DNA of 64,000 bases, from assembly GCF_024124825.1 (NCBI RefSeq), contig NZ_JAMXSS010000005.1:1-64000 (forward strand). The letters are read 5' to 3'. Positions 1 to 64,000 of this stretch are shown here, in pieces. The stretch is from Arthrobacter sp. H16F315. GTDB taxonomy: Bacteria; Actinomycetota; Actinomycetes; Actinomycetales; Micrococcaceae. A program made the position numbers and the translations under genes. Each line of letters begins with the position of its first letter. The stretch's first letter is position 1. The notes beneath the pieces are model-generated. The model was not told the DNA's origin and did no database searches. It saw only the letters and a list, made by a program, of their open reading frames with translations.

Positions 1-24
1 TACCCGCAGAAAGAGTTCCGGACC

Positions 25-1400
25 ATGAGCAACTACGCGACCATCAACCCGGCAACCGGAGAACGCGTTGCCGCGTTCCCCACCCTCACCGACGAGGAAG
101 TGCAGGATGTACTCAAGCGCTCCTTCACGGAATACCGCACCTGGCGCTGCGCCCCGCTGGCGGAGCGGGCCGCAGTACTGAGCCGCATCGCCGAACTGCA
201 CCGGGAACGCTCCGAGGAACTTGCCGCGCTGCTGACCCTGGAGATGGGCAAGCCTATCGCCGAGGCCCGCGGTGAAGTTGCCCTCGTGGCCTCGATCTAC
301 GCCTACTACGCCGACAACGCCGAACGCTTCCTCCGCGATGAACCCTTGGAGATCAGCGGCCCCGGCTCGGCCGTCGTCCGCACCGAACCTATTGGACCGC
401 TTGTCGGCATCATGCCCTGGAACTTCCCCTACTACCAGGTCGCCCGCTTCGCCGCCCCCAACATCGTGTTGGGCAACACCGTGATCCTCAAGCACTCACG
501 CAACTGCCCGCAGTCTGCCCTGGCCATCGAGGCTGTCTTCCGCGACGCCGGGCTGCCCGCCGGTGTCTACATCAACGCCTTCGCCACCAGCGGCCAGATC
601 GCCACCATGATCGCCGACCCGCGCGTGCAGGGCGTCTCCTGACCGGCTCCGAGAAGGCCGGATCCGCCGTCGCGGAGGTTGCCGGGCGCCATCTGAAGAA
701 GTATGTGCTGGAACTGGGCGGCTCCGACCCGTTCATCGTCCTGCCGGATGCCGACCTGGACAAGGCCGTCGCCGGCGCCGTGGCGGGCCGGATGTACAAC
801 GGCGGCCAGGCCTGCACGGCCTCCAAGCGCTTCATCATTGTCGGCGACATCTACGACGAGTTCCTGCGCCGCTACACTGAAGCCATGTCCAAGATCACCC
901 CGGGTGACCCCACGGATGCCCAGACGTCCTTCGGGCCGTTGTCTTCCCAGGCCGCTGTCGACGAAATCGCCGAACTCGTCCAGGACGCCGTCTCTAAGGG
1001 TGCGACCGCCGTCACCGGCGGTGACGCCCCGAACGAAGCGGGCGCCTACCACCCGGCGACCGTCCTGACCGGTGTTACGCCGGAAATGCGGGCCTACTCG
1101 GAAGAGATCTTCGGGCCGGCCGCAGTCGTCTACCGGGTGGATTCCCCCGAAGCTGCCGTTGACCTGGCCAACGACTCGCCCTTCGGCCTCTCGAGCTCCA
1201 TCTACAGCGCCGACGTCGAGGCCGCCCGGCAGCTCGCCGACCAGCTGGAAACCGGAATGGTCTGGATCAACAGCATCAGCCGCAGCGCCCCTGACCTGCC
1301 CTTTGGCGGGGTCAAGCGCTCGGGCGTCGGACGGGAACTGGCCCAGTACGGGATCAACGAATTTGCCAACAAGAAACTCATCCGGATCCCGACGGCCTAA
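25..1400 (+). pseudogene. Semialdehyde dehydrogenase, frameshifted copy 1
   Basis: Same gene as 49085-50461. Here a CCC run near 638-640 is read as CC, which ends the first reading frame at 642. The remainder of the enzyme, including the catalytic GQACTASKR segment, continues in another frame from about 640 to 1400. Copy 2 is intact, so the lesion is most likely a sequence error at the contig end. Confidence 0.9.
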
Positions 1401-1492
1401 ACACGCACTGCAATCGCTGCCCGACGTCCTCAACAACGGCGGGCAGCGCCAACCTGCGCCTGCAAGCGGCTTCAAAGGAAAACGAGGAAAGT

Positions 1493-2707
1493 GTGAACCA
1501 GGCCTATATCTATGACGCCGTGCGGACACCGTTCGGCAAGTTCGGCGGCAGTCTCGCCGGGATCCGCCCGGATGACCTGGCCGCGCACGTGATCGGCGAG
1601 TCCGTGAAGCGTGCCCCGAAGCTGGATGTGGAGCGGATCGATGAGGTGGTGTTCGGCAACGCCAACGGCGCCGGGGAGGAAAACCGCAACGTCGCCCGGA
1701 TGGGCACCCTGCTCGCCGGGCTGCCGGTGTCCATCCCGGGCACCACGGTCAACCGGCTGTGCGGGTCCTCGCTGGACGCGGCGATTATCGCCTCCCGCCA
1801 GATCAGCACCGGGGACGCCGAGCTGATGCTCATCGGCGGGGTCGAATCCATGTCCCGGGCCCCGTGGGTGCTGCCCAAGACCGAAAAGCCCTACCCGGCC
1901 GGGGACCTGACCCTGGCCTCCACCACGCTGGGCTGGCGCCTGGTGAACAAGGCCATGCCCGCCGAGTGGACAATTTCTTTGGGCGAGGCCACCGAGCGTT
2001 TGCGCGAAAAATACGCCGTGGCCCGTGAACAGCAGGACGAATTCGCCGCCGCCTCGCACAACCTGGCCGCCGCGGCCTGGGACGAGGGGTTCTACGACAA
2101 CCTCGTCACCGTGGTCCCCGGCACGGACCTGGTCCGGGACGAGGGCATCCGGCCCGGGTCCACCGCGGAAAAGCTCGCGGCCCTCAAGACCGTGTTCCGG
2201 AACGAGCCCGAGGGCGCCGAGGCCGGCGGGACGGTCACCGCCGGAAACGCCTCCCCGCTCTCGGACGGCGCGTCCGCGGCGTGGATCGGGTCCGAGAACG
2301 CCGCCGGGCTGCTCGGGCTGGAGCCTCTGGCCCGGATCGCCGGGCGCGGCGCGCACGCCAACGACCCGCAGTTCTTCGGCTACGCCCCGGTGGAGGCGGC
2401 GAACAAGGCCCTCGCCAGGGCCGGCATCGGCTGGGACGAGGTCGGCGCCGTCGAATTGAACGAGGCGTTCGCCGCGCAGTCCCTGGCCTGCATCAGCGCC
2501 TGGGGCATCGACCCGTCCATCGTGAACCGGCACGGCGGCGCGATCGCCATGGGCCACCCGCTGGGCGCCTCCGGTGCCCGGATCCTGGGCACCCTGGCCC
2601 GGTCCCTGCAGGCCTCTGGGCAGCGCTGGGGCGTCGCCGCGATCTGCATCGGCGTGGGCCAGGGCCTGGCCGTCGTCCTCGAAAACGTCACCGCTCCGGC
2701 TAGCTAG
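1493..2707 (+). CDS. 3-oxoadipyl-CoA/acetyl-CoA thiolase (PaaJ/PcaF-like), copy 1
   Basis: Thiolase of 404 residues that cleaves a 3-oxoacyl-CoA with CoA, here probably 3-oxoadipyl-CoA to succinyl-CoA and acetyl-CoA. The N-terminal half contains NRLCGSSLDA with the nucleophilic cysteine. The C-terminal half has NEAFAAQ, the HGGAIAMGHPLGASGAR histidine segment and the final cysteine in CIGVGQG. The sequence AGEENRNVARM and a GWRLVN segment are typical of the PcaF/PaaJ subgroup rather than of general acetoacetyl-CoA thiolases. GTG start preceded by GAGGAAA. It lies 92 bp downstream of the aldehyde dehydrogenase on the same strand, so the two are probably cotranscribed. Substrate assignment is inferred from subgroup and neighbours. 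Confidence 0.9.
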   Translation: MNQAYIYDAVRTPFGKFGGSLAGIRPDDLAAHVIGESVKRAPKLDVERIDEVVFGNANGAGEENRNVARMGTLLAGLPVSIPGTTVNRLCGSSLDAAIIASRQISTGDAELMLIGGVESMSRAPWVLPKTEKPYPAGDLTLASTTLGWRLVNKAMPAEWTISLGEATERLREKYAVAREQQDEFAAASHNLAAAAWDEGFYDNLVTVVPGTDLVRDEGIRPGSTAEKLAALKTVFRNEPEGAEAGGTVTAGNASPLSDGASAAWIGSENAAGLLGLEPLARIAGRGAHANDPQFFGYAPVEAANKALARAGIGWDEVGAVELNEAFAAQSLACISAWGIDPSIVNRHGGAIAMGHPLGASGARILGTLARSLQASGQRWGVAAICIGVGQGLAVVLENVTAPAS

Positions 2708-2760
2708 GGCTTCGGCACTGAAGCTGCACTCGTCTTTGATGAGACAAAAAGCATGAATGC

Positions 2761-2800
2761 GGCAACTTAAGTGAAACTGCGCCAACTTAGTTGAAACAGG
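2761..2800. repeat. Tandem pair of imperfect 20-bp repeats
   Basis: Two adjacent 20-bp units share CAACTTA followed by TGAAAC. They begin about 54 bp after the thiolase stop. Multiple short repeats of this kind occur at the ends of some insertion sequences, but no transposase is adjacent, so this may be an IS terminus remnant or an operator. The rest of 2708-3157 holds no convincing gene. Confidence 0.4.
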
Positions 2801-3007
2801 ACATTAACTGGCATGCGCGGGTATTCGTGGGCCGGGAGTAGGGCCCTGCGTGGGCGCCCCAATCGTAGGCAGCAGGAATGGAAGCCGGCGGCCCGCATCG
2901 AGCACGTGGGGTGTGAGTCAATGGATTCGACCTCGCTCAAGGTGCGCTGGCTCCGGATGACCGCATCCATGGCGGAGAGGGTGGCAGCCCGTTCGAGTCG
3001 GGCCGGG

Positions 3008-3042
3008 TCCGGGGGTCCCTGCTTTTGGCAGGGACCCCCGGA
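3008..3042. terminator. Perfect 15-bp hairpin, terminator-like
   Basis: Arms TCCGGGGGTCCCTGC (3008-3022) and its exact complement (3028-3042) enclose a 5-nt loop. It lies 300 bp downstream of the thiolase gene and could end that transcript. No T tract follows, so a classical intrinsic terminator is not proven. Confidence 0.5.
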
Positions 3043-3176
3043 CGCGGCCCTTGGTCAGAGAAGGCAACCGGGTGGCCTCGGGCAGTCATCTATCGCGAGT
3101 GTGCTGTTCGCGTGCTGCGGCGATGTACTGGGCGTAAGCGGCGGCCGAATCGGTGGCGTGGCGTTCGATGGTCTTA

Positions 3177-4093
3177 GTAAGTGTTGGGAAAGGGGTCACG
3201 GCGCTTTGGCGGGTTGCCAGGGCCGGCGCCCGGGGGCCGGAGCGAGCCGGCGGGCCATGAGCCCGATCATGGCCCATTTGACCATGGCCTCGGCGTGTCC
3301 GGGGAGGCGTTCGTAGTCCCGTCCCAGGCGCCGGCAGCGGACCAGCCAGGACAGGGTGCGCTCGACGACCCAGCGTCGCGGCAGGACCTCGAAGGTGTGC
3401 TGCCCGGCCGGTTTCACCACGATCTCGACGGTGATCCGCAGCAGCAGGCGTGCGAACTCCACCAGTTTGCCGGCATAGCCGCCGTCGGCCCACACGAGCA
3501 CGATCGAGGGCATTTTCATCCGGGCCTTTTCCAGCACCCGGCGCCCGCCGTCGCGGTCCTGCACGCTGGCGGCGGTGACCAGCACGACCACCAGCAGCCC
3601 GATCGTGTCCACCACGATGTGCCGCTTGCGCCCGTTAGTCTTCTTGCCCGCGTAGTACCCGCGGGAATCGCGGCCGACGGTGTCGGCGCCCTTGACGGTC
3701 TGGGCGTCCACGATGCCGGCCGAGGCCATCGGGTCTTTCCCGGCATCGTTGCGGGCCGCGTCGCGCAGCGCGTCGTGGATCCGGTCGGTGATGCCCTCGC
3801 GGTTCCACCGCTTGAAGTACCAGTAGACGGTGTCCCAGGGCGGGAAGTCGTGCGGCAGCATCCGCCAGGCACACCCGGTCCGGTTCAGGTACAGGATCGC
3901 CTCCACGATCCGGCGCCTCGAATGCTTGGCCGGCCGGCCTCCGGTCTTGACCGGAACCATCGGCGCAATCAGCGCCCACTGGTCATCGGTCAGGTCCGAA
4001 GGATAGGGACGCGGGGAAGAGCCCTCCATGCCTCCACGCTGAACCCGTCGGCCGCGGCAGTCAACAGGCTCGCCCCACTTTCCCAACACCTAC
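3177..4093 (-). mobile_element. IS5-family insertion sequence, 917 bp, with TTA target duplication
   Basis: Left end GTAAGTGTTGGGAAAG (3177-3192) and the complement of the right end GTAGGTGTTGGGAAAG (4078-4093) match at 15 of 16 positions. TTA flanks both sides (3174-3176, 4094-4096), fitting the TNA target duplication known for part of the IS5 family. The element carries one transposase gene on the minus strand and is inserted six codons into an epimerase gene. Confidence 0.9.
3196..4029 (-). CDS. IS5-family DDE transposase
   Basis: Transposase of 277 residues. It begins MEGSSPRPYPSDLTDDQW, the usual N-terminus of this group; an upstream in-frame methionine falls inside the terminal repeat and is less likely. 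Readable DDE elements are the aspartate in IVDAQTVKG, the aspartate in VWADGGYAG and the glutamate in RWVVERTLSWL, followed by RRLGRDYE. Length and frame are intact, so it may be active. It is closely related to, but clearly different from, the second copy at 23571-24407. Confidence 0.92.
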   Translation of the reverse strand: MEGSSPRPYPSDLTDDQWALIAPMVPVKTGGRPAKHSRRRIVEAILYLNRTGCAWRMLPHDFPPWDTVYWYFKRWNREGITDRIHDALRDAARNDAGKDPMASAGIVDAQTVKGADTVGRDSRGYYAGKKTNGRKRHIVVDTIGLLVVVLVTAASVQDRDGGRRVLEKARMKMPSIVLVWADGGYAGKLVEFARLLLRITVEIVVKPAGQHTFEVLPRRWVVERTLSWLVRCRRLGRDYERLPGHAEAMVKWAMIGLMARRLAPAPGRRPWQPAKAP

Positions 4094-4779
4094 TTAGGGA
4101 CAGAAAGATCCTCGTCACCGGGGCCTCGGGCCGGATTGCTTCGGCGCTCAGTATGAAGCTGGCCGGGCAGAACGAGGTGTGGGGCATCGCCCGCTTCGGC
4201 AACGAAAAGGTACGCGGGGAACTCCAGGAAGCCGGCGTGAAGACCTGCTCCGTCGACCTGGTCAACCCTGATTTTTCCGGGCTGCCGGAGGACTTCGACC
4301 ACGTACTGCACCTAGCCGCGTACCTTGGCGGCGGTGATGATTTCGGTAAGGCACTGGACATCAACGCGGTCGGCACGGGCTTGGTGCTCTCGCACTTCCG
4401 CAGGGCGGCGTCGGCGCTGGTGATGTCCACGACCGGGGTCTACCGGCCGCACCCGGACCCGTGGCACCGGTACACCGAAACCGATCCGCTGGGGGACCCG
4501 ATCAACCCCTCCACCCCGACCTATGGGGTCACCAAGGTCGCCCAGGAGGGCACCGCCCGGCTCTGTGCACGCCTGTACGGCCTGCCCGTGGTGATCGCGC
4601 GCATGAACGCCTCGTACGGGCCCCGCGGCGGGCTTCCCGTGACGCACTTGGACAAGGTCGCCGCCGGCGAGACGATCCGGCTGCGGTCGGACCCGGCTCC
4701 TTACAGCCCGATCCACGACGACGACATTGCGGACCACATCGAGGGGCTCCTCGCCGCTGCTTCCGTGCCGGCCACGGTG

Positions 4780-4904
4780 GTGATGATCGCCGCCATCCCC
4801 GAAACCAGGGCAATGCTGAGCCCGATCCACTCAGGACCGGTACGGTTCCCGCCCCACAAACCACGGCGGGAAACCTCACCACCGACAACAACCATGCGTC
4901 CCAT
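4780..4904 (-). pseudogene. 5' fragment of a truncated conjugation-operon membrane gene
   Basis: A good start lies 31 bp after the TrbL-like gene: AGGGGAG precedes ATG at 4904. It encodes about 40 residues (MGRMVVVGGEVSRRGLW) including the start of a hydrophobic helix (WIGLSIALVSGMAAIIT). Homology-like texture ends at about 4780, where the opposite strand becomes the 3'-truncated epimerase. This looks like the first part of the next type IV secretion gene, the rest having been deleted. Confidence 0.6.
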
Positions 4905-4935
4905 CAGACCTACTCCCCTGCTTTCGTACTGCTCA

Positions 4936-6840
4936 TTACCGTCCGCTGATGTGATCGGTATCAGGCACCATCGAGTTCACGCCCTGACGGCCGCGCAGTG
5001 CGGCCTGCCGTGATGCTTCACGCCCGGCCAGCAGGAACGCTGTCGCCCCGCCGGCGGCAATCTTGGCTGAGCCTCGTCCTACACTCGCCGCTCCGCTGCG
5101 GGCAGCGGCAGCAGTTTTTCCGGCCGGAGTACCGGCCCGGTCATCCCGCTGCGCCTGGGCAATGGTGCGGGTATCAGGTGCAGCCGGTGCATCCTGGCCA
5201 GGGGCTCCCATCGCGGCGGCCCCCTGTCTGGTGGCGCCGGCACTTCGACGGCCGCTGCCTGTAGCCGCGCCGGCCCCGGCTGCACCATCGGTCAGACCCC
5301 CGTCAGGACCGGCAGAAAAGCGAGGCCCGCCTGATACCTGGGCTGCCGCCCCGCTGACGGCGGCACCGGTGCGCCCACCGCCGGCCGGGCCGGACTGTGC
5401 CTGCATGGTGCGGCGCTGACGGATCATCGCACCGATCCCGGCACCGGCCCCGGCCACCATCGCCGCCCCGGCAATGGAGGGACGGTTAGCACCCAAAGAA
5501 CTGGCCGAGGATGGCAGTATCGGGACGAATTTGAACAGCAGCGCGGGTGAGAACGCGAGGACGACCATGGCGGCGGCTGCGATGAACACCGAGGAGGCGT
5601 TCACCAAGGCGTCTCCGGTACCTTCGCCCTGGAACGCGGGGCGGTTCGAGATGAAGCTGAACAGCGCACCCATGATCAACAGAATCAGCGGCTTCGACAG
5701 AGCGATACCCAGCCACAGCGAACCGGCCTTGGCAACCCGGCCGCGGTGTTCGGGATGGATCATGAAGCCGATCATCAGCGCAATGCCTACGCCCAGCAGT
5801 GACAGCGCGAGTGGCTGCAGAGCGAACAGCCCCAGGAGCGCCCAGGCCCCGACGAAGAGCAACCCGAACAGCAGCACAGCTGCCAGCGGTCCGAAAACGC
5901 CACTGGACTCATACGAGGCGAAACGGGAAATGCTTGTGGCGAAGTCCCCGATCTGGTTTGAGGTCCATGGGCTGATCGAATCAGTAACCTGAACCAATGC
6001 GTTGTTGCCCACGTATCCCAGAACCGGGCCGAACAATGCCAGCAGAACCGCGAGTGGGGCGTACCAGATCACCGATTCACGCATGGCGTCAGGATCGATT
6101 TTTTCATCCGAGTAGTCCCGGAAGAGTTTGAAGAACATCAGTGCCAGCAACACGATCCCGACGCCGGAAAAGACTGACCAGGTGTCTCGGAAGCCGTCAT
6201 CGACCTGAAACTCTGAGACTTTCAAAAGGTTCACTAAAACCTCGTTCGTGGCCGTCACTCCGGCTTCCTTGGTCGAGTTCGCAAACTTCTCAAACCCGTC
6301 CTTGGCATTGGCGATAAACGCCACTGTGTCCACCGCGCCCAGCACAAACTGCCCGCCAGGCTGTGTAGAAACAGCTGTACGCAACACAGCGCCAGCAAGC
6401 GGGGCGAATTCGTTCCATGTGCTCGATACCGCACATATGCCCAAGGCAGCTGGCGGTGCCCCTTCCCGCGCCAACGATGAGCAAAACTCGCGCTGTCCTT
6501 CTGCAGGTCGGTAGTCCAAGGATTTCTCGGGGGTGTCCAGAAAACTGTTGAAAGCGCGGGTTGCCATTCCCGTGCAGTCCTGGCCGATCATCGTTGCACC
6601 GAGAAATTGAGGCCCACAGACGTTCTTGGCGAGTTCGCCGTTGAGACGGTCACGAATGCCGTCGCGCTGGTCTGCCGGCAAGCCCGCCAGCCGCTTCAAT
6701 TGATCGGCATTCAACTTTTCTGAGGCGTTGATGTCATCCGCTGCTTGAGCGGATCCGGCTGTGAGAACACCGAAGCCCAAGAAGAGCGCGAGGAGTGCGG
6801 CAGTCAAGCGGATCCTGCTGCTAGCGCGTAGCGTTTGCAT
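4936..6840 (-). CDS. TrbL/VirB6-like conjugal transfer membrane protein
   Basis: Polytopic membrane protein of 634 residues, a probable inner-membrane channel component of a type IV secretion system. It has an N-terminal signal peptide (hydrophobic stretch ending AGSAQA at about residues 14-33) and a cysteine-containing extracytoplasmic region to about residue 210. About six membrane segments follow between roughly residues 215 and 440. The Gly/Ala-rich, basic cytoplasmic tail of about 190 residues is typical of actinobacterial TrbL-like proteins. The start overlaps the upstream gene by 20 bp, so the genes are an operon. It is the last intact gene before the deletion junction. Confidence 0.75.
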   Translation of the reverse strand: MQTLRASSRIRLTAALLALFLGFGVLTAGSAQAADDINASEKLNADQLKRLAGLPADQRDGIRDRLNGELAKNVCGPQFLGATMIGQDCTGMATRAFNSFLDTPEKSLDYRPAEGQREFCSSLAREGAPPAALGICAVSSTWNEFAPLAGAVLRTAVSTQPGGQFVLGAVDTVAFIANAKDGFEKFANSTKEAGVTATNEVLVNLLKVSEFQVDDGFRDTWSVFSGVGIVLLALMFFKLFRDYSDEKIDPDAMRESVIWYAPLAVLLALFGPVLGYVGNNALVQVTDSISPWTSNQIGDFATSISRFASYESSGVFGPLAAVLLFGLLFVGAWALLGLFALQPLALSLLGVGIALMIGFMIHPEHRGRVAKAGSLWLGIALSKPLILLIMGALFSFISNRPAFQGEGTGDALVNASSVFIAAAAMVVLAFSPALLFKFVPILPSSASSLGANRPSIAGAAMVAGAGAGIGAMIRQRRTMQAQSGPAGGGRTGAAVSGAAAQVSGGPRFSAGPDGGLTDGAAGAGAATGSGRRSAGATRQGAAAMGAPGQDAPAAPDTRTIAQAQRDDRAGTPAGKTAAAARSGAASVGRGSAKIAAGGATAFLLAGREASRQAALRGRQGVNSMVPDTDHISGR

Positions 6841-7612
6841 ATTCCACCCAGCCTTCTTTACTCAGGTTTTCGAAGTAGCGGCCGACCAGCCCGTTATCGA
6901 GAGTGGGCATCTCTCCGGTTGCAGCGCCGACGAGACCGCCCGCAGGGCCTTGGTCAGGGAACTTGTCGGCAAGTTCTGTGTCATCAATACGCACCAGGGC
7001 GTCAGAGATTTTCCAATCTCCGTCCCAAACGAGTTCCAGGGAATCGGTACCGAAGTAGCCACCGGGTTCTGCTTCACCGCCGCGGAGACCGCCATAAACC
7101 ACCTGAATCAATGCGCGGTTCTCGGCTTCGCAGGAAACGAGCCGGTAGAGGCCCCCAGCTTTGACATCAACGCGGTCGAGCCAGCCGCCATCGAAGCTCT
7201 TGAAGCTTCCGGACGCGGCCGCCGTCGTGTAGGTGTCGCCAAGCAGAACTGCATCCTTGATCCATGCTTCGTCCGAGGCCAACGTCTTCATCGTGGCTTT
7301 CTGGGCTTCCCAGGTTTTAGTGTTCACATCGTGCAGGACCGGTGTGTAGTTGGCTGCTGCTTGGGCGGCGGAGTCGCAGGTGCCGTTGTAGCCGATGGGC
7401 GTTTTGCCGTCGGCGGCCGTTGTGGTTCCGCCTTCTCCGATGCTGATTTTGGAGACTGGAAATCCGAGCTTGCCAGCGACCATGTCCGTGCCAGCGGTGG
7501 GTTCGGGCTGTGAAGCCTGTTCCGTGGGGCGGAGATTTATCAGGACGACGGCGACTGCCACGATCACCACGACGGCGGCAATCGCGATCAGTAGCTTCCA
7601 TTTCGTTCTCAT
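6821..7612 (-). CDS. Membrane-anchored conjugation accessory protein
   Basis: Protein of 263 residues with a single N-terminal membrane anchor (WKLLIAIAAVVVIVAVAVVLI, about residues 5-25), a Thr/Pro-rich linker and a soluble extracytoplasmic domain with two cysteines. I do not recognise a catalytic motif. Similar anchored proteins occur next to TrbL-like genes in actinobacterial conjugation operons, so a structural or VirB8-like role is possible but inferred only from position. Confidence 0.65.
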   Translation of the reverse strand: MRTKWKLLIAIAAVVVIVAVAVVLINLRPTEQASQPEPTAGTDMVAGKLGFPVSKISIGEGGTTTAADGKTPIGYNGTCDSAAQAAANYTPVLHDVNTKTWEAQKATMKTLASDEAWIKDAVLLGDTYTTAAASGSFKSFDGGWLDRVDVKAGGLYRLVSCEAENRALIQVVYGGLRGGEAEPGGYFGTDSLELVWDGDWKISDALVRIDDTELADKFPDQGPAGGLVGAATGEMPTLDNGLVGRYFENLSKEGWVEYANATR

Positions 7613-7672
7613 GGTCTGGTTCCGTTCTTCGGTAGGAGACAGCTGCCAACGATGAAGTGTGCCACCAGTTGG

Positions 7673-8008
7673 CTAGGCTCCTGCTGCGGCAGTCAGTGCG
7701 AGGATGCCGCCGATGATGACGCTGGCGCCGGCGACGGCGGCGAAGGCGACACCGCTGCGCTTGGCACCGTCCGCGCCATCTGCAATGTCGTCCGAGTGGC
7801 CGCGCTGCCGTGCGATTCCCCACTTGCCCAGGTTCATCAGGAAAGCGGCGGTGACCAGGATCAGCACCAGTGCCCAGAGCCCGCCGAGGATCAGCTGGAT
7901 CGCGCCTTGGAACTGAACTCCGAAGACGTTGATGTTGGGGGTCACCCCGTCCAGGGGGTTATCTGCGGCCGCGGGGATGGTGACGTTGGTGAGGATGCTC
8001 TTGAACAT
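7673..8008 (-). CDS. Small two-helix membrane subunit of the conjugation operon
   Basis: Protein of 111 residues with two strong hydrophobic segments, at about residues 36-60 (LILGGLWALVLILVTAAFLMNL) and residues 87-108 near the C-terminus. A short polar loop (RQRGHSDDIADG) lies between them. Size and topology resemble VirB2/TrbC-type subunits or similar small membrane proteins of actinobacterial T4SS loci. It starts 12 bp after the ATPase gene, consistent with one operon. Confidence 0.65.
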   Translation of the reverse strand: MFKSILTNVTIPAAADNPLDGVTPNINVFGVQFQGAIQLILGGLWALVLILVTAAFLMNLGKWGIARQRGHSDDIADGADGAKRSGVAFAAVAGASVIIGGILALTAAAGA

Positions 8009-8020
8009 GGTGTGGGTTTC

Positions 8021-9214
8021 CTATCGGTTGGTGGTGTGGATACGTGCGTGGGCGTTGCGGTTGTCTACCTCGAGCAGGCCTGCGGCGATTTCTGCGGTGA
8101 CGCGTTCGAAGGCGCGGCGGGCGGGATCGCCCACGAGCTGCCAATCGATGATTGAGCCGTTGTCCAAGGCCGCGTCATAGGGGATATCGATGATGGACCG
8201 CACCGTGGATTCGAGCTGGGCGCGGAGGTCCGCTTGATCGGTCGCCGAGACTTTGGCGCCCCCGCCCTGGGTGATGACGACGACGGCGTTGGCGACGAGG
8301 TTCTTGTAGTGCGGGTTGCCCTGGCGCTCGGACATGGATTCGAGCTGTTCGATCATTCGCAGGGCCGAGACGACGGCGTTTCGCTGGAGCCGGACAGGGA
8401 TCACGAGCTGGTCTGTGACGTCGATAGAGGCCAGCCAGTTTTCGGAGCGGGTGTTGTTTCCGGTGTCCAGGACGATGGTGTCGTAGAACCGGCTGACCAC
8501 CGTGTGGATGCGGTTGAATTCTTCCGCGCCGATGGACTTCATCCGATCCGGGTCTTCGTCCGATGCCAGGACGGAGAACTGGTTCTTGCCCTGGTGGCGG
8601 GTGTAGTAGGAGAAATCGCCTTTACGGGCCTCGATGGTTTCGAACTTTTCCAGCACGTTCAGCAGGTCCCACACGGTGCGGGTAGAGCCGTTGGCGTTGG
8701 TCCGCACACCGAGGGTGCCCATCATTTCGTTGTTGTCCCAGACGATGGCGTGCTGGCCGGAGTGGATCCCGAAGGTTGATCCGATTCCCACGCTGCACAT
8801 GGTCTTGCCGACCCCGCCCAGGGGCTGGGCGACCATGATGCGCATGGGCCTGGAGTAGACCCGTTGGATCGCGGAAAGGTCGGTGCGGCGGGCCAGCTCG
8901 GCTGCGCCGACCTTGGGCTTGATCAGCCCGAACGTCACGGTCCGCAGGAAGGCCTGCCAACCGGTGGCCGGTGGCAGTTCATCGTTCATGTTGTCTTTTT
9001 GCAGCACTGATGCGCTGCGCCGGCCGCTGACCAAAGGGGCCGCCTGAGCTTCCACGGCCGCCTGCTGGGCCTGTGCCGGCTCACTGATAGCAACGGTCAC
9101 TGTCGCGGTTTCCTTGACGGGTTCTGCGGCGTTATCTTCTGCCGACGGTTCGGGGTTCAGCAGGCTGATGGGGGCGCGTGACTTCCGCTCGGCGCCTGAC
9201 CAGTTGGTGCTCAT
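8021..9214 (-). CDS. ParA/MinD-like ATPase of the conjugation operon
   Basis: Protein of 397 residues: a disordered N-terminal third rich in Ala, Glu and Pro, then a P-loop ATPase domain. Walker A reads AQPLGGVGKT, so the signature lysine of KGGxGKT proteins is replaced by leucine while the P-loop lysine remains. The Walker B-like segment DTIVLDTGNN is clear. Related ATPases are found in actinobacterial conjugation operons, where their role is unclear. The start ATG overlaps the stop of the 59-residue gene upstream (ATGA), indicating translational coupling. It is distinct from the partition ParA at 15975. Confidence 0.75.
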   Translation of the reverse strand: MSTNWSGAERKSRAPISLLNPEPSAEDNAAEPVKETATVTVAISEPAQAQQAAVEAQAAPLVSGRRSASVLQKDNMNDELPPATGWQAFLRTVTFGLIKPKVGAAELARRTDLSAIQRVYSRPMRIMVAQPLGGVGKTMCSVGIGSTFGIHSGQHAIVWDNNEMMGTLGVRTNANGSTRTVWDLLNVLEKFETIEARKGDFSYYTRHQGKNQFSVLASDEDPDRMKSIGAEEFNRIHTVVSRFYDTIVLDTGNNTRSENWLASIDVTDQLVIPVRLQRNAVVSALRMIEQLESMSERQGNPHYKNLVANAVVVITQGGGAKVSATDQADLRAQLESTVRSIIDIPYDAALDNGSIIDWQLVGDPARRAFERVTAEIAAGLLEVDNRNAHARIHTTNR

Positions 9215-9390
9215 CGGGTCTTCCTTTCGGGGTTCTGACTTCTGAAAATCTCTGGTGCCGGTTCCTGGAACAGGACCGGGACACTGCTTGCGGCCGTGCC
9301 CTGCGGGCTGTGCCGTTCCGGGACGGTTAGCGGGTCGGTGAACAGCGGTGCTGTGCCGAACTCGTCAGCACCGGCGGTGGGCGTGCTCAC
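9211..9390 (-). CDS. 59-residue protein coupled between lipoprotein and ATPase
   Basis: GTG start within GTGA overlaps the lipoprotein stop, and its stop lies in the ATGA that starts the ATPase. The sequence is polar and Pro-rich with no membrane helix or known motif (begins MSTPTAGADEFGTAPLF, ends with a basic QNPERKTR). The double coupling argues that it is translated. Function unknown; an accessory peptide for the ATPase is conceivable. Confidence 0.55.
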   Translation of the reverse strand: MSTPTAGADEFGTAPLFTDPLTVPERHSPQGTAASSVPVLFQEPAPEIFRSQNPERKTR

Positions 9391-9923
9391 TGGGGAGTCA
9401 CCGGGCTGATGGACGTGACAAGCCAGGGATCGTCCTGGCCGATGCGGTGGAGCATCATCGTCCACGGCCCGGCGTTGGTGTCGAAGGACGCCGTAACCGT
9501 CATGGGGTTTTGTGCCTCCCGGGTGATCGCGGGACCGTCCGTGACGGTGGAGAACGGAACACGGGCCGGATCGATGTAGCGGGCGTCTTCCTTGTACTCG
9601 GTCGCGAGCATCGGTTCCAGATCCTTGAACCAGGTCTTCTCCTCCACCGAAGGCCGGCCGAACAGGACCATGGCCTTCGCGGCGGTCTCTTTGACCCTCG
9701 TCTCGGCGGCGGCATCCCAGGTGACGTTAGGGCCGTGGTACTGCTCGGAGGCCTCGTCATGCCCGTGGCCATCACCGGCTGAGTGCGCGTCAGCATCCGC
9801 CGTGATGGTCGGGGCCGGCGCGGCCGCTGTGGTGGTCGTCTGTGCGGCTGGGGTCCCGGCGCAGGCCGTCAGCAGGGCAGCGGTGGCCAGCAGGGCCGGG
9901 GCGAGTGCGGTTCTGCGCATCAC
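9387..9923 (-). CDS. Conjugation-operon lipoprotein
   Basis: Protein of 178 residues with a lipoprotein signal: basic MRRTALAP, hydrophobic core, and lipobox LTAC with the lipidated cysteine near residue 21. A Thr/Ala-rich, His-containing linker follows, then a small globular domain. The stop of the peptidase gene overlaps the start (CTGTGATG), so GTG at 9923 or ATG at 9920 are both possible. Probably an exposed envelope component of the transfer apparatus; no enzymatic motif is seen. Confidence 0.7.
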   Translation of the reverse strand: MMRRTALAPALLATAALLTACAGTPAAQTTTTAAAPAPTITADADAHSAGDGHGHDEASEQYHGPNVTWDAAAETRVKETAAKAMVLFGRPSVEEKTWFKDLEPMLATEYKEDARYIDPARVPFSTVTDGPAITREAQNPMTVTASFDTNAGPWTMMLHRIGQDDPWLVTSISPVTPQ

Positions 9924-11185
9924 AGGATGCCTTTCTCTTTGAGGATCGGTGTGGGGTCGATGGTGGCGTTGATCGGGATCATCGGATTCGGCAGGGCCCC
10001 GGCGTAAAACTCCATATGCAGGTGCCGGCCGAAGACGTTGCCGGTCGCACCTTCAGTCCCGAGGGGGGTTCCGGCGGCAACGGTGTCGCCTTCCTTGACC
10101 TTTAGAGAGCCGGCCTCCATGTGGTACATCCCGATGGTCAGCTTCCCGTCCAGGGTTTGGCCGGTGATGCCGGTTCCGAACTGGCCTTCAAGGTTTCTGA
10201 TTTTCACGATCTTCAGATCCGTGATCGCCACAATCACCCCGGCCTGGCCAGGAGTGGAGAAGTCGATTCCGTAGTGGAAGTTGGCCAGCACTCCCCCGGC
10301 CGTACCGGGAGGGGCCGGCCGCGGGCCGTACCCGCTGGTCATGACAGCCTTCTGCAGGGGCTTGACCCACTTCCCGGCAATGTCGCCGACAACCTGGTTT
10401 CCCTCGACCGGGCACACCCCGGACGGGTCCACCATGGAAGCCGACTCCCCGCCGAGTGCCTTAACGATCTGCGTGGCCTGTTCCCGGAACCGGGTGTAGT
10501 GGTGTGGATCCGCGTTCCGCTGCGTGCGGTGGATGGCAATGGTCGGTTCAAGGTTTTCCCACCCCTGAACGTTCTGGAGAGCCTTGAAGAAGTTTGTAGC
10601 GCTGGTGTGGGGGTCCATGCGGTCTTCGTAGGAACCCCACGAACCATTTGCGCGCTGCTGGAACAGCCCCCGTGAGTCCGGGCCAGCACCGTCACCGAAA
10701 TCAATGACCCGCAGCGTGGACTCGCCAATGGCAGCCTGAACACCGATTAGCTGTGCGGCCACGGGCAGTTTCAGATCCTCTGCAGCCTTCATGATCGCGG
10801 CCGCGTTCTTCATCTGCTCACCATCGAACCCGGCCACTGTGCTGCCAGGGACCGCTGATGCTGCGGATACAGCTGACGTGCCAGGTGCCGCACAGGCAGA
10901 AGCGGCCTGAGCCGGCGTTCCGCCATCGTCAAGAACCACAACAACGAAGCCCAGGGCGAGGGTGGTAGCGGCGGCAACAGGAACGACGACTTTTCGAAAC
11001 GCCTTACCTGCAACGGCTGTTGCTGCCCCAGCAGCAGCGACACCCATTAGGACGACCGCCTGATTCTGTCGGCGCGAAACCAGCAGCCGATGAACAGGTA
11101 AGTCCCGCCCCTGCACCGCATAGTGACTCGCATATCGCCCCTCCCCTGGGCTATTCCGAGGCTTGTCCCCGGACGGAAAACCCAT
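9920..11185 (-). CDS. Bifunctional cell-wall hydrolase: lysozyme-like plus M23 peptidase
   Basis: Protein of up to 421 residues. After a membrane segment (about residues 60-88) comes a lysozyme/transglycosylase-like domain with an AIGES glutamate and SRGLFQQR. A C-terminal LytM/M23 zinc endopeptidase domain follows, with HYGIDF (His and Asp ligands) and HLHMEF (HxH). Such enzymes open peptidoglycan locally for T4SS assembly (VirB1-like role) in Gram-positive conjugation systems. It is the first gene of the minus-strand operon. Start uncertain: the long N-terminus has no strong Shine-Dalgarno, and ATG at about 11047 is an alternative. Confidence 0.8.
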   Translation of the reverse strand: MGFPSGDKPRNSPGEGRYASHYAVQGRDLPVHRLLVSRRQNQAVVLMGVAAAGAATAVAGKAFRKVVVPVAAATTLALGFVVVVLDDGGTPAQAASACAAPGTSAVSAASAVPGSTVAGFDGEQMKNAAAIMKAAEDLKLPVAAQLIGVQAAIGESTLRVIDFGDGAGPDSRGLFQQRANGSWGSYEDRMDPHTSATNFFKALQNVQGWENLEPTIAIHRTQRNADPHHYTRFREQATQIVKALGGESASMVDPSGVCPVEGNQVVGDIAGKWVKPLQKAVMTSGYGPRPAPPGTAGGVLANFHYGIDFSTPGQAGVIVAITDLKIVKIRNLEGQFGTGITGQTLDGKLTIGMYHMEAGSLKVKEGDTVAAGTPLGTEGATGNVFGRHLHMEFYAGALPNPMIPINATIDPTPILKEKGIL

Positions 11186-11323
11186 CCCGGCTAAACTCAG
11201 CCGTAAAGCTAGGATGGATTTGAAACCAACGGTTAAGTATTTGCGGATGCTTAACTATTGGGATCATTCTAGCAGAATCAATCGTGCGCGTCTTGTCGTG
11301 TTTGCCCCATCCAAGGAGTGTTT
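11186..11323. promoter_or_regulatory. Divergent control region with inverted repeat
   Basis: This AT-richer gap separates the minus-strand conjugation operon from the plus-strand regulator operon. It contains an inverted repeat GTTAAG (11232-11237) and CTTAAC (11250-11255). The adjacent helix-turn-helix gene is a natural candidate regulator. For that gene, AAGGAG about 5 bp before GTG at 11324 is a good ribosome-binding site. Confidence 0.45.
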
Positions 11324-12061
11324 GTGCCTGTCTCAGCCTCAGAGTTCAAGAGCTGGCTGGACGCTCAGTCCATCAGCACTTCCCCTGCCGCTCTGAGCGC
11401 TCTGACGGGGCTGCACCGAGGCACGTTGGGCAACCAGCTGCGGCGTGGAAACGTTGCAGAATCGACGGTCGTTGCCGTCGCTCGCGCGTCCGGAGCGAAC
11501 GTGCTGGAGTCCCTTGCCGCCTTTGACCCGTACAGGAACATGTACACCAGACAGATTGAGCCCACGCCGGCAGAAGTGCTCAGCCAGGTCCACCACGCAG
11601 ACCTCATGGCCGAGCTACAATTCCGCACCTCGAAGAAGTACTACCCGCGGGATCTGCGGAAACATATTCCGCTCATAGACTTCCCGCACGAGGGATCCAA
11701 TCGGGCATGGATTGACGCCATCGACTCCGGCGACATCAGGCACCGCATGGCAGAAGAGACTGGCATGGCCCTGACATACATCTTCACGCAGCTCACCGAA
11801 AACAAACTGACCCCACCGCTTGCGGTAGCAGCCTCCAGGGCAGCAGGCACTTCCTTCGCATCAGGTCTGGTGGTCGTCGGCCTCGTGCTTCCGGCTGAGG
11901 CAGGCTGGCAACCACGCGCCAGGGAGGACGAGCTGCTTGAAATCACGGACGATGCACTTGTCGAGCTAATCTCCGGCCGCATAAACCTGCTGCAGCGGCG
12001 CGTCAAACAACGTAAGGAAGCCCAGGAGTATGCGGAAAAGATGACGGAGCTTCTGGGATGA
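11324..12061 (+). CDS. Helix-turn-helix regulator-like protein
   Basis: About 245 residues. The N-terminal 50 residues have a helix-turn-helix pattern (LTGLHRGTLGNQLRRGNVAESTVVAVARASG), with a larger alpha-helical domain behind it. GTG at 11324 is preferred over GTG at 11318 because of the AAGGAG spacing. It is the first gene of a plus-strand operon divergent from the conjugation genes and overlaps the next gene by ATGA. It probably binds the intergenic region; this is inferred from the domain and position. Confidence 0.6.
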   Translation: MPVSASEFKSWLDAQSISTSPAALSALTGLHRGTLGNQLRRGNVAESTVVAVARASGANVLESLAAFDPYRNMYTRQIEPTPAEVLSQVHHADLMAELQFRTSKKYYPRDLRKHIPLIDFPHEGSNRAWIDAIDSGDIRHRMAEETGMALTYIFTQLTENKLTPPLAVAASRAAGTSFASGLVVVGLVLPAEAGWQPRAREDELLEITDDALVELISGRINLLQRRVKQRKEAQEYAEKMTELLG

Positions 12062-12822
12062 ATCCACTAGGTGTCGTCCCGGTGACGCTCATGCTCATCC
12101 TTCTGGGCAGTCTTACGTTCAAGCGTATAAATACACCCGCATCCGGGTTTGAGCACGCCTTGCGGGAAAAGGCGAGCAGAATCGCTTTGTCGGGCATCTT
12201 TCTCACCACCGCTTATCTGCTGCTGGTACCGCCCGTGTACTACGCGCTGGATTCGATCATGCCGATCACCAACGCTACCGACCTCATCTCCAAGTACTGC
12301 GCACTGGTAGCCGTCGCCTTTCTGGGCGGGCACCTTAGTGTCGCCTACGGATCCCCCTTTGCCCGTCGTTGGACAGTGGGCGCTCCCGGAACCGTTGTGC
12401 TGGGCCTCGTCTCCGCTGGCCTGCTATGGACTGTCGTGGCCACAGACGCCCCGTATTCATCCCCCCAGATGCTCGACTTCGCCACACAGCCCAGCGTTCG
12501 CATAAACACCTGGTTAGTGCTGTTCTACGTGGCCTACATTGTCCTTCCCCTGGTGCGGCCGGCGTACCTCGACTCCACGAAGAACCCTCTCCGGACAGGC
12601 CGGATGGCTTCAGGCATGATTGCCGGCGGTTTCACCCTCTCCCTCTTGCGCGCCGGAGCGTACCCCGTCGAGTGGTTTGGTAGCGGGAATGTGGTTTACC
12701 TGTACATGCTCATCTCCTATGCCTCCACTGCCCTCGTGGTCGTGGGACTCGCGCTGTTTGCTTACGCGCGCAGGAACAGAAAAGTGAAAACCGAGCTGGG
12801 ATCTGCCCTCTCACTCGATTAG
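12058..12822 (+). CDS. Polytopic membrane protein of unknown function
   Basis: Protein of 254 residues with about six to seven hydrophobic segments and no recognisable catalytic motif. Its ATG overlaps the stop of the preceding regulator (ATGA), so the two are translationally coupled. The pairing suggests that the cytoplasmic DNA-binding protein and the membrane protein act together. Confidence 0.65.
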   Translation: MNPLGVVPVTLMLILLGSLTFKRINTPASGFEHALREKASRIALSGIFLTTAYLLLVPPVYYALDSIMPITNATDLISKYCALVAVAFLGGHLSVAYGSPFARRWTVGAPGTVVLGLVSAGLLWTVVATDAPYSSPQMLDFATQPSVRINTWLVLFYVAYIVLPLVRPAYLDSTKNPLRTGRMASGMIAGGFTLSLLRAGAYPVEWFGSGNVVYLYMLISYASTALVVVGLALFAYARRNRKVKTELGSALSLD

Positions 12823-12836
12823 GAAGGCCGGGAGAC

Positions 12837-13143
12837 ATGACTACCCCCTCAACAAGCGCAGGAAGCAGTCAAAAGCGTCTTAGCGGAAGTACCGCGGGAG
12901 CATGAGGCTGCCTATCGCGTCATCTACCAGGCAGTGAAGGTGTGCCTGGCAGATGGCATGGAGCGGCGGGCAGCTGCCGCCTACTTGGGAGTCTCGCGGT
13001 GGCGTATCGACCGCCAGGGACGCTACTTTCGGTCTTTGAGAGCGACCAGGACCTTGTTCCGGGATGCCATGGCTGCCAATCCTGCAACTGATCCTGCCGG
13101 CGAGTCCGTGGAAGCCATAGTCCGAAGAGCGTGGAAGAAGTAG
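12837..13143 (+). pseudogene. Small helix-turn-helix gene, frameshifted copy 1
   Basis: Same gene as 61898-62203. An extra C in the CCCCC run after the first codons (near 12842-12846) shifts the frame, and the reading frame resumes later. Copy 2 has CCCC and is intact, so this is probably a sequence error. Confidence 0.85.
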
Positions 13144-13322
13144 CCCTCAAAGGGTCCCAAATCCCAAAATTCTTGGTTTCATGACATATTGGAATCATGC
13201 AATCTGGAATCTGTCACGAGCTTGCTGGGCGAGTCACACCCCACGCGATGACTCTTTCAAAAAGAGCGACACGCCGCGGCGACGTGCAGGGTTTCGTTTA
13301 TCAAAACCGCTTAGATAGCACT

Positions 13323-13550
13323 ATGGCAATTCAGAAGCTTGCTCAGGGAGGCCGCCCTTCCAAGGGGCCCCGGCACACGTTTGTGGTCAAGCCCGATCTT
13401 GCGCGGGCCGAAAAGCTGCGGGCCATTATGGAAATTCTTGGCACGAACGCAGTTGATTACCTGACACCGCTGGTTGCCAGGCATATAGATTCCATCGACC
13501 TTGAAGAACTGCGCAATCAGGAGACATTGCCTATACCGAAAGCCAGTTAA
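13323..13550 (+). CDS. Small CopG-like/rep-associated protein
   Basis: Protein of 75 residues beginning MAIQKLAQGGRPSKGPRHTF. The basic start followed by a helix-turn-helix-like stretch (DLARAEKLRAIMEILGTNAVDYLTPLVARHI) resembles small plasmid copy-control or ribbon-helix-helix proteins. A longer in-frame version from 13197 is possible, but its N-terminus lacks family texture. It sits just upstream of the replication gene and is followed by a terminator hairpin. Confidence 0.55.
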   Translation: MAIQKLAQGGRPSKGPRHTFVVKPDLARAEKLRAIMEILGTNAVDYLTPLVARHIDSIDLEELRNQETLPIPKAS

Positions 13551-13555
13551 TAACT

Positions 13556-13580
13556 GAAGGCCCGCACATGGCGGGCCTTC
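13556..13580 (+). terminator. Intrinsic terminator-like hairpin before rep
   Basis: Arms GAAGGCCCGC (13556-13565) and GCGGGCCTTC (13571-13580) form a perfect 10-bp stem with a 5-nt loop. It is followed by GTTAAATATTT. It immediately follows the 75-residue gene. Confidence 0.7.
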
Positions 13581-13592
13581 GTTAAATATTTA

Positions 13593-13660
13593 GTTCAGAT
13601 CTCGTTCTTGGCGGGATGTCGATCTGAACTTTTGTCCAACACCCACCCAGTGGGTGGATT
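13593..13660 (+). promoter_or_regulatory. Inverted repeats upstream of the replication gene
   Basis: A 9-bp inverted repeat GTTCAGATC (13593-13601) / GATCTGAAC (13621-13629) is followed by a short palindromic CCCACCCAGTGGG segment. These lie between the terminator and rep, where copy-control sites or part of the origin would be expected. The role is inferred from position. Confidence 0.4.
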
Positions 13661-13692
13661 TTGTCGTTCCCCCGAAGGAGTAACTGCTGTCT

Positions 13693-14784
13693 ATGGTACC
13701 GGAAGTCAATTCCGCGTCAACGCACGCACGTAAGGGTGTCGCGGGCCAACCTAGCCCTCAGCAGGCGTGGATCCTTGCACCCCTGATCGCCGGCCAAGCG
13801 TCCTACCGCCTAGGCCGATGGATGGGCACCAGGTTCCAATACCCGCGGCCGGCAACTCCGCCCACCATTACGACGTCTCTGCCCGAGCACCCCGCAGCAG
13901 TCATGATCCACGGTACGGACGGTTCCGTAGCCACTCTCTGCATCGACTTGGATACATCCAAGGCACTGAAGAGCGTCGTGGACTCAGACGCAGCCCGGCT
14001 CAGGAAGCTTCTGAACGAAGCCAACGTCAGCTACGTGGAGGACTTCTCCCCCAGCGGCGGCAGGCACATCTACATTCCCCTTCAACAACGCCTCACCGCC
14101 GCCAAAGCCCGCGAGCTTGTCGAAGCCCTCGGCCTTCTCGCCGCAAGCCTGGACCCGAGCCCCCACCAGAACATCACCGACGGCTGCATCCGCGTCCCGG
14201 GCTCAAGGCACAAGGCTGGCGGCCACCAAACCCTCATTACTCCCCTATCCCAGGCCTACGCCACCCTCCGCGTCCGCAACTCAGCGCGTGCCATAGCAGC
14301 ATTGCGCGCCGCACTGGCCCCGGAGCTGGCCCGCAACAAGGCCATCCAAAAACGCCAAGCCAAAGCAGCAACAACAGTACGGACCACTGCTGGACAGCTG
14401 CCCGTCGCTGGCCGCAGCGAAACCCCCCTGCGCCGGATTGCACGCACTGGCCTTTACGACACGGCTACGTACGCCAGCGCCTCGGAGGCCCGCATGGGTG
14501 TGCTGAACCACTTCGCTGCGTGCGGATGGACCCTGGAAGAGGTACGGAACGAACTCACCGGCCAGTTCCCGGGCCTGGCAGCCCTCTACGGCACGCAAGC
14601 CAAACAGGCGCGACTCCTTTCCAGCGAATGGGCCAACGCCCAGGCCTTCACCAACGCCGGCAGCACCCAAAAACGTAAGTCCCGTGAACCCGGAAAAATC
14701 AATGCCCTTATTAACAACACAAGCCCCACTGAACCCACAGGGGGGCACTCAACCGCAGTTCCGCGTCAATCCACCAACTCGTAA
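13693..14784 (+). CDS. Replication protein with PrimPol (AEP primase-like) domain
   Basis: Protein of 363 residues. Archaeo-eukaryotic primase-like motifs are readable: CIDLDTS (metal-binding DxD), SGGRHIYIPL (sxH-type motif) and RVPGSRHK, at about residues 80-185. A helical C-terminal domain follows. PrimPol-type Rep proteins initiate replication of several actinobacterial plasmids. It is followed 5 bp later by a winged-helix gene that may be its partner. Start at ATG 13693; a GAAGGAG sits about 13 bp upstream. Confidence 0.75.
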   Translation: MVPEVNSASTHARKGVAGQPSPQQAWILAPLIAGQASYRLGRWMGTRFQYPRPATPPTITTSLPEHPAAVMIHGTDGSVATLCIDLDTSKALKSVVDSDAARLRKLLNEANVSYVEDFSPSGGRHIYIPLQQRLTAAKARELVEALGLLAASLDPSPHQNITDGCIRVPGSRHKAGGHQTLITPLSQAYATLRVRNSARAIAALRAALAPELARNKAIQKRQAKAATTVRTTAGQLPVAGRSETPLRRIARTGLYDTATYASASEARMGVLNHFAACGWTLEEVRNELTGQFPGLAALYGTQAKQARLLSSEWANAQAFTNAGSTQKRKSREPGKINALINNTSPTEPTGGHSTAVPRQSTNS

Positions 14785-14789
14785 ACGAC

Positions 14790-15533
14790 TTGGAAAATGT
14801 CCTGTACGCCGTCCTGGACCACCGCTTGGCAGCCAGGGGCCGCGAAGGACTCGGCCTCCGCCTCCTGGTCCGCGGCCTGCTGGGTTACATGAGGGCGAAA
14901 GAAACGGATCTTCTCGATGTCGGTTGTCGTACGCTTGCGGTCGCGCTGGGAAAGCACCATGTCACCATTGCCCGGTTACTTCCCGTTCTGGCCCAGGCCT
15001 CCGATGGAATTCTCACCAAAGTCGCGGATGCTCGCCACAAGACAGCAGACGTCTACCTCATTCAGTTGCCTCGGCACTATCAGCAACTAGCGAGGGAGCT
15101 GACGTGGCGCAAAGGACGCATCCATGCCGTGCGACCTGTGTTCCGAAGCCTGGGAGACGTGGCTGCCCTTGTCTATGAATCCATCGAACGAGCTAGGCAC
15201 TCCCCCACCACCGCGGAGATTGTCCGTTTTACGAGCATCAGCCGCAACGCCGTATCGACCGCGCTGACCGAGATGGAGGCCCTGGGCATGGTTTACCGCG
15301 ACCACGGTCACTGGAAGAGGAGGGCAGTTAATCTGACTAATCTGGCGGCAAGGCTGGGCGTGTTGGAGGACTACCAGGCCCACATCAGCCGTAACCGGTT
15401 CGAACGCGCCCGCTGGCACGCATACCTGGACCGTTTCCGGACCGTTGAGGTTGATGAAGGTGCACTGTACGACCAGGAACGGGAGGAGTATTGGCTGCCT
15501 CCTGGGGATGCTGCGATCTGGAACGCCGCATAG
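14790..15533 (+). CDS. Winged-helix replication-associated protein
   Basis: Up to 247 residues with two DNA-binding-like regions. One is near residues 45-75 (LAVALGKHHVTIARLLPVL); a winged-helix is near residues 140-185 (TTAEIVRFTSISRNAVSTALTEMEALGMVYRD). No ATG or GTG lies upstream in frame, so TTG at 14790, just after the rep stop, is the likely start, probably through coupling. Both copies agree over the shared part. It probably recognises origin DNA together with the PrimPol protein; this is inference. Confidence 0.6.
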   Translation: MENVLYAVLDHRLAARGREGLGLRLLVRGLLGYMRAKETDLLDVGCRTLAVALGKHHVTIARLLPVLAQASDGILTKVADARHKTADVYLIQLPRHYQQLARELTWRKGRIHAVRPVFRSLGDVAALVYESIERARHSPTTAEIVRFTSISRNAVSTALTEMEALGMVYRDHGHWKRRAVNLTNLAARLGVLEDYQAHISRNRFERARWHAYLDRFRTVEVDEGALYDQEREEYWLPPGDAAIWNAA

Positions 15534-15974
15534 ACGACGAACCGGGGGCTGCAGCGATGCCCGGGTTGCCTGTACGCATTTTTCCGGTTACCTCCGGCGC
15601 ACTGAATATGCGGACGACGACAGGACGGGGGCTCCGAGAAAGCTGCCGCAAAACGGCAAGCACTGACGCCCAATGTGGACCGCTTTTGAGATTCATCCTC
15701 CGGTCTCCACCGGGGGCCGACAGCGGGGGACAGCGCGACGGAAGAGCTGCAGGGCGGCGCTCAATCGCTTACCTGCAGGGTTTCCTCATGTTGGTCATTC
15801 GCTTGCGAATGAAGCGTATACAGCAAAGCAATTGAAACTTGCTTTAGAAGTAAAACTTGCCATAACAGCTTTACTTTTTTGACTTGTGAAAAAAGTAAAG
15901 ACACGCAAGCCAGCTTCACAAGTGAAACAAGTGCCGCCTGGTTACGCTGGGAACACTTGTGAAAGGAAGATTCG
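15534..15974 (+). promoter_or_regulatory. Partition control/centromere-like region upstream of parA
   Basis: Gene-poor and AT-rich toward its end. It contains CATTCGC (15796-15802) facing GCGAATG (15805-15811), and three copies of a 9-mer: ACTTGTGAA at 15882-15890, its complement TTCACAAGT at 15915-15923, and ACTTGTGAA at 15955-15963. The last touches the ribosome-binding site AAGGAAG of parA. The arrangement fits operator or parS sites bound by the ParB-like protein. Confidence 0.55.
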
Positions 15975-16889
15975 ATGAAACACGATCTGGACCGCGGCGC
16001 GCTCAGCAGGGTAATCGCGGTAATCAACGGCAAAGGCGGGGTCTTCAAGACCAGCTTGGTAGCCAACGTCGGTGGACTCCTCGCGGAGGCTGGCTCACGC
16101 GTACTCCTCGTGGATTTGGACCCGCAGGGCAACCTTGCGGAGGACCTAGGTTATTCCGACAAGGGGGACGGCGGCAGGAGCTTGGCAGCGGCTCTCTGCT
16201 TCGGTGCAGAGCCGTCCCTGCTCACAAGTATCCGACCCAACCTGGACGTCATTGCCGGCGGACCCGAACTCGATGATGCAGCAGCGTTTCTCGGAGCCAA
16301 AGCCCAAAAGGACCGCGACGCAGCCCACCTAGCCCTGGCAAAGATGCTCGCAACCATCGCGGGGGAGTACGACCTCGTCCTCCTTGACTGCCCGCCCGGA
16401 AACGAGCCCCTCCAGGCATCAGCCGTCGCGGCCGCACGGTACGCACTGGTGCCGCTGAAGACAGACATGTCCAGCCGCAAAGGCGTCGCTGCGGTGGCAG
16501 CACGCATGGACAGCGTCGTGGGACTCAACCCAGCACTCGATCTCCTGGGTGTTGTCCTGGTGGGAACCGGAACCAACTCAAAACAGGTCCACAAAGTCAC
16601 CCGCGACCACCTCATCGCCGACTTCGGCACCGACGAAGTGCTGTTCCCAATGACCATCCGACACGCAGAAGCAACTGCCCAGGCCTGCCGGGAGCGCGGG
16701 CTACTGGCGCACGAGCTCGAACGGGAACTTAGCAAAGCACCCAAATGGTGGGAGATTCGTCGCGGAGAAGCTAAAGCCACGAATGCAGGGCCAAGGTCTG
16801 CATCCAGCGTTGCTGAGGACCTGCATGCAGTCGCCATGGAAGTAACGCGGCGGGTAGCCGCTGCAGAGTCCCAGGAGGTTAGCGCATGA
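15975..16889 (+). CDS. parA: Plasmid partition ATPase ParA
   Basis: Protein of 304 residues of the ParA/MinD superfamily. Deviant Walker A reads GKGGVFKTS, with phenylalanine where glycine is usual but both lysines kept. Walker A' is LLVDLDPQGN and the Walker B-like segment is LVLLDCPPG. Start ATG with AAGGAAG upstream. It overlaps the small DNA-binding gene that follows by ATGA, giving a classical two-gene partition operon. It segregates plasmid copies using ATP-driven DNA binding. Confidence 0.88.
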   Translation: MKHDLDRGALSRVIAVINGKGGVFKTSLVANVGGLLAEAGSRVLLVDLDPQGNLAEDLGYSDKGDGGRSLAAALCFGAEPSLLTSIRPNLDVIAGGPELDDAAAFLGAKAQKDRDAAHLALAKMLATIAGEYDLVLLDCPPGNEPLQASAVAAARYALVPLKTDMSSRKGVAAVAARMDSVVGLNPALDLLGVVLVGTGTNSKQVHKVTRDHLIADFGTDEVLFPMTIRHAEATAQACRERGLLAHELERELSKAPKWWEIRRGEAKATNAGPRSASSVAEDLHAVAMEVTRRVAAAESQEVSA

Positions 16890-17254
16890 GCACCGAGCAG
16901 AACGCCGGCCGGCCCACCCTGGGCTTGCCGCCGCGACCCGCCGCAGCACCCACGACAGATGCACCACTAGCGCGCATGCTCTCCGGGCGCCGCGAGGCGC
17001 CGGCGAAGAGGGAAGAACCAAAGGATTCCCCGACTGAGAACATGACGGTAAGCATCCCAACCGCTCTGCGCAATCGCGCCAAGGCCGCGTACAAGGCGAC
17101 CAGCTACGCCGAGGGAGATAACACCTGGGCACATTTCGTTGCTAAAGCCATCGAAGCAGAAACCCGCCGCCGCGAAGCCGAACACAACCAGGGCGAGATG
17201 TACCCCTCATGGGGAGAGAAACTGCCCGGCGGCCGGAGGCTCAAGGATAGCTAA
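16886..17254 (+). CDS. ParB-like centromere-binding protein
   Basis: Protein of 122 residues. The N-terminal 50 residues are Pro/Ala-rich and disordered. Residues 52-92 (MTVSIPTALRNRAKAAYKATSY) fit a ribbon-helix-helix-type DNA-binding fold, and the tail is charged. The position directly after ParA with ATGA overlap supports the role of the small partition partner, binding the ACTTGTGAA repeats upstream of parA. There is no canonical ParB/Srx domain. Confidence 0.72.
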   Translation: MSTEQNAGRPTLGLPPRPAAAPTTDAPLARMLSGRREAPAKREEPKDSPTENMTVSIPTALRNRAKAAYKATSYAEGDNTWAHFVAKAIEAETRRREAEHNQGEMYPSWGEKLPGGRRLKDS

Positions 17255-17350
17255 CGGGGAAGTACGTCCCCCAAGCCAGATAGCAGTACCCGGGGGAGTG
17301 GTCGAACACCACAGGACCCGGGACCGGAACAGAGTAAACAGAGGAGAGAA

Positions 17351-18247
17351 GTGGGCGAGTCAAGTACCACTAAGGCCCGAATACAGCTGCCGACGTGGTG
17401 GGGAAACCAAAAGGATCTGGCGAGGTTGGTCACTTTGGTCAAGTCCCTGCACTCGTCCGCTTCCGCAGAAGCGCTAGAAAAGTTAACGGCCAGCAGGGCA
17501 AAAACTCGTGAGCTCAACGAGGCGAGAGTGGAGTCGTTGGCTGCGGCTATCGCAACCAATATTTCAAAAAATGGAGGGGACCCCGGTCGTTTCGCTGATC
17601 CAACGACCCTTATGGAAGAGGCCCGCATTCTGGGGTCGCTGGAAGAAGACGGCCATTACACCGCCGAACGCGCAGTTAAGGAACTGGATCTTGAGATGGC
17701 AGTCAGCCTAAAGACCTGGGACGAAAGGCGGACCGGTTCCCCTGACGTCCTCATTGAAGATCTGGACGAACGGGAAGTGAAGCGCATCGAACTATCCTTT
17801 GGCCAGCAGTACTCAGGTGGGACCTTCCTGCGGCTGGAACTCGGGAAGTATGGTAGTCAGGCGGAACTTGGAGGACCTGTTCACTGGGTTTCGTCAGCCG
17901 CCGGTCAACTCAAAGTTGAACTGAAGCGGCAAAGCAGCTGGCTTGGACGCCTCGTTGGTAGTGGATGGGGGCACACGCTAATCGCGGTACCCACCGCCGT
18001 GGTAATTGCGTTGCTCCTGCTGCCCTATGTCAAGAGCACATGGGATTTAGTGGCAATAGTTCTCGTTTTAAATGTCCTTGTATCGTTCGTTGCTGCTGCC
18101 GTTCTGCAGAAGTTCATCCCCAGATTTGAACTGATGAAGGACGGCAAGCCAAAAATAAAGACCTGGCTTGGATGGGTCGCCGGACTTCTCGGCACCGTCA
18201 TCATAGGACTTGGGACAAATGCCCTGTCCAAGATGATGGGGCTGTAG
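17351..18247 (+). CDS. Membrane-anchored protein of unknown function
   Basis: Protein of 298 residues, GTG start with GAGGAGAG upstream. The N-terminal ~200 residues are soluble, with a helical region rich in charged residues. Three hydrophobic segments lie at about residues 210-228, 231-255 and 272-292. No family recognised. It follows the partition operon by about 95 bp but has its own ribosome-binding site. Confidence 0.65.
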   Translation: MGESSTTKARIQLPTWWGNQKDLARLVTLVKSLHSSASAEALEKLTASRAKTRELNEARVESLAAAIATNISKNGGDPGRFADPTTLMEEARILGSLEEDGHYTAERAVKELDLEMAVSLKTWDERRTGSPDVLIEDLDEREVKRIELSFGQQYSGGTFLRLELGKYGSQAELGGPVHWVSSAAGQLKVELKRQSSWLGRLVGSGWGHTLIAVPTAVVIALLLLPYVKSTWDLVAIVLVLNVLVSFVAAAVLQKFIPRFELMKDGKPKIKTWLGWVAGLLGTVIIGLGTNALSKMMGL

Positions 18248-18275
18248 AGGTCGGTCAGAACTGGCCGCTGTGAGT

Positions 18276-18845
18276 TCACCTTGGCGGGAGATGCCGATAG
18301 AGGGTTGTGCGCGCCAGTCCAGTCTTGGTGACTATTTCGCGGATGGGCACGCCCTTGTCCCGGAGCATCAAGGCATGTTCGAGCTTGTCAGGATCCACAA
18401 CGGAAGGACGTCCGGTGTGACGGCCATGGGCGGCAGCTACCGCCCGGGCATGGGAGGCCCGTTCAGCGGCGTAGGTGCGTTCCATTTCTGCGAAGAGGGC
18501 CAGCATGACGACGGCCAGCTGCGCCATCGGACTGTCCGGAGTCGATGTGTCGATTCGGAGAGGATCGGCCAGTGTCCGGATCCCGACGCCACGTTCCTTT
18601 AATTCGTGAACCAGATTTAGCGTGTCCCGGACCGTCCGGCCTAACCGGTCGAGGGTGTGAACGACAATCACATCTCCTGGGCGCGCCTGGCGCAGCGCTT
18701 CATGCAGCCCTGGACGGTCCCTGGTGGCCCCGGACTTCTTGTCTACGTAGACATGCTCACTGTCAATGCCGGCGGCCGCCAGGGCGTCCAGCTGCCGCGC
18801 CACGTCCTGTTTAGGCGTTGAAACCCTCGCATACCCGATATCCAT
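18276..18845 (-). CDS. Serine recombinase (resolvase/invertase)
   Basis: Protein of 189 residues starting MDIGYARVSTPKQD; the serine in YARVST is the nucleophile. The catalytic arginine segments VVHTLDRLGRT and MERTYAAERA are present. A C-terminal helix-turn-helix (IREIVTKTGLARTTLYRHL) completes the family layout. An upstream in-frame methionine (18896) adds 17 residues without family support. Likely roles are plasmid multimer resolution or a remnant of a Tn3-like transposon. The 18846-19000 region upstream may hold its res site. Confidence 0.88.
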   Translation of the reverse strand: MDIGYARVSTPKQDVARQLDALAAAGIDSEHVYVDKKSGATRDRPGLHEALRQARPGDVIVVHTLDRLGRTVRDTLNLVHELKERGVGIRTLADPLRIDTSTPDSPMAQLAVVMLALFAEMERTYAAERASHARAVAAAHGRHTGRPSVVDPDKLEHALMLRDKGVPIREIVTKTGLARTTLYRHLPPR

Positions 18846-18976
18846 TGATGCACCGTACCTAAATTCGCTGTCGTTACGGTTGAATATGGCGACCATTGTG
18901 GATTGAATTCCGGGACAATCAGATTACGCGCCGTTCTGCGTATTCAGATGCGAGGGGGAGTGTCCCACCCGGGGTG

Positions 18977-18999
18977 TCCCGGTTCTAAGGAAGTGAGAC
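18977..18999 (+). repeat. 23-bp direct repeat, left copy
   Basis: Shares GTTCTAAGGAA and flanking TCCC/GAC with 19724-19746, 20 of 23 positions identical. The two copies bracket the membrane-protein gene at 19077-19586. They lie next to the resolvase and may be recombination sites or ends of a small element. Confidence 0.5.
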
Positions 19000-19076
19000 A
19001 TTTTTGTAGTACCTCTCATGCCGCCCACAATCCACGCAGTTGATGGCCGGCTAGGGGGGAGTAAGGGGAATGAGGA

Positions 19077-19586
19077 ATGATTCTGGACATGACACCAGTT
19101 CGTACCTCAACTCAGACTAATCAGACTAAAGAGAACCGGAAAGGCTTCGTGGCCTTGATCTCGATTTCTGTTTTGACCTTCGTCGTCTTTGCGGTTATGG
19201 CCCAGCCACCTATAGCGAACTTCGTGGGAGCGATGTTCGTAGGAGTTGGAGGCATGCTGATGGTCGGGATTCGCTTTTTTCAGCAAAACGCTGCCAGGGC
19301 AGTTGAGGACGCCAAGGAAGCCAACCCAGACAAGGCTCCTGCATTAAAATCCCCGTGGGGCTCCCGCCCCATAACTGCCATGGTTGGCTGGGTGAAGCGG
19401 CCCTCATCCGCGGCGAGAAAAGCGGAGCGCGAACGCTTGAAGGCAGAAAAGAGCGAGGCGGCCGCAATTCAGAAGTCAGTCGAAGCCTTCGAAGACCTAG
19501 GGTTTGGCCTCTTGGGTCTCGGTGGTCTAATAGTCGCAGCAGCCGCCCTGCAAGGCTGTATTGAAGCAATTTTCGGAACTGTCTGA
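19077..19586 (+). CDS. Small membrane protein of unknown function
   Basis: Up to 169 residues; ATG at 19089 (MTPVRTSTQTNQTKENRKG) is an equally likely start. Two hydrophobic segments near residues 24-65 (FVALISISVLTFVVFAVMA, then FVGAMFVGVGGMLMVGIRFF) precede a charged helical region (AARKAERERLKAEKSEAAAI). A final hydrophobic stretch is near the C-terminus. No family recognised. It is bracketed by the 23-bp repeats. Confidence 0.55.
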   Translation: MILDMTPVRTSTQTNQTKENRKGFVALISISVLTFVVFAVMAQPPIANFVGAMFVGVGGMLMVGIRFFQQNAARAVEDAKEANPDKAPALKSPWGSRPITAMVGWVKRPSSAARKAERERLKAEKSEAAAIQKSVEAFEDLGFGLLGLGGLIVAAAALQGCIEAIFGTV

Positions 19587-19723
19587 CGAACTCTGATGCC
19601 CGTAACCCGACGCGCCTGTTCCGCCGTTCGGATAGCGATTGCATAGGAGTCTTCGGACTCCAACGATTCAGCGGCAACTCCGGGATGTGCCGATGTGGGT
19701 TCGCTAGGTCAGGCCGGCCCCTA

Positions 19724-19746
19724 TCCCAGTTCTAAGGAAATGGGAC
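19724..19746 (+). repeat. 23-bp direct repeat, right copy
   Basis: Right partner of 18977-18999 (three mismatches), 747 bp apart start to start. Bases 19747-20627, up to the IS110 transposase, contain no gene that I can support on either strand. Confidence 0.5.
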
Positions 19747-20258
19747 GAAGAGATCTGAGGGAGTTGACCGGCCCTTGGTCGTAGTATCTGGGGCCGAAGG
19801 GCGAGTCAACGCAACTGCTACTTGCTTGGCATCCAGCTGTTCCAATCGTGCGTTGACCAGCTGCCAGATTGCCCGGGCTTACCCGGTGTCCCCAGGATGC
19901 CAGGCAGTCCTGGACGGCCGGCAACCCGGACGAACCTGGGGGATTCCGTGGGGTGCTGATGAATGGTTCGCAGGGCTCACAGGATCGGGCGTCCGCTGGC
20001 GCGGCCGGCTGTTGGGCCCGGCCCCGACGTCGCAGAGCTCCGCCTTGCCCGGACCTGTTGTGTCTACGACGTTTTTTGGCTGCTGTCCTGACGGATTGTA
20101 CGTGTCCGCTCCGGCCCGTCCAGCCCCTCCTAATTCGTCGCTGATTTCCTTCGGGAATTTCCCGCCCTTGCCCTTACGGGTAGACAGGCCTCCGTCGGCC
20201 ACAGCTCCGCAAGCTTCGCCAGCAGCCAAAACAACGAGGGAGAGGAGACGCTGGCCGA

Positions 20259-20274
20259 TCACCTAAACCGCCCC
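20259..20274 (+). repeat. 16-bp direct repeat left of the IS110 element
   Basis: TCACCTAAACCGCCCC here and TCACCTAAGCCGCCCC at 21745-21760 differ at one position; weaker similarity extends outward. They bracket the IS110 transposase gene at a distance of 1486 bp, close to the usual size of an IS110 element. They may mark its target or a duplicated leader. Confidence 0.45.
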
Positions 20275-20627
20275 GCTCACCGGCAAACATTGTGGTCCGC
20301 GCCCGCACCCGTTTCCACCCGCTTGACAGACTGTGAGTCTTTACTTGGCTGGTCCGGGACCGGCTGGCAGGGTTGACGTTGGTCGCTCCGCCGTGGTTGT
20401 GACTCATGACAAAACTGGCCCCCCGCGGGTGCCTTGCCTATGAACTGTCCGGCTGCGACGGGGTGACCGGCGCCTGCCCGGCCCACCTCAGTGGCTTGAT
20501 CAGAAGCATGCCCGACCTCGCGGGGTCGTGGCTCATCACAGGTATGCCCCGAAGTGATCCCTTTCCGGGTCGGCGCCGGTCGTCAGCGACCGGATCATCG
20601 CCCGTGCAAGGAAAGGAACCGGACGCT

Positions 20628-21695
20628 GTGAGCACCATTGTCGCGCATACTCATCCGTTCGTCATCGGCGTGGATACCCACTCCAAAACTCACACCTACG
20701 CAGTCCTCACGGCGGCAGGTCAGCACCTCGGGACCGAGACGTTCCCGAACACTGCGGCGGGCCGTGCCCGCGCAATCTCCTGGGCCGGACGCCGCACCAG
20801 CGGTGTCGCCGACGCACTGTGGGTGATCGAGGGAGCCAACAGCTACGGTGCGCAGCTGGCGCGCAACGTCACCGACACCGGCTACCGTGTCGTCGAGGCC
20901 GCCCGCATGAGCGGTGGCCGGCGCGGGGTCGGCAAGTCCGACCCGCTCGACGCTCAGCGCATCGCCGCCACCGTGCTGTCCCTGCCAAGTGATCAACTGC
21001 GGATCCCGCGGCAGGATGAGGGCGTGCGTGCCGCCACACAGATCCTCCTGACCGCCCGCGACGAGCTCGCCGGGGAGCGCACCCGAGCAGTGAACGCGCT
21101 CACCGCCCTGTTACGCATCACCGACCTCGGCATTGACGCCCGCCGGCCCCTCGGCGCCCGTACGATCGCCGAGGCCGCGCGCTGGCGCACCCGGGAAGAA
21201 CCTCTCGCCACCGCAACCGCCCGCACCGAGGCGATCCGTCTGGCCAAGCGCGTCCTGGAACTGGACGCCGAGCTCGACCAGAACATGGCGCGCATCAGCG
21301 ACCTCGTCGAAGCCAGCCCGGCCGCCGGGCTGCTTCAGAAGACCGGTATCGGCCCTGTCACAGCAGCCAGGACTCTCGTCGCGTGGTCTCACCCGGGCCG
21401 GATCAACAGCGAGGCCGCCTTCGCCGCGATCGCCGGCGTGAACCCCATCCCCGCATCCTCGGGCAACACCACACGGCACCGACTGAACCGTGGCGGAGAC
21501 AGGCAACTCAACCGGGCGTTGAATGTCATCGCGATGGTCCGAATGGTCCACGACCCCGACACCCGCGCCTACGTCGACCGCCGACGCGCCGAAGGCAAGA
21601 CCGACCGTGAGATCCGCCGCATCCTCAAGCGCTACCTCGCCCGTAGCATCTACCGACACCTCAACACCGCACCAACCTCCAAAATTGGGGGTTGA
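20628..21695 (+). CDS. IS110-family DEDD transposase
   Basis: Protein of 355 residues. The N-terminal RuvC-like DEDD domain shows IGVDTHSKTH, VIEGANSYG and SDPLDAQRIA. The C-terminal half has the family GIGPVTAARTL helix-hairpin region and a serine-containing segment (INPIPASSGN-like). GTG start at 20628 with AAGGAAAGGAACC upstream; a longer in-frame extension from 20406 lacks family support. IS110 elements lack classical terminal repeats, so element ends are not defined here. Confidence 0.9.
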   Translation: MSTIVAHTHPFVIGVDTHSKTHTYAVLTAAGQHLGTETFPNTAAGRARAISWAGRRTSGVADALWVIEGANSYGAQLARNVTDTGYRVVEAARMSGGRRGVGKSDPLDAQRIAATVLSLPSDQLRIPRQDEGVRAATQILLTARDELAGERTRAVNALTALLRITDLGIDARRPLGARTIAEAARWRTREEPLATATARTEAIRLAKRVLELDAELDQNMARISDLVEASPAAGLLQKTGIGPVTAARTLVAWSHPGRINSEAAFAAIAGVNPIPASSGNTTRHRLNRGGDRQLNRALNVIAMVRMVHDPDTRAYVDRRRAEGKTDREIRRILKRYLARSIYRHLNTAPTSKIGG

Positions 21696-21744
21696 CGAGA
21701 TATAGAAGCTTCATAGAAGCGTCGGGGGAGAAGGGAACTGCCGG

Positions 21745-21760
21745 TCACCTAAGCCGCCCC
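21745..21760 (+). repeat. 16-bp direct repeat right of the IS110 element
   Basis: Right partner of 20259-20274. It is followed by GGAAGGAAC and a short reading frame (21784-21900, 38 residues, MSDRRSREPYSGMP). That frame overlaps the mcrC fragment and is probably not a functional gene. Confidence 0.45.
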
Positions 21761-21838
21761 ACCCACGTGGAAGGAACACAACCATGAGCGACAGGAGGTC
21801 CCGCGAGCCCTACTCGGGAATGCCGACGGAGAGGGGCC

Positions 21839-22120
21839 CGCCTCCTAAACGACTCGCATGCAAAGTACAAGAGACTCGGCGGCGTGCGTGGCGTCGACCG
21901 TGAGGACCTCTACCAGCTGCATGCGTACTCCTCGACGTTTGAAGCATCGATCGCAGCGCGGGCCTACCCGGCAACCAGCGCCGACCTTCCAATGGATGAG
22001 CGAAACACCCCGTGGCAGACCAGCAACAGGACGCTTTCGTTCCTAACTTTGCCGACCGAGAAGGATCGTTGCGTACCAAAGCTGGCGCAATGGCTCGGGA
22101 ACTCTGATGCCTTGCGCTGA
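21839..22120 (+). pseudogene. mcrC-like 5-methylcytosine restriction subunit, C-terminal fragment
   Basis: Reads HAKYKRLGGVRGVDREDLYQ followed by LHAYSSTFEA, then TLSFLTLPTEKD. The AKYK...DLYQxxAY pattern is characteristic of the nuclease-domain end of McrC. Only about 90 residues remain and the upstream coding sequence is lost at the IS110 side, so this is a remnant of a McrBC-type restriction locus. Confidence 0.6.
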
Positions 22121-22288
22121 CCCGCCCGGCCAACCAGTCTCCACCGTGTAGAACGCTTCGTCGAGGGTGGGACTTTCTTTCGCCTAGTGTTTAGTCAAAC
22201 CGATTGAAAAATGGTGTTCATCGATTCAGACGCTTGAATACGCCGGAAGACATAAGTAATCTGCTCGATCCAACCAAAGGAAAATTAC

Positions 22289-22816
22289 ATGGCTGAATCT
22301 AAACTTGTCCCGCAGAAGCCCACTGGAGCATTCATCGGCGCTAGCTGGGTTGCGTTGCTCATTGGAGTGTCGTCCTACCTCATCGGTCTTTGGAACGCAA
22401 CGAGCATGGAGCTTAACGAGAAGGGATACTACTTCACGATCCTACTCTTCGGACTGTTCGCGGTAATCTCGATCCAAAAGACGATTCGAGATCGAGCTGA
22501 GGATATCCCAGTCACGAATATCTACTACGGCGTGGCATGGTTCTCCGTTATTGCGTCACTTTCGCTACTGGTCATCGGTCTTTGGAATGCGGATATGCTT
22601 CTGTCTGAGAAGGGCTTCTACGGTCTCGCCATGCTGATGTCTCTCTTCGGAGCTATCACCGTTCAGAAAAACGTGCGAGACATGGCAGTGTTTGCCGAAG
22701 TCGAGAAAACCGAGAACCCAAAGCGAAAGCTCTTCTCGGGTCAGGACATGCCTGCCGCACCGCCTGGGTCTACTAATCGCCCTAGCTCCAATCCGATCCT
22801 CGGCAGACCAGAATGA
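22289..22816 (+). CDS. yiaA: YiaA/YiaB-family membrane protein
   Basis: Protein of 175 residues containing two YiaA-type two-helix units (about residues 12-66 and 78-134). They share the pattern IGLWNA, then the LNEKGYY/LSEKGFY segment, then a second helix. The tail is a polar, Pro-rich cytoplasmic stretch. AAAGGAAAA lies upstream of ATG. The family is found in the inner membrane with unknown function. Base composition is AT-richer than neighbours, consistent with transfer. A strong terminator follows at 22941. Confidence 0.82.
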   Translation: MAESKLVPQKPTGAFIGASWVALLIGVSSYLIGLWNATSMELNEKGYYFTILLFGLFAVISIQKTIRDRAEDIPVTNIYYGVAWFSVIASLSLLVIGLWNADMLLSEKGFYGLAMLMSLFGAITVQKNVRDMAVFAEVEKTENPKRKLFSGQDMPAAPPGSTNRPSSNPILGRPE

Positions 22817-22940
22817 GTTGAGGCTTTTAGGTATCGAGGCTGGTGTGTTTGCAGGCTGGGTTGTTGAGAAGATGATGCCCAACCCAGAAGATCGCCCTCC
22901 TAAGCCGGGAGCCGGACCAGCTTGATCTGGCACAACAAAG

Positions 22941-22969
22941 AAGAGGGACGACCTGCGGTCGTCCCTCTT
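22941..22969. terminator. Strong 13-bp intrinsic terminator
   Basis: Arms AAGAGGGACGACC and GGTCGTCCCTCTT pair perfectly around a 3-nt loop, followed by T-rich TCTTATT. It sits about 125 bp after the YiaA-like gene and could act in both directions. Confidence 0.85.
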
Positions 22970-23236
22970 TCTTATTCAGTTCGAAAGGCTGACCCTCCTC
23001 CGCGGCCAAAGTCCTTCTCGCGTGCAGAGCCGCGCGGCGCCTTGGCGAGTCCCCGTGAGGGTCTTCTTCAGAAGGGATGACGACCTCCCTTCCCACATTC
23101 GGAGCGGACTTTCGTGATCAGGCCCCGTTGCAGGCTCCAAAGCACCCGGGGTCTGCTGCCAGGACGTACCTGCGGAATGACCACGCCAGCTGTCATTTTC
23201 AGAAGCTGACTGCACTGACTTCCCGTGATTTCGGGG

Positions 23237-23400
23237 TAGTGCAGATGACTTCTGAACACTGGCTGCTCGATACTCCTCTGCACTAACGCCGCTTCTGCTC
23301 GATACTCACCTGCATAAAGGTCACTTCGGCCCGGCACTCCGCCGCCCAGTGGCTTAGTGCAGAGGACTCCTGACATTCAGTGCAGACGACTTCTGAAACT
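23237..23400. repeat. Degenerate short repeats resembling an IS21-type end
   Basis: Three imperfect copies of AGTGCAGANGACTTCTGA (near 23238, 23356 and 23379) and two of CTGCTCGATACTC (near 23262 and 23296) crowd into 165 bp. IS21-family elements carry multiple repeats of this kind at their ends, but no istA/istB gene is present, so this would be a remnant. Bases 22970-23551 otherwise show no supportable gene. Confidence 0.4.
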
Positions 23401-23551
23401 GACACTACCGCCACTTTGCTGACGGCCTGACGTCCCGCTATTCGCACTAAATTCAGCGGAAAAACCCCTAAAACACCGGCAAAAGAGCTATCCATTCAGT
23501 TGAATGATTGTTAGAATTGGAGTAGCAAGTCAGCCAGCCGAACCTAACTGA

Positions 23552-24475
23552 GAACGTGTTGGGAAAGGGCTCATTTTGGTGTTCCTGGCTGCCAGGGGCG
23601 GCGTCCGGAGGCCGGGGCCAGCCGCCGGGCCATCAGGCCGATCATGGCCCACTTGACCATCGCCTCGGCATGGGCGGGAAGCCGTTCGTAGTCATGGCCC
23701 AGGCGGCGGCAGCGGACCAGCCAGGACAGGGTCCGCTCCACCACCCAGCGCCGGGGCAGGACCTCGAAGGTGCGCTGGCCCTCGGGCTTCTTCACGATCT
23801 GCACGGTGATCCGCAGCAGGCGGCGGGCCAATTCCACACACCTGCCGGCGTAGCCCCCGTCGGCCCACACCAACACGATCGAGGGCATCTTCATCCGGGC
23901 CTTGTCCAGGACCAGGCGCCCGCCGTCACGGTCCTGCAGGCTCGCCGCGGTGACCAGCACGACGACCAGCAGGCCGAGGGTGTCGACAACCACATGCCGC
24001 TTCCTGCCGTTGACCTTCTTGCCTGCGTCGTACCCGCGCGATCCCTTGCCCACGGTGTCGGCGCCCTTGACCGACTGGGCGTCGACGATCCCGGCCGAGG
24101 CCATCGGGTCCCGCCCGGCCGCATCCCGGGCGGCAGCACGCAGCGCGTCGTGGATCCGGTCGGTCGTGCCGTCTGCGTTCCAGCGTTTGAAGTACCAGTA
24201 CACGGTGTCCCAGGGCGGAAAGTCATGGGGCATCATCCGCCAGGCGCACCCGGTCCGGTCCACGTACAGGATCGCCTCCACGATCCGCCTGCGTGGATGG
24301 ACCGCGGGCCGGCCCCCGGTCTTGACCGGGACCATCGGCGCGATCAGCGCCCACTGTTCATCGGTCAGATCCGAAGGATAGGGGCGCGGAGTTGAAGCAT
24401 CCTTCATATTCCAATGCTGGACCCGTCGCCCGGTTCAGTCACCGGTAAGAGACCGACAACTTTCCCAACACGTTC
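23552..24475 (-). mobile_element. Second IS5-family insertion sequence, 924 bp
   Basis: Perfect 16-bp terminal inverted repeats GAACGTGTTGGGAAAG (23552-23567) and its complement (24460-24475). The flanking triplets are TGA and TAA, so an exact target duplication is missing, unlike the element at 3177-4093. The right end lies 29 bp before the nrdH start codon, so the element has replaced that gene's upstream region. Confidence 0.88.
23571..24407 (-). CDS. IS5-family DDE transposase (second copy)
   Basis: Protein of 278 residues beginning MKDASTPRPYPSDLTDEQW. DDE elements are IVDAQSVKG, VWADGGYAG and RWVVERTLSWL. It is closely related to the transposase at 3196-4029 but differs at many positions, so these are two distinct elements and not a recent duplication. 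The frame is intact. Confidence 0.92.
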   Translation of the reverse strand: MKDASTPRPYPSDLTDEQWALIAPMVPVKTGGRPAVHPRRRIVEAILYVDRTGCAWRMMPHDFPPWDTVYWYFKRWNADGTTDRIHDALRAAARDAAGRDPMASAGIVDAQSVKGADTVGKGSRGYDAGKKVNGRKRHVVVDTLGLLVVVLVTAASLQDRDGGRLVLDKARMKMPSIVLVWADGGYAGRCVELARRLLRITVQIVKKPEGQRTFEVLPRRWVVERTLSWLVRCRRLGHDYERLPAHAEAMVKWAMIGLMARRLAPASGRRPWQPGTPK

Positions 24476-24504
24476 TAAGAGTGATACGAAACCGAGGACT
24501 GAAA

Positions 24505-24780
24505 ATGACTCTCACCATCTACACCAAGCCCGCCGGATGCTTTGGCTGCACCAAGACCAAGCAGAAGTTCGCAGAGGCCGGCATTGCCTTCCATGAAGTG
24601 GATGTCACCACCAACCCGGCAGCCTTCGAGTACATCACCGAAGAGCTCGGCTACTCCCAGGTCCCCGTCGTCATCTATGACAAGGACGGCACCGAGAACC
24701 ACTGGTCCGGCCTGAACCCGGCCAGGATCGATCAGATCATCAGCATCGAAGCAGTCACCGGCCGCGTCCGCGACGCCTGA
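24505..24780 (+). CDS. nrdH: NrdH-like glutaredoxin
   Basis: Protein of 91 residues beginning MTLTIYTKPAGCFGCTKTK, a thioredoxin-fold redoxin with CFGC active site and the VPVV cis-proline. GGACTGAAA precedes the ATG; an upstream in-frame ATG lies at the IS edge and is unlikely. NrdH donates electrons to class Ib ribonucleotide reductase, but no nrdE/F genes are here. On this plasmid it leads a plus-strand cluster with ssb and two small DNA-binding genes. Confidence 0.85.
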   Translation: MTLTIYTKPAGCFGCTKTKQKFAEAGIAFHEVDVTTNPAAFEYITEELGYSQVPVVIYDKDGTENHWSGLNPARIDQIISIEAVTGRVRDA

Positions 24781-24834
24781 ACAAACCCCCACCGGAACCG
24801 CCAGAACGAAACCAGCAGAGAAGGAACGAAACCA

Positions 24835-25378
24835 ATGTCAGGCGAAACCAGCATCACCGTCATCGGCAACCTCACCAACGACCCCGAACTGCGTTTCACC
24901 CCGGGAGGATCCGCGGTCGCGAACTTCACCATCGCCTCCACGCCCGGCATGTTCGACCCGGCCTCCAAAGAGTGGGAGGACGGTGAAACTTTGTTCCTGC
25001 GTGCCACGGTCTGGCGCGAAGCGGCGGAGTACGCCGCCGCCTCCCTGGCCAAGGGCAGCCGCGTCGTCGCCACCGGCCGGCTCAAGCCCCGGTCGTATGA
25101 GACGAAGGCGGGGGAGAAGCGCACTGTGATCGAACTCGAGGTCGACGAGATCGGCCTGTCCCTCCGCTACGCGGCCGTCCCCCCGGGGGTTCACTAAAAG
25201 TGAAGGGTCTTCCGGTGCGGACCCGGGTCCGGAGAGTGCGGTAAATGGAGGCATTCACCCGGCGGACGGGTTCGCCATCAGCGCGCGGGAGTACGCCGAT
25301 GATGACCCCTGGTTCGGTCTGGACGCAAACCCGGGCGGCCGGATTAACACCACGGACCGGGAGGTGTCCGGTGCCTAA
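24835..25378 (+). CDS. ssb: Single-stranded DNA-binding protein, with apparent frameshift in the tail
   Basis: OB-fold SSB. It starts [20 protein letters not shown], with [24 protein letters not shown] at the N-terminus and [18 protein letters not shown] toward the end of the fold. As written the frame stops at 25197 after 120 residues. Removing one C from the CCCCCC run at 25179-25184 reads straight on through an SSB-like flexible tail with acidic ADDDPWF, to a TAA at 25376-25378 (about 180 residues). That stop overlaps the GTG of the next gene. A C-run error or a real frameshift both fit; the continued tail favours an error. Confidence 0.82.
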
Positions 25379-25628
25379 AAAGATCGCCGCCTTCACCCCG
25401 TACTTCACCGGGGAGGAAGCCGGGCAGGTCCGTGCCGCGTTCCTGGCCGCGGGGCACCTGGAAGGGGATGCGAGCGTGTCGGACTTCATCGTGCGGGCCA
25501 CCCTGCGGGAAGTGAAGCGGCTGCAACGCAAGCACAACGGCGGCCGGACATGGGAGCCGGTTCCGGCCGGCGGGCTGCGGCGCGGGCAGCGCACGAAAGA
25601 TGAACTGCTGCACCGGATTGAGGGCTGA
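25371..25628 (+). CDS. Small ParB-like/RHH DNA-binding protein
   Basis: Protein of 85 residues from GTG at 25371 ([20 protein letters not shown]), preceded by GGGAGG. The helical core with FLAAGHLEGDASVSDFIVRATLREVKRLQ resembles small ribbon-helix-helix or ParB-like plasmid proteins. It overlaps the ssb tail and is followed 5 bp later by an excisionase-like gene. Confidence 0.65.
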   Translation: MPKKIAAFTPYFTGEEAGQVRAAFLAAGHLEGDASVSDFIVRATLREVKRLQRKHNGGRTWEPVPAGGLRRGQRTKDELLHRIEG

Positions 25629-25633
25629 CCGCC

Positions 25634-25927
25634 ATGGCACGTGACTGTGAGGATGCAGCGGTTGTGCCGGACCCGGAATGCCCCGGAGTACAGTTCCCGC
25701 GGATGCTGACGCCCGCCCGGGGGAAGGAGATCCTGAACGTGGGAATGCCGGCCATTTACGCGCTGCTGGCCTCCCAGGATCTGCGCGGTGTACAGCTCGG
25801 TGGCCGGCGTGTGTGGCGGGTCAGTGACGAGGACCCCGTCGCGTACCTGGAACGGGCATGTACAGAAACGCAGGACCGTATCGCCGCCGGCACCATGGAG
25901 GCCGCGCCCGGCGGGGACGGGGACTAA
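25634..25927 (+). CDS. Excisionase-like helix-turn-helix protein
   Basis: Protein of 97 residues. Residues 24-75 match the excisionase/MerR-like DNA-binding pattern: MLTPARGKEILNVGMPAIYA, then LGGRRVWRVSDEDPVAYLER. It probably binds DNA as a small accessory factor in plasmid maintenance or transfer. Last gene of the nrdH-ssb cluster. Confidence 0.72.
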   Translation: MARDCEDAAVVPDPECPGVQFPRMLTPARGKEILNVGMPAIYALLASQDLRGVQLGGRRVWRVSDEDPVAYLERACTETQDRIAAGTMEAAPGGDGD

Positions 25928-26188
25928 AAGTACGACCGCGCGGCCGTTCCCTGAAGCTTCCGCCGGCAGCGTTTGTCCGACAGCCGATATTAACCAGCCA
26001 TGTTCCCACCAGCAGCGTCCAGGGATCGCCACCTGGGTATCAACCAGGACGCCATCAAGGCGCCCGCCGCGGCCACTCCGGACCTCGACTGACCGGCTCC
26101 GGGCAGCGCACCCTCCGGGGCTGGAGGGCCGGGACAAGGACGCCATGCCGGGCGCCGCTTCGACCATTGCCAATGCCTGAGCATCACA

Positions 26189-26218
26189 CCCCGGGACGCC
26201 CCGGGACGCCCCGGGACG
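26189..26218. repeat. Triple tandem repeat of a 10-bp unit
   Basis: CCCCGGGACG occurs three times in a row. It lies in a gene-free stretch (25928-26405) between the convergent ends of the excisionase-like gene and the minus-strand pair. Possible protein-binding iterons; nothing else is recognised in the stretch. Confidence 0.55.
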
Positions 26219-26405
26219 GGCCGGATGACTGGACGCAAAGGCAGCCCCGGGCAGGCACTGGCCGTCACGGAAACGTGGCGGCCATTCCTGCGTCCAGGGG
26301 GTCCTGGGAGGCGTGCGGTGTGGTCCGGAGCTGAGACAGCCGGCCCCGTCTTCTGGCGGAACGGGGACGGCTGTGATGGGCCCCGGGGAACGGTCCCGGT
26401 TTCTG

Positions 26406-26726
26406 CTACCCCTGTTCGATGGAAGCTTCCAGGGGGTCCCCGTGGGGCGGGGTGGCGGTGGTGGCTGCGGTGGTGCGTGCGGCTGCCTTGCGGCGGCGGC
26501 CGGCCGCGGCGGGTTCGAGTCCGAGTTTTTTGAGTTCCTCGGCGCTCCAGCCGTCTTTGGTGGCGCGCACGTAGGCGCGGTTGGCGTGGCGTTCGGCGTT
26601 GGTGAGTTGTTCTGTCAGGTCGGCCACGCGCTGGCGTGCGGTGACCAGGTCGGTGACGGATTCGATGCGGGAGTCCAGCAGTGCGCGGGCCTGGTTGCGG
26701 GTGGATTCAATGTCGTGGTTTGCCAT
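26406..26726 (-). CDS. Small coiled-coil protein near the mobilization genes
   Basis: Protein of 106 residues. Residues 1-60 form a heptad-like helix (ESTRNQARALLDSRIESVTD), followed by a WSAEELKKLGLE segment and a basic Ala/Arg/Lys-rich tail. It starts 9 bp after the helix-turn-helix gene on the same strand. Function unknown; an auxiliary DNA-binding role near the transfer origin is plausible. Confidence 0.6.
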   Translation of the reverse strand: MANHDIESTRNQARALLDSRIESVTDLVTARQRVADLTEQLTNAERHANRAYVRATKDGWSAEELKKLGLEPAAAGRRRKAAARTTAATTATPPHGDPLEASIEQG

Positions 26727-26735
26727 GGTCCAACC

Positions 26736-26975
26736 CTAGCTTCCGGCCGGGACGTTCCGGCGGCACCGGGAGCCGGGTCCGTGACCGGGAAGCCCGTGCA
26801 GGTGCGCGTTGGCCGGGTCCGCCAGCCAGTCGGCGAGGTCGCCGGTGTAGTACCCGATGCTGCGCGGTGTGAGCTGGAAGTATTCGGGTCCGATGCCGTG
26901 CCGGCGCCAGCGGCGCAGCCGCGCCACAGGGATGCCGTATTCGCGTTTCACAGTGGTCGGTGAGATGAGAGCCAT
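26736..26975 (-). CDS. Small MerR/AlpA-like DNA-binding protein
   Basis: Protein of 79 residues beginning MALISPTTVKREYGIPVARL. The helix-turn-helix segment RLRRWRRHGIGPEYFQLTPRSIGYYTGDLADWL follows the pattern of excisionase/AlpA-like regulators. ATG at 26975 is preceded by GAAAGG. It is divergent from mobC across a 415-bp region that may hold the transfer origin. Confidence 0.68.
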   Translation of the reverse strand: MALISPTTVKREYGIPVARLRRWRRHGIGPEYFQLTPRSIGYYTGDLADWLADPANAHLHGLPGHGPGSRCRRNVPAGS

Positions 26976-27390
26976 GACTGTACCTTTCGCTTGCCCACAG
27001 CCGAAGTTCCTTTCGGCACGCCCGAAAGCACTGGGCCGGTGAGGGAATTGGCCAGTCGGAGGCGCCGGAGCGTGGAATACCGGAGCGGAGCGAGGATATG
27101 CCGCGAAAGCCGGCGGTGCAGACTTGCCAAGGAAGGACCGGGCAGTAGCCTGACCAGCCGAAACGGAACGACGCAGTCGTTTTCCAGCGAGCACCGCGCG
27201 CAGCGTCCGCATCTTTCATGCCCACCCCGCGCACAGGAGCGGCAAAGCAGAAACCACGACCCGTCCGGAGCAAGCTATACGTTTACACGGGTGTAAATGG
27301 CGTGTCGCTCACGGCCCGGTGGTTGTTTGCTTGGCACACTGGCTTGTGTGGTCCCCGGGTTTCGGGGTCGCTGCGCTGGGCTGTTAAGGG
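26976..27390. other. Candidate origin of transfer upstream of mobC
   Basis: Non-coding region between the divergent MerR-like gene and the mobC-relaxase operon, the usual place for oriT. It contains a perfect inverted repeat TTTACAC (27282-27288) / GTGTAAA (27291-27297) and a shorter CCCCG/CGGGG hairpin near 27352. The nick site cannot be read directly. Confidence 0.5.
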
Positions 27391-27792
27391 ATGGGGGAGT
27401 GCGTGTCTGAGGAGAGTGCGCCGCGTTCCCGGATTTCCAAGCGACGCCGGGAGAACAAGCCTGCCGGGTCCAAGAAGCGCCGTGACTTGTGGGTCACCGT
27501 CGAGGAAGAAGCCGCCCTGGTTGCCCGTGCTGTCCGGGAGAAGGTCACGGTCCCGAACCTGCTTATCACCGCAGCTTTATCGGAGGGGTCGGAGACGCCG
27601 ACGGAGCGTAAGGCCGTGATGGCTGAACTGATGTCTATCCATACGTTGTTGGCGCGAGTGTCGAACAACGTGAACCAGATCGCCCGGCACGCCAACGCGG
27701 GGGATGAATTCCCGCAGGACGCACGCGCAGTTCTCGGGTATGTGCGCGAAGTGGCGATGCGGATTGACCGGACGATTGAGGGGCTGATGTAG
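27391..27792 (+). CDS. mobC: Mobilization protein MobC
   Basis: Protein of 133 residues. A basic start (SRISKRRRENKPAGSKKRRD) precedes a ribbon-helix-helix-like part. The conserved MobC signature LARVSNNVNQIARHAN is near residues 88-103. It is an accessory protein that binds oriT and helps the relaxase. GTG at 27403 after GGGGAG is an alternative start. The stop is 3 bp before the relaxase start, so they are cotranscribed. Confidence 0.85.
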   Translation: MGECVSEESAPRSRISKRRRENKPAGSKKRRDLWVTVEEEAALVARAVREKVTVPNLLITAALSEGSETPTERKAVMAELMSIHTLLARVSNNVNQIARHANAGDEFPQDARAVLGYVREVAMRIDRTIEGLM

Positions 27793-27795
27793 GAC

Positions 27796-29436
27796 ATGAT
27801 GCCGAACATTACCCGCGGGTCCCGGATGTCAGGTCTCCTGGTGTACCTGGCCTCCACCGATGCGGATAAGACGAAGAACTCCCACACCGACCCGCACCTG
27901 GTGGCAGGGGACGCGGCGATCATGGCCTGGTACGACGACGGGGTCCTGGACCGCGACGACGCGGTCGCGATTGCGAGGCACTTGGACCAGCCCCGCAAGG
28001 CCTTCGGCGTTGAGGTCTTGCAGAAGGATTTCCGCTGGGACCCCGTCAGAAAGGAACGCGTACCGAACGGGTACAAGGCCGCCGATGTGTGGCACTGCTC
28101 GTTGAGCCTGCGCGCCGAGGAGGGTGCCCTGACGGACCAGCAGTGGGGCGATATCGCCAATGACTTCGTGGACGCCATGGGCTTCACCGGGGCCGGCGGG
28201 AAAGCGCAGTGCCGGTGGGTTGCGGTCAACCACGGCACGAGTGAGAACGGCAACCACCACGTTCACCTTGCCGTGTCCCTGGTCCGTGAGGACGGGACCA
28301 AGGCCTCCACCCATGGTGACTACAAAAGGGCGCAGCAGACCTGCCGGGAACTGGAAACGAAGTACGGCCTCGAAGAGCTCTCCTCCGTGCACGCGACCCG
28401 TGGTTATGACCGGGCCGAGAAGGCCACCGCGGTCCGTGATGACCGCGAAATGCACCGGTCATCCCTGGCGCGGAAAGTCCGCGCCAGCGCCAGCTCCTCG
28501 GCGACCGAGGCGGAGTTCGTCCGCCGCGCCCGTGACACCGGATTGTTGGTCCGGCCCCGCTACGCGAAGAACACCACGGACGTCATCGTCGGGTACTCCG
28601 TCGCCGAACGCCCCAAACAGGGTGAGCGGCCGATCTGGTTCGGCGGCGGCACCCTCGCATCAGACCTGAAGCTCGGTGCCCTGCGCGAGGAATGGCCGGA
28701 CTCCCCGCATCTGGCAACGGAGGCCGCGGCGGAATGGAACGCCGCTGCCCGCAACAAACGCACGGTCTCCAGGACCGGCCCCGAGAACGCAACGCCACCG
28801 GCGGAAGCATGGGTGCAGTACACCCGGAACGCCACGGCACTGGCGGACCAGCTCCGCACGATTCCGCGGGATGATCACGCGACCTGGGCGAAAGCAGCGC
28901 GGGAAGTATCGGGGGCATTCGCGGCCTGGTCTTACCGGCTGGAGCCAACGCCCGGGCCGCTGGCCGCCACCGCCGCTGAACTGTCCCGCACCGCCCAGCT
29001 GCGGGCTCCCCGGCAGCACGGCAAACCCGTCGCGCTGCCGTCCATTGCGGGGACGGCGATGTTGTTCATGGCCGCGTCGAGCAAGAGTAAGACTGCAGCA
29101 CAGACTGCACTCATGGTGCAGCTGATCAACACCGCCTTTGCGGTGTATGAAATGCACGCCCAGTCCGGCCGGACGCGCGAAGCGCAGCGCATCCGCTCAG
29201 TGGTGGAGAACCAGCTGGCCCCGTTCACCGGAACCATGCCGAAGGCTGTACCAGTAGGGGCTGCACAGCAGCCCTCTGCAGAGGCCGCAGCGCCGCCCCG
29301 GGCGATCGACATTGCCCGGCGCGGCATGGTGCCGATCCGTCCGGGATCCGCGGTGCCGACGACGCTCACGCCGGCAACGCCGGCCAGGACCTACCAGCCC
29401 GGCCGACGCGACTCAGGGCCGGGCCTCGATCGATAA
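27796..29436 (+). CDS. MobA/VirD2-type relaxase
   Basis: Protein of 546 residues. The relaxase domain covers about the first 260 residues: N-terminal SGLLVYLAS with a candidate catalytic tyrosine, a WHCSLSL strand, and the metal-binding histidine motif NGNHHVHLAVSL. The C-terminal half is helical and probably connects to the transfer machinery. It nicks oriT and stays bound to the transferred strand. Together with MobC this makes the plasmid mobilizable. A coiled-coil gene follows after 29 bp. Confidence 0.88.
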   Translation: MMPNITRGSRMSGLLVYLASTDADKTKNSHTDPHLVAGDAAIMAWYDDGVLDRDDAVAIARHLDQPRKAFGVEVLQKDFRWDPVRKERVPNGYKAADVWHCSLSLRAEEGALTDQQWGDIANDFVDAMGFTGAGGKAQCRWVAVNHGTSENGNHHVHLAVSLVREDGTKASTHGDYKRAQQTCRELETKYGLEELSSVHATRGYDRAEKATAVRDDREMHRSSLARKVRASASSSATEAEFVRRARDTGLLVRPRYAKNTTDVIVGYSVAERPKQGERPIWFGGGTLASDLKLGALREEWPDSPHLATEAAAEWNAAARNKRTVSRTGPENATPPAEAWVQYTRNATALADQLRTIPRDDHATWAKAAREVSGAFAAWSYRLEPTPGPLAATAAELSRTAQLRAPRQHGKPVALPSIAGTAMLFMAASSKSKTAAQTALMVQLINTAFAVYEMHAQSGRTREAQRIRSVVENQLAPFTGTMPKAVPVGAAQQPSAEAAAPPRAIDIARRGMVPIRPGSAVPTTLTPATPARTYQPGRRDSGPGLDR

Positions 29437-29465
29437 AGACCACCACCAACTGCAAGGGGAACAGC

Positions 29466-30662
29466 ATGAGTGAATCAGATGGAATGGATGACGTCCTGGA
29501 CGGCGGACTGCGGCAGTCGCTGCTGGTCGCCTCACGTGTTGCGGAGACCTTGGCCCGACGCCGGCAGGAAGCTCAGCGGCAGCAGGAACACCAGGACGCC
29601 CAGGTGGCGCACGAAGCGCAGGCACGCCTCGCCGCTGAACGCAGCGCGGCCCACGCGGCGCTGGCACCGGTGGAGAAGGATCAGTGGTGGGACAAGGCAC
29701 AGCCCAACGACATCGCCACGGCACACGCCGTAGCGACAAGCTGGAAGGACCACGACCCGGCCGCCCTGGCAGCCTCGGAAAAAATCCGGCAGGAAGTCCT
29801 TGCCCGGTACGGCATCGACACCCACGACGTCGGCGCGGACGCCGCATACCTTGAATCGGGCATCGAAACGATCAGCGCAGAGCAGGCCCGACGCGCCGCG
29901 GCCGCCGAACACCGGAAGGGCATGGCTCTCATCGCGGCCGCCCAGGTCGAAGAACTCCGGATGAAGGCAGAGAAGTTGGCGCCGGAAATCGCACGGCACG
30001 ACGTTCCCTTCGAGTATCTGAGCAACCCGGTCATGGTCCAGACGTTGCAGGCAGCACAGGATGCCAGGACCCCGGTAGCCATCGAAGCGGCCGATGCCGC
30101 CGTGAAGGAACGCCTGTACCTGATCGGCAAAGACGGTGTAAACGGTCCCACCATCGACCAGCTGCGGGAAGAAACCACAGCGAATTTCAATGGGGCCGGC
30201 GAAGACCACTTCAAGGACGCCGCCTTCGTGGATGCCGCCAAGGACTGGCATGAAGCGAAGCTCCTGGCGGAGGGCGGCTTTACAGGCACCCAGGAGCAGC
30301 CGCTGGAGCAACGCTATGCCCGCACCGAAGCCGAACTCTTTGCCCGCATCGAAGGCATGGGGCGCGAGCTCGAAAACCGTGTCACCGGCGGCGACAGCGC
30401 ACGGGCCAACGACCAAAGGGAAAAGGCCGAGACCGCCGCCGCAGCGGAGTATGGCTCCGCCGGCCATCACCAAGCTTTCGCAGCGTCCCTGGCCGGCACC
30501 GCAAGCGAGGAACAGGTGAAGGGCAGGCTCGCAGCCGCCAGGGGTGAAGGAACGCACCCCAGCGCAGCACTCGCCCCCGGCAAAGGCCCAGCGAAGGCGC
30601 GGAAGACCAGCTCCGGCGCCACACTGGGGGCGCAGAAATCAAAAAGCGGTCCCAGCCGCTAG
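29466..30662 (+). CDS. Relaxase-linked coiled-coil protein
   Basis: Protein of 398 residues, strongly helical and Ala/Glu/Gln-rich (RRRQEAQRQQEHQDAQVAHE near residue 32). A more ordered middle contains NPVMVQTLQAAQDA; the C-terminal tail is basic. CAAGGGGAACAGC precedes ATG. Comparable proteins follow relaxase genes on other actinobacterial plasmids, suggesting a DNA-transfer accessory role. I do not recognise a named family. Confidence 0.65.
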   Translation: MSESDGMDDVLDGGLRQSLLVASRVAETLARRRQEAQRQQEHQDAQVAHEAQARLAAERSAAHAALAPVEKDQWWDKAQPNDIATAHAVATSWKDHDPAALAASEKIRQEVLARYGIDTHDVGADAAYLESGIETISAEQARRAAAAEHRKGMALIAAAQVEELRMKAEKLAPEIARHDVPFEYLSNPVMVQTLQAAQDARTPVAIEAADAAVKERLYLIGKDGVNGPTIDQLREETTANFNGAGEDHFKDAAFVDAAKDWHEAKLLAEGGFTGTQEQPLEQRYARTEAELFARIEGMGRELENRVTGGDSARANDQREKAETAAAAEYGSAGHHQAFAASLAGTASEEQVKGRLAAARGEGTHPSAALAPGKGPAKARKTSSGATLGAQKSKSGPSR

Positions 30663-30721
30663 GGCTGCCGCTTCACAGCAGCTGCCGTGCGAGCCTGAGT
30701 CTGATCGATAGGATCGAACCC

Positions 30722-31762
30722 ATGACAGACGCCCGCGACCTCGCCCTCCCCACCGGCTACTCCGACCTCCTCGGCGATCTCCAGGACCGGGTCCGGGCCA
30801 CACGCACCAAGGCACTGCGGACCGTCAACACCCAGCTGATCGAGCTGTACTGGTCCATCGGGCAGGCAGTGCGTGTACAGCAGGAGCAGCAGGGGTGGGG
30901 GAGCCAGGTCATCAGACGTCTCTCCGAGGACCTTCGTAAGGAGTTTCCGGATATGAAGGGGCTCTCAGCCCGCAACATCCAGTACATGACGACATTCGCC
31001 GGAACTTGGGCCGAGGGACCAATTGCGCAGCAGCCTGCTGCGCCATTGCCCTGGGGCCACATCATGGTCCTCCTGGACAAAAAACTCGGTCCCGCCGCCA
31101 CCCACTCCTACGCCGCCGCAGCGGTGGAGTACGGCTGGTCCCGGAACGTGCTGCTGAACATGATCATGAACAAGACCCTGGAACGCACCGGGGCCGCGCC
31201 ATCGAACTTTGCGCAGCAGCTTGCTGCGCAGGATTCCGAGCTGGCCCAGCAGGTCGCCAAAGACCCCTACAACTTCGAATTCCTGGGCCTGTCCCGCGAG
31301 GTCGCCGAACGTGACCTTGAGCAGGCCCTCATGGACCGCATCACCGACACCCTGCGGGAAATGGGGCCGGGTTTCGCGTTCGTCGGCCGGCAGGTCCACT
31401 TCGACGTCGGAGGCGACGACTTCTACCTCGACCTGCTCTTTTTCCACGTCGAGCAGCTCCGCTACTACGTCATCGAGCTGAAGACCGGCAAGTTCCAGCC
31501 CGAATACGCCGGGAAGCTGAACTTCTACATTGCCCTGGTCGATGACAGGCTCCGCCGCGAAGCCCACGCCGACACTGTCGGCATCCTGATCTGCGGCAGC
31601 AAGAACGAGCACACCGTCCGCTACAGCCTGGGACGGGCCACCTCGCCCATGGCCGTGGCATCCTATACCTACGACGCCCTGCCGGCGGAGGTCCGCAATG
31701 AACTGCCCGACGCCGGCCGGCTCACCGCGGCCCTGGACTGGACCGAGGACACGGAAGACTGA
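30722..31762 (+). CDS. yhcG: YhcG/DUF1016-type PD-(D/E)XK nuclease
   Basis: Protein of 346 residues. The N-terminal domain (IELYWSIGQAVRVQQEQQGW, later LSARNIQYM) is typical of DUF1016. The C-terminal nuclease domain shows DFYLDLLFF followed by YYVIELKTGKF, the D...ExK catalytic pattern. Family members are putative nucleases of uncertain role, often in mobile or defence contexts. It has its own short leader after the relaxase operon. Confidence 0.85.
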   Translation: MTDARDLALPTGYSDLLGDLQDRVRATRTKALRTVNTQLIELYWSIGQAVRVQQEQQGWGSQVIRRLSEDLRKEFPDMKGLSARNIQYMTTFAGTWAEGPIAQQPAAPLPWGHIMVLLDKKLGPAATHSYAAAAVEYGWSRNVLLNMIMNKTLERTGAAPSNFAQQLAAQDSELAQQVAKDPYNFEFLGLSREVAERDLEQALMDRITDTLREMGPGFAFVGRQVHFDVGGDDFYLDLLFFHVEQLRYYVIELKTGKFQPEYAGKLNFYIALVDDRLRREAHADTVGILICGSKNEHTVRYSLGRATSPMAVASYTYDALPAEVRNELPDAGRLTAALDWTEDTED

Positions 31763-31952
31763 CGACCGCGGCGGCAATGGGTACTTCGGGGACGGCGCTT
31801 TGGCACGTTGTCCGTCCGCATCCCCGGTCAAGGGGGCAGGACAAATTGCCGGGCTCCGGGCGCGGCCGGCCGGTTCCCCTCGGGGAATACCGGGGCCATG
31901 GTGTGCGTTGCAGTTCCGTCAGAGAAGAACACCAGAAAAGAGAATCACCGCA

Positions 31953-32256
31953 GTGGCAGCCGATTACGACGAAGTACGTTCCGACGTCAAGGAATCCCAG
32001 GACCGCTCCCTGGAGGCGCTGCAATCCGCCAACGCCCCGGATGCCCGCAGCGTCGTCCGCGACCTCGACGAATCCGACGCCCTGGATGACGCCATGACCC
32101 CCCGGCGGGGAGTTTGTCGCCGAGGAACTGATCGTTCAGGTGATTCCCCAGGCCGAGGACGAGTTCACCTGTTACTCCTGTTTCCTGGTCCGGCACCGGT
32201 CCCAGCTCGCGCGCGAAAAGAACGGCCACTCGTACTGCAGCGAGTGTGAAGGCTAA
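31953..32256 (+). pseudogene. DUF4193 zinc-ribbon-like protein, apparent frameshift
   Basis: Conserved actinobacterial protein of about 100 residues. GTG at 31953 gives MAADYDEVRSDVKESQDRSL and LQSANAPDARSVVRDLDESD. After MTP the frame is lost in a CCCCCC run at 32098-32103; dropping one C continues through GGEFVAEELIVQVIPQAEDE to two CxxC pairs (CYSC and CSEC). The intact ends on both sides suggest a sequence error or a recent mutation. Function of the family is unknown; the cysteines suggest metal binding. Confidence 0.75.
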
Positions 32257-32344
32257 CGCGCAGCCCCTCCCCATCCCGGAACCAATAGCAGCCTCCACGG
32301 CGTGACACAGCCCGCAGGCCAGGCATCCCGACCGGGGGAGCGGA

Positions 32345-33058
32345 TCAGCGGGCGTAAGGGGCAACGTGCCTTTCATCGTTGAAAGGTTCGAACCAGTGCT
32401 CCAGTGCCATGGGGGCGAGCCGGAGCTGCTGGTTCAATCGTTCATCGTGCTGGAAACCGTCGAGCGATCTGTCGTACAGCATGTCGCTGTCGGTGTCTTC
32501 GAGCATCCTGTCGGTGAGGATGCCCCGCCAGCCCGGGTCAAGGTCCAGGTCGTGGGTGTCTGCGGTGATCTCGACCTGGTCCAGGAGGCACCGTACGGCC
32601 AGCTCCTGGGCCACGCAGCTCGGCGGCGTCCAGCCGGCGGCCAGTTTCATGGTCATGTCAGCGGCTACGACCAGGAAACGCCGGGCAAAGAGTCCGTTGT
32701 ACTTTTCCGCGTACTGCGGCGGCAGGCCCGAGAGAACCCAGGTCCCGGTGATGTCTTCGCGCGTGATCGACTCTTTTTCCTGCAGCGTGTGGATGTCCTG
32801 AAACAGCTCATCGATGAGAATCACGGAGGCATGCCAGATGGCACCGGCCAGCAGGCGGGCGCGGCCCAGACTCCGCCGGCGGTCCTCTGCCGGAATACGG
32901 GCCATCCAGTCCAGCGTTTCGGAATCCAATCCGGCCAGGTCCTCGTCCGACAGATTCCGGCGATCCGGAATGTAGCCGAGGTCTTCCAGGCTCAGGCCCT
33001 GCAGGCGATCGGCGTCGGCGTCCAGTCCGGCAATGATCAGCTCGCGTTCCTTGTCCAT
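32345..33058 (-). CDS. Hypothetical soluble protein
   Basis: Protein of 237 residues from ATG at 33058 (MDKERELIIAGLDADADRL). It is acidic and helical, with no membrane segment or catalytic motif recognised. An upstream in-frame extension to 33154 runs into the palindromic promoter-like region and is unlikely. It is the only minus-strand gene between the mobilization block and the toxin-antitoxin island. Confidence 0.55.
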   Translation of the reverse strand: MDKERELIIAGLDADADRLQGLSLEDLGYIPDRRNLSDEDLAGLDSETLDWMARIPAEDRRRSLGRARLLAGAIWHASVILIDELFQDIHTLQEKESITREDITGTWVLSGLPPQYAEKYNGLFARRFLVVAADMTMKLAAGWTPPSCVAQELAVRCLLDQVEITADTHDLDLDPGWRGILTDRMLEDTDSDMLYDRSLDGFQHDERLNQQLRLAPMALEHWFEPFNDERHVAPYAR

Positions 33059-33137
33059 GCAGCAGATGCTATCCTGACCGCCGATGCAACGCTTTACTCC
33101 TGTGGACCAGGGAGAGGCGGGTGGACACAGCAAATGG

Positions 33138-33172
33138 TTTAGTTGAACCTTCAACTAAATTAGCTTACATAA
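33138..33172 (+). promoter_or_regulatory. Palindromic operator-like repeat, left copy
   Basis: Perfect 10-bp arms TTTAGTTGAA and TTCAACTAAA around two bases, followed by TAGCTTACATAA. Nearly the same sequence occurs at 36061-36095 in the same orientation, and weaker similarity continues for about 50 bp. The two copies bound the toxin-antitoxin/nuclease island. The palindrome resembles operators of MarR-type regulators. Confidence 0.6.
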
Positions 33173-33334
33173 CGACGGCTATCGGCACCCAAAGTACCGG
33201 AGTAGAAGTAGCTGCGACTCTCGGCGCCTCGGCGGCCAGCTGACGCCTTTGCGCGTTTCAGGATCCTAACGCTGACGAGGTGCGTCGAAGAGAACTTCAG
33301 CATGGCAGGGAGACCGACGCGCTTCCGGAGGGGG

Positions 33335-33376
33335 TAATTATGGCTTGCAGTGAATATGACCTGCATGCCATAATTA
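33335..33376 (+). promoter_or_regulatory. Inverted-repeat operator upstream of the toxin gene
   Basis: Perfect 10-bp arms TAATTATGGC (33335-33344) and GCCATAATTA (33367-33376) end 4 bp before the toxin ATG. This is the expected place for antitoxin autoregulation of a HigBA-type operon. Confidence 0.65.
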
Positions 33377-33380
33377 GTAC

Positions 33381-33770
33381 ATGATTCTCTTCTGGCCGGA
33401 CAGTTTCGATGAGCAACTCGATCGGTTGGAAGAGAAGGCTGACGCAGGAGACGAGCGGGCCGAGCTTGTCTTGGATTACACCATTGCGGCGATGGACTAT
33501 TTGCGAGGGCTGCCTGAGCCGCCCACGGAGGACTCCCTGCGCCTGAAAGAAGTGCGGCAATCAGGCCGTCATCAGGTGTGGAGGGTCGCTCACCCCTTTC
33601 ATGCCGGCATTGCAGTTCGTGTTATTTGCTGGTTCCCGCCGGGGCAGGCGACGGCGGTTGTGGCTCTGTTCTCCGGGGATAAGGCCAATATCGGGGACAT
33701 TTTCTACGACAGCGTGGGGTCGCGTGCTGATCAGATAGTTGATCTGTGGGTAGCTGGACAAGAAGACTAA
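33381..33770 (+). CDS. higB: HigB/RelE-like toxin
   Basis: Protein of 129 residues. The order of features fits the RelE/HigB superfamily of mRNA-interferase toxins: acidic N-terminal helices, LRLKEVRQSGRHQVWRVAH, and a strand-rich core (GIAVRVICWFPPGQATAVVA). It lies upstream of a helix-turn-helix antitoxin, the gene order typical of HigBA. Palindromic operator directly upstream. Base composition is lower in GC than the plasmid backbone. Assignment by fold pattern and context, not by a diagnostic active-site residue. Confidence 0.72.
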   Translation: MILFWPDSFDEQLDRLEEKADAGDERAELVLDYTIAAMDYLRGLPEPPTEDSLRLKEVRQSGRHQVWRVAHPFHAGIAVRVICWFPPGQATAVVALFSGDKANIGDIFYDSVGSRADQIVDLWVAGQED

Positions 33771-33860
33771 ATTTAATAAACCTCAAGTAATTCAAATATA
33801 AATTAATCTAAGAATACAATCTAAGAAATGTAAATCTAGTAAAAGAATGAGTTGATCCTG

Positions 33861-34211
33861 ATGGCGATTAGGGGCTTTAAGGAAGGCAACGACAGGCTTG
33901 ACCGGATGCTTAAGCGTCCAGGTGCTGCGGAACGCGTAGCGCGAATCCAAGAAGAATCTGTGCGCGCTGAGCGCGTCCATGCGATGAATCTAGCGATGAT
34001 TCGTAAAGCTGGGGATTTGACCCAGACGGATCTGGCAGAGCGCCTAGGTGTGAATCAAAGTGTCATCTCCAAGACCGAGCGTCAGCATGACATGCTTCTA
34101 TCCACGCTGCTTGAGTATCTAACTGCCGCTGGTGCCGACGAAGCGAAGGTCGTCGTTAAAGTCCGTGGTCAAGAGGTTGAGTTGGACCTCAGGACGATAC
34201 AACGTCACTAA
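33861..34211 (+). CDS. higA: XRE-family antitoxin (HigA-like)
   Basis: Protein of 116 residues from ATG at 33861 (MAIRGFKEGNDRLDRML). A Cro/C1 helix-turn-helix occupies about residues 50-90 (LTQTDLAERLGVNQSVISKT), followed by a short C-terminal strand region (VVVKVRGQEVELDL). It should neutralise the upstream toxin and repress the operon at the 33335-33376 repeat. TTG at 33852 is an alternative start. The nuclease gene begins 31 bp downstream on the same strand. Confidence 0.78.
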   Translation: MAIRGFKEGNDRLDRMLKRPGAAERVARIQEESVRAERVHAMNLAMIRKAGDLTQTDLAERLGVNQSVISKTERQHDMLLSTLLEYLTAAGADEAKVVVKVRGQEVELDLRTIQRH

Positions 34212-34242
34212 AGGAACTCGTCTAACAACATATAGAGGTGAA

Positions 34243-35700
34243 ATGCGGTTTTCGAAAGAGTTTGATCTCGCTCTAACGAGCAAAGACGATTGGTTCGACA
34301 CCATACCGACGCAGGACAGTCCTCTATACGTAGACCCCTATCTCATCTTTGATGATCCTGATCCATTTTGGTCCGAATCGTATGATCACGTCGTTTCCTT
34401 CTTCGAACTCGCTGCTGACCTTGTTCTCAAGTCCGGCGGCCAAGAAGATACGCCCGCGTGGAGGAAAGCAGAACGTCTGCTCCATTTTCCAGAGCCTAAG
34501 GAGTTTGCTCTCGGCTTGGCGATGGCAAGTCCGGCCGGCTCGGGAACCGGGAAAATGTTTGCGAGAAGGATCGCTACGACGCTTGGCTTGGTTGGCAAGG
34601 AGGCTGTGAAGGACCTTTCCTCGATTGCGGGTTTTGCTCTCTTCTGCGAGGGCTTCGGGCGAGACCGTACCAGCGATGTACTCTGCAACATCCTCAAGGC
34701 GAAATTTATTGCCTATACACAAGAAGTTGCCGCAAGGCATGACATCCCAATGTCCAAAGTTGAGGTGGTTCATGCCGCCTCGGATCTGAAGAGAGGGAGT
34801 TGGTCCGATCTTAAAGTCGACCTGCCAGTGGCCAGTGGTGCGGGGGGAGTCATCCTTACTCCTCGGCGCTTTTTAAAAGACATACCTCGAGTAACACCAG
34901 ACGGCTTCTGGGACTGGGCAGAGCATGCTGAGTTTGCTGCGCTTAGAGACGATTTGAACTTTGATCTTTCCGTGAGCTTGACGAAATCGCAGAAGGTCGA
35001 AGCCGCGAGGAAGGTGGCGAATACACGGCCAGATATTGCCATCAGCTACTTGCAGAAAGAAGCTTCCCGAGCCCACGCGCCCTACGACGTCGAGAGGGAT
35101 CCCCAGGGCCTGGTCTACTGGTACGAGTCCGGGCAAAAGCTGGCCGCTCTCGCAGATGTATCTGCGTTGAAGGCAGGCCTGCCTTGCGACGACATCGGTT
35201 TTCAGGCATGGGTGAAGACATTGGCTGCTACCTTCCAGTATGCTGTCGAAGAAAGTGATGGATGGCGTCTTCTTTGGAATGACGACTACAGAGCGCATCG
35301 TCCTGAGAAGATCTGCCAGGCGGTGGCCGGCATGATGTGGCGATCAGAATGTCAGGCAGCGGGTGTGGACTTGAGTCGTGAAGTGGACATGGGCAGGGGC
35401 CCTGTGGACTTCAAATTTTCGAAGGGGTGGACTCGGCGCGCCCTGCTTGAAGTCAAGTACATAGGGAGTACAAAGTTCTTTTCTGGCGCTGAAAAGCAGT
35501 TGCCACAGTATCTGCAGACTGAGGGTATTTCTTTTGGCATTTACCTTGCGGTCGGATTCACTGACGGCGACTTTAGACCTGAGCGACTCAAGCGAGTAAC
35601 GGATACCTGTACTGCCTTGTCTGCCGCGAAAGGGGTAACAATCAAGCCTCTTTTCGTCGACGCCCGTGTCGAAAATAAGAAATCTGCATCGACTCTTTAG
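34243..35700 (+). CDS. Putative PD-(D/E)XK nuclease linked to HigBA
   Basis: Protein of 485 residues from ATG at 34243 with AGAGGTG upstream; the longer frame reaching back into the antitoxin gene is not supported. The first ~400 residues are not recognised. Near the C-terminus, RGPVDFKFS followed by RRALLEVKYIG gives a D-x(n)-ExK pattern typical of restriction-type nucleases. The next segment, AEKQLPQYLQTEGISFGIYL, resembles the helix-strand after the active site. GC content is low relative to the backbone. Context suggests a defence or addiction cassette; function not established. Confidence 0.6.
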   Translation: MRFSKEFDLALTSKDDWFDTIPTQDSPLYVDPYLIFDDPDPFWSESYDHVVSFFELAADLVLKSGGQEDTPAWRKAERLLHFPEPKEFALGLAMASPAGSGTGKMFARRIATTLGLVGKEAVKDLSSIAGFALFCEGFGRDRTSDVLCNILKAKFIAYTQEVAARHDIPMSKVEVVHAASDLKRGSWSDLKVDLPVASGAGGVILTPRRFLKDIPRVTPDGFWDWAEHAEFAALRDDLNFDLSVSLTKSQKVEAARKVANTRPDIAISYLQKEASRAHAPYDVERDPQGLVYWYESGQKLAALADVSALKAGLPCDDIGFQAWVKTLAATFQYAVEESDGWRLLWNDDYRAHRPEKICQAVAGMMWRSECQAAGVDLSREVDMGRGPVDFKFSKGWTRRALLEVKYIGSTKFFSGAEKQLPQYLQTEGISFGIYLAVGFTDGDFRPERLKRVTDTCTALSAAKGVTIKPLFVDARVENKKSASTL

Positions 35701-35708
35701 GAAAGCAC

Positions 35709-35903
35709 ATGCCAACATTCCAGATCACATATGCTTCAAATGCGCTCCGCGAACGGCTCCCTGAAACCATTGAGGCTGATGACTATCATCAGAGCGGCGG
35801 ATTCTTCATTTTTGTATCGAATGATGAGGATCCCTTGTCGTTGTCAACAGTCAAACATCGCTTGGCTGCAAAGACCGTACTGCACATCGAACGTATGGGA
35901 TGA
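35709..35903 (+). CDS. Small protein downstream of the nuclease
   Basis: Protein of 64 residues (MPTFQITYASNALRERLPET) with an alternating strand-helix pattern ending in AAKTVLHIERMG. GGAAAG precedes ATG and it starts 8 bp after the nuclease stop, so it is likely part of the same transcript. It could be a partner or regulator of the nuclease; no family recognised. Confidence 0.55.
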   Translation: MPTFQITYASNALRERLPETIEADDYHQSGGFFIFVSNDEDPLSLSTVKHRLAAKTVLHIERMG

Positions 35904-36060
35904 CACCGAAAGCCTCGCTAGGAAGGACCTTCCATTGCGGGAGCGTTCTCCGGAACAGGTCGGAGGCGAATGTCCGGTCTCAGTGAAGTTGGCAACGCTC
36001 ACGTGGGGTTGCCAAGTTGACTGAGACAGAGACAGGACACCGGACAAGATAAAAGAAGGA

Positions 36061-36095
36061 TTGAGTTGAAGCTTCAACTAAAATAGCTTACATAA
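36061..36095 (+). promoter_or_regulatory. Palindromic operator-like repeat, right copy
   Basis: AGTTGAAGCTTCAACT palindrome followed by AATAGCTTACATAA; nearly identical to 33138-33172. It ends the low-GC island. Bases 35904-36168 otherwise hold no supportable gene. Confidence 0.6.
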
Positions 36096-36168
36096 GATCC
36101 GTTATCGGCGTTAGAGTGGGACGAGTAGAAGTGGATGAGATAACTCGTCTCAACCTTGCGGATCGAAA

Positions 36169-36417
36169 CTATTTGCCTGCTTGCTGCAGAGCAGTTCCGT
36201 CGAGCAACCGCACGTGGTCGTCGGCCAGACATTCGTAGATCAGCCCAGGGGGAATACGGGCGCTTATTTCGACCTTGTATGACCGAGGACAGTACCAGGT
36301 AACTAGTACCCCAGGCGGTTCGCCTGTAGGTATTTCCGCTACGAGCCGGTTCTGCCTTCCGATTCCCGCGGAAATAGTTTTGACCAATTCATTGCCGCTG
36401 GGAGACATGGGCTTCAT
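36169..36417 (-). CDS. Small hypothetical protein
   Basis: Protein of 82 residues (MKPMSPSGNELVKTISAGIG), 7 bp after the preceding minus-strand gene. Strand-rich, no motif recognised. The tight spacing with its neighbour supports a two-gene unit. Confidence 0.45.
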   Translation of the reverse strand: MKPMSPSGNELVKTISAGIGRQNRLVAEIPTGEPPGVLVTWYCPRSYKVEISARIPPGLIYECLADDHVRLLDGTALQQAGK

Positions 36418-36424
36418 GAGAGAG

Positions 36425-36661
36425 TCACAGCCGGTGGGGTCCTGAAGCCCCCTGGGTGACGGCGTCGTCCGGCCCTACGTCAAAACCCTCCGACCTCTCA
36501 AAGAGCCGCCGTGGTTCGGCCCCCTCTGAATCGAGCCACAGCACCCGGTCGTCCCCCGTAACGGCGTCGACAGTTCCGTGCCGTACGACTTCGCCGTGAA
36601 GCCGGATTACCACTCGTTGACCAACGAGGGGATGCCACGCGCGCTGCAAGTGAAATGCCAC
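36425..36661 (-). CDS. Small SH3-like hypothetical protein
   Basis: Protein of 78 residues. The pattern GQRVVIRLHGEVVRHGTVDA followed by DDRVLWLDSEG suggests a small beta-barrel. It ends 7 bp before the next minus-strand gene. The plus-strand reading here overlaps it and has no supporting features. Confidence 0.5.
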   Translation of the reverse strand: MAFHLQRAWHPLVGQRVVIRLHGEVVRHGTVDAVTGDDRVLWLDSEGAEPRRLFERSEGFDVGPDDAVTQGASGPHRL

Positions 36662-36739
36662 TTATGCCCTCACCTCTACCTGATGGACCCGTGCCCGGCC
36701 CCGGAGGGATTCACCCCGAGGCAAGTCACAGGACATGGA

Positions 36740-37855
36740 TTACACGGATACCAGGTCCTGCCAGGAGGCAAGCTCGAGCCCGTGGGCGTCGCTGACGGAC
36801 TTGTGGGCGACCCTGCCTGCGGCCACATTGAGGCCTGCCGCAAGGACCGGATCCTGCGCCAGCGCGGTCTTGACACCCTTGTTCGCCAAAGCGACAGCGT
36901 AGGGGAGGGTGACGTTGGTGAGGGCATAGGTGGAGGTGTTTGGAACCGCCCCCGGCATGTTGGCCACACAGTAGAAAACGCAGTTGTGCACCTGGAAAGT
37001 AGGGGACTCATGCGTGGTGGGACGGCTGTCTTCGAAGCAGCCTCCCTGATCGACTGCGATGTCAACCAGCACACTTCCCGGTTTCATTCGGGAGACCAGT
37101 TCGTTACTGACAAGCTTGGGGGCTTTTGCCCCCGGAATGAGCACAGAGCCAATCACCAGGTCGGATTCGACTACTGAGCGTTCGATTTCATAGCCGTTGG
37201 AAGCCACTGTCTGGAGACGGCCCCCGTACTGGGCATCCAGTTCCCGCAACCGACTGACATTGATGTCCAGGATGGTGACGTTCGCGCCCAGGCCCAGCGC
37301 CATGGCGGCGGCGTTGGTGCCTGCGACACCTGCACCGAGGACGGTCACCTTCGCCGGCCGCACGCCCGGTACGCCGCCGAGCAGAACACCTTTGCCTCCT
37401 GCAGGTGCCATGAGTGAGTTCGCGCCCACCTGGACGGCGAGCCTGCCTGCCACCTCGCTCATAGGCGCAAGCAGGGGCAGGAACCGTCCGGTTTGAACGG
37501 TTTCGTAGGCGACGGCCGTGACGCCGGATGAAAGGAGGGCTTCGGTCAGATCAGGCTCAGCAGCCAGGTGGAGGTACGTGAAAAGTGTGAGACCCTGGCG
37601 AAAATGACGGTACTCCGCCGCTACAGGCTCCTTGACCTTGAGGACCATGTCTGCGCGGCCCCAGAGCGCGTCGATGTCCTGGACAATCTCAGCGCCGGCG
37701 AGCACATACTCCTGATCCAGAATGCCGGAGCCTTCACCCGCGCCGGTCTGGACGAGGATCTCGTGGCCGTTGGCCTTCAGCTCGTGCACGCCAGCAGCAG
37801 TGATGGCCACGCGGAACTCATTGTTTTTAATTTCTTTGGGAACGGAGATGATCAT
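36740..37855 (-). CDS. ald: Alanine dehydrogenase
   Basis: Protein of 371 residues, the normal family length, starting [17 protein letters not shown]. It shows VKVKEP-type substrate-binding segments, the NAD-binding [12 protein letters not shown], and [20 protein letters not shown] near residue 300. It catalyses L-alanine + NAD+ + water to pyruvate + ammonium + NADH. Divergent from the omega-aminotransferase, it would regenerate pyruvate as amino acceptor and release the substrate nitrogen. A GTCCAATACC element lies upstream at 37990-37999. Longer N-terminal readings to 38089 are not supported. Confidence 0.93.
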
Positions 37856-38269
37856 GCCGATGCTTTCTGAGAGTGGAAAGTGGTTGGAAGACAACGACGG
37901 GTTCGGTGTCTCATGGCGTGTATCGCTCACCTCACCGTGAAAGATTGACGAGTCTTCAGGCGCTACTCTTCCACCTAGATTACGGCTCAGTCCAATACCA
38001 AAGGGTCCTTGACTGATGTCAAACAAATCATCAATGAGGGCGGCGGGCGGCGGGAACGCTGCGATCTGGCCATTTATGATTGGTTCCACATTAATTGTTT
38101 CAGGTTTGGTATTTGTTTGTCATCGATGCACAGAGGAAGCTGGTGTGGGGGGGCAGCACATGCGCAGCGGACATGGGCCGTTCTACAACGCAGTCGCGTT
38201 CTATGCCTGCTCGTGGGGAAGCTAGTGCCAGCCGCGCTGAGCTGCACGCCAATATCTATAGGAGAAGAA
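37856..38269. promoter_or_regulatory. Divergent ald/aminotransferase control region with GTCCAATACC element
   Basis: 414-bp gap between the divergent genes, AT-rich near 38080-38125. GTCCAATACC (37990-37999) faces ald in the same orientation as the related elements at 47111, 48893 and 49001 face their genes. AGGAGAAG at 38260-38267 is the ribosome-binding site of the aminotransferase. Confidence 0.6.
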
Positions 38270-39526
38270 ATGTCAAGACAGCAGGCTCTGTGGAGCGCCC
38301 AAGCTCACATGCCAACCGTGCTCGCCAACGAACCAACGGTGATTGTCGAGGCCCATGGGGCTTATATCACGACTGACAAAGGCGAACGTTACCTCGATGG
38401 GGCTGGCGGGCTTTGGTATGCCAACGTGGGCCACGGCCGTGAGGAAATCGCCGAGGTGGCAGCGGCGCAGATGAAAAAGTTGGAAACCTGGCACGTATTC
38501 GGCCGTTACCTCAACGACCGCGCAGTTGAACTGGCAGAAAAGATCGCAGCTCTTGCGCCTATCGTCGACCCGAAGGTCATCCTCACGAGTGGTGGGTCCG
38601 ATTCCGTCGACATGGCATTGAAACTGGCCCGGCGGCACTGGCAGTTGCAAGAGAAGTTTGAAAAGTTGACTATCGTCAGCCGGCACAACAGCTATCACGG
38701 TCTTCATGCCTTTGGGACCAGCGTCGCGGGCCTCGAATTCAATAGGGTTGGCCATGGACCCGGTCCGCTCATCCCAGACACACTCCTCGTTGATCCCTTC
38801 GACATCGACCTGGTTGAGAAAACCATCCGGGATTTCGGCGGCGAACGCATTGCCGCTTTCATCGCAGAGCCAGTAATGGGCACAGGCGGTCTTGTGCCTC
38901 CACCAGCCGGCTACTTTAAAAGGATCAAGGAACTCGCGGCGGAGTATGACTTCTTGGTTGTGGCCGATGAAGTGATTACCGGATTCGGGCGTCTCGGTAC
39001 ATGGTTCGCATCCGAGCGATTCGATATTCAGCCCGACATGATCACCTTTGCCAAGGGCATCACGTCCGGTTACATGCCGCTGGGCGGCGTGCTCGTCGCC
39101 CCGAAGATTTGGAAGCAGTTCTTCGAGGGTCAGGACGCTCCGATTCTGCATCAGGGGCTCACCTATTCCGGCCACGCCACGGCTGCGGCCGTTGCGCTCA
39201 AGAACCTTGAAATCCTTGAACGGGAGGATCTTCTCGGACGGGTCCGTTCGCTCGAACCCATCCTGGCCCAGGAGTTGGAGTCGCTCCGCGGCACCCCGGG
39301 CGTCCAGGACGTTCGCTACGTTGGCCTGATGGGCGGCGTTGATCTTGCACCCGGTATCTCCGGCGTAGAAGTGGTGGCGGAGATGGAACGCCGCGGTGTC
39401 CACCTGAGGAACCTTCCGAATGACATCCTCATGATCTCACCTCCGTTTATCGTGACGCAGGACGAGCTCAGGCTCATTGTGAGCACTATTCGCGACTCGC
39501 TTTCCACAGTCCTGAGTCGGCACTGA
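38270..39526 (+). CDS. Class III omega-aminotransferase
   Basis: Protein of 418 residues, PLP-dependent fold type I, from ATG at 38270 with AGGAGAAG at ideal spacing. It shows YLDGAGGLWYANVGHG, TSGGSDSVDMALK, VVADEVITGFGRLG with the PLP-interacting aspartate, and the Schiff-base lysine in ITFAKGITSGYMPLGG. Such enzymes transfer the terminal amino group of omega-amino acids to pyruvate. With ald alongside, pyruvate is the likely acceptor. The carbon length of the substrate is not visible in the sequence; 6-aminohexanoate is favoured by the downstream thiolase type. Confidence 0.88.
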   Translation: MSRQQALWSAQAHMPTVLANEPTVIVEAHGAYITTDKGERYLDGAGGLWYANVGHGREEIAEVAAAQMKKLETWHVFGRYLNDRAVELAEKIAALAPIVDPKVILTSGGSDSVDMALKLARRHWQLQEKFEKLTIVSRHNSYHGLHAFGTSVAGLEFNRVGHGPGPLIPDTLLVDPFDIDLVEKTIRDFGGERIAAFIAEPVMGTGGLVPPPAGYFKRIKELAAEYDFLVVADEVITGFGRLGTWFASERFDIQPDMITFAKGITSGYMPLGGVLVAPKIWKQFFEGQDAPILHQGLTYSGHATAAAVALKNLEILEREDLLGRVRSLEPILAQELESLRGTPGVQDVRYVGLMGGVDLAPGISGVEVVAEMERRGVHLRNLPNDILMISPPFIVTQDELRLIVSTIRDSLSTVLSRH

Positions 39527-39539
39527 TTCTGGGGAATTC

Positions 39540-39571
39540 CCCTAGGCCAACCTAGCCAGGTTGGCCTAGGG
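39540..39571. terminator. 14-bp perfect hairpin after the aminotransferase
   Basis: Arms CCCTAGGCCAACCT and AGGTTGGCCTAGGG with a 4-nt loop, 14 bp after the aminotransferase stop. No T run follows. It probably separates aminotransferase from transporter transcripts. Confidence 0.7.
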
Positions 39572-39732
39572 CCTCGCGCACTAAGGCCCCGTTTCAAGCA
39601 TCAGGACTTGCGTGCCAGTGGTACCGCAGCCAGTAATAAGGGGCCCGGAAACCTGTGGAAAATATCGCTGCCACAACCTGCCTTCGATCATTGTCAGATT
39701 AACCGCACATTTACTTCAAGGGAGAAGTTTCG

Positions 39733-41056
39733 TTGATACCACCTCAGAAGAAGGGGTCTGGCGCTCGTCGGGCCGCCTTAGGCTCATTTATAGGTACCAC
39801 CGTAGAATGGTATGACTTTTACGTATATTCCACTGCGGCAGCCCTCGTGTTCGGGACGGTCTTTTTCCCCGATACAGGGGATAGGCTGACCGGCATCGTA
39901 GCTTCTTTTGCCACCTTGGCTGTTGGGTTTTTCGCGCGGCCCTTGGGGGGAATCGTTTTCGGCCACATTGGAGATCGCTTTGGCCGGAAGAACACCCTCG
40001 TAATCACCCTGACGATGATGGGCATCGCCACCCTTCTGATCGGTTTCCTGCCTACTTATGCTCAGGTAGGTTCGTTGGCCCCTGTACTGCTTGTCATCCT
40101 GCGCTTCATCCAGGGATTGGCTGTAGGAGGCGAATGGGGTGGGGCAGTACTGATGGCAGTCGAGCACGCTCCGGAAGAAAAGAAAACCTTCTACGGAGGC
40201 ATCGTCCAAGCAGGCAACCCTGCAGGCGCCCTGCTCGCCACCGGGGCATTCAGCATTCTGACGTTGAACGGCAAAGAGTTCCTGCTCGAGTGGGGGTGGC
40301 GCCTGCCATTCCTCGCTTCCGCCCTGCTAATTCTGGTCGGAATTCTTATTCGCATTGGTGTCCAGGAATCCCCGGTCTACGAGAAAGCAGAACGGAGCAA
40401 TGCCACCGGCCAGCAAAAATCGCCACTCCGGGAAGCGGTCGGCAAGAACTGGCGCACCGATCCTCCTGGGGATTGGAACTCTGCCGGCGGTTATCGGTGG
40501 CTAATACCTTGTAACTACCTTCGTTACGGCATATGCCACAGGACCGGAGATCGGTGCCTCAGAGACATTGATCCTGAGCGCACTGTCTGCCGCCTCCCTT
40601 GTTGAACTTGCGTTCACCTTCATCGCCGCACATTTCGGAGACCGATTTGGAAGAATCCGGGTTGTAAAATTTGGGGTTATCGGCATGGCGATCTTGGCGG
40701 TACCGCAGTTTCTCGTCTTCGACTGGGGAAATGAAACCGCGATCTTTGCCGTGTTTATACTCATGCGTGTCGCGATATCCAGTATTTACGGGCCCGCAGC
40801 CACCATGCTGGCCCAAATGTTTCCGCCAACTGCGCGCTACACGAGTGTTTCGCTTTCCTATCAAACGGCTGGTGCAATCTTCGGTGGACTTTCACCTCTC
40901 GTCTCGGCGATGCTGCTCCAGGCAACCGGGAGTATCTGGCCGGTTATCTTGTTGCTGCTTGCGATGTGCGCACTCAACTTCATTTGTGTAGCAGTTGCGC
41001 CGCAGAGGAACGATGCGGAAGACCTTGCCCGAGAAGTCGAACCAGCACACCAGTAA
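39733..41056 (+). pseudogene. MHS-family (MFS) metabolite:proton symporter, disrupted
   Basis: TTG start with GGGAGAAG upstream. N-terminal hallmarks are GTTVEWYDFYVYSTAAALVFG, FFARPLGGIVFGHIGDRFGR and IQGLAVGGEWGGAV, typical of the ShiA/ProP-like metabolite:H+ symporters. The frame is lost at about 40457, where an extra base turns NWRTILLGIG into NWRTDPPGD. In the restored frame a TAA at 40502-40504 interrupts GGYYLVTTF. The C-terminal half is intact to 41056. Two lesions suggest real loss of function. It would have imported the substrate or dicarboxylate. Confidence 0.85.
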
Positions 41057-41123
41057 CCAATCTCGGCCGTGGATCGGTGGTTTTGTTCCTAGTGACAGCC
41101 CCGTATTGAGGCACGGATAAATG

Positions 41124-41155
41124 GGGCCCGCGGTCTGCACGGTGACCGCGGGCCC
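41124..41155. terminator. 12-bp GC-rich hairpin after the transporter
   Basis: GGGCCCGCGGTC and GACCGCGGGCCC form a perfect stem with an 8-nt loop, 68 bp after the transporter stop. No strong T tract. Confidence 0.65.
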
Positions 41156-41518
41156 TCGCCAGTGCACTCGAACAGTCGCTGCGGATGTGGCGGCCGCTTT
41201 TCCAAGTGGCCGCCACTCCCATGCACCAGCCCATCATGGAATCGTGGACCGCAATCGCGACGCGGTCCCCGCCAAGCTAAGCCAACGCAACCCCGACGAG
41301 CTATCCGAAGCCATCCCCTGTTGGACGCATTCCACGACCCGAAATGGGGCCCTTCGCAGTTAAGCATGGTTGGGCTGGAGGCCCGGCAGAGGCACTGGCG
41401 GTCGGTGTTGTTTAGACCGAAGACCGGGCCACCGGGGCGCGGAGAACGTGGCCTTGGAAGTTGCCGTTTCGTATTTGGCCGTGTTGACCGGGAGGTGCGC
41501 CCGGGCTTGCAGAGCCGT

Positions 41519-41580
41519 AGATCGTCCGCGCCGCAGGCCCATTCCGGTGGCGGACGGTGTGCCTGCGGCGCGGATGATCT
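41519..41580. other. Long stem-loop with 20-bp stem
   Basis: Arms 41519-41538 and 41561-41580 are complementary over 20 positions with one G-T wobble, around a 22-nt loop. It lies in a gene-free stretch (41156-41672) where no reading frame has family texture. It could be a structured RNA, a leader of the small gene at 41673, or a recombination site. Confidence 0.5.
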
Positions 41581-41672
41581 GCAGCGGGACGAACCCGCCC
41601 GGAACTCCCCTTGGCGTACCGGGAGCACGTCGCGAAAGGACCACGGACCCTGAACAACCCGAAGGACAGACC

Positions 41673-42005
41673 GATGACCACTAATTCCTCCCGTCTGCCC
41701 CTCACCGCCACCTACCGGGGCGCCGGAAGGAAGCGTTCGCGCACCCATCGCGGGACGAGTCCCAAGCCCTGATCCAACCGTTGATCCTCGAAATTTCCGG
41801 CAGGATCAGCCGCCGGGTTGCGCTCCTGGAGGCGTCATCGAGTGACCCGGCTCAAGGCTCCGAGGACCTGGCCGCCCTCGCATGGATCCGGCAATCCCTA
41901 GAAGATATTGAAGCCACCATCCTTGGACTGTCGGAAGCAAATCGCCGCCGTTCTCCAGCGTCCCCGAATCCGGCCCCTTCTTCTGCCGGAAGCCTGGTCT
42001 CCTAA
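41673..42005 (+). pseudogene. Small hypothetical gene, apparent frameshift
   Basis: ATG at 41673 (MTTNSSRLPLTATYRG) after GAAGGAC stops at 41772. A second frame from about 41720 reads RRKEAFAHPSRDESQALIQP, continuing to SEDLAALAWIRQSLEDIEAT and ending at 42005. One indel in the GGGGCGCCGG stretch would join them into about 105 residues. Function unknown. Confidence 0.35.
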
Positions 42006-42139
42006 GTTCCGCCGGACCGGCCGCCCGCCTGGATTTCAGCCCGGACCATGCCGGCAGGCTGCCGCTCCTCCCCACGACGCCAGAACATCTGGCGTGTCCG
42101 AAGTACTCATCACCGCCCTGAGAATAAGGACTCATCACC

Positions 42140-42358
42140 ATGCACGCACCACCCGAACGTCTCCTCATCGCCGTCCACACCCGAAAAGAACTGGACGCCG
42201 CCCTGGATAAAGCGGTGGATTTCCTGAAGCCGGCGGCGGTAGCTGAACAAGTCGGCATCTCTGTCACGCGGCTGGCACCGGGCCGCTATGAAGCGCGCCT
42301 GGACAGCAACGTTCCCCCGGGCGTGACACTCGAAAAGTGGGGGAACGAGCCGCGATGA
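42140..42358 (+). CDS. Small hypothetical protein
   Basis: Protein of 72 residues (MHAPPERLLIAVHTRKELDA) with a compact alpha/beta pattern, ending PPGVTLEKWGNEPR. Its stop overlaps the next start (ATGA). Function unknown; accessory gene next to an IS256 remnant. Confidence 0.5.
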   Translation: MHAPPERLLIAVHTRKELDAALDKAVDFLKPAAVAEQVGISVTRLAPGRYEARLDSNVPPGVTLEKWGNEPR

Positions 42359-42786
42359 ACGGACGGCAGAGGGATCTCTCCGGCGCGCCGGCCGGCAGCG
42401 TGTTTAATCTGCTCTGTCCCGCTGCCCGCCGGGCCGGGTGCTCGCTGCGCACGGCGGCTCTGAACGCCGGGCCGGGGAGAACCGGGTTGAAAGAGTCGCT
42501 GACGGAATGCGAAATCGACATCTTCCTGTCCCTGGTCCGCGGCGACCGCGTCGTTGTGAGGGATCACGAAACCGGGGCACTGTGGGGCGGCTGGATTGAC
42601 ATGACGTTTTCCGACCACGGATTCATCTGGGTGATCACCGACGTCGGTGAGCGGAAGCTGCTCGACATCGGCGTGCACACGCTCTGGCGGCCGGAGGAGT
42701 CCGGAGCGTGTGGCAGCGTTCGCCGGGAAGCCGGTCGCCTTGAGGACGACAGGGCTCTGACCACTGACATCAGCCCCGGCAACTAG
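42355..42786 (+). CDS. Hypothetical protein with strand-rich C-terminal domain
   Basis: Protein of 143 residues from ATG at 42355, coupled to the preceding gene by ATGA. The middle (IFLSLVRGDRVVVRDHETGA, GGWIDMTFSDHGFIWVITDV) resembles a small barrel like that at 36425-36661. The Ala/Arg-rich N-terminus and polar tail look disordered. Function unknown. Confidence 0.5.
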   Translation: MNGRQRDLSGAPAGSVFNLLCPAARRAGCSLRTAALNAGPGRTGLKESLTECEIDIFLSLVRGDRVVVRDHETGALWGGWIDMTFSDHGFIWVITDVGERKLLDIGVHTLWRPEESGACGSVRREAGRLEDDRALTTDISPGN

Positions 42787-42839
42787 AATACGGTGCTGAG
42801 CCTGTTCCTTGCCCGGTCCAAGAGCGTGTTCCCGGCCCG

Positions 42840-43350
42840 CAGGAGCAGCCGCTGCCGGAGGCCATCACCACCGTGTGGGAACCCGCCGTGGTCCAGACCT
42901 GCATTGTTCACCTGATCCGCAACACCTTCCGCTATGCTGCCCGGCAGTACTGGGATGAAATGTCCCGGGATCTGCGCCCGGTCTACACCGCGCCCTCCGA
43001 AGCCGCGGCGAAGGAACGCTTCGGGGAGTTTTCCGGCAAATGGGGCAGGCAGTACCCGGCGATCACCCGGCTGTGGGAAACGCCTGGAGCGAGTTCGTGC
43101 CGTTCCTGGACTACGACGTGGAAATCCGCCGGGTCATCTGCAGCACCAACGCCATCGAATCCGTCAACGCCCGCTACCGGCGCGCGGTCCGGGCCCGGGG
43201 ACATTTCCCCACCGGGTAGGAGGCCCTGAAATGCCCCTACCTGGCCACCCGGGCACTGGACCCCACCGGCAAAGGCAGGGCACGATGGGCCACACGATGG
43301 AAGCCGGCACTGAACGCCTTCGCTTTTCCCCTTCGAAGGAAGAATCAACT
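42840..43350 (+). pseudogene. IS256-family transposase, C-terminal remnant
   Basis: Readable pieces are LPEAITTVWEPAVVQTCIVH, HLIRNTFRYAARQYWDEM and, in a second frame, SEFVPFLDYDVEIRRVICST with NAIESVNARYRRAVRARGHF. The latter is the mutator-type transposase signature. The frame shifts near 43080, a TAG interrupts HFPTG near 43217, and the N-terminal half is missing. Decayed remnant between the small gene pair and the LysR gene. Confidence 0.8.
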
Positions 43351-43430
43351 AAATGCCAACCGCGGATCCACCGTTAAACAGACACTCCCGAGTTCACCGA
43401 CCCCATAGTAGAAATATGGCAGGCGAACAC

Positions 43431-44336
43431 TTAGGCTCCCGGCAGTTCTTGAGGCAAAACCTCTTCCGCCAGGCTGAGGATGGTTTTGAGTCCGGGATTT
43501 TGCGAGTCCGTCTTCCAAGCCATCCGTAGTTGTACGCCGTCGATCTCGTCGGAAACAGGGATGAATGAAACTCCATGGTGATCGGTATTCTCCGCCACGG
43601 AGGAGATGGTGAGCATTGTCCCTACCTCTGCTGAGACAAGCGCCAGTCCGGTGTACGAGTCCGGGGCTTCTTGAACAATGCGGGGCTCGAATCCCGCTGC
43701 ATGGCAGAGGCGGAAAAGGCGGTCCGTGAGGACCGACCCGGGATGGGCTGGCAGGACGACGAACGGCTCGTCTTCGAAGGCCGAGACTGGGGTGCTGTGC
43801 CTGCCTGCGAGGGGATGGTTTTTGGGCACGGCGAGCATAAGTTGCTCGTTGACCAGAACTCGCGTCTCGATGCCTGCGGGAATGTGATCCCAGCGGCCAA
43901 TACCGATGTCCACCTCGCCCGTCAGAACGCGGGACATGGCAGGCTGTGCGTAGTTTTGGCTGGAGAGTTCGAGCACGAGGCCGGGAAGCCGGGAGCGTGC
44001 GGCGCGAGCGAGGCGGCCGACCATCACGTGGGTGGAAGCACCCGCGAAGGCAATCCTCACGCGGCCGGCTTCTCCACGGCCGGCCGCGGCGACGTCCTGC
44101 TTGACTCGTTCCACCTCTGCAAGTATCCGTTGGGCGGGGCCAATAAGCGCTTCGCCTGCTGCCGTAAGACTGACCGAGCGGGTACTGCGTTTAAATAGTT
44201 CAGCGCCAAGTTCATGCTCGAATGCTTTTATCACGCGGCTAACCGGGGGCTGAGCCATATGGAGCCGGCTGGCGGCTCGCCCGAAATGTAGTTCCGTGGC
44301 GACCGCCAAGAATATTTTGAAGTCCTTGATCTCCAT
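43431..44336 (-). CDS. LysR-family transcriptional regulator
   Basis: Protein of 301 residues. N-terminal winged helix-turn-helix: MEIKDFKIFLAVATELHFGR, then AASRLHMAQPPVSRVIKAFE. The C-terminal effector-binding domain is of the CatR/BenM-like layout. Located just beyond the end of the minus-strand beta-oxidation operon, separated by a bidirectional terminator. It is the only obvious regulator in the catabolic region and a natural candidate for sensing the substrate or a CoA intermediate. Whether it binds the GTCCAATAC element is not shown by the sequence. Confidence 0.9.
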   Translation of the reverse strand: MEIKDFKIFLAVATELHFGRAASRLHMAQPPVSRVIKAFEHELGAELFKRSTRSVSLTAAGEALIGPAQRILAEVERVKQDVAAAGRGEAGRVRIAFAGASTHVMVGRLARAARSRLPGLVLELSSQNYAQPAMSRVLTGEVDIGIGRWDHIPAGIETRVLVNEQLMLAVPKNHPLAGRHSTPVSAFEDEPFVVLPAHPGSVLTDRLFRLCHAAGFEPRIVQEAPDSYTGLALVSAEVGTMLTISSVAENTDHHGVSFIPVSDEIDGVQLRMAWKTDSQNPGLKTILSLAEEVLPQELPGA

Positions 44337-44538
44337 GGCCTCATTATATCTGGATCAAGTAACATTGCTCCCCTCATCTATGACAAATGAATTATGGCTT
44401 TCAGGCTCCTCTTCCCGGCCCCGATGAGGCTAGACCGGTCACTTCATCAAGCACTAGCACTGAGGGATGGCGTCGGCTCGTTCCTTCCGCGCCTCTGGAG
44501 TACGAGCTGGACAAGGTCACCAGGCTGAGAAGCCAAGA

Positions 44539-44570
44539 AAGCACGGCCGTCCCGTCGGACGACCGTGCTT
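44539..44570. terminator. Bidirectional intrinsic terminator after the catabolic operon
   Basis: AAGCACGG-C-CGTCC pairs with GGACG-A-CCGTGCTT (one internal mismatch, 4-nt loop), followed on the plus strand by TTTTTT and on the minus strand by TTTCTT. It lies 42 bp after the acyl-CoA dehydrogenase stop. Confidence 0.8.
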
Positions 44571-44612
44571 TTTTGTTACTACAAGCCCCGCCGGAAGCGC
44601 GGCCGGAACAGG

Positions 44613-45812
44613 TCAGGAGAAGGCCGAGATGCCGGTGATCTCACGCCCCAGGATCAGGGACTGGATGGAATCGGTGCCTTCGTAGGTGTGGACCACTTCC
44701 ATGTCGGTCAGGTGGCGGGCCACATGGTGCTCCAGCAGGATTCCGTTGCCGCCGAACATGTCCCGGGCATCCCGGCACAGCGTCCGTGCCTTGTCCCCGG
44801 TGAACATCTTGGCCAGGGAAGCCTGCTCATTGCTGAGCCGGCCCTCGTCCTGAAGCGCCGCGGTGCGGAAGCAGATCAGCTGCATGGCGGTGAGGTCCGC
44901 GAGCATGTTGGCGAGTTTATTCTGCACGAGCTGGTAGCTGGCAATCGGGCGGCCGAACTGGACCCGTTCCCGGGCGTATCTGACCGCCATCTCGTAGGCG
45001 GCGGTGGCATGGCCGAGCGATTCCCAGGCCACGGTGCTGCGGGTGGTGTTGAGCACCGCTCCGACGTCGCGGAAGGACCGGGAATTGGCCAGCAGGTTTT
45101 CTGCGGGGATCCGCAGGCCGTCGATCTCGATCTGTGCCTGCTGGACGGCCCGCTTTGCCATCTTTCCCGTGATGGCCTCGGCGTGGTACCCGGCGGGGTA
45201 GCTGCCGTCGTCGTTCTTTTCCAAAACGAACGCCTTCACCTTCGCATCGGCGGTGTCCCGGGCCCAGATGATGACGAGGTCCGCCACATGGCCCAGCCCG
45301 ATCCAGCGTTTGGAGCCGTTGATGACGTAGTGGTCGCCGTCCCGGCGCGCGGAGGTTTCCAGGGCCACGGAGTCGGAGCCGTGCTCCGGTTCCGTCAGTG
45401 CGAAGGCGCCCAGCTTTTCCAGTTTGGCCATCGCCGGGAGCCAGCGTTGCTTCTGCTCGCCGCTGCCGAGCAGGTTGATGCTGCCCATCGCCAGTCCCGA
45501 ATGGACGGCGTTGAAGGTGTTGATGCTGCCGTCACCGCGGGAGAGTTCCATCGCGACGAGGCCGGTCTGCAGCCGGGTCAGGCCCGGGCAGCCATAGCCC
45601 TGGATCGCTGTGCCGATGATTCCCAGCTCCGCGAACTTGGGCACCAGCTGATACGGGAAGTCCGCCTTCTCCCAGTATTCGTTGATGACGGGGGTGACGT
45701 CTTGTTCGACGAAGGAACGGACACGGGCGATCAGTGCCCGGTCGGTGTCATTGAGGTAGTCGTCCACTACATAGAAATCGGAATTGACGGACAGGTCCGT
45801 GGCGGCGGTCAT
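44613..45812 (-). CDS. Acyl-CoA dehydrogenase of the glutaryl-CoA dehydrogenase family, probably for a dicarboxylyl-CoA
   Basis: FAD enzyme of 399 residues. FALTEPEHGSDS and the WIGLG segment bind FAD. The catalytic glutamate lies in VHTYEGTDSIQSLILGREIT, a pattern specific to the GCDH group. Aligned without gaps to human GCDH ELERVDSGYRSAM, this protein reads ELSRGDGSINTFN. The residues equivalent to Glu87 and Arg94, which handle the gamma-carboxylate of glutaryl-CoA, are Ser and Asn. A decarboxylating glutaryl-CoA role is therefore unlikely; 2,3-dehydrogenation of adipyl-CoA is proposed. The start overlaps the CoA-transferase stop. Confidence 0.85.
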   Translation of the reverse strand: MTAATDLSVNSDFYVVDDYLNDTDRALIARVRSFVEQDVTPVINEYWEKADFPYQLVPKFAELGIIGTAIQGYGCPGLTRLQTGLVAMELSRGDGSINTFNAVHSGLAMGSINLLGSGEQKQRWLPAMAKLEKLGAFALTEPEHGSDSVALETSARRDGDHYVINGSKRWIGLGHVADLVIIWARDTADAKVKAFVLEKNDDGSYPAGYHAEAITGKMAKRAVQQAQIEIDGLRIPAENLLANSRSFRDVGAVLNTTRSTVAWESLGHATAAYEMAVRYARERVQFGRPIASYQLVQNKLANMLADLTAMQLICFRTAALQDEGRLSNEQASLAKMFTGDKARTLCRDARDMFGGNGILLEHHVARHLTDMEVVHTYEGTDSIQSLILGREITGISAFS

Positions 45813-47062
45813 CAGTGCTCCTCAGGGGATCGTGTGGGAGTGCCGGCAAGGGCGCCGGCCAAAACGGGCTCGTCCGCGCCGAGCCAGGCCCGGACCAGCC
45901 CGGCGCCGCTGTCCAGATCGGGCGGGGTGAGGTCGTAGCTCACGGGGGTCTTGGACAGCCGGATGGGGTTGCGCACCCCGGGCTGCGTGCCCTCTCCGTG
46001 CCCTACCGTCACGACGGGCTCCAGACCGATCCGCTCGGCGAATGCGATCCCGGCGTGCAGGTCCTGGATCGGTGCGCACGGGAGCTTCGCGTCGGTGAGG
46101 ATGTCGAACCATTCGGAGGCGGTCCGGGTCGAGAGGCATTCCACCAGGAGCGGCCGCAGTTCCGTGCGGTTGGTGCTGCGCAGCGGTGCCTGCTCGAAAC
46201 GCGGATCCACGGCCAGTTCCGGCCGGCCGATGGTGGCGCAGAAGGTGCGGTACTGGGCGTCGTTGCCAATGGCGATGACCAGCTTCCCGTCGCCGGTGTC
46301 GAAAGGCTCGTAGGGGTAGATGCTCGGATGCTCGTTGCCCAGCCGGGCCGGGGCAACCCCGCCCAGCACCACGGCTGCGGTCTGGTTCACCATGCCGGAG
46401 AGTGCGGAGGACATCAGGTTCATTTCCACCAGCTGGCCTTCCCCGATGCGGTCCCGGTGCCGCAGGGCAGCGAGGATGCCGATGCAGGCATGCAGGCCGG
46501 TGATGACGTCGAACACCGCAACTCCGGAACGGAAGGGCTCGGTGTCCGGCGCTCCGGTGAGGTCCATCAGCCCGGACAGCGCCTGGATCAGCAGGTCGTA
46601 GCCTGGGAGCTGTGCACCGCCGGTGGTCCCGAAGCCGGTGATTGAGGCGTAGACCACGTCCTTGTTGGTGGCCGCGACGGTGTCATAGTCCAGGCCGTAG
46701 CGCACCAAGTCACCCGGTTTGAAGTTTTCCACCACGACGTCGGCCCGTTCCGCAATGCGCTGGGCGGTCCTGCGGTCGTCCGCATCACGGAGATCGAGCT
46801 TGATCGAGGTCTTATTGCGGTTGATCGAGAGGAAGTAGGTCGAGTCATCGCCGCGGGTGGGCGGGCGCCACGCCCGGGTCTCGTCCCCGGCCGGGCTCTC
46901 GATCTTGATCACGGTCGCCCCGAGATCGGCCAGCAGCATGGTGCAGTACGGTCCGGCCAGCACCCTGCCGAAATCTGCGATCAGGATGCCGCTGAGCGGG
47001 CCATCTGAACTGCGGCCGAATACCGACCTCTCAGCGGTGGCGGAGTGTTGGCTGTCCATCAA
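45812..47062 (-). CDS. Family III (CaiB/BaiF) CoA-transferase
   Basis: Protein of 416 residues. LIADFGRVLAGPYCTMLLAD and IKIESPAGDETRAW at the N-terminus and the catalytic aspartate in QLPGYDLLIQALSGLM identify the family. It is similar in layout to succinyl-CoA:glutarate CoA-transferases. Proposed role: activation of the dicarboxylate (adipate) with succinyl-CoA as donor, which fits because the thiolase step regenerates succinyl-CoA. It overlaps the acyl-CoA dehydrogenase start (TGATGA). Its own GTCCAATACC element is at 47111-47136. Confidence 0.88.
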   Translation of the reverse strand: MMDSQHSATAERSVFGRSSDGPLSGILIADFGRVLAGPYCTMLLADLGATVIKIESPAGDETRAWRPPTRGDDSTYFLSINRNKTSIKLDLRDADDRRTAQRIAERADVVVENFKPGDLVRYGLDYDTVAATNKDVVYASITGFGTTGGAQLPGYDLLIQALSGLMDLTGAPDTEPFRSGVAVFDVITGLHACIGILAALRHRDRIGEGQLVEMNLMSSALSGMVNQTAAVVLGGVAPARLGNEHPSIYPYEPFDTGDGKLVIAIGNDAQYRTFCATIGRPELAVDPRFEQAPLRSTNRTELRPLLVECLSTRTASEWFDILTDAKLPCAPIQDLHAGIAFAERIGLEPVVTVGHGEGTQPGVRNPIRLSKTPVSYDLTPPDLDSGAGLVRAWLGADEPVLAGALAGTPTRSPEEH

Positions 47063-47110
47063 TGGGCTCCTCGCATAGTGTTCTCTTCCTCCACCATGAC
47101 GGACCGCATT

Positions 47111-47136
47111 GCTATCCGTCCAATACCTATTGATGG
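47111..47136 (-). promoter_or_regulatory. GTCCAATACC element upstream of the CoA-transferase
   Basis: GCTATCCGTCCAATACCTAT and following bases. Read toward the gene it is ATAGGTATTGGACGGATAGC, nearly the same as the element at 49001-49025. It occurs 50-75 bp before the CoA-transferase start in the 171-bp gap behind the hydroxyacyl-CoA dehydrogenase gene, so this operon half has its own promoter. Confidence 0.65.
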
Positions 47137-47233
47137 CGGTTTTATTGCACGACAGACATAATTGGCCGGATCAACAACAGAGCGCGCTTACCTGGCCATA
47201 CTGACATCACGCTCGGTTGCTTGGGCTCACTGT

Positions 47234-48109
47234 TCAGGAGTAGTCGTAGAACCCTTTGCCGGACTTGCGTCCAAGCTCGCCGCGCGCCACCATGTCGCGG
47301 AGGATCCGGGGCGGGGCGAACCGCTCGCCGAGCGTTTCATGCAGGTATTCGGCGATTCCGAGGCGGACGTCCAGCCCGACGATGTCCGTGGTGCGTAGCG
47401 GTCCGGAGGCGTGCCGGTAACCGAGTTCCATGGCGGCGTCGATGTCCTGGGCACTGGCCACACCCTCTTCCAGCATCCGCATGGCCTCCAGCGCAAGTGC
47501 AACGCCCAGACGGGAACTCGCGAAGCCTGGGGCATCGTGGACCACGATTGGAGTCTTGCCCAGCCCGCGAACCCAGCCGGTAGCGGCGTCGGCAAGTTCA
47601 GGGGCGGACTGCGGGCCAAGCACGACTTCCACAAGCGTGGACGCCGGGACCGGGTTGAAGAAGTGCAGCCCGCAGAGCCGCTCCGGCCTGCTCAGTGGGG
47701 CGGCCAGCCGGGTGACGGACAGCGAGGACGTGTTGGTGGCAATCCAGGCGTCCGCGCCAAGGCTGCGCTCAACATTGAGCAGCGCTTCCTGCTTGAGCGT
47801 GAAGTCCTCCGGAACGGCTTCGACAACAAGGCCCGCACCGCCGAAGTCCATGGCGTCCGTCGAGATGGCGAACCGGCCGAGCAGCGAGCCCAGATCCTCC
47901 GTCACGGCCGCCCTCTCAATGGCCTTGGCCAGCGTTCCGGTGACACGGTCCCGGGCCGCTGCGGCCGCCGCCGTGTCGCGTTCGACGACGGTGACCTCCG
48001 CTCCGGAAACCAGGAAGGCGTGGGCGATGCCGGCACCCATCCGGCCTCCGCCGAGAACACCTACCTTTGTGGGGACGCCCGGGGTTTTTATTGAGGTGGA
48101 GTTGGTCAT
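47234..48109 (-). CDS. 3-hydroxyacyl-CoA dehydrogenase
   Basis: Protein of 291 residues. N-terminal NAD-binding VGVLGGGRMGAGIAHAF, then NTSSLSVTRLA and the catalytic histidine in GLHFFNPVPASTLVEVV. A C-terminal helical dimerisation domain has SGPLRTTDIVGLD. It oxidises a 3-hydroxyacyl-CoA to the 3-oxoacyl-CoA, here proposed for 3-hydroxyadipyl-CoA. Start overlaps the hydratase stop by ATGA, so the two are cotranslated. Confidence 0.92.
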   Translation of the reverse strand: MTNSTSIKTPGVPTKVGVLGGGRMGAGIAHAFLVSGAEVTVVERDTAAAAAARDRVTGTLAKAIERAAVTEDLGSLLGRFAISTDAMDFGGAGLVVEAVPEDFTLKQEALLNVERSLGADAWIATNTSSLSVTRLAAPLSRPERLCGLHFFNPVPASTLVEVVLGPQSAPELADAATGWVRGLGKTPIVVHDAPGFASSRLGVALALEAMRMLEEGVASAQDIDAAMELGYRHASGPLRTTDIVGLDVRLGIAEYLHETLGERFAPPRILRDMVARGELGRKSGKGFYDYS

Positions 48110-48867
48110 TTGGTGGTTCCTTTGTGTTTTTTTCGGTCCAGAAATGCCTGCATCCGCTCAAACTTTGCCTCTGATTCAAAGAGGATGCCCTGGGCGAGTT
48201 CATCGATGGCCGGGTGGGCGGACCTGGGCGCGTGGAGGACACTCTTGGTGAGGCGGACCGCAAGCGGATCCTGGGACGCGATCCGGGCCGCGAGGGCGAA
48301 GGCCGCGGAAATCAGTTGGTCCGGTTCATGCAGTTCAGTGACGAGGCGAACCGCCATCGCTTCTGCGCCGTCGAGCACTTTGCCGGTGAGCAGTATTTCC
48401 TTCGCCAGGGGCTCGCCCACCAGTTCCACGAGGCGCCAGCCTGCGCCGGCGGCAGCGAGGATGCCGAGCCCGGTTTCGGGATTGCCGATCTTTGCCCGTG
48501 CTGTGGCGATCCGGAAGTCCGCCGCATAAGCCAGTTCAGCACCACCGCCAAGCGCAAAGCCGTCGATGGCTGCGATCACCGGCATCGGCAGCCGGGCGAT
48601 CCGCTGGAAGAGGCCCGAATTGATGCCGGCCAGCGCATCATCACGGCGGCGTTCGCGGAGCTGGGCGATGTCCGCTCCGGAAGCAAAGATGCCCCCGGAG
48701 GCAACGTGCGCCCCGGAGAGGATGAGGATTCGGGGATTCCGCTCCAAATCGGCGCAGACGGTGTGCAACTCGTCCACCATGAGCCGGTCTATGGCGTTGC
48801 GGACTTCCGGCCGGTTGAGTTCGACGTGGACGGTCGCGCCGGCGTCGTGGATCTGGATCGTCTTCAC
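48106..48867 (-). CDS. Enoyl-CoA hydratase
   Basis: Crotonase-family protein of 253 residues, GTG start at 48867. Oxyanion-hole region SGGIFASGADIAQL. The two catalytic glutamates are present in FALGGGAELAYAADFRIA and IGNPETGLGILAAAGAG. It hydrates a 2,3-enoyl-CoA, here probably 2,3-dehydroadipyl-CoA. First gene of the minus-strand unit; the GTCCAATACC element at 48893-48917 lies about 30 bp upstream and is divergent from the aldehyde dehydrogenase. Confidence 0.9.
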   Translation of the reverse strand: MKTIQIHDAGATVHVELNRPEVRNAIDRLMVDELHTVCADLERNPRILILSGAHVASGGIFASGADIAQLRERRRDDALAGINSGLFQRIARLPMPVIAAIDGFALGGGAELAYAADFRIATARAKIGNPETGLGILAAAGAGWRLVELVGEPLAKEILLTGKVLDGAEAMAVRLVTELHEPDQLISAAFALAARIASQDPLAVRLTKSVLHAPRSAHPAIDELAQGILFESEAKFERMQAFLDRKKHKGTTK

Positions 48868-48892
48868 CCGCCCACTGTGGCATTACTCATTA

Positions 48893-48917
48893 GTCATCGT
48901 CCAATACCTAACATTGG
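48893..48917 (-). promoter_or_regulatory. GTCCAATACC element upstream of the hydratase
   Basis: ATCGTCCAATACCTAACATT, facing the enoyl-CoA hydratase start 26-50 bp away. It shares the core with the elements at 37990, 47111 and 49001. Confidence 0.65.
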
Positions 48918-49000
48918 TCAACTTATTACTTTTGAGTCATAGATGGGCCTTTAGGGAAATGGGTTACGGCGATTGATCCATAATGATCATTGATCACCCT

Positions 49001-49025
49001 ACTAATAAGTATTGGACGGCATAGC
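49001..49025 (+). promoter_or_regulatory. GTATTGGAC element upstream of the aldehyde dehydrogenase
   Basis: ATAAGTATTGGACGGCATAG, 60-84 bp before the ATG at 49085. Same orientation relative to its gene as the three other copies. The intergenic 48868-49084 region therefore carries two divergent elements. Confidence 0.65.
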
Positions 49026-49084
49026 CGGAAGCTGGGATCGTGAGTGCTAAGACAAGGCCGTACCCGCAGAAAGAGTTCCGGACC

Positions 49085-50461
49085 ATGAGCAACTACGCGA
49101 CCATCAACCCGGCAACCGGAGAACGCGTTGCCGCGTTCCCCACCCTCACCGACGAGGAAGTGCAGGATGTACTCAAGCGCTCCTTCACGGAATACCGCAC
49201 CTGGCGCTGCGCCCCGCTGGCGGAGCGGGCCGCAGTACTGAGCCGCATCGCCGAACTGCACCGGGAACGCTCCGAGGAACTTGCCGCGCTGCTGACCCTG
49301 GAGATGGGCAAGCCTATCGCCGAGGCCCGCGGTGAAGTTGCCCTCGTGGCCTCGATCTACGCCTACTACGCCGACAACGCCGAACGCTTCCTCCGCGATG
49401 AACCCTTGGAGATCAGCGGCCCCGGCTCGGCCGTCGTCCGCACCGAACCTATTGGACCGCTTGTCGGCATCATGCCCTGGAACTTCCCCTACTACCAGGT
49501 CGCCCGCTTCGCCGCCCCCAACATCGTGTTGGGCAACACCGTGATCCTCAAGCACTCACGCAACTGCCCGCAGTCTGCCCTGGCCATCGAGGCTGTCTTC
49601 CGCGACGCCGGGCTGCCCGCCGGTGTCTACATCAACGCCTTCGCCACCAGCGGCCAGATCGCCACCATGATCGCCGACCCGCGCGTGCAGGGCGTCTCCC
49701 TGACCGGCTCCGAGAAGGCCGGATCCGCCGTCGCGGAGGTTGCCGGGCGCCATCTGAAGAAGTATGTGCTGGAACTGGGCGGCTCCGACCCGTTCATCGT
49801 CCTGCCGGATGCCGACCTGGACAAGGCCGTCGCCGGCGCCGTGGCGGGCCGGATGTACAACGGCGGCCAGGCCTGCACGGCCTCCAAGCGCTTCATCATT
49901 GTCGGCGACATCTACGACGAGTTCCTGCGCCGCTACACTGAAGCCATGTCCAAGATCACCCCGGGTGACCCCACGGATGCCCAGACGTCCTTCGGGCCGT
50001 TGTCTTCCCAGGCCGCTGTCGACGAAATCGCCGAACTCGTCCAGGACGCCGTCTCTAAGGGTGCGACCGCCGTCACCGGCGGTGACGCCCCGAACGAAGC
50101 GGGCGCCTACCACCCGGCGACCGTCCTGACCGGTGTTACGCCGGAAATGCGGGCCTACTCGGAAGAGATCTTCGGGCCGGCCGCAGTCGTCTACCGGGTG
50201 GATTCCCCCGAAGCTGCCGTTGACCTGGCCAACGACTCGCCCTTCGGCCTCTCGAGCTCCATCTACAGCGCCGACGTCGAGGCCGCCCGGCAGCTCGCCG
50301 ACCAGCTGGAAACCGGAATGGTCTGGATCAACAGCATCAGCCGCAGCGCCCCTGACCTGCCCTTTGGCGGGGTCAAGCGCTCGGGCGTCGGACGGGAACT
50401 GGCCCAGTACGGGATCAACGAATTTGCCAACAAGAAACTCATCCGGATCCCGACGGCCTAA
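49085..50461 (+). CDS. NAD(P)-dependent semialdehyde dehydrogenase (SSADH-like), intact
   Basis: Protein of 458 residues of the aldehyde dehydrogenase superfamily. YATINPATGERVAAFPTLTD at the N-terminus and MPWNFPYYQVARFAAPNIVL are typical of succinate-semialdehyde dehydrogenases. The catalytic glutamate is in VLELGGSDPF and the nucleophilic cysteine in NGGQACTASKRF; the EEIFGPAAVVYRV loop is also present. It oxidises a terminal semialdehyde to a carboxylate, proposed here for adipate semialdehyde made by the aminotransferase. ATG at 49085 is preferred; an in-frame GTG at 49040 lies very close to the promoter-like element. Followed by the thiolase gene. Confidence 0.9.
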   Translation: MSNYATINPATGERVAAFPTLTDEEVQDVLKRSFTEYRTWRCAPLAERAAVLSRIAELHRERSEELAALLTLEMGKPIAEARGEVALVASIYAYYADNAERFLRDEPLEISGPGSAVVRTEPIGPLVGIMPWNFPYYQVARFAAPNIVLGNTVILKHSRNCPQSALAIEAVFRDAGLPAGVYINAFATSGQIATMIADPRVQGVSLTGSEKAGSAVAEVAGRHLKKYVLELGGSDPFIVLPDADLDKAVAGAVAGRMYNGGQACTASKRFIIVGDIYDEFLRRYTEAMSKITPGDPTDAQTSFGPLSSQAAVDEIAELVQDAVSKGATAVTGGDAPNEAGAYHPATVLTGVTPEMRAYSEEIFGPAAVVYRVDSPEAAVDLANDSPFGLSSSIYSADVEAARQLADQLETGMVWINSISRSAPDLPFGGVKRSGVGRELAQYGINEFANKKLIRIPTA

Positions 50462-50553
50462 ACACGCACTGCAATCGCTGCCCGACGTCCTCAACAACGG
50501 CGGGCAGCGCCAACCTGCGCCTGCAAGCGGCTTCAAAGGAAAACGAGGAAAGT

Positions 50554-51768
50554 GTGAACCAGGCCTATATCTATGACGCCGTGCGGACACCGTTCGGCAA
50601 GTTCGGCGGCAGTCTCGCCGGGATCCGCCCGGATGACCTGGCCGCGCACGTGATCGGCGAGTCCGTGAAGCGTGCCCCGAAGCTGGATGTGGAGCGGATC
50701 GATGAGGTGGTGTTCGGCAACGCCAACGGCGCCGGGGAGGAAAACCGCAACGTCGCCCGGATGGGCACCCTGCTCGCCGGGCTGCCGGTGTCCATCCCGG
50801 GCACCACGGTCAACCGGCTGTGCGGGTCCTCGCTGGACGCGGCGATTATCGCCTCCCGCCAGATCAGCACCGGGGACGCCGAGCTGATGCTCATCGGCGG
50901 GGTCGAATCCATGTCCCGGGCCCCGTGGGTGCTGCCCAAGACCGAAAAGCCCTACCCGGCCGGGGACCTGACCCTGGCCTCCACCACGCTGGGCTGGCGC
51001 CTGGTGAACAAGGCCATGCCCGCCGAGTGGACAATTTCTTTGGGCGAGGCCACCGAGCGTTTGCGCGAAAAATACGCCGTGGCCCGTGAACAGCAGGACG
51101 AATTCGCCGCCGCCTCGCACAACCTGGCCGCCGCGGCCTGGGACGAGGGGTTCTACGACAACCTCGTCACCGTGGTCCCCGGCACGGACCTGGTCCGGGA
51201 CGAGGGCATCCGGCCCGGGTCCACCGCGGAAAAGCTCGCGGCCCTCAAGACCGTGTTCCGGAACGAGCCCGAGGGCGCCGAGGCCGGCGGGACGGTCACC
51301 GCCGGAAACGCCTCCCCGCTCTCGGACGGCGCGTCCGCGGCGTGGATCGGGTCCGAGAACGCCGCCGGGCTGCTCGGGCTGGAGCCTCTGGCCCGGATCG
51401 CCGGGCGCGGCGCGCACGCCAACGACCCGCAGTTCTTCGGCTACGCCCCGGTGGAGGCGGCGAACAAGGCCCTCGCCAGGGCCGGCATCGGCTGGGACGA
51501 GGTCGGCGCCGTCGAATTGAACGAGGCGTTCGCCGCGCAGTCCCTGGCCTGCATCAGCGCCTGGGGCATCGACCCGTCCATCGTGAACCGGCACGGCGGC
51601 GCGATCGCCATGGGCCACCCGCTGGGCGCCTCCGGTGCCCGGATCCTGGGCACCCTGGCCCGGTCCCTGCAGGCCTCTGGGCAGCGCTGGGGCGTCGCCG
51701 CGATCTGCATCGGCGTGGGCCAGGGCCTGGCCGTCGTCCTCGAAAACGTCACCGCTCCGGCTAGCTAG
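50554..51768 (+). CDS. 3-oxoadipyl-CoA-type thiolase, copy 2
   Basis: Same 404-residue protein as 1493-2707. In this copy it follows the intact aldehyde dehydrogenase by 92 bp, showing the true operon. Confidence 0.9.
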   Translation: MNQAYIYDAVRTPFGKFGGSLAGIRPDDLAAHVIGESVKRAPKLDVERIDEVVFGNANGAGEENRNVARMGTLLAGLPVSIPGTTVNRLCGSSLDAAIIASRQISTGDAELMLIGGVESMSRAPWVLPKTEKPYPAGDLTLASTTLGWRLVNKAMPAEWTISLGEATERLREKYAVAREQQDEFAAASHNLAAAAWDEGFYDNLVTVVPGTDLVRDEGIRPGSTAEKLAALKTVFRNEPEGAEAGGTVTAGNASPLSDGASAAWIGSENAAGLLGLEPLARIAGRGAHANDPQFFGYAPVEAANKALARAGIGWDEVGAVELNEAFAAQSLACISAWGIDPSIVNRHGGAIAMGHPLGASGARILGTLARSLQASGQRWGVAAICIGVGQGLAVVLENVTAPAS

Positions 51769-51821
51769 GGCTTCGGCACTGAAGCTGCACTCGTCTTTGA
51801 TGAGACAAAAAGCATGAATGC

Positions 51822-51861
51822 GGCAACTTAAGTGAAACTGCGCCAACTTAGTTGAAACAGG
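51822..51861. repeat. Tandem 20-bp repeat pair, copy 2
   Basis: Second pass over 2761-2800. Confidence 0.4.
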
Positions 51862-52068
51862 ACATTAACTGGCATGCGCGGGTATTCGTGGGCCGGGAGT
51901 AGGGCCCTGCGTGGGCGCCCCAATCGTAGGCAGCAGGAATGGAAGCCGGCGGCCCGCATCGAGCACGTGGGGTGTGAGTCAATGGATTCGACCTCGCTCA
52001 AGGTGCGCTGGCTCCGGATGACCGCATCCATGGCGGAGAGGGTGGCAGCCCGTTCGAGTCGGGCCGGG

Positions 52069-52103
52069 TCCGGGGGTCCCTGCTTTTGGCAGGGACCCCC
52101 GGA
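52069..52103. terminator. 15-bp hairpin, copy 2
   Basis: Second pass over 3008-3042; perfect 15-bp stem. Confidence 0.5.
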
Positions 52104-52237
52104 CGCGGCCCTTGGTCAGAGAAGGCAACCGGGTGGCCTCGGGCAGTCATCTATCGCGAGTGTGCTGTTCGCGTGCTGCGGCGATGTACTGGGCGTAAGC
52201 GGCGGCCGAATCGGTGGCGTGGCGTTCGATGGTCTTA

Positions 52238-53154
52238 GTAAGTGTTGGGAAAGGGGTCACGGCGCTTTGGCGGGTTGCCAGGGCCGGCGCCCGGGGGCCG
52301 GAGCGAGCCGGCGGGCCATGAGCCCGATCATGGCCCATTTGACCATGGCCTCGGCGTGTCCGGGGAGGCGTTCGTAGTCCCGTCCCAGGCGCCGGCAGCG
52401 GACCAGCCAGGACAGGGTGCGCTCGACGACCCAGCGTCGCGGCAGGACCTCGAAGGTGTGCTGCCCGGCCGGTTTCACCACGATCTCGACGGTGATCCGC
52501 AGCAGCAGGCGTGCGAACTCCACCAGTTTGCCGGCATAGCCGCCGTCGGCCCACACGAGCACGATCGAGGGCATTTTCATCCGGGCCTTTTCCAGCACCC
52601 GGCGCCCGCCGTCGCGGTCCTGCACGCTGGCGGCGGTGACCAGCACGACCACCAGCAGCCCGATCGTGTCCACCACGATGTGCCGCTTGCGCCCGTTAGT
52701 CTTCTTGCCCGCGTAGTACCCGCGGGAATCGCGGCCGACGGTGTCGGCGCCCTTGACGGTCTGGGCGTCCACGATGCCGGCCGAGGCCATCGGGTCTTTC
52801 CCGGCATCGTTGCGGGCCGCGTCGCGCAGCGCGTCGTGGATCCGGTCGGTGATGCCCTCGCGGTTCCACCGCTTGAAGTACCAGTAGACGGTGTCCCAGG
52901 GCGGGAAGTCGTGCGGCAGCATCCGCCAGGCACACCCGGTCCGGTTCAGGTACAGGATCGCCTCCACGATCCGGCGCCTCGAATGCTTGGCCGGCCGGCC
53001 TCCGGTCTTGACCGGAACCATCGGCGCAATCAGCGCCCACTGGTCATCGGTCAGGTCCGAAGGATAGGGACGCGGGGAAGAGCCCTCCATGCCTCCACGC
53101 TGAACCCGTCGGCCGCGGCAGTCAACAGGCTCGCCCCACTTTCCCAACACCTAC
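52238..53154 (-). mobile_element. IS5-family element, copy 2
   Basis: Second pass over 3177-4093, with the same TTA duplication. Confidence 0.9.
52257..53090 (-). CDS. IS5-family transposase, copy 2
   Basis: Second pass over 3196-4029. Confidence 0.92.
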   Translation of the reverse strand: MEGSSPRPYPSDLTDDQWALIAPMVPVKTGGRPAKHSRRRIVEAILYLNRTGCAWRMLPHDFPPWDTVYWYFKRWNREGITDRIHDALRDAARNDAGKDPMASAGIVDAQTVKGADTVGRDSRGYYAGKKTNGRKRHIVVDTIGLLVVVLVTAASVQDRDGGRRVLEKARMKMPSIVLVWADGGYAGKLVEFARLLLRITVEIVVKPAGQHTFEVLPRRWVVERTLSWLVRCRRLGRDYERLPGHAEAMVKWAMIGLMARRLAPAPGRRPWQPAKAP

Positions 53155-53840
53155 TTAGGGACAGAAAGATCCTCGTCACCGGGGCCTCGGGCCGGATTGC
53201 TTCGGCGCTCAGTATGAAGCTGGCCGGGCAGAACGAGGTGTGGGGCATCGCCCGCTTCGGCAACGAAAAGGTACGCGGGGAACTCCAGGAAGCCGGCGTG
53301 AAGACCTGCTCCGTCGACCTGGTCAACCCTGATTTTTCCGGGCTGCCGGAGGACTTCGACCACGTACTGCACCTAGCCGCGTACCTTGGCGGCGGTGATG
53401 ATTTCGGTAAGGCACTGGACATCAACGCGGTCGGCACGGGCTTGGTGCTCTCGCACTTCCGCAGGGCGGCGTCGGCGCTGGTGATGTCCACGACCGGGGT
53501 CTACCGGCCGCACCCGGACCCGTGGCACCGGTACACCGAAACCGATCCGCTGGGGGACCCGATCAACCCCTCCACCCCGACCTATGGGGTCACCAAGGTC
53601 GCCCAGGAGGGCACCGCCCGGCTCTGTGCACGCCTGTACGGCCTGCCCGTGGTGATCGCGCGCATGAACGCCTCGTACGGGCCCCGCGGCGGGCTTCCCG
53701 TGACGCACTTGGACAAGGTCGCCGCCGGCGAGACGATCCGGCTGCGGTCGGACCCGGCTCCTTACAGCCCGATCCACGACGACGACATTGCGGACCACAT
53801 CGAGGGGCTCCTCGCCGCTGCTTCCGTGCCGGCCACGGTG

Positions 53841-53965
53841 GTGATGATCGCCGCCATCCCCGAAACCAGGGCAATGCTGAGCCCGATCCACTCAGGACCG
53901 GTACGGTTCCCGCCCCACAAACCACGGCGGGAAACCTCACCACCGACAACAACCATGCGTCCCAT
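53841..53965 (-). pseudogene. Truncated conjugation gene fragment, copy 2
   Basis: Second pass over 4780-4904. Confidence 0.6.
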
Positions 53966-53996
53966 CAGACCTACTCCCCTGCTTTCGTACTGCTCA

Positions 53997-55901
53997 TTAC
54001 CGTCCGCTGATGTGATCGGTATCAGGCACCATCGAGTTCACGCCCTGACGGCCGCGCAGTGCGGCCTGCCGTGATGCTTCACGCCCGGCCAGCAGGAACG
54101 CTGTCGCCCCGCCGGCGGCAATCTTGGCTGAGCCTCGTCCTACACTCGCCGCTCCGCTGCGGGCAGCGGCAGCAGTTTTTCCGGCCGGAGTACCGGCCCG
54201 GTCATCCCGCTGCGCCTGGGCAATGGTGCGGGTATCAGGTGCAGCCGGTGCATCCTGGCCAGGGGCTCCCATCGCGGCGGCCCCCTGTCTGGTGGCGCCG
54301 GCACTTCGACGGCCGCTGCCTGTAGCCGCGCCGGCCCCGGCTGCACCATCGGTCAGACCCCCGTCAGGACCGGCAGAAAAGCGAGGCCCGCCTGATACCT
54401 GGGCTGCCGCCCCGCTGACGGCGGCACCGGTGCGCCCACCGCCGGCCGGGCCGGACTGTGCCTGCATGGTGCGGCGCTGACGGATCATCGCACCGATCCC
54501 GGCACCGGCCCCGGCCACCATCGCCGCCCCGGCAATGGAGGGACGGTTAGCACCCAAAGAACTGGCCGAGGATGGCAGTATCGGGACGAATTTGAACAGC
54601 AGCGCGGGTGAGAACGCGAGGACGACCATGGCGGCGGCTGCGATGAACACCGAGGAGGCGTTCACCAAGGCGTCTCCGGTACCTTCGCCCTGGAACGCGG
54701 GGCGGTTCGAGATGAAGCTGAACAGCGCACCCATGATCAACAGAATCAGCGGCTTCGACAGAGCGATACCCAGCCACAGCGAACCGGCCTTGGCAACCCG
54801 GCCGCGGTGTTCGGGATGGATCATGAAGCCGATCATCAGCGCAATGCCTACGCCCAGCAGTGACAGCGCGAGTGGCTGCAGAGCGAACAGCCCCAGGAGC
54901 GCCCAGGCCCCGACGAAGAGCAACCCGAACAGCAGCACAGCTGCCAGCGGTCCGAAAACGCCACTGGACTCATACGAGGCGAAACGGGAAATGCTTGTGG
55001 CGAAGTCCCCGATCTGGTTTGAGGTCCATGGGCTGATCGAATCAGTAACCTGAACCAATGCGTTGTTGCCCACGTATCCCAGAACCGGGCCGAACAATGC
55101 CAGCAGAACCGCGAGTGGGGCGTACCAGATCACCGATTCACGCATGGCGTCAGGATCGATTTTTTCATCCGAGTAGTCCCGGAAGAGTTTGAAGAACATC
55201 AGTGCCAGCAACACGATCCCGACGCCGGAAAAGACTGACCAGGTGTCTCGGAAGCCGTCATCGACCTGAAACTCTGAGACTTTCAAAAGGTTCACTAAAA
55301 CCTCGTTCGTGGCCGTCACTCCGGCTTCCTTGGTCGAGTTCGCAAACTTCTCAAACCCGTCCTTGGCATTGGCGATAAACGCCACTGTGTCCACCGCGCC
55401 CAGCACAAACTGCCCGCCAGGCTGTGTAGAAACAGCTGTACGCAACACAGCGCCAGCAAGCGGGGCGAATTCGTTCCATGTGCTCGATACCGCACATATG
55501 CCCAAGGCAGCTGGCGGTGCCCCTTCCCGCGCCAACGATGAGCAAAACTCGCGCTGTCCTTCTGCAGGTCGGTAGTCCAAGGATTTCTCGGGGGTGTCCA
55601 GAAAACTGTTGAAAGCGCGGGTTGCCATTCCCGTGCAGTCCTGGCCGATCATCGTTGCACCGAGAAATTGAGGCCCACAGACGTTCTTGGCGAGTTCGCC
55701 GTTGAGACGGTCACGAATGCCGTCGCGCTGGTCTGCCGGCAAGCCCGCCAGCCGCTTCAATTGATCGGCATTCAACTTTTCTGAGGCGTTGATGTCATCC
55801 GCTGCTTGAGCGGATCCGGCTGTGAGAACACCGAAGCCCAAGAAGAGCGCGAGGAGTGCGGCAGTCAAGCGGATCCTGCTGCTAGCGCGTAGCGTTTGCA
55901 T
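53997..55901 (-). CDS. TrbL/VirB6-like protein, copy 2
   Basis: Second pass over 4936-6840. Confidence 0.75.
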   Translation of the reverse strand: MQTLRASSRIRLTAALLALFLGFGVLTAGSAQAADDINASEKLNADQLKRLAGLPADQRDGIRDRLNGELAKNVCGPQFLGATMIGQDCTGMATRAFNSFLDTPEKSLDYRPAEGQREFCSSLAREGAPPAALGICAVSSTWNEFAPLAGAVLRTAVSTQPGGQFVLGAVDTVAFIANAKDGFEKFANSTKEAGVTATNEVLVNLLKVSEFQVDDGFRDTWSVFSGVGIVLLALMFFKLFRDYSDEKIDPDAMRESVIWYAPLAVLLALFGPVLGYVGNNALVQVTDSISPWTSNQIGDFATSISRFASYESSGVFGPLAAVLLFGLLFVGAWALLGLFALQPLALSLLGVGIALMIGFMIHPEHRGRVAKAGSLWLGIALSKPLILLIMGALFSFISNRPAFQGEGTGDALVNASSVFIAAAAMVVLAFSPALLFKFVPILPSSASSLGANRPSIAGAAMVAGAGAGIGAMIRQRRTMQAQSGPAGGGRTGAAVSGAAAQVSGGPRFSAGPDGGLTDGAAGAGAATGSGRRSAGATRQGAAAMGAPGQDAPAAPDTRTIAQAQRDDRAGTPAGKTAAAARSGAASVGRGSAKIAAGGATAFLLAGREASRQAALRGRQGVNSMVPDTDHISGR

Positions 55902-56673
55902 ATTCCACCCAGCCTTCTTTACTCAGGTTTTCGAAGTAGCGGCCGACCAGCCCGTTATCGAGAGTGGGCATCTCTCCGGTTGCAGCGCCGACGAGACCGC
56001 CCGCAGGGCCTTGGTCAGGGAACTTGTCGGCAAGTTCTGTGTCATCAATACGCACCAGGGCGTCAGAGATTTTCCAATCTCCGTCCCAAACGAGTTCCAG
56101 GGAATCGGTACCGAAGTAGCCACCGGGTTCTGCTTCACCGCCGCGGAGACCGCCATAAACCACCTGAATCAATGCGCGGTTCTCGGCTTCGCAGGAAACG
56201 AGCCGGTAGAGGCCCCCAGCTTTGACATCAACGCGGTCGAGCCAGCCGCCATCGAAGCTCTTGAAGCTTCCGGACGCGGCCGCCGTCGTGTAGGTGTCGC
56301 CAAGCAGAACTGCATCCTTGATCCATGCTTCGTCCGAGGCCAACGTCTTCATCGTGGCTTTCTGGGCTTCCCAGGTTTTAGTGTTCACATCGTGCAGGAC
56401 CGGTGTGTAGTTGGCTGCTGCTTGGGCGGCGGAGTCGCAGGTGCCGTTGTAGCCGATGGGCGTTTTGCCGTCGGCGGCCGTTGTGGTTCCGCCTTCTCCG
56501 ATGCTGATTTTGGAGACTGGAAATCCGAGCTTGCCAGCGACCATGTCCGTGCCAGCGGTGGGTTCGGGCTGTGAAGCCTGTTCCGTGGGGCGGAGATTTA
56601 TCAGGACGACGGCGACTGCCACGATCACCACGACGGCGGCAATCGCGATCAGTAGCTTCCATTTCGTTCTCAT
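55882..56673 (-). CDS. Membrane-anchored conjugation accessory protein, copy 2
   Basis: Second pass over 6821-7612. Confidence 0.65.
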   Translation of the reverse strand: MRTKWKLLIAIAAVVVIVAVAVVLINLRPTEQASQPEPTAGTDMVAGKLGFPVSKISIGEGGTTTAADGKTPIGYNGTCDSAAQAAANYTPVLHDVNTKTWEAQKATMKTLASDEAWIKDAVLLGDTYTTAAASGSFKSFDGGWLDRVDVKAGGLYRLVSCEAENRALIQVVYGGLRGGEAEPGGYFGTDSLELVWDGDWKISDALVRIDDTELADKFPDQGPAGGLVGAATGEMPTLDNGLVGRYFENLSKEGWVEYANATR

Positions 56674-56733
56674 GGTCTGGTTCCGTTCTTCGGTAGGAGA
56701 CAGCTGCCAACGATGAAGTGTGCCACCAGTTGG

Positions 56734-57069
56734 CTAGGCTCCTGCTGCGGCAGTCAGTGCGAGGATGCCGCCGATGATGACGCTGGCGCCGGCGACGGCG
56801 GCGAAGGCGACACCGCTGCGCTTGGCACCGTCCGCGCCATCTGCAATGTCGTCCGAGTGGCCGCGCTGCCGTGCGATTCCCCACTTGCCCAGGTTCATCA
56901 GGAAAGCGGCGGTGACCAGGATCAGCACCAGTGCCCAGAGCCCGCCGAGGATCAGCTGGATCGCGCCTTGGAACTGAACTCCGAAGACGTTGATGTTGGG
57001 GGTCACCCCGTCCAGGGGGTTATCTGCGGCCGCGGGGATGGTGACGTTGGTGAGGATGCTCTTGAACAT
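56734..57069 (-). CDS. Small two-helix membrane subunit, copy 2
   Basis: Second pass over 7673-8008. Confidence 0.65.
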   Translation of the reverse strand: MFKSILTNVTIPAAADNPLDGVTPNINVFGVQFQGAIQLILGGLWALVLILVTAAFLMNLGKWGIARQRGHSDDIADGADGAKRSGVAFAAVAGASVIIGGILALTAAAGA

Positions 57070-57081
57070 GGTGTGGGTTTC

Positions 57082-58275
57082 CTATCGGTTGGTGGTGTGG
57101 ATACGTGCGTGGGCGTTGCGGTTGTCTACCTCGAGCAGGCCTGCGGCGATTTCTGCGGTGACGCGTTCGAAGGCGCGGCGGGCGGGATCGCCCACGAGCT
57201 GCCAATCGATGATTGAGCCGTTGTCCAAGGCCGCGTCATAGGGGATATCGATGATGGACCGCACCGTGGATTCGAGCTGGGCGCGGAGGTCCGCTTGATC
57301 GGTCGCCGAGACTTTGGCGCCCCCGCCCTGGGTGATGACGACGACGGCGTTGGCGACGAGGTTCTTGTAGTGCGGGTTGCCCTGGCGCTCGGACATGGAT
57401 TCGAGCTGTTCGATCATTCGCAGGGCCGAGACGACGGCGTTTCGCTGGAGCCGGACAGGGATCACGAGCTGGTCTGTGACGTCGATAGAGGCCAGCCAGT
57501 TTTCGGAGCGGGTGTTGTTTCCGGTGTCCAGGACGATGGTGTCGTAGAACCGGCTGACCACCGTGTGGATGCGGTTGAATTCTTCCGCGCCGATGGACTT
57601 CATCCGATCCGGGTCTTCGTCCGATGCCAGGACGGAGAACTGGTTCTTGCCCTGGTGGCGGGTGTAGTAGGAGAAATCGCCTTTACGGGCCTCGATGGTT
57701 TCGAACTTTTCCAGCACGTTCAGCAGGTCCCACACGGTGCGGGTAGAGCCGTTGGCGTTGGTCCGCACACCGAGGGTGCCCATCATTTCGTTGTTGTCCC
57801 AGACGATGGCGTGCTGGCCGGAGTGGATCCCGAAGGTTGATCCGATTCCCACGCTGCACATGGTCTTGCCGACCCCGCCCAGGGGCTGGGCGACCATGAT
57901 GCGCATGGGCCTGGAGTAGACCCGTTGGATCGCGGAAAGGTCGGTGCGGCGGGCCAGCTCGGCTGCGCCGACCTTGGGCTTGATCAGCCCGAACGTCACG
58001 GTCCGCAGGAAGGCCTGCCAACCGGTGGCCGGTGGCAGTTCATCGTTCATGTTGTCTTTTTGCAGCACTGATGCGCTGCGCCGGCCGCTGACCAAAGGGG
58101 CCGCCTGAGCTTCCACGGCCGCCTGCTGGGCCTGTGCCGGCTCACTGATAGCAACGGTCACTGTCGCGGTTTCCTTGACGGGTTCTGCGGCGTTATCTTC
58201 TGCCGACGGTTCGGGGTTCAGCAGGCTGATGGGGGCGCGTGACTTCCGCTCGGCGCCTGACCAGTTGGTGCTCAT
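57082..58275 (-). CDS. ParA/MinD-like conjugation ATPase, copy 2
   Basis: Second pass over 8021-9214; the leucine in the Walker A motif is confirmed here. Confidence 0.75.
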   Translation of the reverse strand: MSTNWSGAERKSRAPISLLNPEPSAEDNAAEPVKETATVTVAISEPAQAQQAAVEAQAAPLVSGRRSASVLQKDNMNDELPPATGWQAFLRTVTFGLIKPKVGAAELARRTDLSAIQRVYSRPMRIMVAQPLGGVGKTMCSVGIGSTFGIHSGQHAIVWDNNEMMGTLGVRTNANGSTRTVWDLLNVLEKFETIEARKGDFSYYTRHQGKNQFSVLASDEDPDRMKSIGAEEFNRIHTVVSRFYDTIVLDTGNNTRSENWLASIDVTDQLVIPVRLQRNAVVSALRMIEQLESMSERQGNPHYKNLVANAVVVITQGGGAKVSATDQADLRAQLESTVRSIIDIPYDAALDNGSIIDWQLVGDPARRAFERVTAEIAAGLLEVDNRNAHARIHTTNR

Positions 58276-58451
58276 CGGGTCTTCCTTTCGGGGTTCTGAC
58301 TTCTGAAAATCTCTGGTGCCGGTTCCTGGAACAGGACCGGGACACTGCTTGCGGCCGTGCCCTGCGGGCTGTGCCGTTCCGGGACGGTTAGCGGGTCGGT
58401 GAACAGCGGTGCTGTGCCGAACTCGTCAGCACCGGCGGTGGGCGTGCTCAC
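58272..58451 (-). CDS. 59-residue coupled protein, copy 2
   Basis: Second pass over 9211-9390, with the same overlapping stop and start codons. Confidence 0.55.
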   Translation of the reverse strand: MSTPTAGADEFGTAPLFTDPLTVPERHSPQGTAASSVPVLFQEPAPEIFRSQNPERKTR

Positions 58452-58984
58452 TGGGGAGTCACCGGGCTGATGGACGTGACAAGCCAGGGATCGTCCTGGC
58501 CGATGCGGTGGAGCATCATCGTCCACGGCCCGGCGTTGGTGTCGAAGGACGCCGTAACCGTCATGGGGTTTTGTGCCTCCCGGGTGATCGCGGGACCGTC
58601 CGTGACGGTGGAGAACGGAACACGGGCCGGATCGATGTAGCGGGCGTCTTCCTTGTACTCGGTCGCGAGCATCGGTTCCAGATCCTTGAACCAGGTCTTC
58701 TCCTCCACCGAAGGCCGGCCGAACAGGACCATGGCCTTCGCGGCGGTCTCTTTGACCCTCGTCTCGGCGGCGGCATCCCAGGTGACGTTAGGGCCGTGGT
58801 ACTGCTCGGAGGCCTCGTCATGCCCGTGGCCATCACCGGCTGAGTGCGCGTCAGCATCCGCCGTGATGGTCGGGGCCGGCGCGGCCGCTGTGGTGGTCGT
58901 CTGTGCGGCTGGGGTCCCGGCGCAGGCCGTCAGCAGGGCAGCGGTGGCCAGCAGGGCCGGGGCGAGTGCGGTTCTGCGCATCAC
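58448..58984 (-). CDS. Conjugation lipoprotein, copy 2
   Basis: Second pass over 9387-9923. Confidence 0.7.
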   Translation of the reverse strand: MMRRTALAPALLATAALLTACAGTPAAQTTTTAAAPAPTITADADAHSAGDGHGHDEASEQYHGPNVTWDAAAETRVKETAAKAMVLFGRPSVEEKTWFKDLEPMLATEYKEDARYIDPARVPFSTVTDGPAITREAQNPMTVTASFDTNAGPWTMMLHRIGQDDPWLVTSISPVTPQ

Positions 58985-60246
58985 AGGATGCCTTTCTCTT
59001 TGAGGATCGGTGTGGGGTCGATGGTGGCGTTGATCGGGATCATCGGATTCGGCAGGGCCCCGGCGTAAAACTCCATATGCAGGTGCCGGCCGAAGACGTT
59101 GCCGGTCGCACCTTCAGTCCCGAGGGGGGTTCCGGCGGCAACGGTGTCGCCTTCCTTGACCTTTAGAGAGCCGGCCTCCATGTGGTACATCCCGATGGTC
59201 AGCTTCCCGTCCAGGGTTTGGCCGGTGATGCCGGTTCCGAACTGGCCTTCAAGGTTTCTGATTTTCACGATCTTCAGATCCGTGATCGCCACAATCACCC
59301 CGGCCTGGCCAGGAGTGGAGAAGTCGATTCCGTAGTGGAAGTTGGCCAGCACTCCCCCGGCCGTACCGGGAGGGGCCGGCCGCGGGCCGTACCCGCTGGT
59401 CATGACAGCCTTCTGCAGGGGCTTGACCCACTTCCCGGCAATGTCGCCGACAACCTGGTTTCCCTCGACCGGGCACACCCCGGACGGGTCCACCATGGAA
59501 GCCGACTCCCCGCCGAGTGCCTTAACGATCTGCGTGGCCTGTTCCCGGAACCGGGTGTAGTGGTGTGGATCCGCGTTCCGCTGCGTGCGGTGGATGGCAA
59601 TGGTCGGTTCAAGGTTTTCCCACCCCTGAACGTTCTGGAGAGCCTTGAAGAAGTTTGTAGCGCTGGTGTGGGGGTCCATGCGGTCTTCGTAGGAACCCCA
59701 CGAACCATTTGCGCGCTGCTGGAACAGCCCCCGTGAGTCCGGGCCAGCACCGTCACCGAAATCAATGACCCGCAGCGTGGACTCGCCAATGGCAGCCTGA
59801 ACACCGATTAGCTGTGCGGCCACGGGCAGTTTCAGATCCTCTGCAGCCTTCATGATCGCGGCCGCGTTCTTCATCTGCTCACCATCGAACCCGGCCACTG
59901 TGCTGCCAGGGACCGCTGATGCTGCGGATACAGCTGACGTGCCAGGTGCCGCACAGGCAGAAGCGGCCTGAGCCGGCGTTCCGCCATCGTCAAGAACCAC
60001 AACAACGAAGCCCAGGGCGAGGGTGGTAGCGGCGGCAACAGGAACGACGACTTTTCGAAACGCCTTACCTGCAACGGCTGTTGCTGCCCCAGCAGCAGCG
60101 ACACCCATTAGGACGACCGCCTGATTCTGTCGGCGCGAAACCAGCAGCCGATGAACAGGTAAGTCCCGCCCCTGCACCGCATAGTGACTCGCATATCGCC
60201 CCTCCCCTGGGCTATTCCGAGGCTTGTCCCCGGACGGAAAACCCAT
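58981..60246 (-). CDS. Lysozyme-like/M23 cell-wall hydrolase, copy 2
   Basis: Second pass over 9920-11185. Confidence 0.8.
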   Translation of the reverse strand: MGFPSGDKPRNSPGEGRYASHYAVQGRDLPVHRLLVSRRQNQAVVLMGVAAAGAATAVAGKAFRKVVVPVAAATTLALGFVVVVLDDGGTPAQAASACAAPGTSAVSAASAVPGSTVAGFDGEQMKNAAAIMKAAEDLKLPVAAQLIGVQAAIGESTLRVIDFGDGAGPDSRGLFQQRANGSWGSYEDRMDPHTSATNFFKALQNVQGWENLEPTIAIHRTQRNADPHHYTRFREQATQIVKALGGESASMVDPSGVCPVEGNQVVGDIAGKWVKPLQKAVMTSGYGPRPAPPGTAGGVLANFHYGIDFSTPGQAGVIVAITDLKIVKIRNLEGQFGTGITGQTLDGKLTIGMYHMEAGSLKVKEGDTVAAGTPLGTEGATGNVFGRHLHMEFYAGALPNPMIPINATIDPTPILKEKGIL

Positions 60247-60384
60247 CCCGGCTAAACTCAGCCGTAAAGCTAGGATGGATTTGAAACCAACGGTTAAGTA
60301 TTTGCGGATGCTTAACTATTGGGATCATTCTAGCAGAATCAATCGTGCGCGTCTTGTCGTGTTTGCCCCATCCAAGGAGTGTTT

Positions 60385-61122
60385 GTGCCTGTCTCAGCCT
60401 CAGAGTTCAAGAGCTGGCTGGACGCTCAGTCCATCAGCACTTCCCCTGCCGCTCTGAGCGCTCTGACGGGGCTGCACCGAGGCACGTTGGGCAACCAGCT
60501 GCGGCGTGGAAACGTTGCAGAATCGACGGTCGTTGCCGTCGCTCGCGCGTCCGGAGCGAACGTGCTGGAGTCCCTTGCCGCCTTTGACCCGTACAGGAAC
60601 ATGTACACCAGACAGATTGAGCCCACGCCGGCAGAAGTGCTCAGCCAGGTCCACCACGCAGACCTCATGGCCGAGCTACAATTCCGCACCTCGAAGAAGT
60701 ACTACCCGCGGGATCTGCGGAAACATATTCCGCTCATAGACTTCCCGCACGAGGGATCCAATCGGGCATGGATTGACGCCATCGACTCCGGCGACATCAG
60801 GCACCGCATGGCAGAAGAGACTGGCATGGCCCTGACATACATCTTCACGCAGCTCACCGAAAACAAACTGACCCCACCGCTTGCGGTAGCAGCCTCCAGG
60901 GCAGCAGGCACTTCCTTCGCATCAGGTCTGGTGGTCGTCGGCCTCGTGCTTCCGGCTGAGGCAGGCTGGCAACCACGCGCCAGGGAGGACGAGCTGCTTG
61001 AAATCACGGACGATGCACTTGTCGAGCTAATCTCCGGCCGCATAAACCTGCTGCAGCGGCGCGTCAAACAACGTAAGGAAGCCCAGGAGTATGCGGAAAA
61101 GATGACGGAGCTTCTGGGATGA
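60385..61122 (+). CDS. Helix-turn-helix regulator-like protein, copy 2
   Basis: Second pass over 11324-12061; GTG start after AAGGAG. Confidence 0.6.
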   Translation: MPVSASEFKSWLDAQSISTSPAALSALTGLHRGTLGNQLRRGNVAESTVVAVARASGANVLESLAAFDPYRNMYTRQIEPTPAEVLSQVHHADLMAELQFRTSKKYYPRDLRKHIPLIDFPHEGSNRAWIDAIDSGDIRHRMAEETGMALTYIFTQLTENKLTPPLAVAASRAAGTSFASGLVVVGLVLPAEAGWQPRAREDELLEITDDALVELISGRINLLQRRVKQRKEAQEYAEKMTELLG

Positions 61123-61883
61123 ATCCACTAGGTGTCGTCCCGGTGACGCTCATGCTCATCCTTCTGGGCAGTCTTACGTTCAAGCGTATAAATACACCCG
61201 CATCCGGGTTTGAGCACGCCTTGCGGGAAAAGGCGAGCAGAATCGCTTTGTCGGGCATCTTTCTCACCACCGCTTATCTGCTGCTGGTACCGCCCGTGTA
61301 CTACGCGCTGGATTCGATCATGCCGATCACCAACGCTACCGACCTCATCTCCAAGTACTGCGCACTGGTAGCCGTCGCCTTTCTGGGCGGGCACCTTAGT
61401 GTCGCCTACGGATCCCCCTTTGCCCGTCGTTGGACAGTGGGCGCTCCCGGAACCGTTGTGCTGGGCCTCGTCTCCGCTGGCCTGCTATGGACTGTCGTGG
61501 CCACAGACGCCCCGTATTCATCCCCCCAGATGCTCGACTTCGCCACACAGCCCAGCGTTCGCATAAACACCTGGTTAGTGCTGTTCTACGTGGCCTACAT
61601 TGTCCTTCCCCTGGTGCGGCCGGCGTACCTCGACTCCACGAAGAACCCTCTCCGGACAGGCCGGATGGCTTCAGGCATGATTGCCGGCGGTTTCACCCTC
61701 TCCCTCTTGCGCGCCGGAGCGTACCCCGTCGAGTGGTTTGGTAGCGGGAATGTGGTTTACCTGTACATGCTCATCTCCTATGCCTCCACTGCCCTCGTGG
61801 TCGTGGGACTCGCGCTGTTTGCTTACGCGCGCAGGAACAGAAAAGTGAAAACCGAGCTGGGATCTGCCCTCTCACTCGATTAG
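61119..61883 (+). CDS. Polytopic membrane protein, copy 2
   Basis: Second pass over 12058-12822. Confidence 0.65.
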   Translation: MNPLGVVPVTLMLILLGSLTFKRINTPASGFEHALREKASRIALSGIFLTTAYLLLVPPVYYALDSIMPITNATDLISKYCALVAVAFLGGHLSVAYGSPFARRWTVGAPGTVVLGLVSAGLLWTVVATDAPYSSPQMLDFATQPSVRINTWLVLFYVAYIVLPLVRPAYLDSTKNPLRTGRMASGMIAGGFTLSLLRAGAYPVEWFGSGNVVYLYMLISYASTALVVVGLALFAYARRNRKVKTELGSALSLD

Positions 61884-61897
61884 GAAGGCCGGGAGAC

Positions 61898-62203
61898 ATG
61901 ACTACCCCTCAACAAGCGCAGGAAGCAGTCAAAAGCGTCTTAGCGGAAGTACCGCGGGAGCATGAGGCTGCCTATCGCGTCATCTACCAGGCAGTGAAGG
62001 TGTGCCTGGCAGATGGCATGGAGCGGCGGGCAGCTGCCGCCTACTTGGGAGTCTCGCGGTGGCGTATCGACCGCCAGGGACGCTACTTTCGGTCTTTGAG
62101 AGCGACCAGGACCTTGTTCCGGGATGCCATGGCTGCCAATCCTGCAACTGATCCTGCCGGCGAGTCCGTGGAAGCCATAGTCCGAAGAGCGTGGAAGAAG
62201 TAG
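61898..62203 (+). CDS. Small helix-turn-helix protein, intact
   Basis: Protein of 101 residues (MTTPQQAQEAVKSVLAEVPR). A helix-turn-helix-like segment lies near residues 43-65 (RRAAAAYLGVSRWRIDRQGR), followed by a helical tail. AAGGCCGGGAG precedes the ATG, and it starts 14 bp after the membrane-protein gene, so it is the third gene of that operon. Copy 1 (12837-13143) is frameshifted by one extra C. Likely DNA-binding; target unknown. Confidence 0.65.
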   Translation: MTTPQQAQEAVKSVLAEVPREHEAAYRVIYQAVKVCLADGMERRAAAAYLGVSRWRIDRQGRYFRSLRATRTLFRDAMAANPATDPAGESVEAIVRRAWKK

Positions 62204-62382
62204 CCCTCAAAGGGTCCCAAATCCCAAAATTCTTGGTTTCATGACATATTGGAATCATGCAATCTGGAATCTGTCACGAGCTTGCTGGGCGAGTCACACC
62301 CCACGCGATGACTCTTTCAAAAAGAGCGACACGCCGCGGCGACGTGCAGGGTTTCGTTTATCAAAACCGCTTAGATAGCACT

Positions 62383-62610
62383 ATGGCAATTCAGAAGCTT
62401 GCTCAGGGAGGCCGCCCTTCCAAGGGGCCCCGGCACACGTTTGTGGTCAAGCCCGATCTTGCGCGGGCCGAAAAGCTGCGGGCCATTATGGAAATTCTTG
62501 GCACGAACGCAGTTGATTACCTGACACCGCTGGTTGCCAGGCATATAGATTCCATCGACCTTGAAGAACTGCGCAATCAGGAGACATTGCCTATACCGAA
62601 AGCCAGTTAA
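62383..62610 (+). CDS. Small rep-associated protein, copy 2
   Basis: Second pass over 13323-13550. Confidence 0.55.
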   Translation: MAIQKLAQGGRPSKGPRHTFVVKPDLARAEKLRAIMEILGTNAVDYLTPLVARHIDSIDLEELRNQETLPIPKAS

Positions 62611-62615
62611 TAACT

Positions 62616-62640
62616 GAAGGCCCGCACATGGCGGGCCTTC
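62616..62640 (+). terminator. Terminator-like hairpin before rep, copy 2
   Basis: Second pass over 13556-13580; the following sequence differs by one base (G at 62646, A at 13586). Confidence 0.7.
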
Positions 62641-62652
62641 GTTAAGTATTTA

Positions 62653-62720
62653 GTTCAGATCTCGTTCTTGGCGGGATGTCGATCTGAACTTTTGTCCAAC
62701 ACCCACCCAGTGGGTGGATT
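62653..62720 (+). promoter_or_regulatory. Inverted repeats upstream of rep, copy 2
   Basis: Second pass over 13593-13660. Confidence 0.4.
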
Positions 62721-62752
62721 TTGTCGTTCCCCCGAAGGAGTAACTGCTGTCT

Positions 62753-63844
62753 ATGGTACCGGAAGTCAATTCCGCGTCAACGCACGCACGTAAGGGTGTC
62801 GCGGGCCAACCTAGCCCTCAGCAGGCGTGGATCCTTGCACCCCTGATCGCCGGCCAAGCGTCCTACCGCCTAGGCCGATGGATGGGCACCAGGTTCCAAT
62901 ACCCGCGGCCGGCAACTCCGCCCACCATTACGACGTCTCTGCCCGAGCACCCCGCAGCAGTCATGATCCACGGTACGGACGGTTCCGTAGCCACTCTCTG
63001 CATCGACTTGGATACATCCAAGGCACTGAAGAGCGTCGTGGACTCAGACGCAGCCCGGCTCAGGAAGCTTCTGAACGAAGCCAACGTCAGCTACGTGGAG
63101 GACTTCTCCCCCAGCGGCGGCAGGCACATCTACATTCCCCTTCAACAACGCCTCACCGCCGCCAAAGCCCGCGAGCTTGTCGAAGCCCTCGGCCTTCTCG
63201 CCGCAAGCCTGGACCCGAGCCCCCACCAGAACATCACCGACGGCTGCATCCGCGTCCCGGGCTCAAGGCACAAGGCTGGCGGCCACCAAACCCTCATTAC
63301 TCCCCTATCCCAGGCCTACGCCACCCTCCGCGTCCGCAACTCAGCGCGTGCCATAGCAGCATTGCGCGCCGCACTGGCCCCGGAGCTGGCCCGCAACAAG
63401 GCCATCCAAAAACGCCAAGCCAAAGCAGCAACAACAGTACGGACCACTGCTGGACAGCTGCCCGTCGCTGGCCGCAGCGAAACCCCCCTGCGCCGGATTG
63501 CACGCACTGGCCTTTACGACACGGCTACGTACGCCAGCGCCTCGGAGGCCCGCATGGGTGTGCTGAACCACTTCGCTGCGTGCGGATGGACCCTGGAAGA
63601 GGTACGGAACGAACTCACCGGCCAGTTCCCGGGCCTGGCAGCCCTCTACGGCACGCAAGCCAAACAGGCGCGACTCCTTTCCAGCGAATGGGCCAACGCC
63701 CAGGCCTTCACCAACGCCGGCAGCACCCAAAAACGTAAGTCCCGTGAACCCGGAAAAATCAATGCCCTTATTAACAACACAAGCCCCACTGAACCCACAG
63801 GGGGGCACTCAACCGCAGTTCCGCGTCAATCCACCAACTCGTAA
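62753..63844 (+). CDS. PrimPol-type replication protein, copy 2
   Basis: Second pass over 13693-14784. Confidence 0.75.
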   Translation: MVPEVNSASTHARKGVAGQPSPQQAWILAPLIAGQASYRLGRWMGTRFQYPRPATPPTITTSLPEHPAAVMIHGTDGSVATLCIDLDTSKALKSVVDSDAARLRKLLNEANVSYVEDFSPSGGRHIYIPLQQRLTAAKARELVEALGLLAASLDPSPHQNITDGCIRVPGSRHKAGGHQTLITPLSQAYATLRVRNSARAIAALRAALAPELARNKAIQKRQAKAATTVRTTAGQLPVAGRSETPLRRIARTGLYDTATYASASEARMGVLNHFAACGWTLEEVRNELTGQFPGLAALYGTQAKQARLLSSEWANAQAFTNAGSTQKRKSREPGKINALINNTSPTEPTGGHSTAVPRQSTNS

Positions 63845-63849
63845 ACGAC

Positions 63850-64000
63850 TTGGAAAATGTCCTGTACGCCGTCCTGGACCACCGCTTGGCAGCCAGGGGC
63901 CGCGAAGGACTCGGCCTCCGCCTCCTGGTCCGCGGCCTGCTGGGTTACATGAGGGCGAAAGAAACGGATCTTCTCGATGTCGGTTGTCGTACGCTTGCGG
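63850..64000 (+). CDS. Winged-helix replication-associated protein, cut by window end
   Basis: First 50 codons of the gene seen complete at 14790-15533; the window ends inside it. Confidence 0.6.
   Translation, partial: MENVLYAVLDHRLAARGREGLGLRLLVRGLLGYMRAKETDLLDVGCRTLA

Follow-up and report, generated by a model that had tools for sequence, protein, structure and literature searches.

A shared promoter element upstream of four catabolic transcription units on an Arthrobacter plasmid and its probable LysR-type regulator

Described systems and the present locus

LysR-type promoters have a recognition site near -65 and an activation site near -35. We analysed a window of 64,000 nucleotides of the soil bacterium Arthrobacter sp. 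H16F315, from a contig that represents a 49 kb plasmid assembled about twice. The window promoters described below share with LysR-type catabolic promoters a candidate dyad far upstream, a conserved -35 block and, in many relatives, divergence from a LysR gene; they differ in that conservation is highest in the promoter-proximal block, TATTGGAC.

In Arthrobacter sp. KI72, NylD1 and NylE1 reportedly convert 6-aminohexanoate to adipate; the aminotransferase takes pyruvate among its amino acceptors, and semialdehyde oxidation follows (PMC9477822). The window resembles this system in its predicted steps, an aminotransferase reaction and then semialdehyde oxidation, whereas its alanine dehydrogenase gene (ald) and beta-oxidation module have one promoter type in common. 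Cyclohexanol/cyclohexanone (chn-like) clusters in the genus relatives L052, L054 and L055 and on plasmid p1 of Rhodococcus sp. DN22 contain related semialdehyde dehydrogenase and acyl-CoA genes and the same operator. A LysR homologue is present in L054, L055 and DN22, and a Fis-type regulator is found in the L052 cluster. The zinc alcohol dehydrogenase gene of L052, L054 and L055 is likewise preceded by a GTATTGGAT site. The upper pathway of these clusters is, in our reading, alcohol/ketone oxidation, whereas the window has an aminotransferase and ald. RipR, the itaconate-stress LysR regulator of Salmonella, has a carboxylate ligand and pocket residues Ser100/Arg148 (PMC9637912). Its regulatory-domain chains match the LysR protein of the window, in which S101 and R148, invariant in a five-protein alignment, correspond to the RipR residues by number and context rather than by alignment to RipR.

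The shared element and its promoter architecture

The original prediction was that one element lies upstream of four catabolic units in the same relative orientation. The observation was confirmed: exact GTCCAATAC/GTATTGGAC copies were found upstream of ald (37990-37998), the CoA-transferase gene (47118-47126), the enoyl-CoA hydratase gene (48899-48907), and the aldehyde dehydrogenase gene (49009-49017), each inside the interval first noted and outside the preferred coding frames, and GTATTGGAC points to the gene at 4/4 copies. Two copies share 13 contiguous bases (CGTCCAATACCTA) rather than the 20 bp or so first noted. The reversed 9-mer, used as a genome-wide control word, occurs 18 times in 4,215,366 bases, so that approximately 0.21 copies are expected in 49,060 bases, where the chance of at least four copies is P ~6.8e-5. 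The proposed genome scan gave 21 copies of the 9-mer versus 18 reversed, that is, no genome-wide enrichment, and among these exact copies the extended architecture was confined to the plasmid ones and one chromosomal one. Occurrence inside unrelated genes had been named as evidence against the motif; for the 10-mer, 7/8 off-plasmid matches lie, as we read them, in coding frames. The 10-mer scan missed the chromosomal site, and the 9-mer was used for the final genome count.

The GTATTGGAC 9-mer is very probably a single block, the core of a longer LysR-type promoter, a judgment made jointly with the explanation proposed below. The proposed composite layout consists of a 23-bp dyad, then TATTGGAC with TTGGAC as the -35, then NANNNT 18-19 bp on. 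The spacing counts support TTGGAC as the -35: of 50 sites, 25 have NANNNT at spacing 18 and 26 at spacing 19, at least one site being counted for both, and any other spacing within 14-23 accounts for at most 2. Among the 34 training and 4 window sites, the best-scoring dyad was placed at -37 to -15, and its arm matching was modestly above that of arm-shuffled controls (0.50 versus 0.454, sd 0.019, maximum 0.525). Two other assignments were dropped: GTATTGGAC as a -10 element, for which inspection by eye gave no consistent spacing to -35-like hexamers upstream, and, as primary LysR box, ATTG-N9-CAAT (17 bp, beginning in the core), which was seen by eye in several sites and was absent from the 12 top dyads.

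The CoA-transferase/acyl-CoA dehydrogenase promoter (47093..47163, minus strand) has its dyad at 47141-47163 and a -10-like CATGGT at 47093-47098 with 19-bp spacing (shuffle p 0.0001), and an orthologous promoter is present in L054. The enoyl-CoA hydratase promoter (48874..48944, minus strand) has its dyad at 48922-48944 and a -10-like CACAGT at 48874-48879, also with 19-bp spacing (shuffle p 0.0001); its core is kept in 5/5 genus relatives. This CACAGT lies six bases ahead of the GTG start, and the transcript is possibly leaderless. In the aldehyde dehydrogenase/thiolase promoter (48972..49041, plus strand; shuffle p 0.0024), the dyad at 48972-48994 is followed by a -10-like GATCGT at 49036-49041 with 18-bp spacing, and the core is kept in the 4/4 relatives having that gene neighbour. 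The ald promoter (37965..38035, minus strand) combines a dyad-like segment (38013-38035) with a -10-like AAGAGT (37965-37970) at 19-bp spacing. T-N11-A is present in 3/4 window sites, ald being the exception under the strict form.

A matrix was trained on 34 LysR-adjacent sites of other organisms (33 in some analyses), none from this genome; kinship among these sites inflates the matrix, and only the flanks count as independent evidence because the training sites were picked for containing TATTGGAC. On the 49-kb plasmid, the full matrix placed the four sites at ranks 1-4 (19.6-30.7), followed by a fifth match at 3.4 and a sixth at -2.5, and the four ranks were unchanged after training site L115-5826 was dropped as a likely chance match. 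On flanks alone the four sites scored 2.3-13.3, values equalled by no more than 0.01% of 20,000 positions drawn at random from the window, and composition-shuffle p ranged from 0.0001 to 0.0024. On flanks, 12/12 orthologous sites in relatives scored above 5, and 6/34 training sites fell below 0 in leave-one-out tests. Fourteen of the 15 exact 9-mers off contig C4 scored -22 to -56; the remaining one, between chromosomal LysR and CoA-transferase genes, scored +25.9. Flanking sequence sets likely true sites apart from chance 9-mers. The out-of-sample Rhodococcus sp. DN22 plasmid gave one clear match (32.5, next 1.6), between acyl-CoA dehydrogenase and LysR genes.

A LysR-type protein as probable regulator of the element

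The candidate binder named in the original prediction is a protein of 301 aa (43431..44336, minus strand). NCBIfam LysR models cover its residues 1-290, each under its own equivalog cut-off, and PDB 7w06, one of its LysR matches in the PDB, aligns with residues 1-286 (E 1.3e-41). What backs its candidacy is that in other organisms the element adjoins genes of the same LysR subfamily. Across 80 loci with LysR homologues, the 9-mer occurred 25 times in 958,423 bases, the reversed word once and eight scrambled words 0-7 times; in 17/80 loci an exact copy lay upstream of the LysR gene, always pointing away. At LysR identity of at least 40%, 25/37 loci had a matrix match of at least 10 inside 250 bp, with 0 wrongly oriented, and 12/37 had no such match; more distant homologues had matches at 13/43 loci, and the background was 6 matches of at least 10 in 769,522 distant positions. 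Linkage of regulator gene and site, as expected of a LysR-activated promoter, was found at many of the homologue loci and in several relatives (L054, L056, L057, L058, and L178). Different target families follow the element, the recurring neighbour being the LysR gene, and orthologous promoters belonging to the same pathway keep it. The motif, its architecture and its conservation are results of computation, as is the association with this LysR subfamily. No site lies directly beside the window LysR gene, the stretches examined in L052 (18 kb) and L053 (9.5 kb) showed no LysR homologue, and the strict divergent-pair pattern was found in 2/395 genomes of a family sample that left out G197, G100, and G092. 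These comparisons of sequence suggest that the LysR-type protein probably works the shared switch of the four gene sets. The literature searched, with subscription papers covered in part, yielded no described regulator, operator or regulon of this kind, and the subfamily is apparently uncharacterised so far.

A strong site (43.4) separates the gene of a chromosomal paralogue (C2:1183213-1184100), 55% identical to the plasmid LysR, from a divergently oriented CoA-transferase gene; a second site (23.4) lies on the other side of the paralogue, upstream of an acyl-CoA dehydrogenase gene. With its own site, the paralogue may act on the plasmid promoters too.

Target genes, alternative readings and implications

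The five activities expected of an adipate beta-oxidation module, namely CoA activation, acyl-CoA dehydrogenase, hydratase, hydroxyacyl-CoA dehydrogenase and 3-oxoadipyl-CoA thiolase, are each represented by a family match, with the specific models below curated cut-offs. On the minus strand lie an acyl-CoA dehydrogenase (44613..45812; models below cut-off), a family III CoA-transferase (45812..47056; best model succinate--glutarate CoA-transferase, below cut-off), a 3-hydroxyacyl-CoA dehydrogenase (47234..48109) and an enoyl-CoA hydratase (48106..48867), the last two also with models below cut-off. On the plus strand are a semialdehyde dehydrogenase (49085..50461; best model succinic semialdehyde dehydrogenase, below cut-off) and a thiolase (50554..51768; best models 3-oxoadipyl-CoA thiolase, below cut-off; a general acetyl-CoA C-acyltransferase model above cut-off). 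For the semialdehyde dehydrogenase, ATG 49085 is the preferred start because the GTG upstream of it, at 49040, is missing from L052 and apparently out of frame in L054. The targets resemble an adipate beta-oxidation module, an assignment based on best match and context, as most of the specific enzyme models fall short of their curated cut-offs. The target ald (36740..37855, minus strand; TIGR00518 above curated cut-off) neighbours a class III omega-aminotransferase (38270..39526, plus strand; models below cut-off, substrate putative), and the site at ald therefore suggests omega-amino acid (6-aminohexanoate-type) catabolism. The predicted tie between the ald/aminotransferase locus and the beta-oxidation locus is supported for ald, through the shared element and flank scores; toward the aminotransferase there is a weak degenerate candidate (GTATTTGTT, 38109..38117, plus strand), tentatively listed as the fifth-best plasmid matrix match (3.4-3.7, next below 0). 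Proteins 73% identical to the aminotransferase occur elsewhere, one of them in Gulosibacter molinativorax (P0007), which may differ from the gene product discussed in PMC9477822; no orthologues were found in 205 other genus genomes (limit 1e-170) or, in an order-level sample, among 395 further genomes (limit 1e-160).

We infer LysR binding, activation, inducer and substrate as follows. The plasmid LysR, perhaps also the chromosomal paralogue, would bind the 23-bp dyad, whose centre precedes the TTGGAC midpoint by about 31 bp, the distance usual for a LysR recognition site (about -65). The protein would also bind the TATTGGAC block over the -35 region and, when induced by a carboxylate of the pathway or a CoA ester, activate transcription from the -10 located 18-19 bp after TTGGAC. 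This would bring four units under one control: ald and the three pairs CoA-transferase/acyl-CoA dehydrogenase, enoyl-CoA hydratase/3-hydroxyacyl-CoA dehydrogenase and semialdehyde dehydrogenase/thiolase. Together with the aminotransferase next to ald, they would take an omega-amino acid, for example 6-aminohexanoate, through adipate to acetyl-CoA and succinyl-CoA, and ald would recycle the alanine formed. We consider this explanation as a whole highly probable.

The tight spacing to NANNNT, and the finding that certain related clusters carry other regulators (one of Fis type in L052 and a helix-turn-helix protein in DN22), would also suit GTATTGGAC as a mere conserved core-promoter element, a -35 plus upstream bases, with no dedicated regulator or one of another family. 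This is very improbable: it accounts neither for the dyad upstream nor for the link to one LysR subfamily, the exact genome copies are hardly more numerous than the reversed control, and among those off C4 only the LysR-adjacent one fits. The two sites flanking the chromosomal paralogue gene are consistent with plasmid promoters that plug into a chromosomal regulon, the plasmid LysR being secondary, but on the plasmid the LysR gene follows closely downstream of the CoA-transferase/acyl-CoA dehydrogenase genes taken to be regulated, and the relatives named above have a LysR homologue linked to the site, so we regard this arrangement as rather doubtful.

It is unlikely that the regulator binds three sites only, the ald copy being coincidental and ald outside the regulon. 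Of the four sites, the one at ald scores lowest, does not fit strict T-N11-A, has its proposed -10 about 110 bp from the start codon, and is absent at 7/7 other plasmid ald loci examined, taken from 20 listed of 316 matching records; the site thus looks like a local recruitment. Against coincidence stand its flank score, reached by 0.01% of the 20,000 random window positions, its shuffle p of 0.00095, and the AAGAGT at 19 bp. A substrate other than 6-aminohexanoate, namely another omega-amino acid or a diamine-derived semialdehyde (e.g., a C5 compound), is a possibility that we rate as less likely than not; the best CoA-transferase and semialdehyde dehydrogenase models point to it, whereas the top thiolase model and the joining of the module, in relatives, to genes resembling a cyclohexanol-to-adipate route speak against it.

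Somewhat short of an even chance, we would give a broader reading in which the dyad, TATTGGAC over the -35, and a -10 at 18-19 bp form an old, previously undescribed LysR operator class that serves as a portable socket. It would be found with LysR homologues of Actinomycetota and, more weakly, in several other phyla, different upper pathways (cyclohexanol, omega-amino acids) being wired to the same acyl-CoA core by promoter acquisition; here, the plasmid sites would be readable by plasmid and chromosomal regulators. With the highly probable four-unit switch, an apparently uncharacterised LysR subfamily would gain a defined DNA target, with a regulon predictable in many genomes, and one switch would connect genes that may matter for the breakdown of nylon monomers and cyclohexanol; binding, inducer and pathway therefore become directly testable. 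The protein is also offered as a candidate adipate-type sensor, and the arrangement hints at how a new upper pathway on a catabolic plasmid may be joined to a regulon already in place.

Four motif copies on a probable 49-kb plasmid

Four copies of GTCCAATAC were found upstream of four genes, with 9-mer cores at ald (37990-37998), the CoA-transferase (47118-47126), the hydratase (48899-48907) and the aldehyde dehydrogenase (49009-49017), all reading toward their genes as first noted. The window covers the opening 64,000 bases of contig C4, which is 97,827 bases long in a 4.2-Mb genome. A self-alignment of C4, offset by ~49,060 bases, spans 48.8 kb at 99.92% identity; the simplest reading is therefore a circular plasmid of ~49 kb that was assembled almost two times over, with window positions 1-14940 and 49061-64000 representing one plasmid part, present twice. 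Most of the differing alignment columns between the copies (28 of 37) lay at 48374-48478, where the second copy approaches the end of the contig. Two further C4 matches, at 87054 and 96180, repeat the ald and CoA-transferase sites, without a difference in the 201 and 151 bases that were compared. The four sites themselves were distinct, not assembly repeats of one another.

The plasmid also carries an IS110-type transposase (20406-21695), a MobA/VirD2-like relaxase (27796-29436) and a YhcG/DUF1016 nuclease-domain protein (30722-31762). The MFS transporter gene adjoining the aminotransferase (39733-41056) was split between frames in the window copy, and the two plasmid copies differed inside it. 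By eye, the DNA separating the transporter gene from the LysR gene (41089-43377) resembled degraded transposase remnants, which suggests a mosaic origin.

A scan of the genome bore out the clustering of the motif on the plasmid but not a global enrichment: the 49-kb unit held four exact 9-mers versus 0.21 expected (P ~7e-5), whereas the whole genome contained 21 copies versus 18 of the reversed control.

Flanking sequence and predicted promoter architecture

The training set of a position matrix consisted solely of TATTGGAC sites lying next to LysR genes in other organisms. When the core was left out of the score, the four window sites scored between 2.3 and 13.3; of 20,000 random window positions, at most 0.01% scored as high. 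All 12 orthologous sites in relatives scored 5.1 to 26.9. Leave-one-out scoring of the flanks placed 28 of 34 training sites above zero and six below. Composition-preserving flank shuffles gave p values of 0.00095 (ald), 0.0001 (CoA-transferase), 0.0001 (hydratase) and 0.0024 (aldehyde dehydrogenase). With the core included, the four sites were the top four matches on the plasmid; fifth (3.4) came a degenerate match oriented toward the aminotransferase, and the sixth scored -2.5.

Among the 15 exact 9-mers off C4, flanks scored -22 to -56 in 14 and +25.9 in one, which lay between a chromosomal LysR gene and a divergent CoA-transferase gene (chromosomal contig C2:1183213-1185518). On its other side, this LysR gene is flanked by an acyl-CoA dehydrogenase gene, which has a second chromosomal site, with GTATTGGAT, upstream of it. 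The chromosomal LysR was 55% identical to the plasmid LysR (43431-44336, reverse strand) and might also read the plasmid promoters.

Alignment on the 9-mer revealed two arms between positions -37 and -15, one ATTGAT-like and one ATCAAT-like, with AATT-like bases directly 5' of the core and a NANNNT hexamer 3' of it. Of 50 distinct sites, 25 had the hexamer at spacing 18 and 26 at spacing 19 (at least one site being counted twice), and each remaining spacing tested (14-23) occurred in at most two. The dyad was the best-scoring one across the 34 training and four window sites, with arm pairing only modestly above that of shuffled arms. T-N11-A was absent at the ald site and present at the other three window sites. 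The putative hydratase -10 lies six bases 5' of the GTG codon, so the hydratase message may be leaderless.

Association with LysR genes in other organisms

A five-protein LysR alignment was used to gather loci, of which 80 were kept from at least 585 confirmed candidates. In these 958,423 bases, exact GTATTGGAC occurred 25 times, its reverse once and eight scrambled words 0-7 times; it stood upstream of the LysR gene, pointing away, in 17 of the 80 loci. The genes pointed at varied (family III and family I CoA-transferases, acyl-CoA dehydrogenase and transporters, with acetyltransferase or methyltransferase in distant cases), and the recurring neighbour was the LysR gene, a fair point in loci gathered by that gene only because the motif played no part in choosing them. 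Each locus was left out of matrix training when it was scored. Where LysR identity was at least 40%, a match of at least 10 was found within 250 bp in 25 of 37 loci, none wrongly oriented, against a background of six matches in 769,522 distant positions. For LysR identities below 40%, the figures were 13 of 43 loci and five matches in 862,834 positions. A Rhodococcus sp. DN22 plasmid, found later, had one clear match, between acyl-CoA dehydrogenase and LysR genes. ATATTGGAC or GTATTGGAC was also seen upstream of LysR genes in cyanobacterial, Armatimonadetes, acidobacterial and Ktedonospora records (L111, L115, L118, L121, L132 and L133), with matrix scores below 10 for L118 and L121; the downstream genes read, in L118, L132 and L133, encode an acetyltransferase, an MFS efflux protein and a methyltransferase.

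Orthologous loci were present in five same-genus genomes (hydratase 89-94% identical). The divergent hydratase/aldehyde dehydrogenase pair occurred in four, all four keeping both motif copies, and the fifth kept the hydratase copy. The CoA-transferase promoter was kept in the genus relative L054, divergent from a LysR gene; in locus L056 a copy lay between LysR and family I CoA-transferase genes, and on Brevibacterium sp. Ap13 and Citricoccus sp. I39-566 plasmids between LysR and transporter genes. The stretches retrieved from genus relatives L052 and L053 showed no LysR homologue. An exact copy was not found at the Kocuria flava locus, where the best matrix match (20.9), a degenerate site, precedes an enoyl-CoA hydratase gene.

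The ald site and the predicted pathway

The ald site was the least typical of the four, and its match might still be coincidental. The exact 9-mer was not found at seven other plasmid ald loci (L060-L066; seven of 20 records among the matches listed), where the best matrix score anywhere was -9.0 to 7.0; ald therefore looks recruited into the predicted regulon on this plasmid.

Alanine dehydrogenase matched its family above the curated cut-off. The class III aminotransferase, acyl-CoA dehydrogenase, family III CoA-transferase, hydroxyacyl-CoA dehydrogenase, enoyl-CoA hydratase and semialdehyde dehydrogenase fell below theirs, as did the best thiolase models (3-oxoadipyl-CoA thiolase), with the general thiolase model above. 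In L052, L054 and L055, the module adjoins Baeyer-Villiger monooxygenase-, lipase-type hydrolase-, and short-chain and zinc alcohol dehydrogenase-like genes (identified by family search for L052 only and by N-terminal reading for the other two), from which we infer a cyclohexanol pathway. All three have a GTATTGGAT site upstream of the zinc alcohol dehydrogenase, the L052 cluster includes a Fis-type regulator, and the Rhodococcus sp. DN22 cluster resembles theirs. According to passages of PMC9477822, NylD1 passes the 6-aminohexanoate amino group on to acceptors, pyruvate among them, with alanine as one of the products, and NylE1 oxidises the semialdehyde to adipate. The best reading, though not a demonstration, is that transamination would form the upper step here, in place of the relatives' upper pathway, with Ald recycling alanine to pyruvate.

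The four copies are confirmed, and the proposal of a shared element tying the four units is supported and sharpened: they would have in common a well-defined, predicted class of LysR-type promoter whose conservation extends past the genus.
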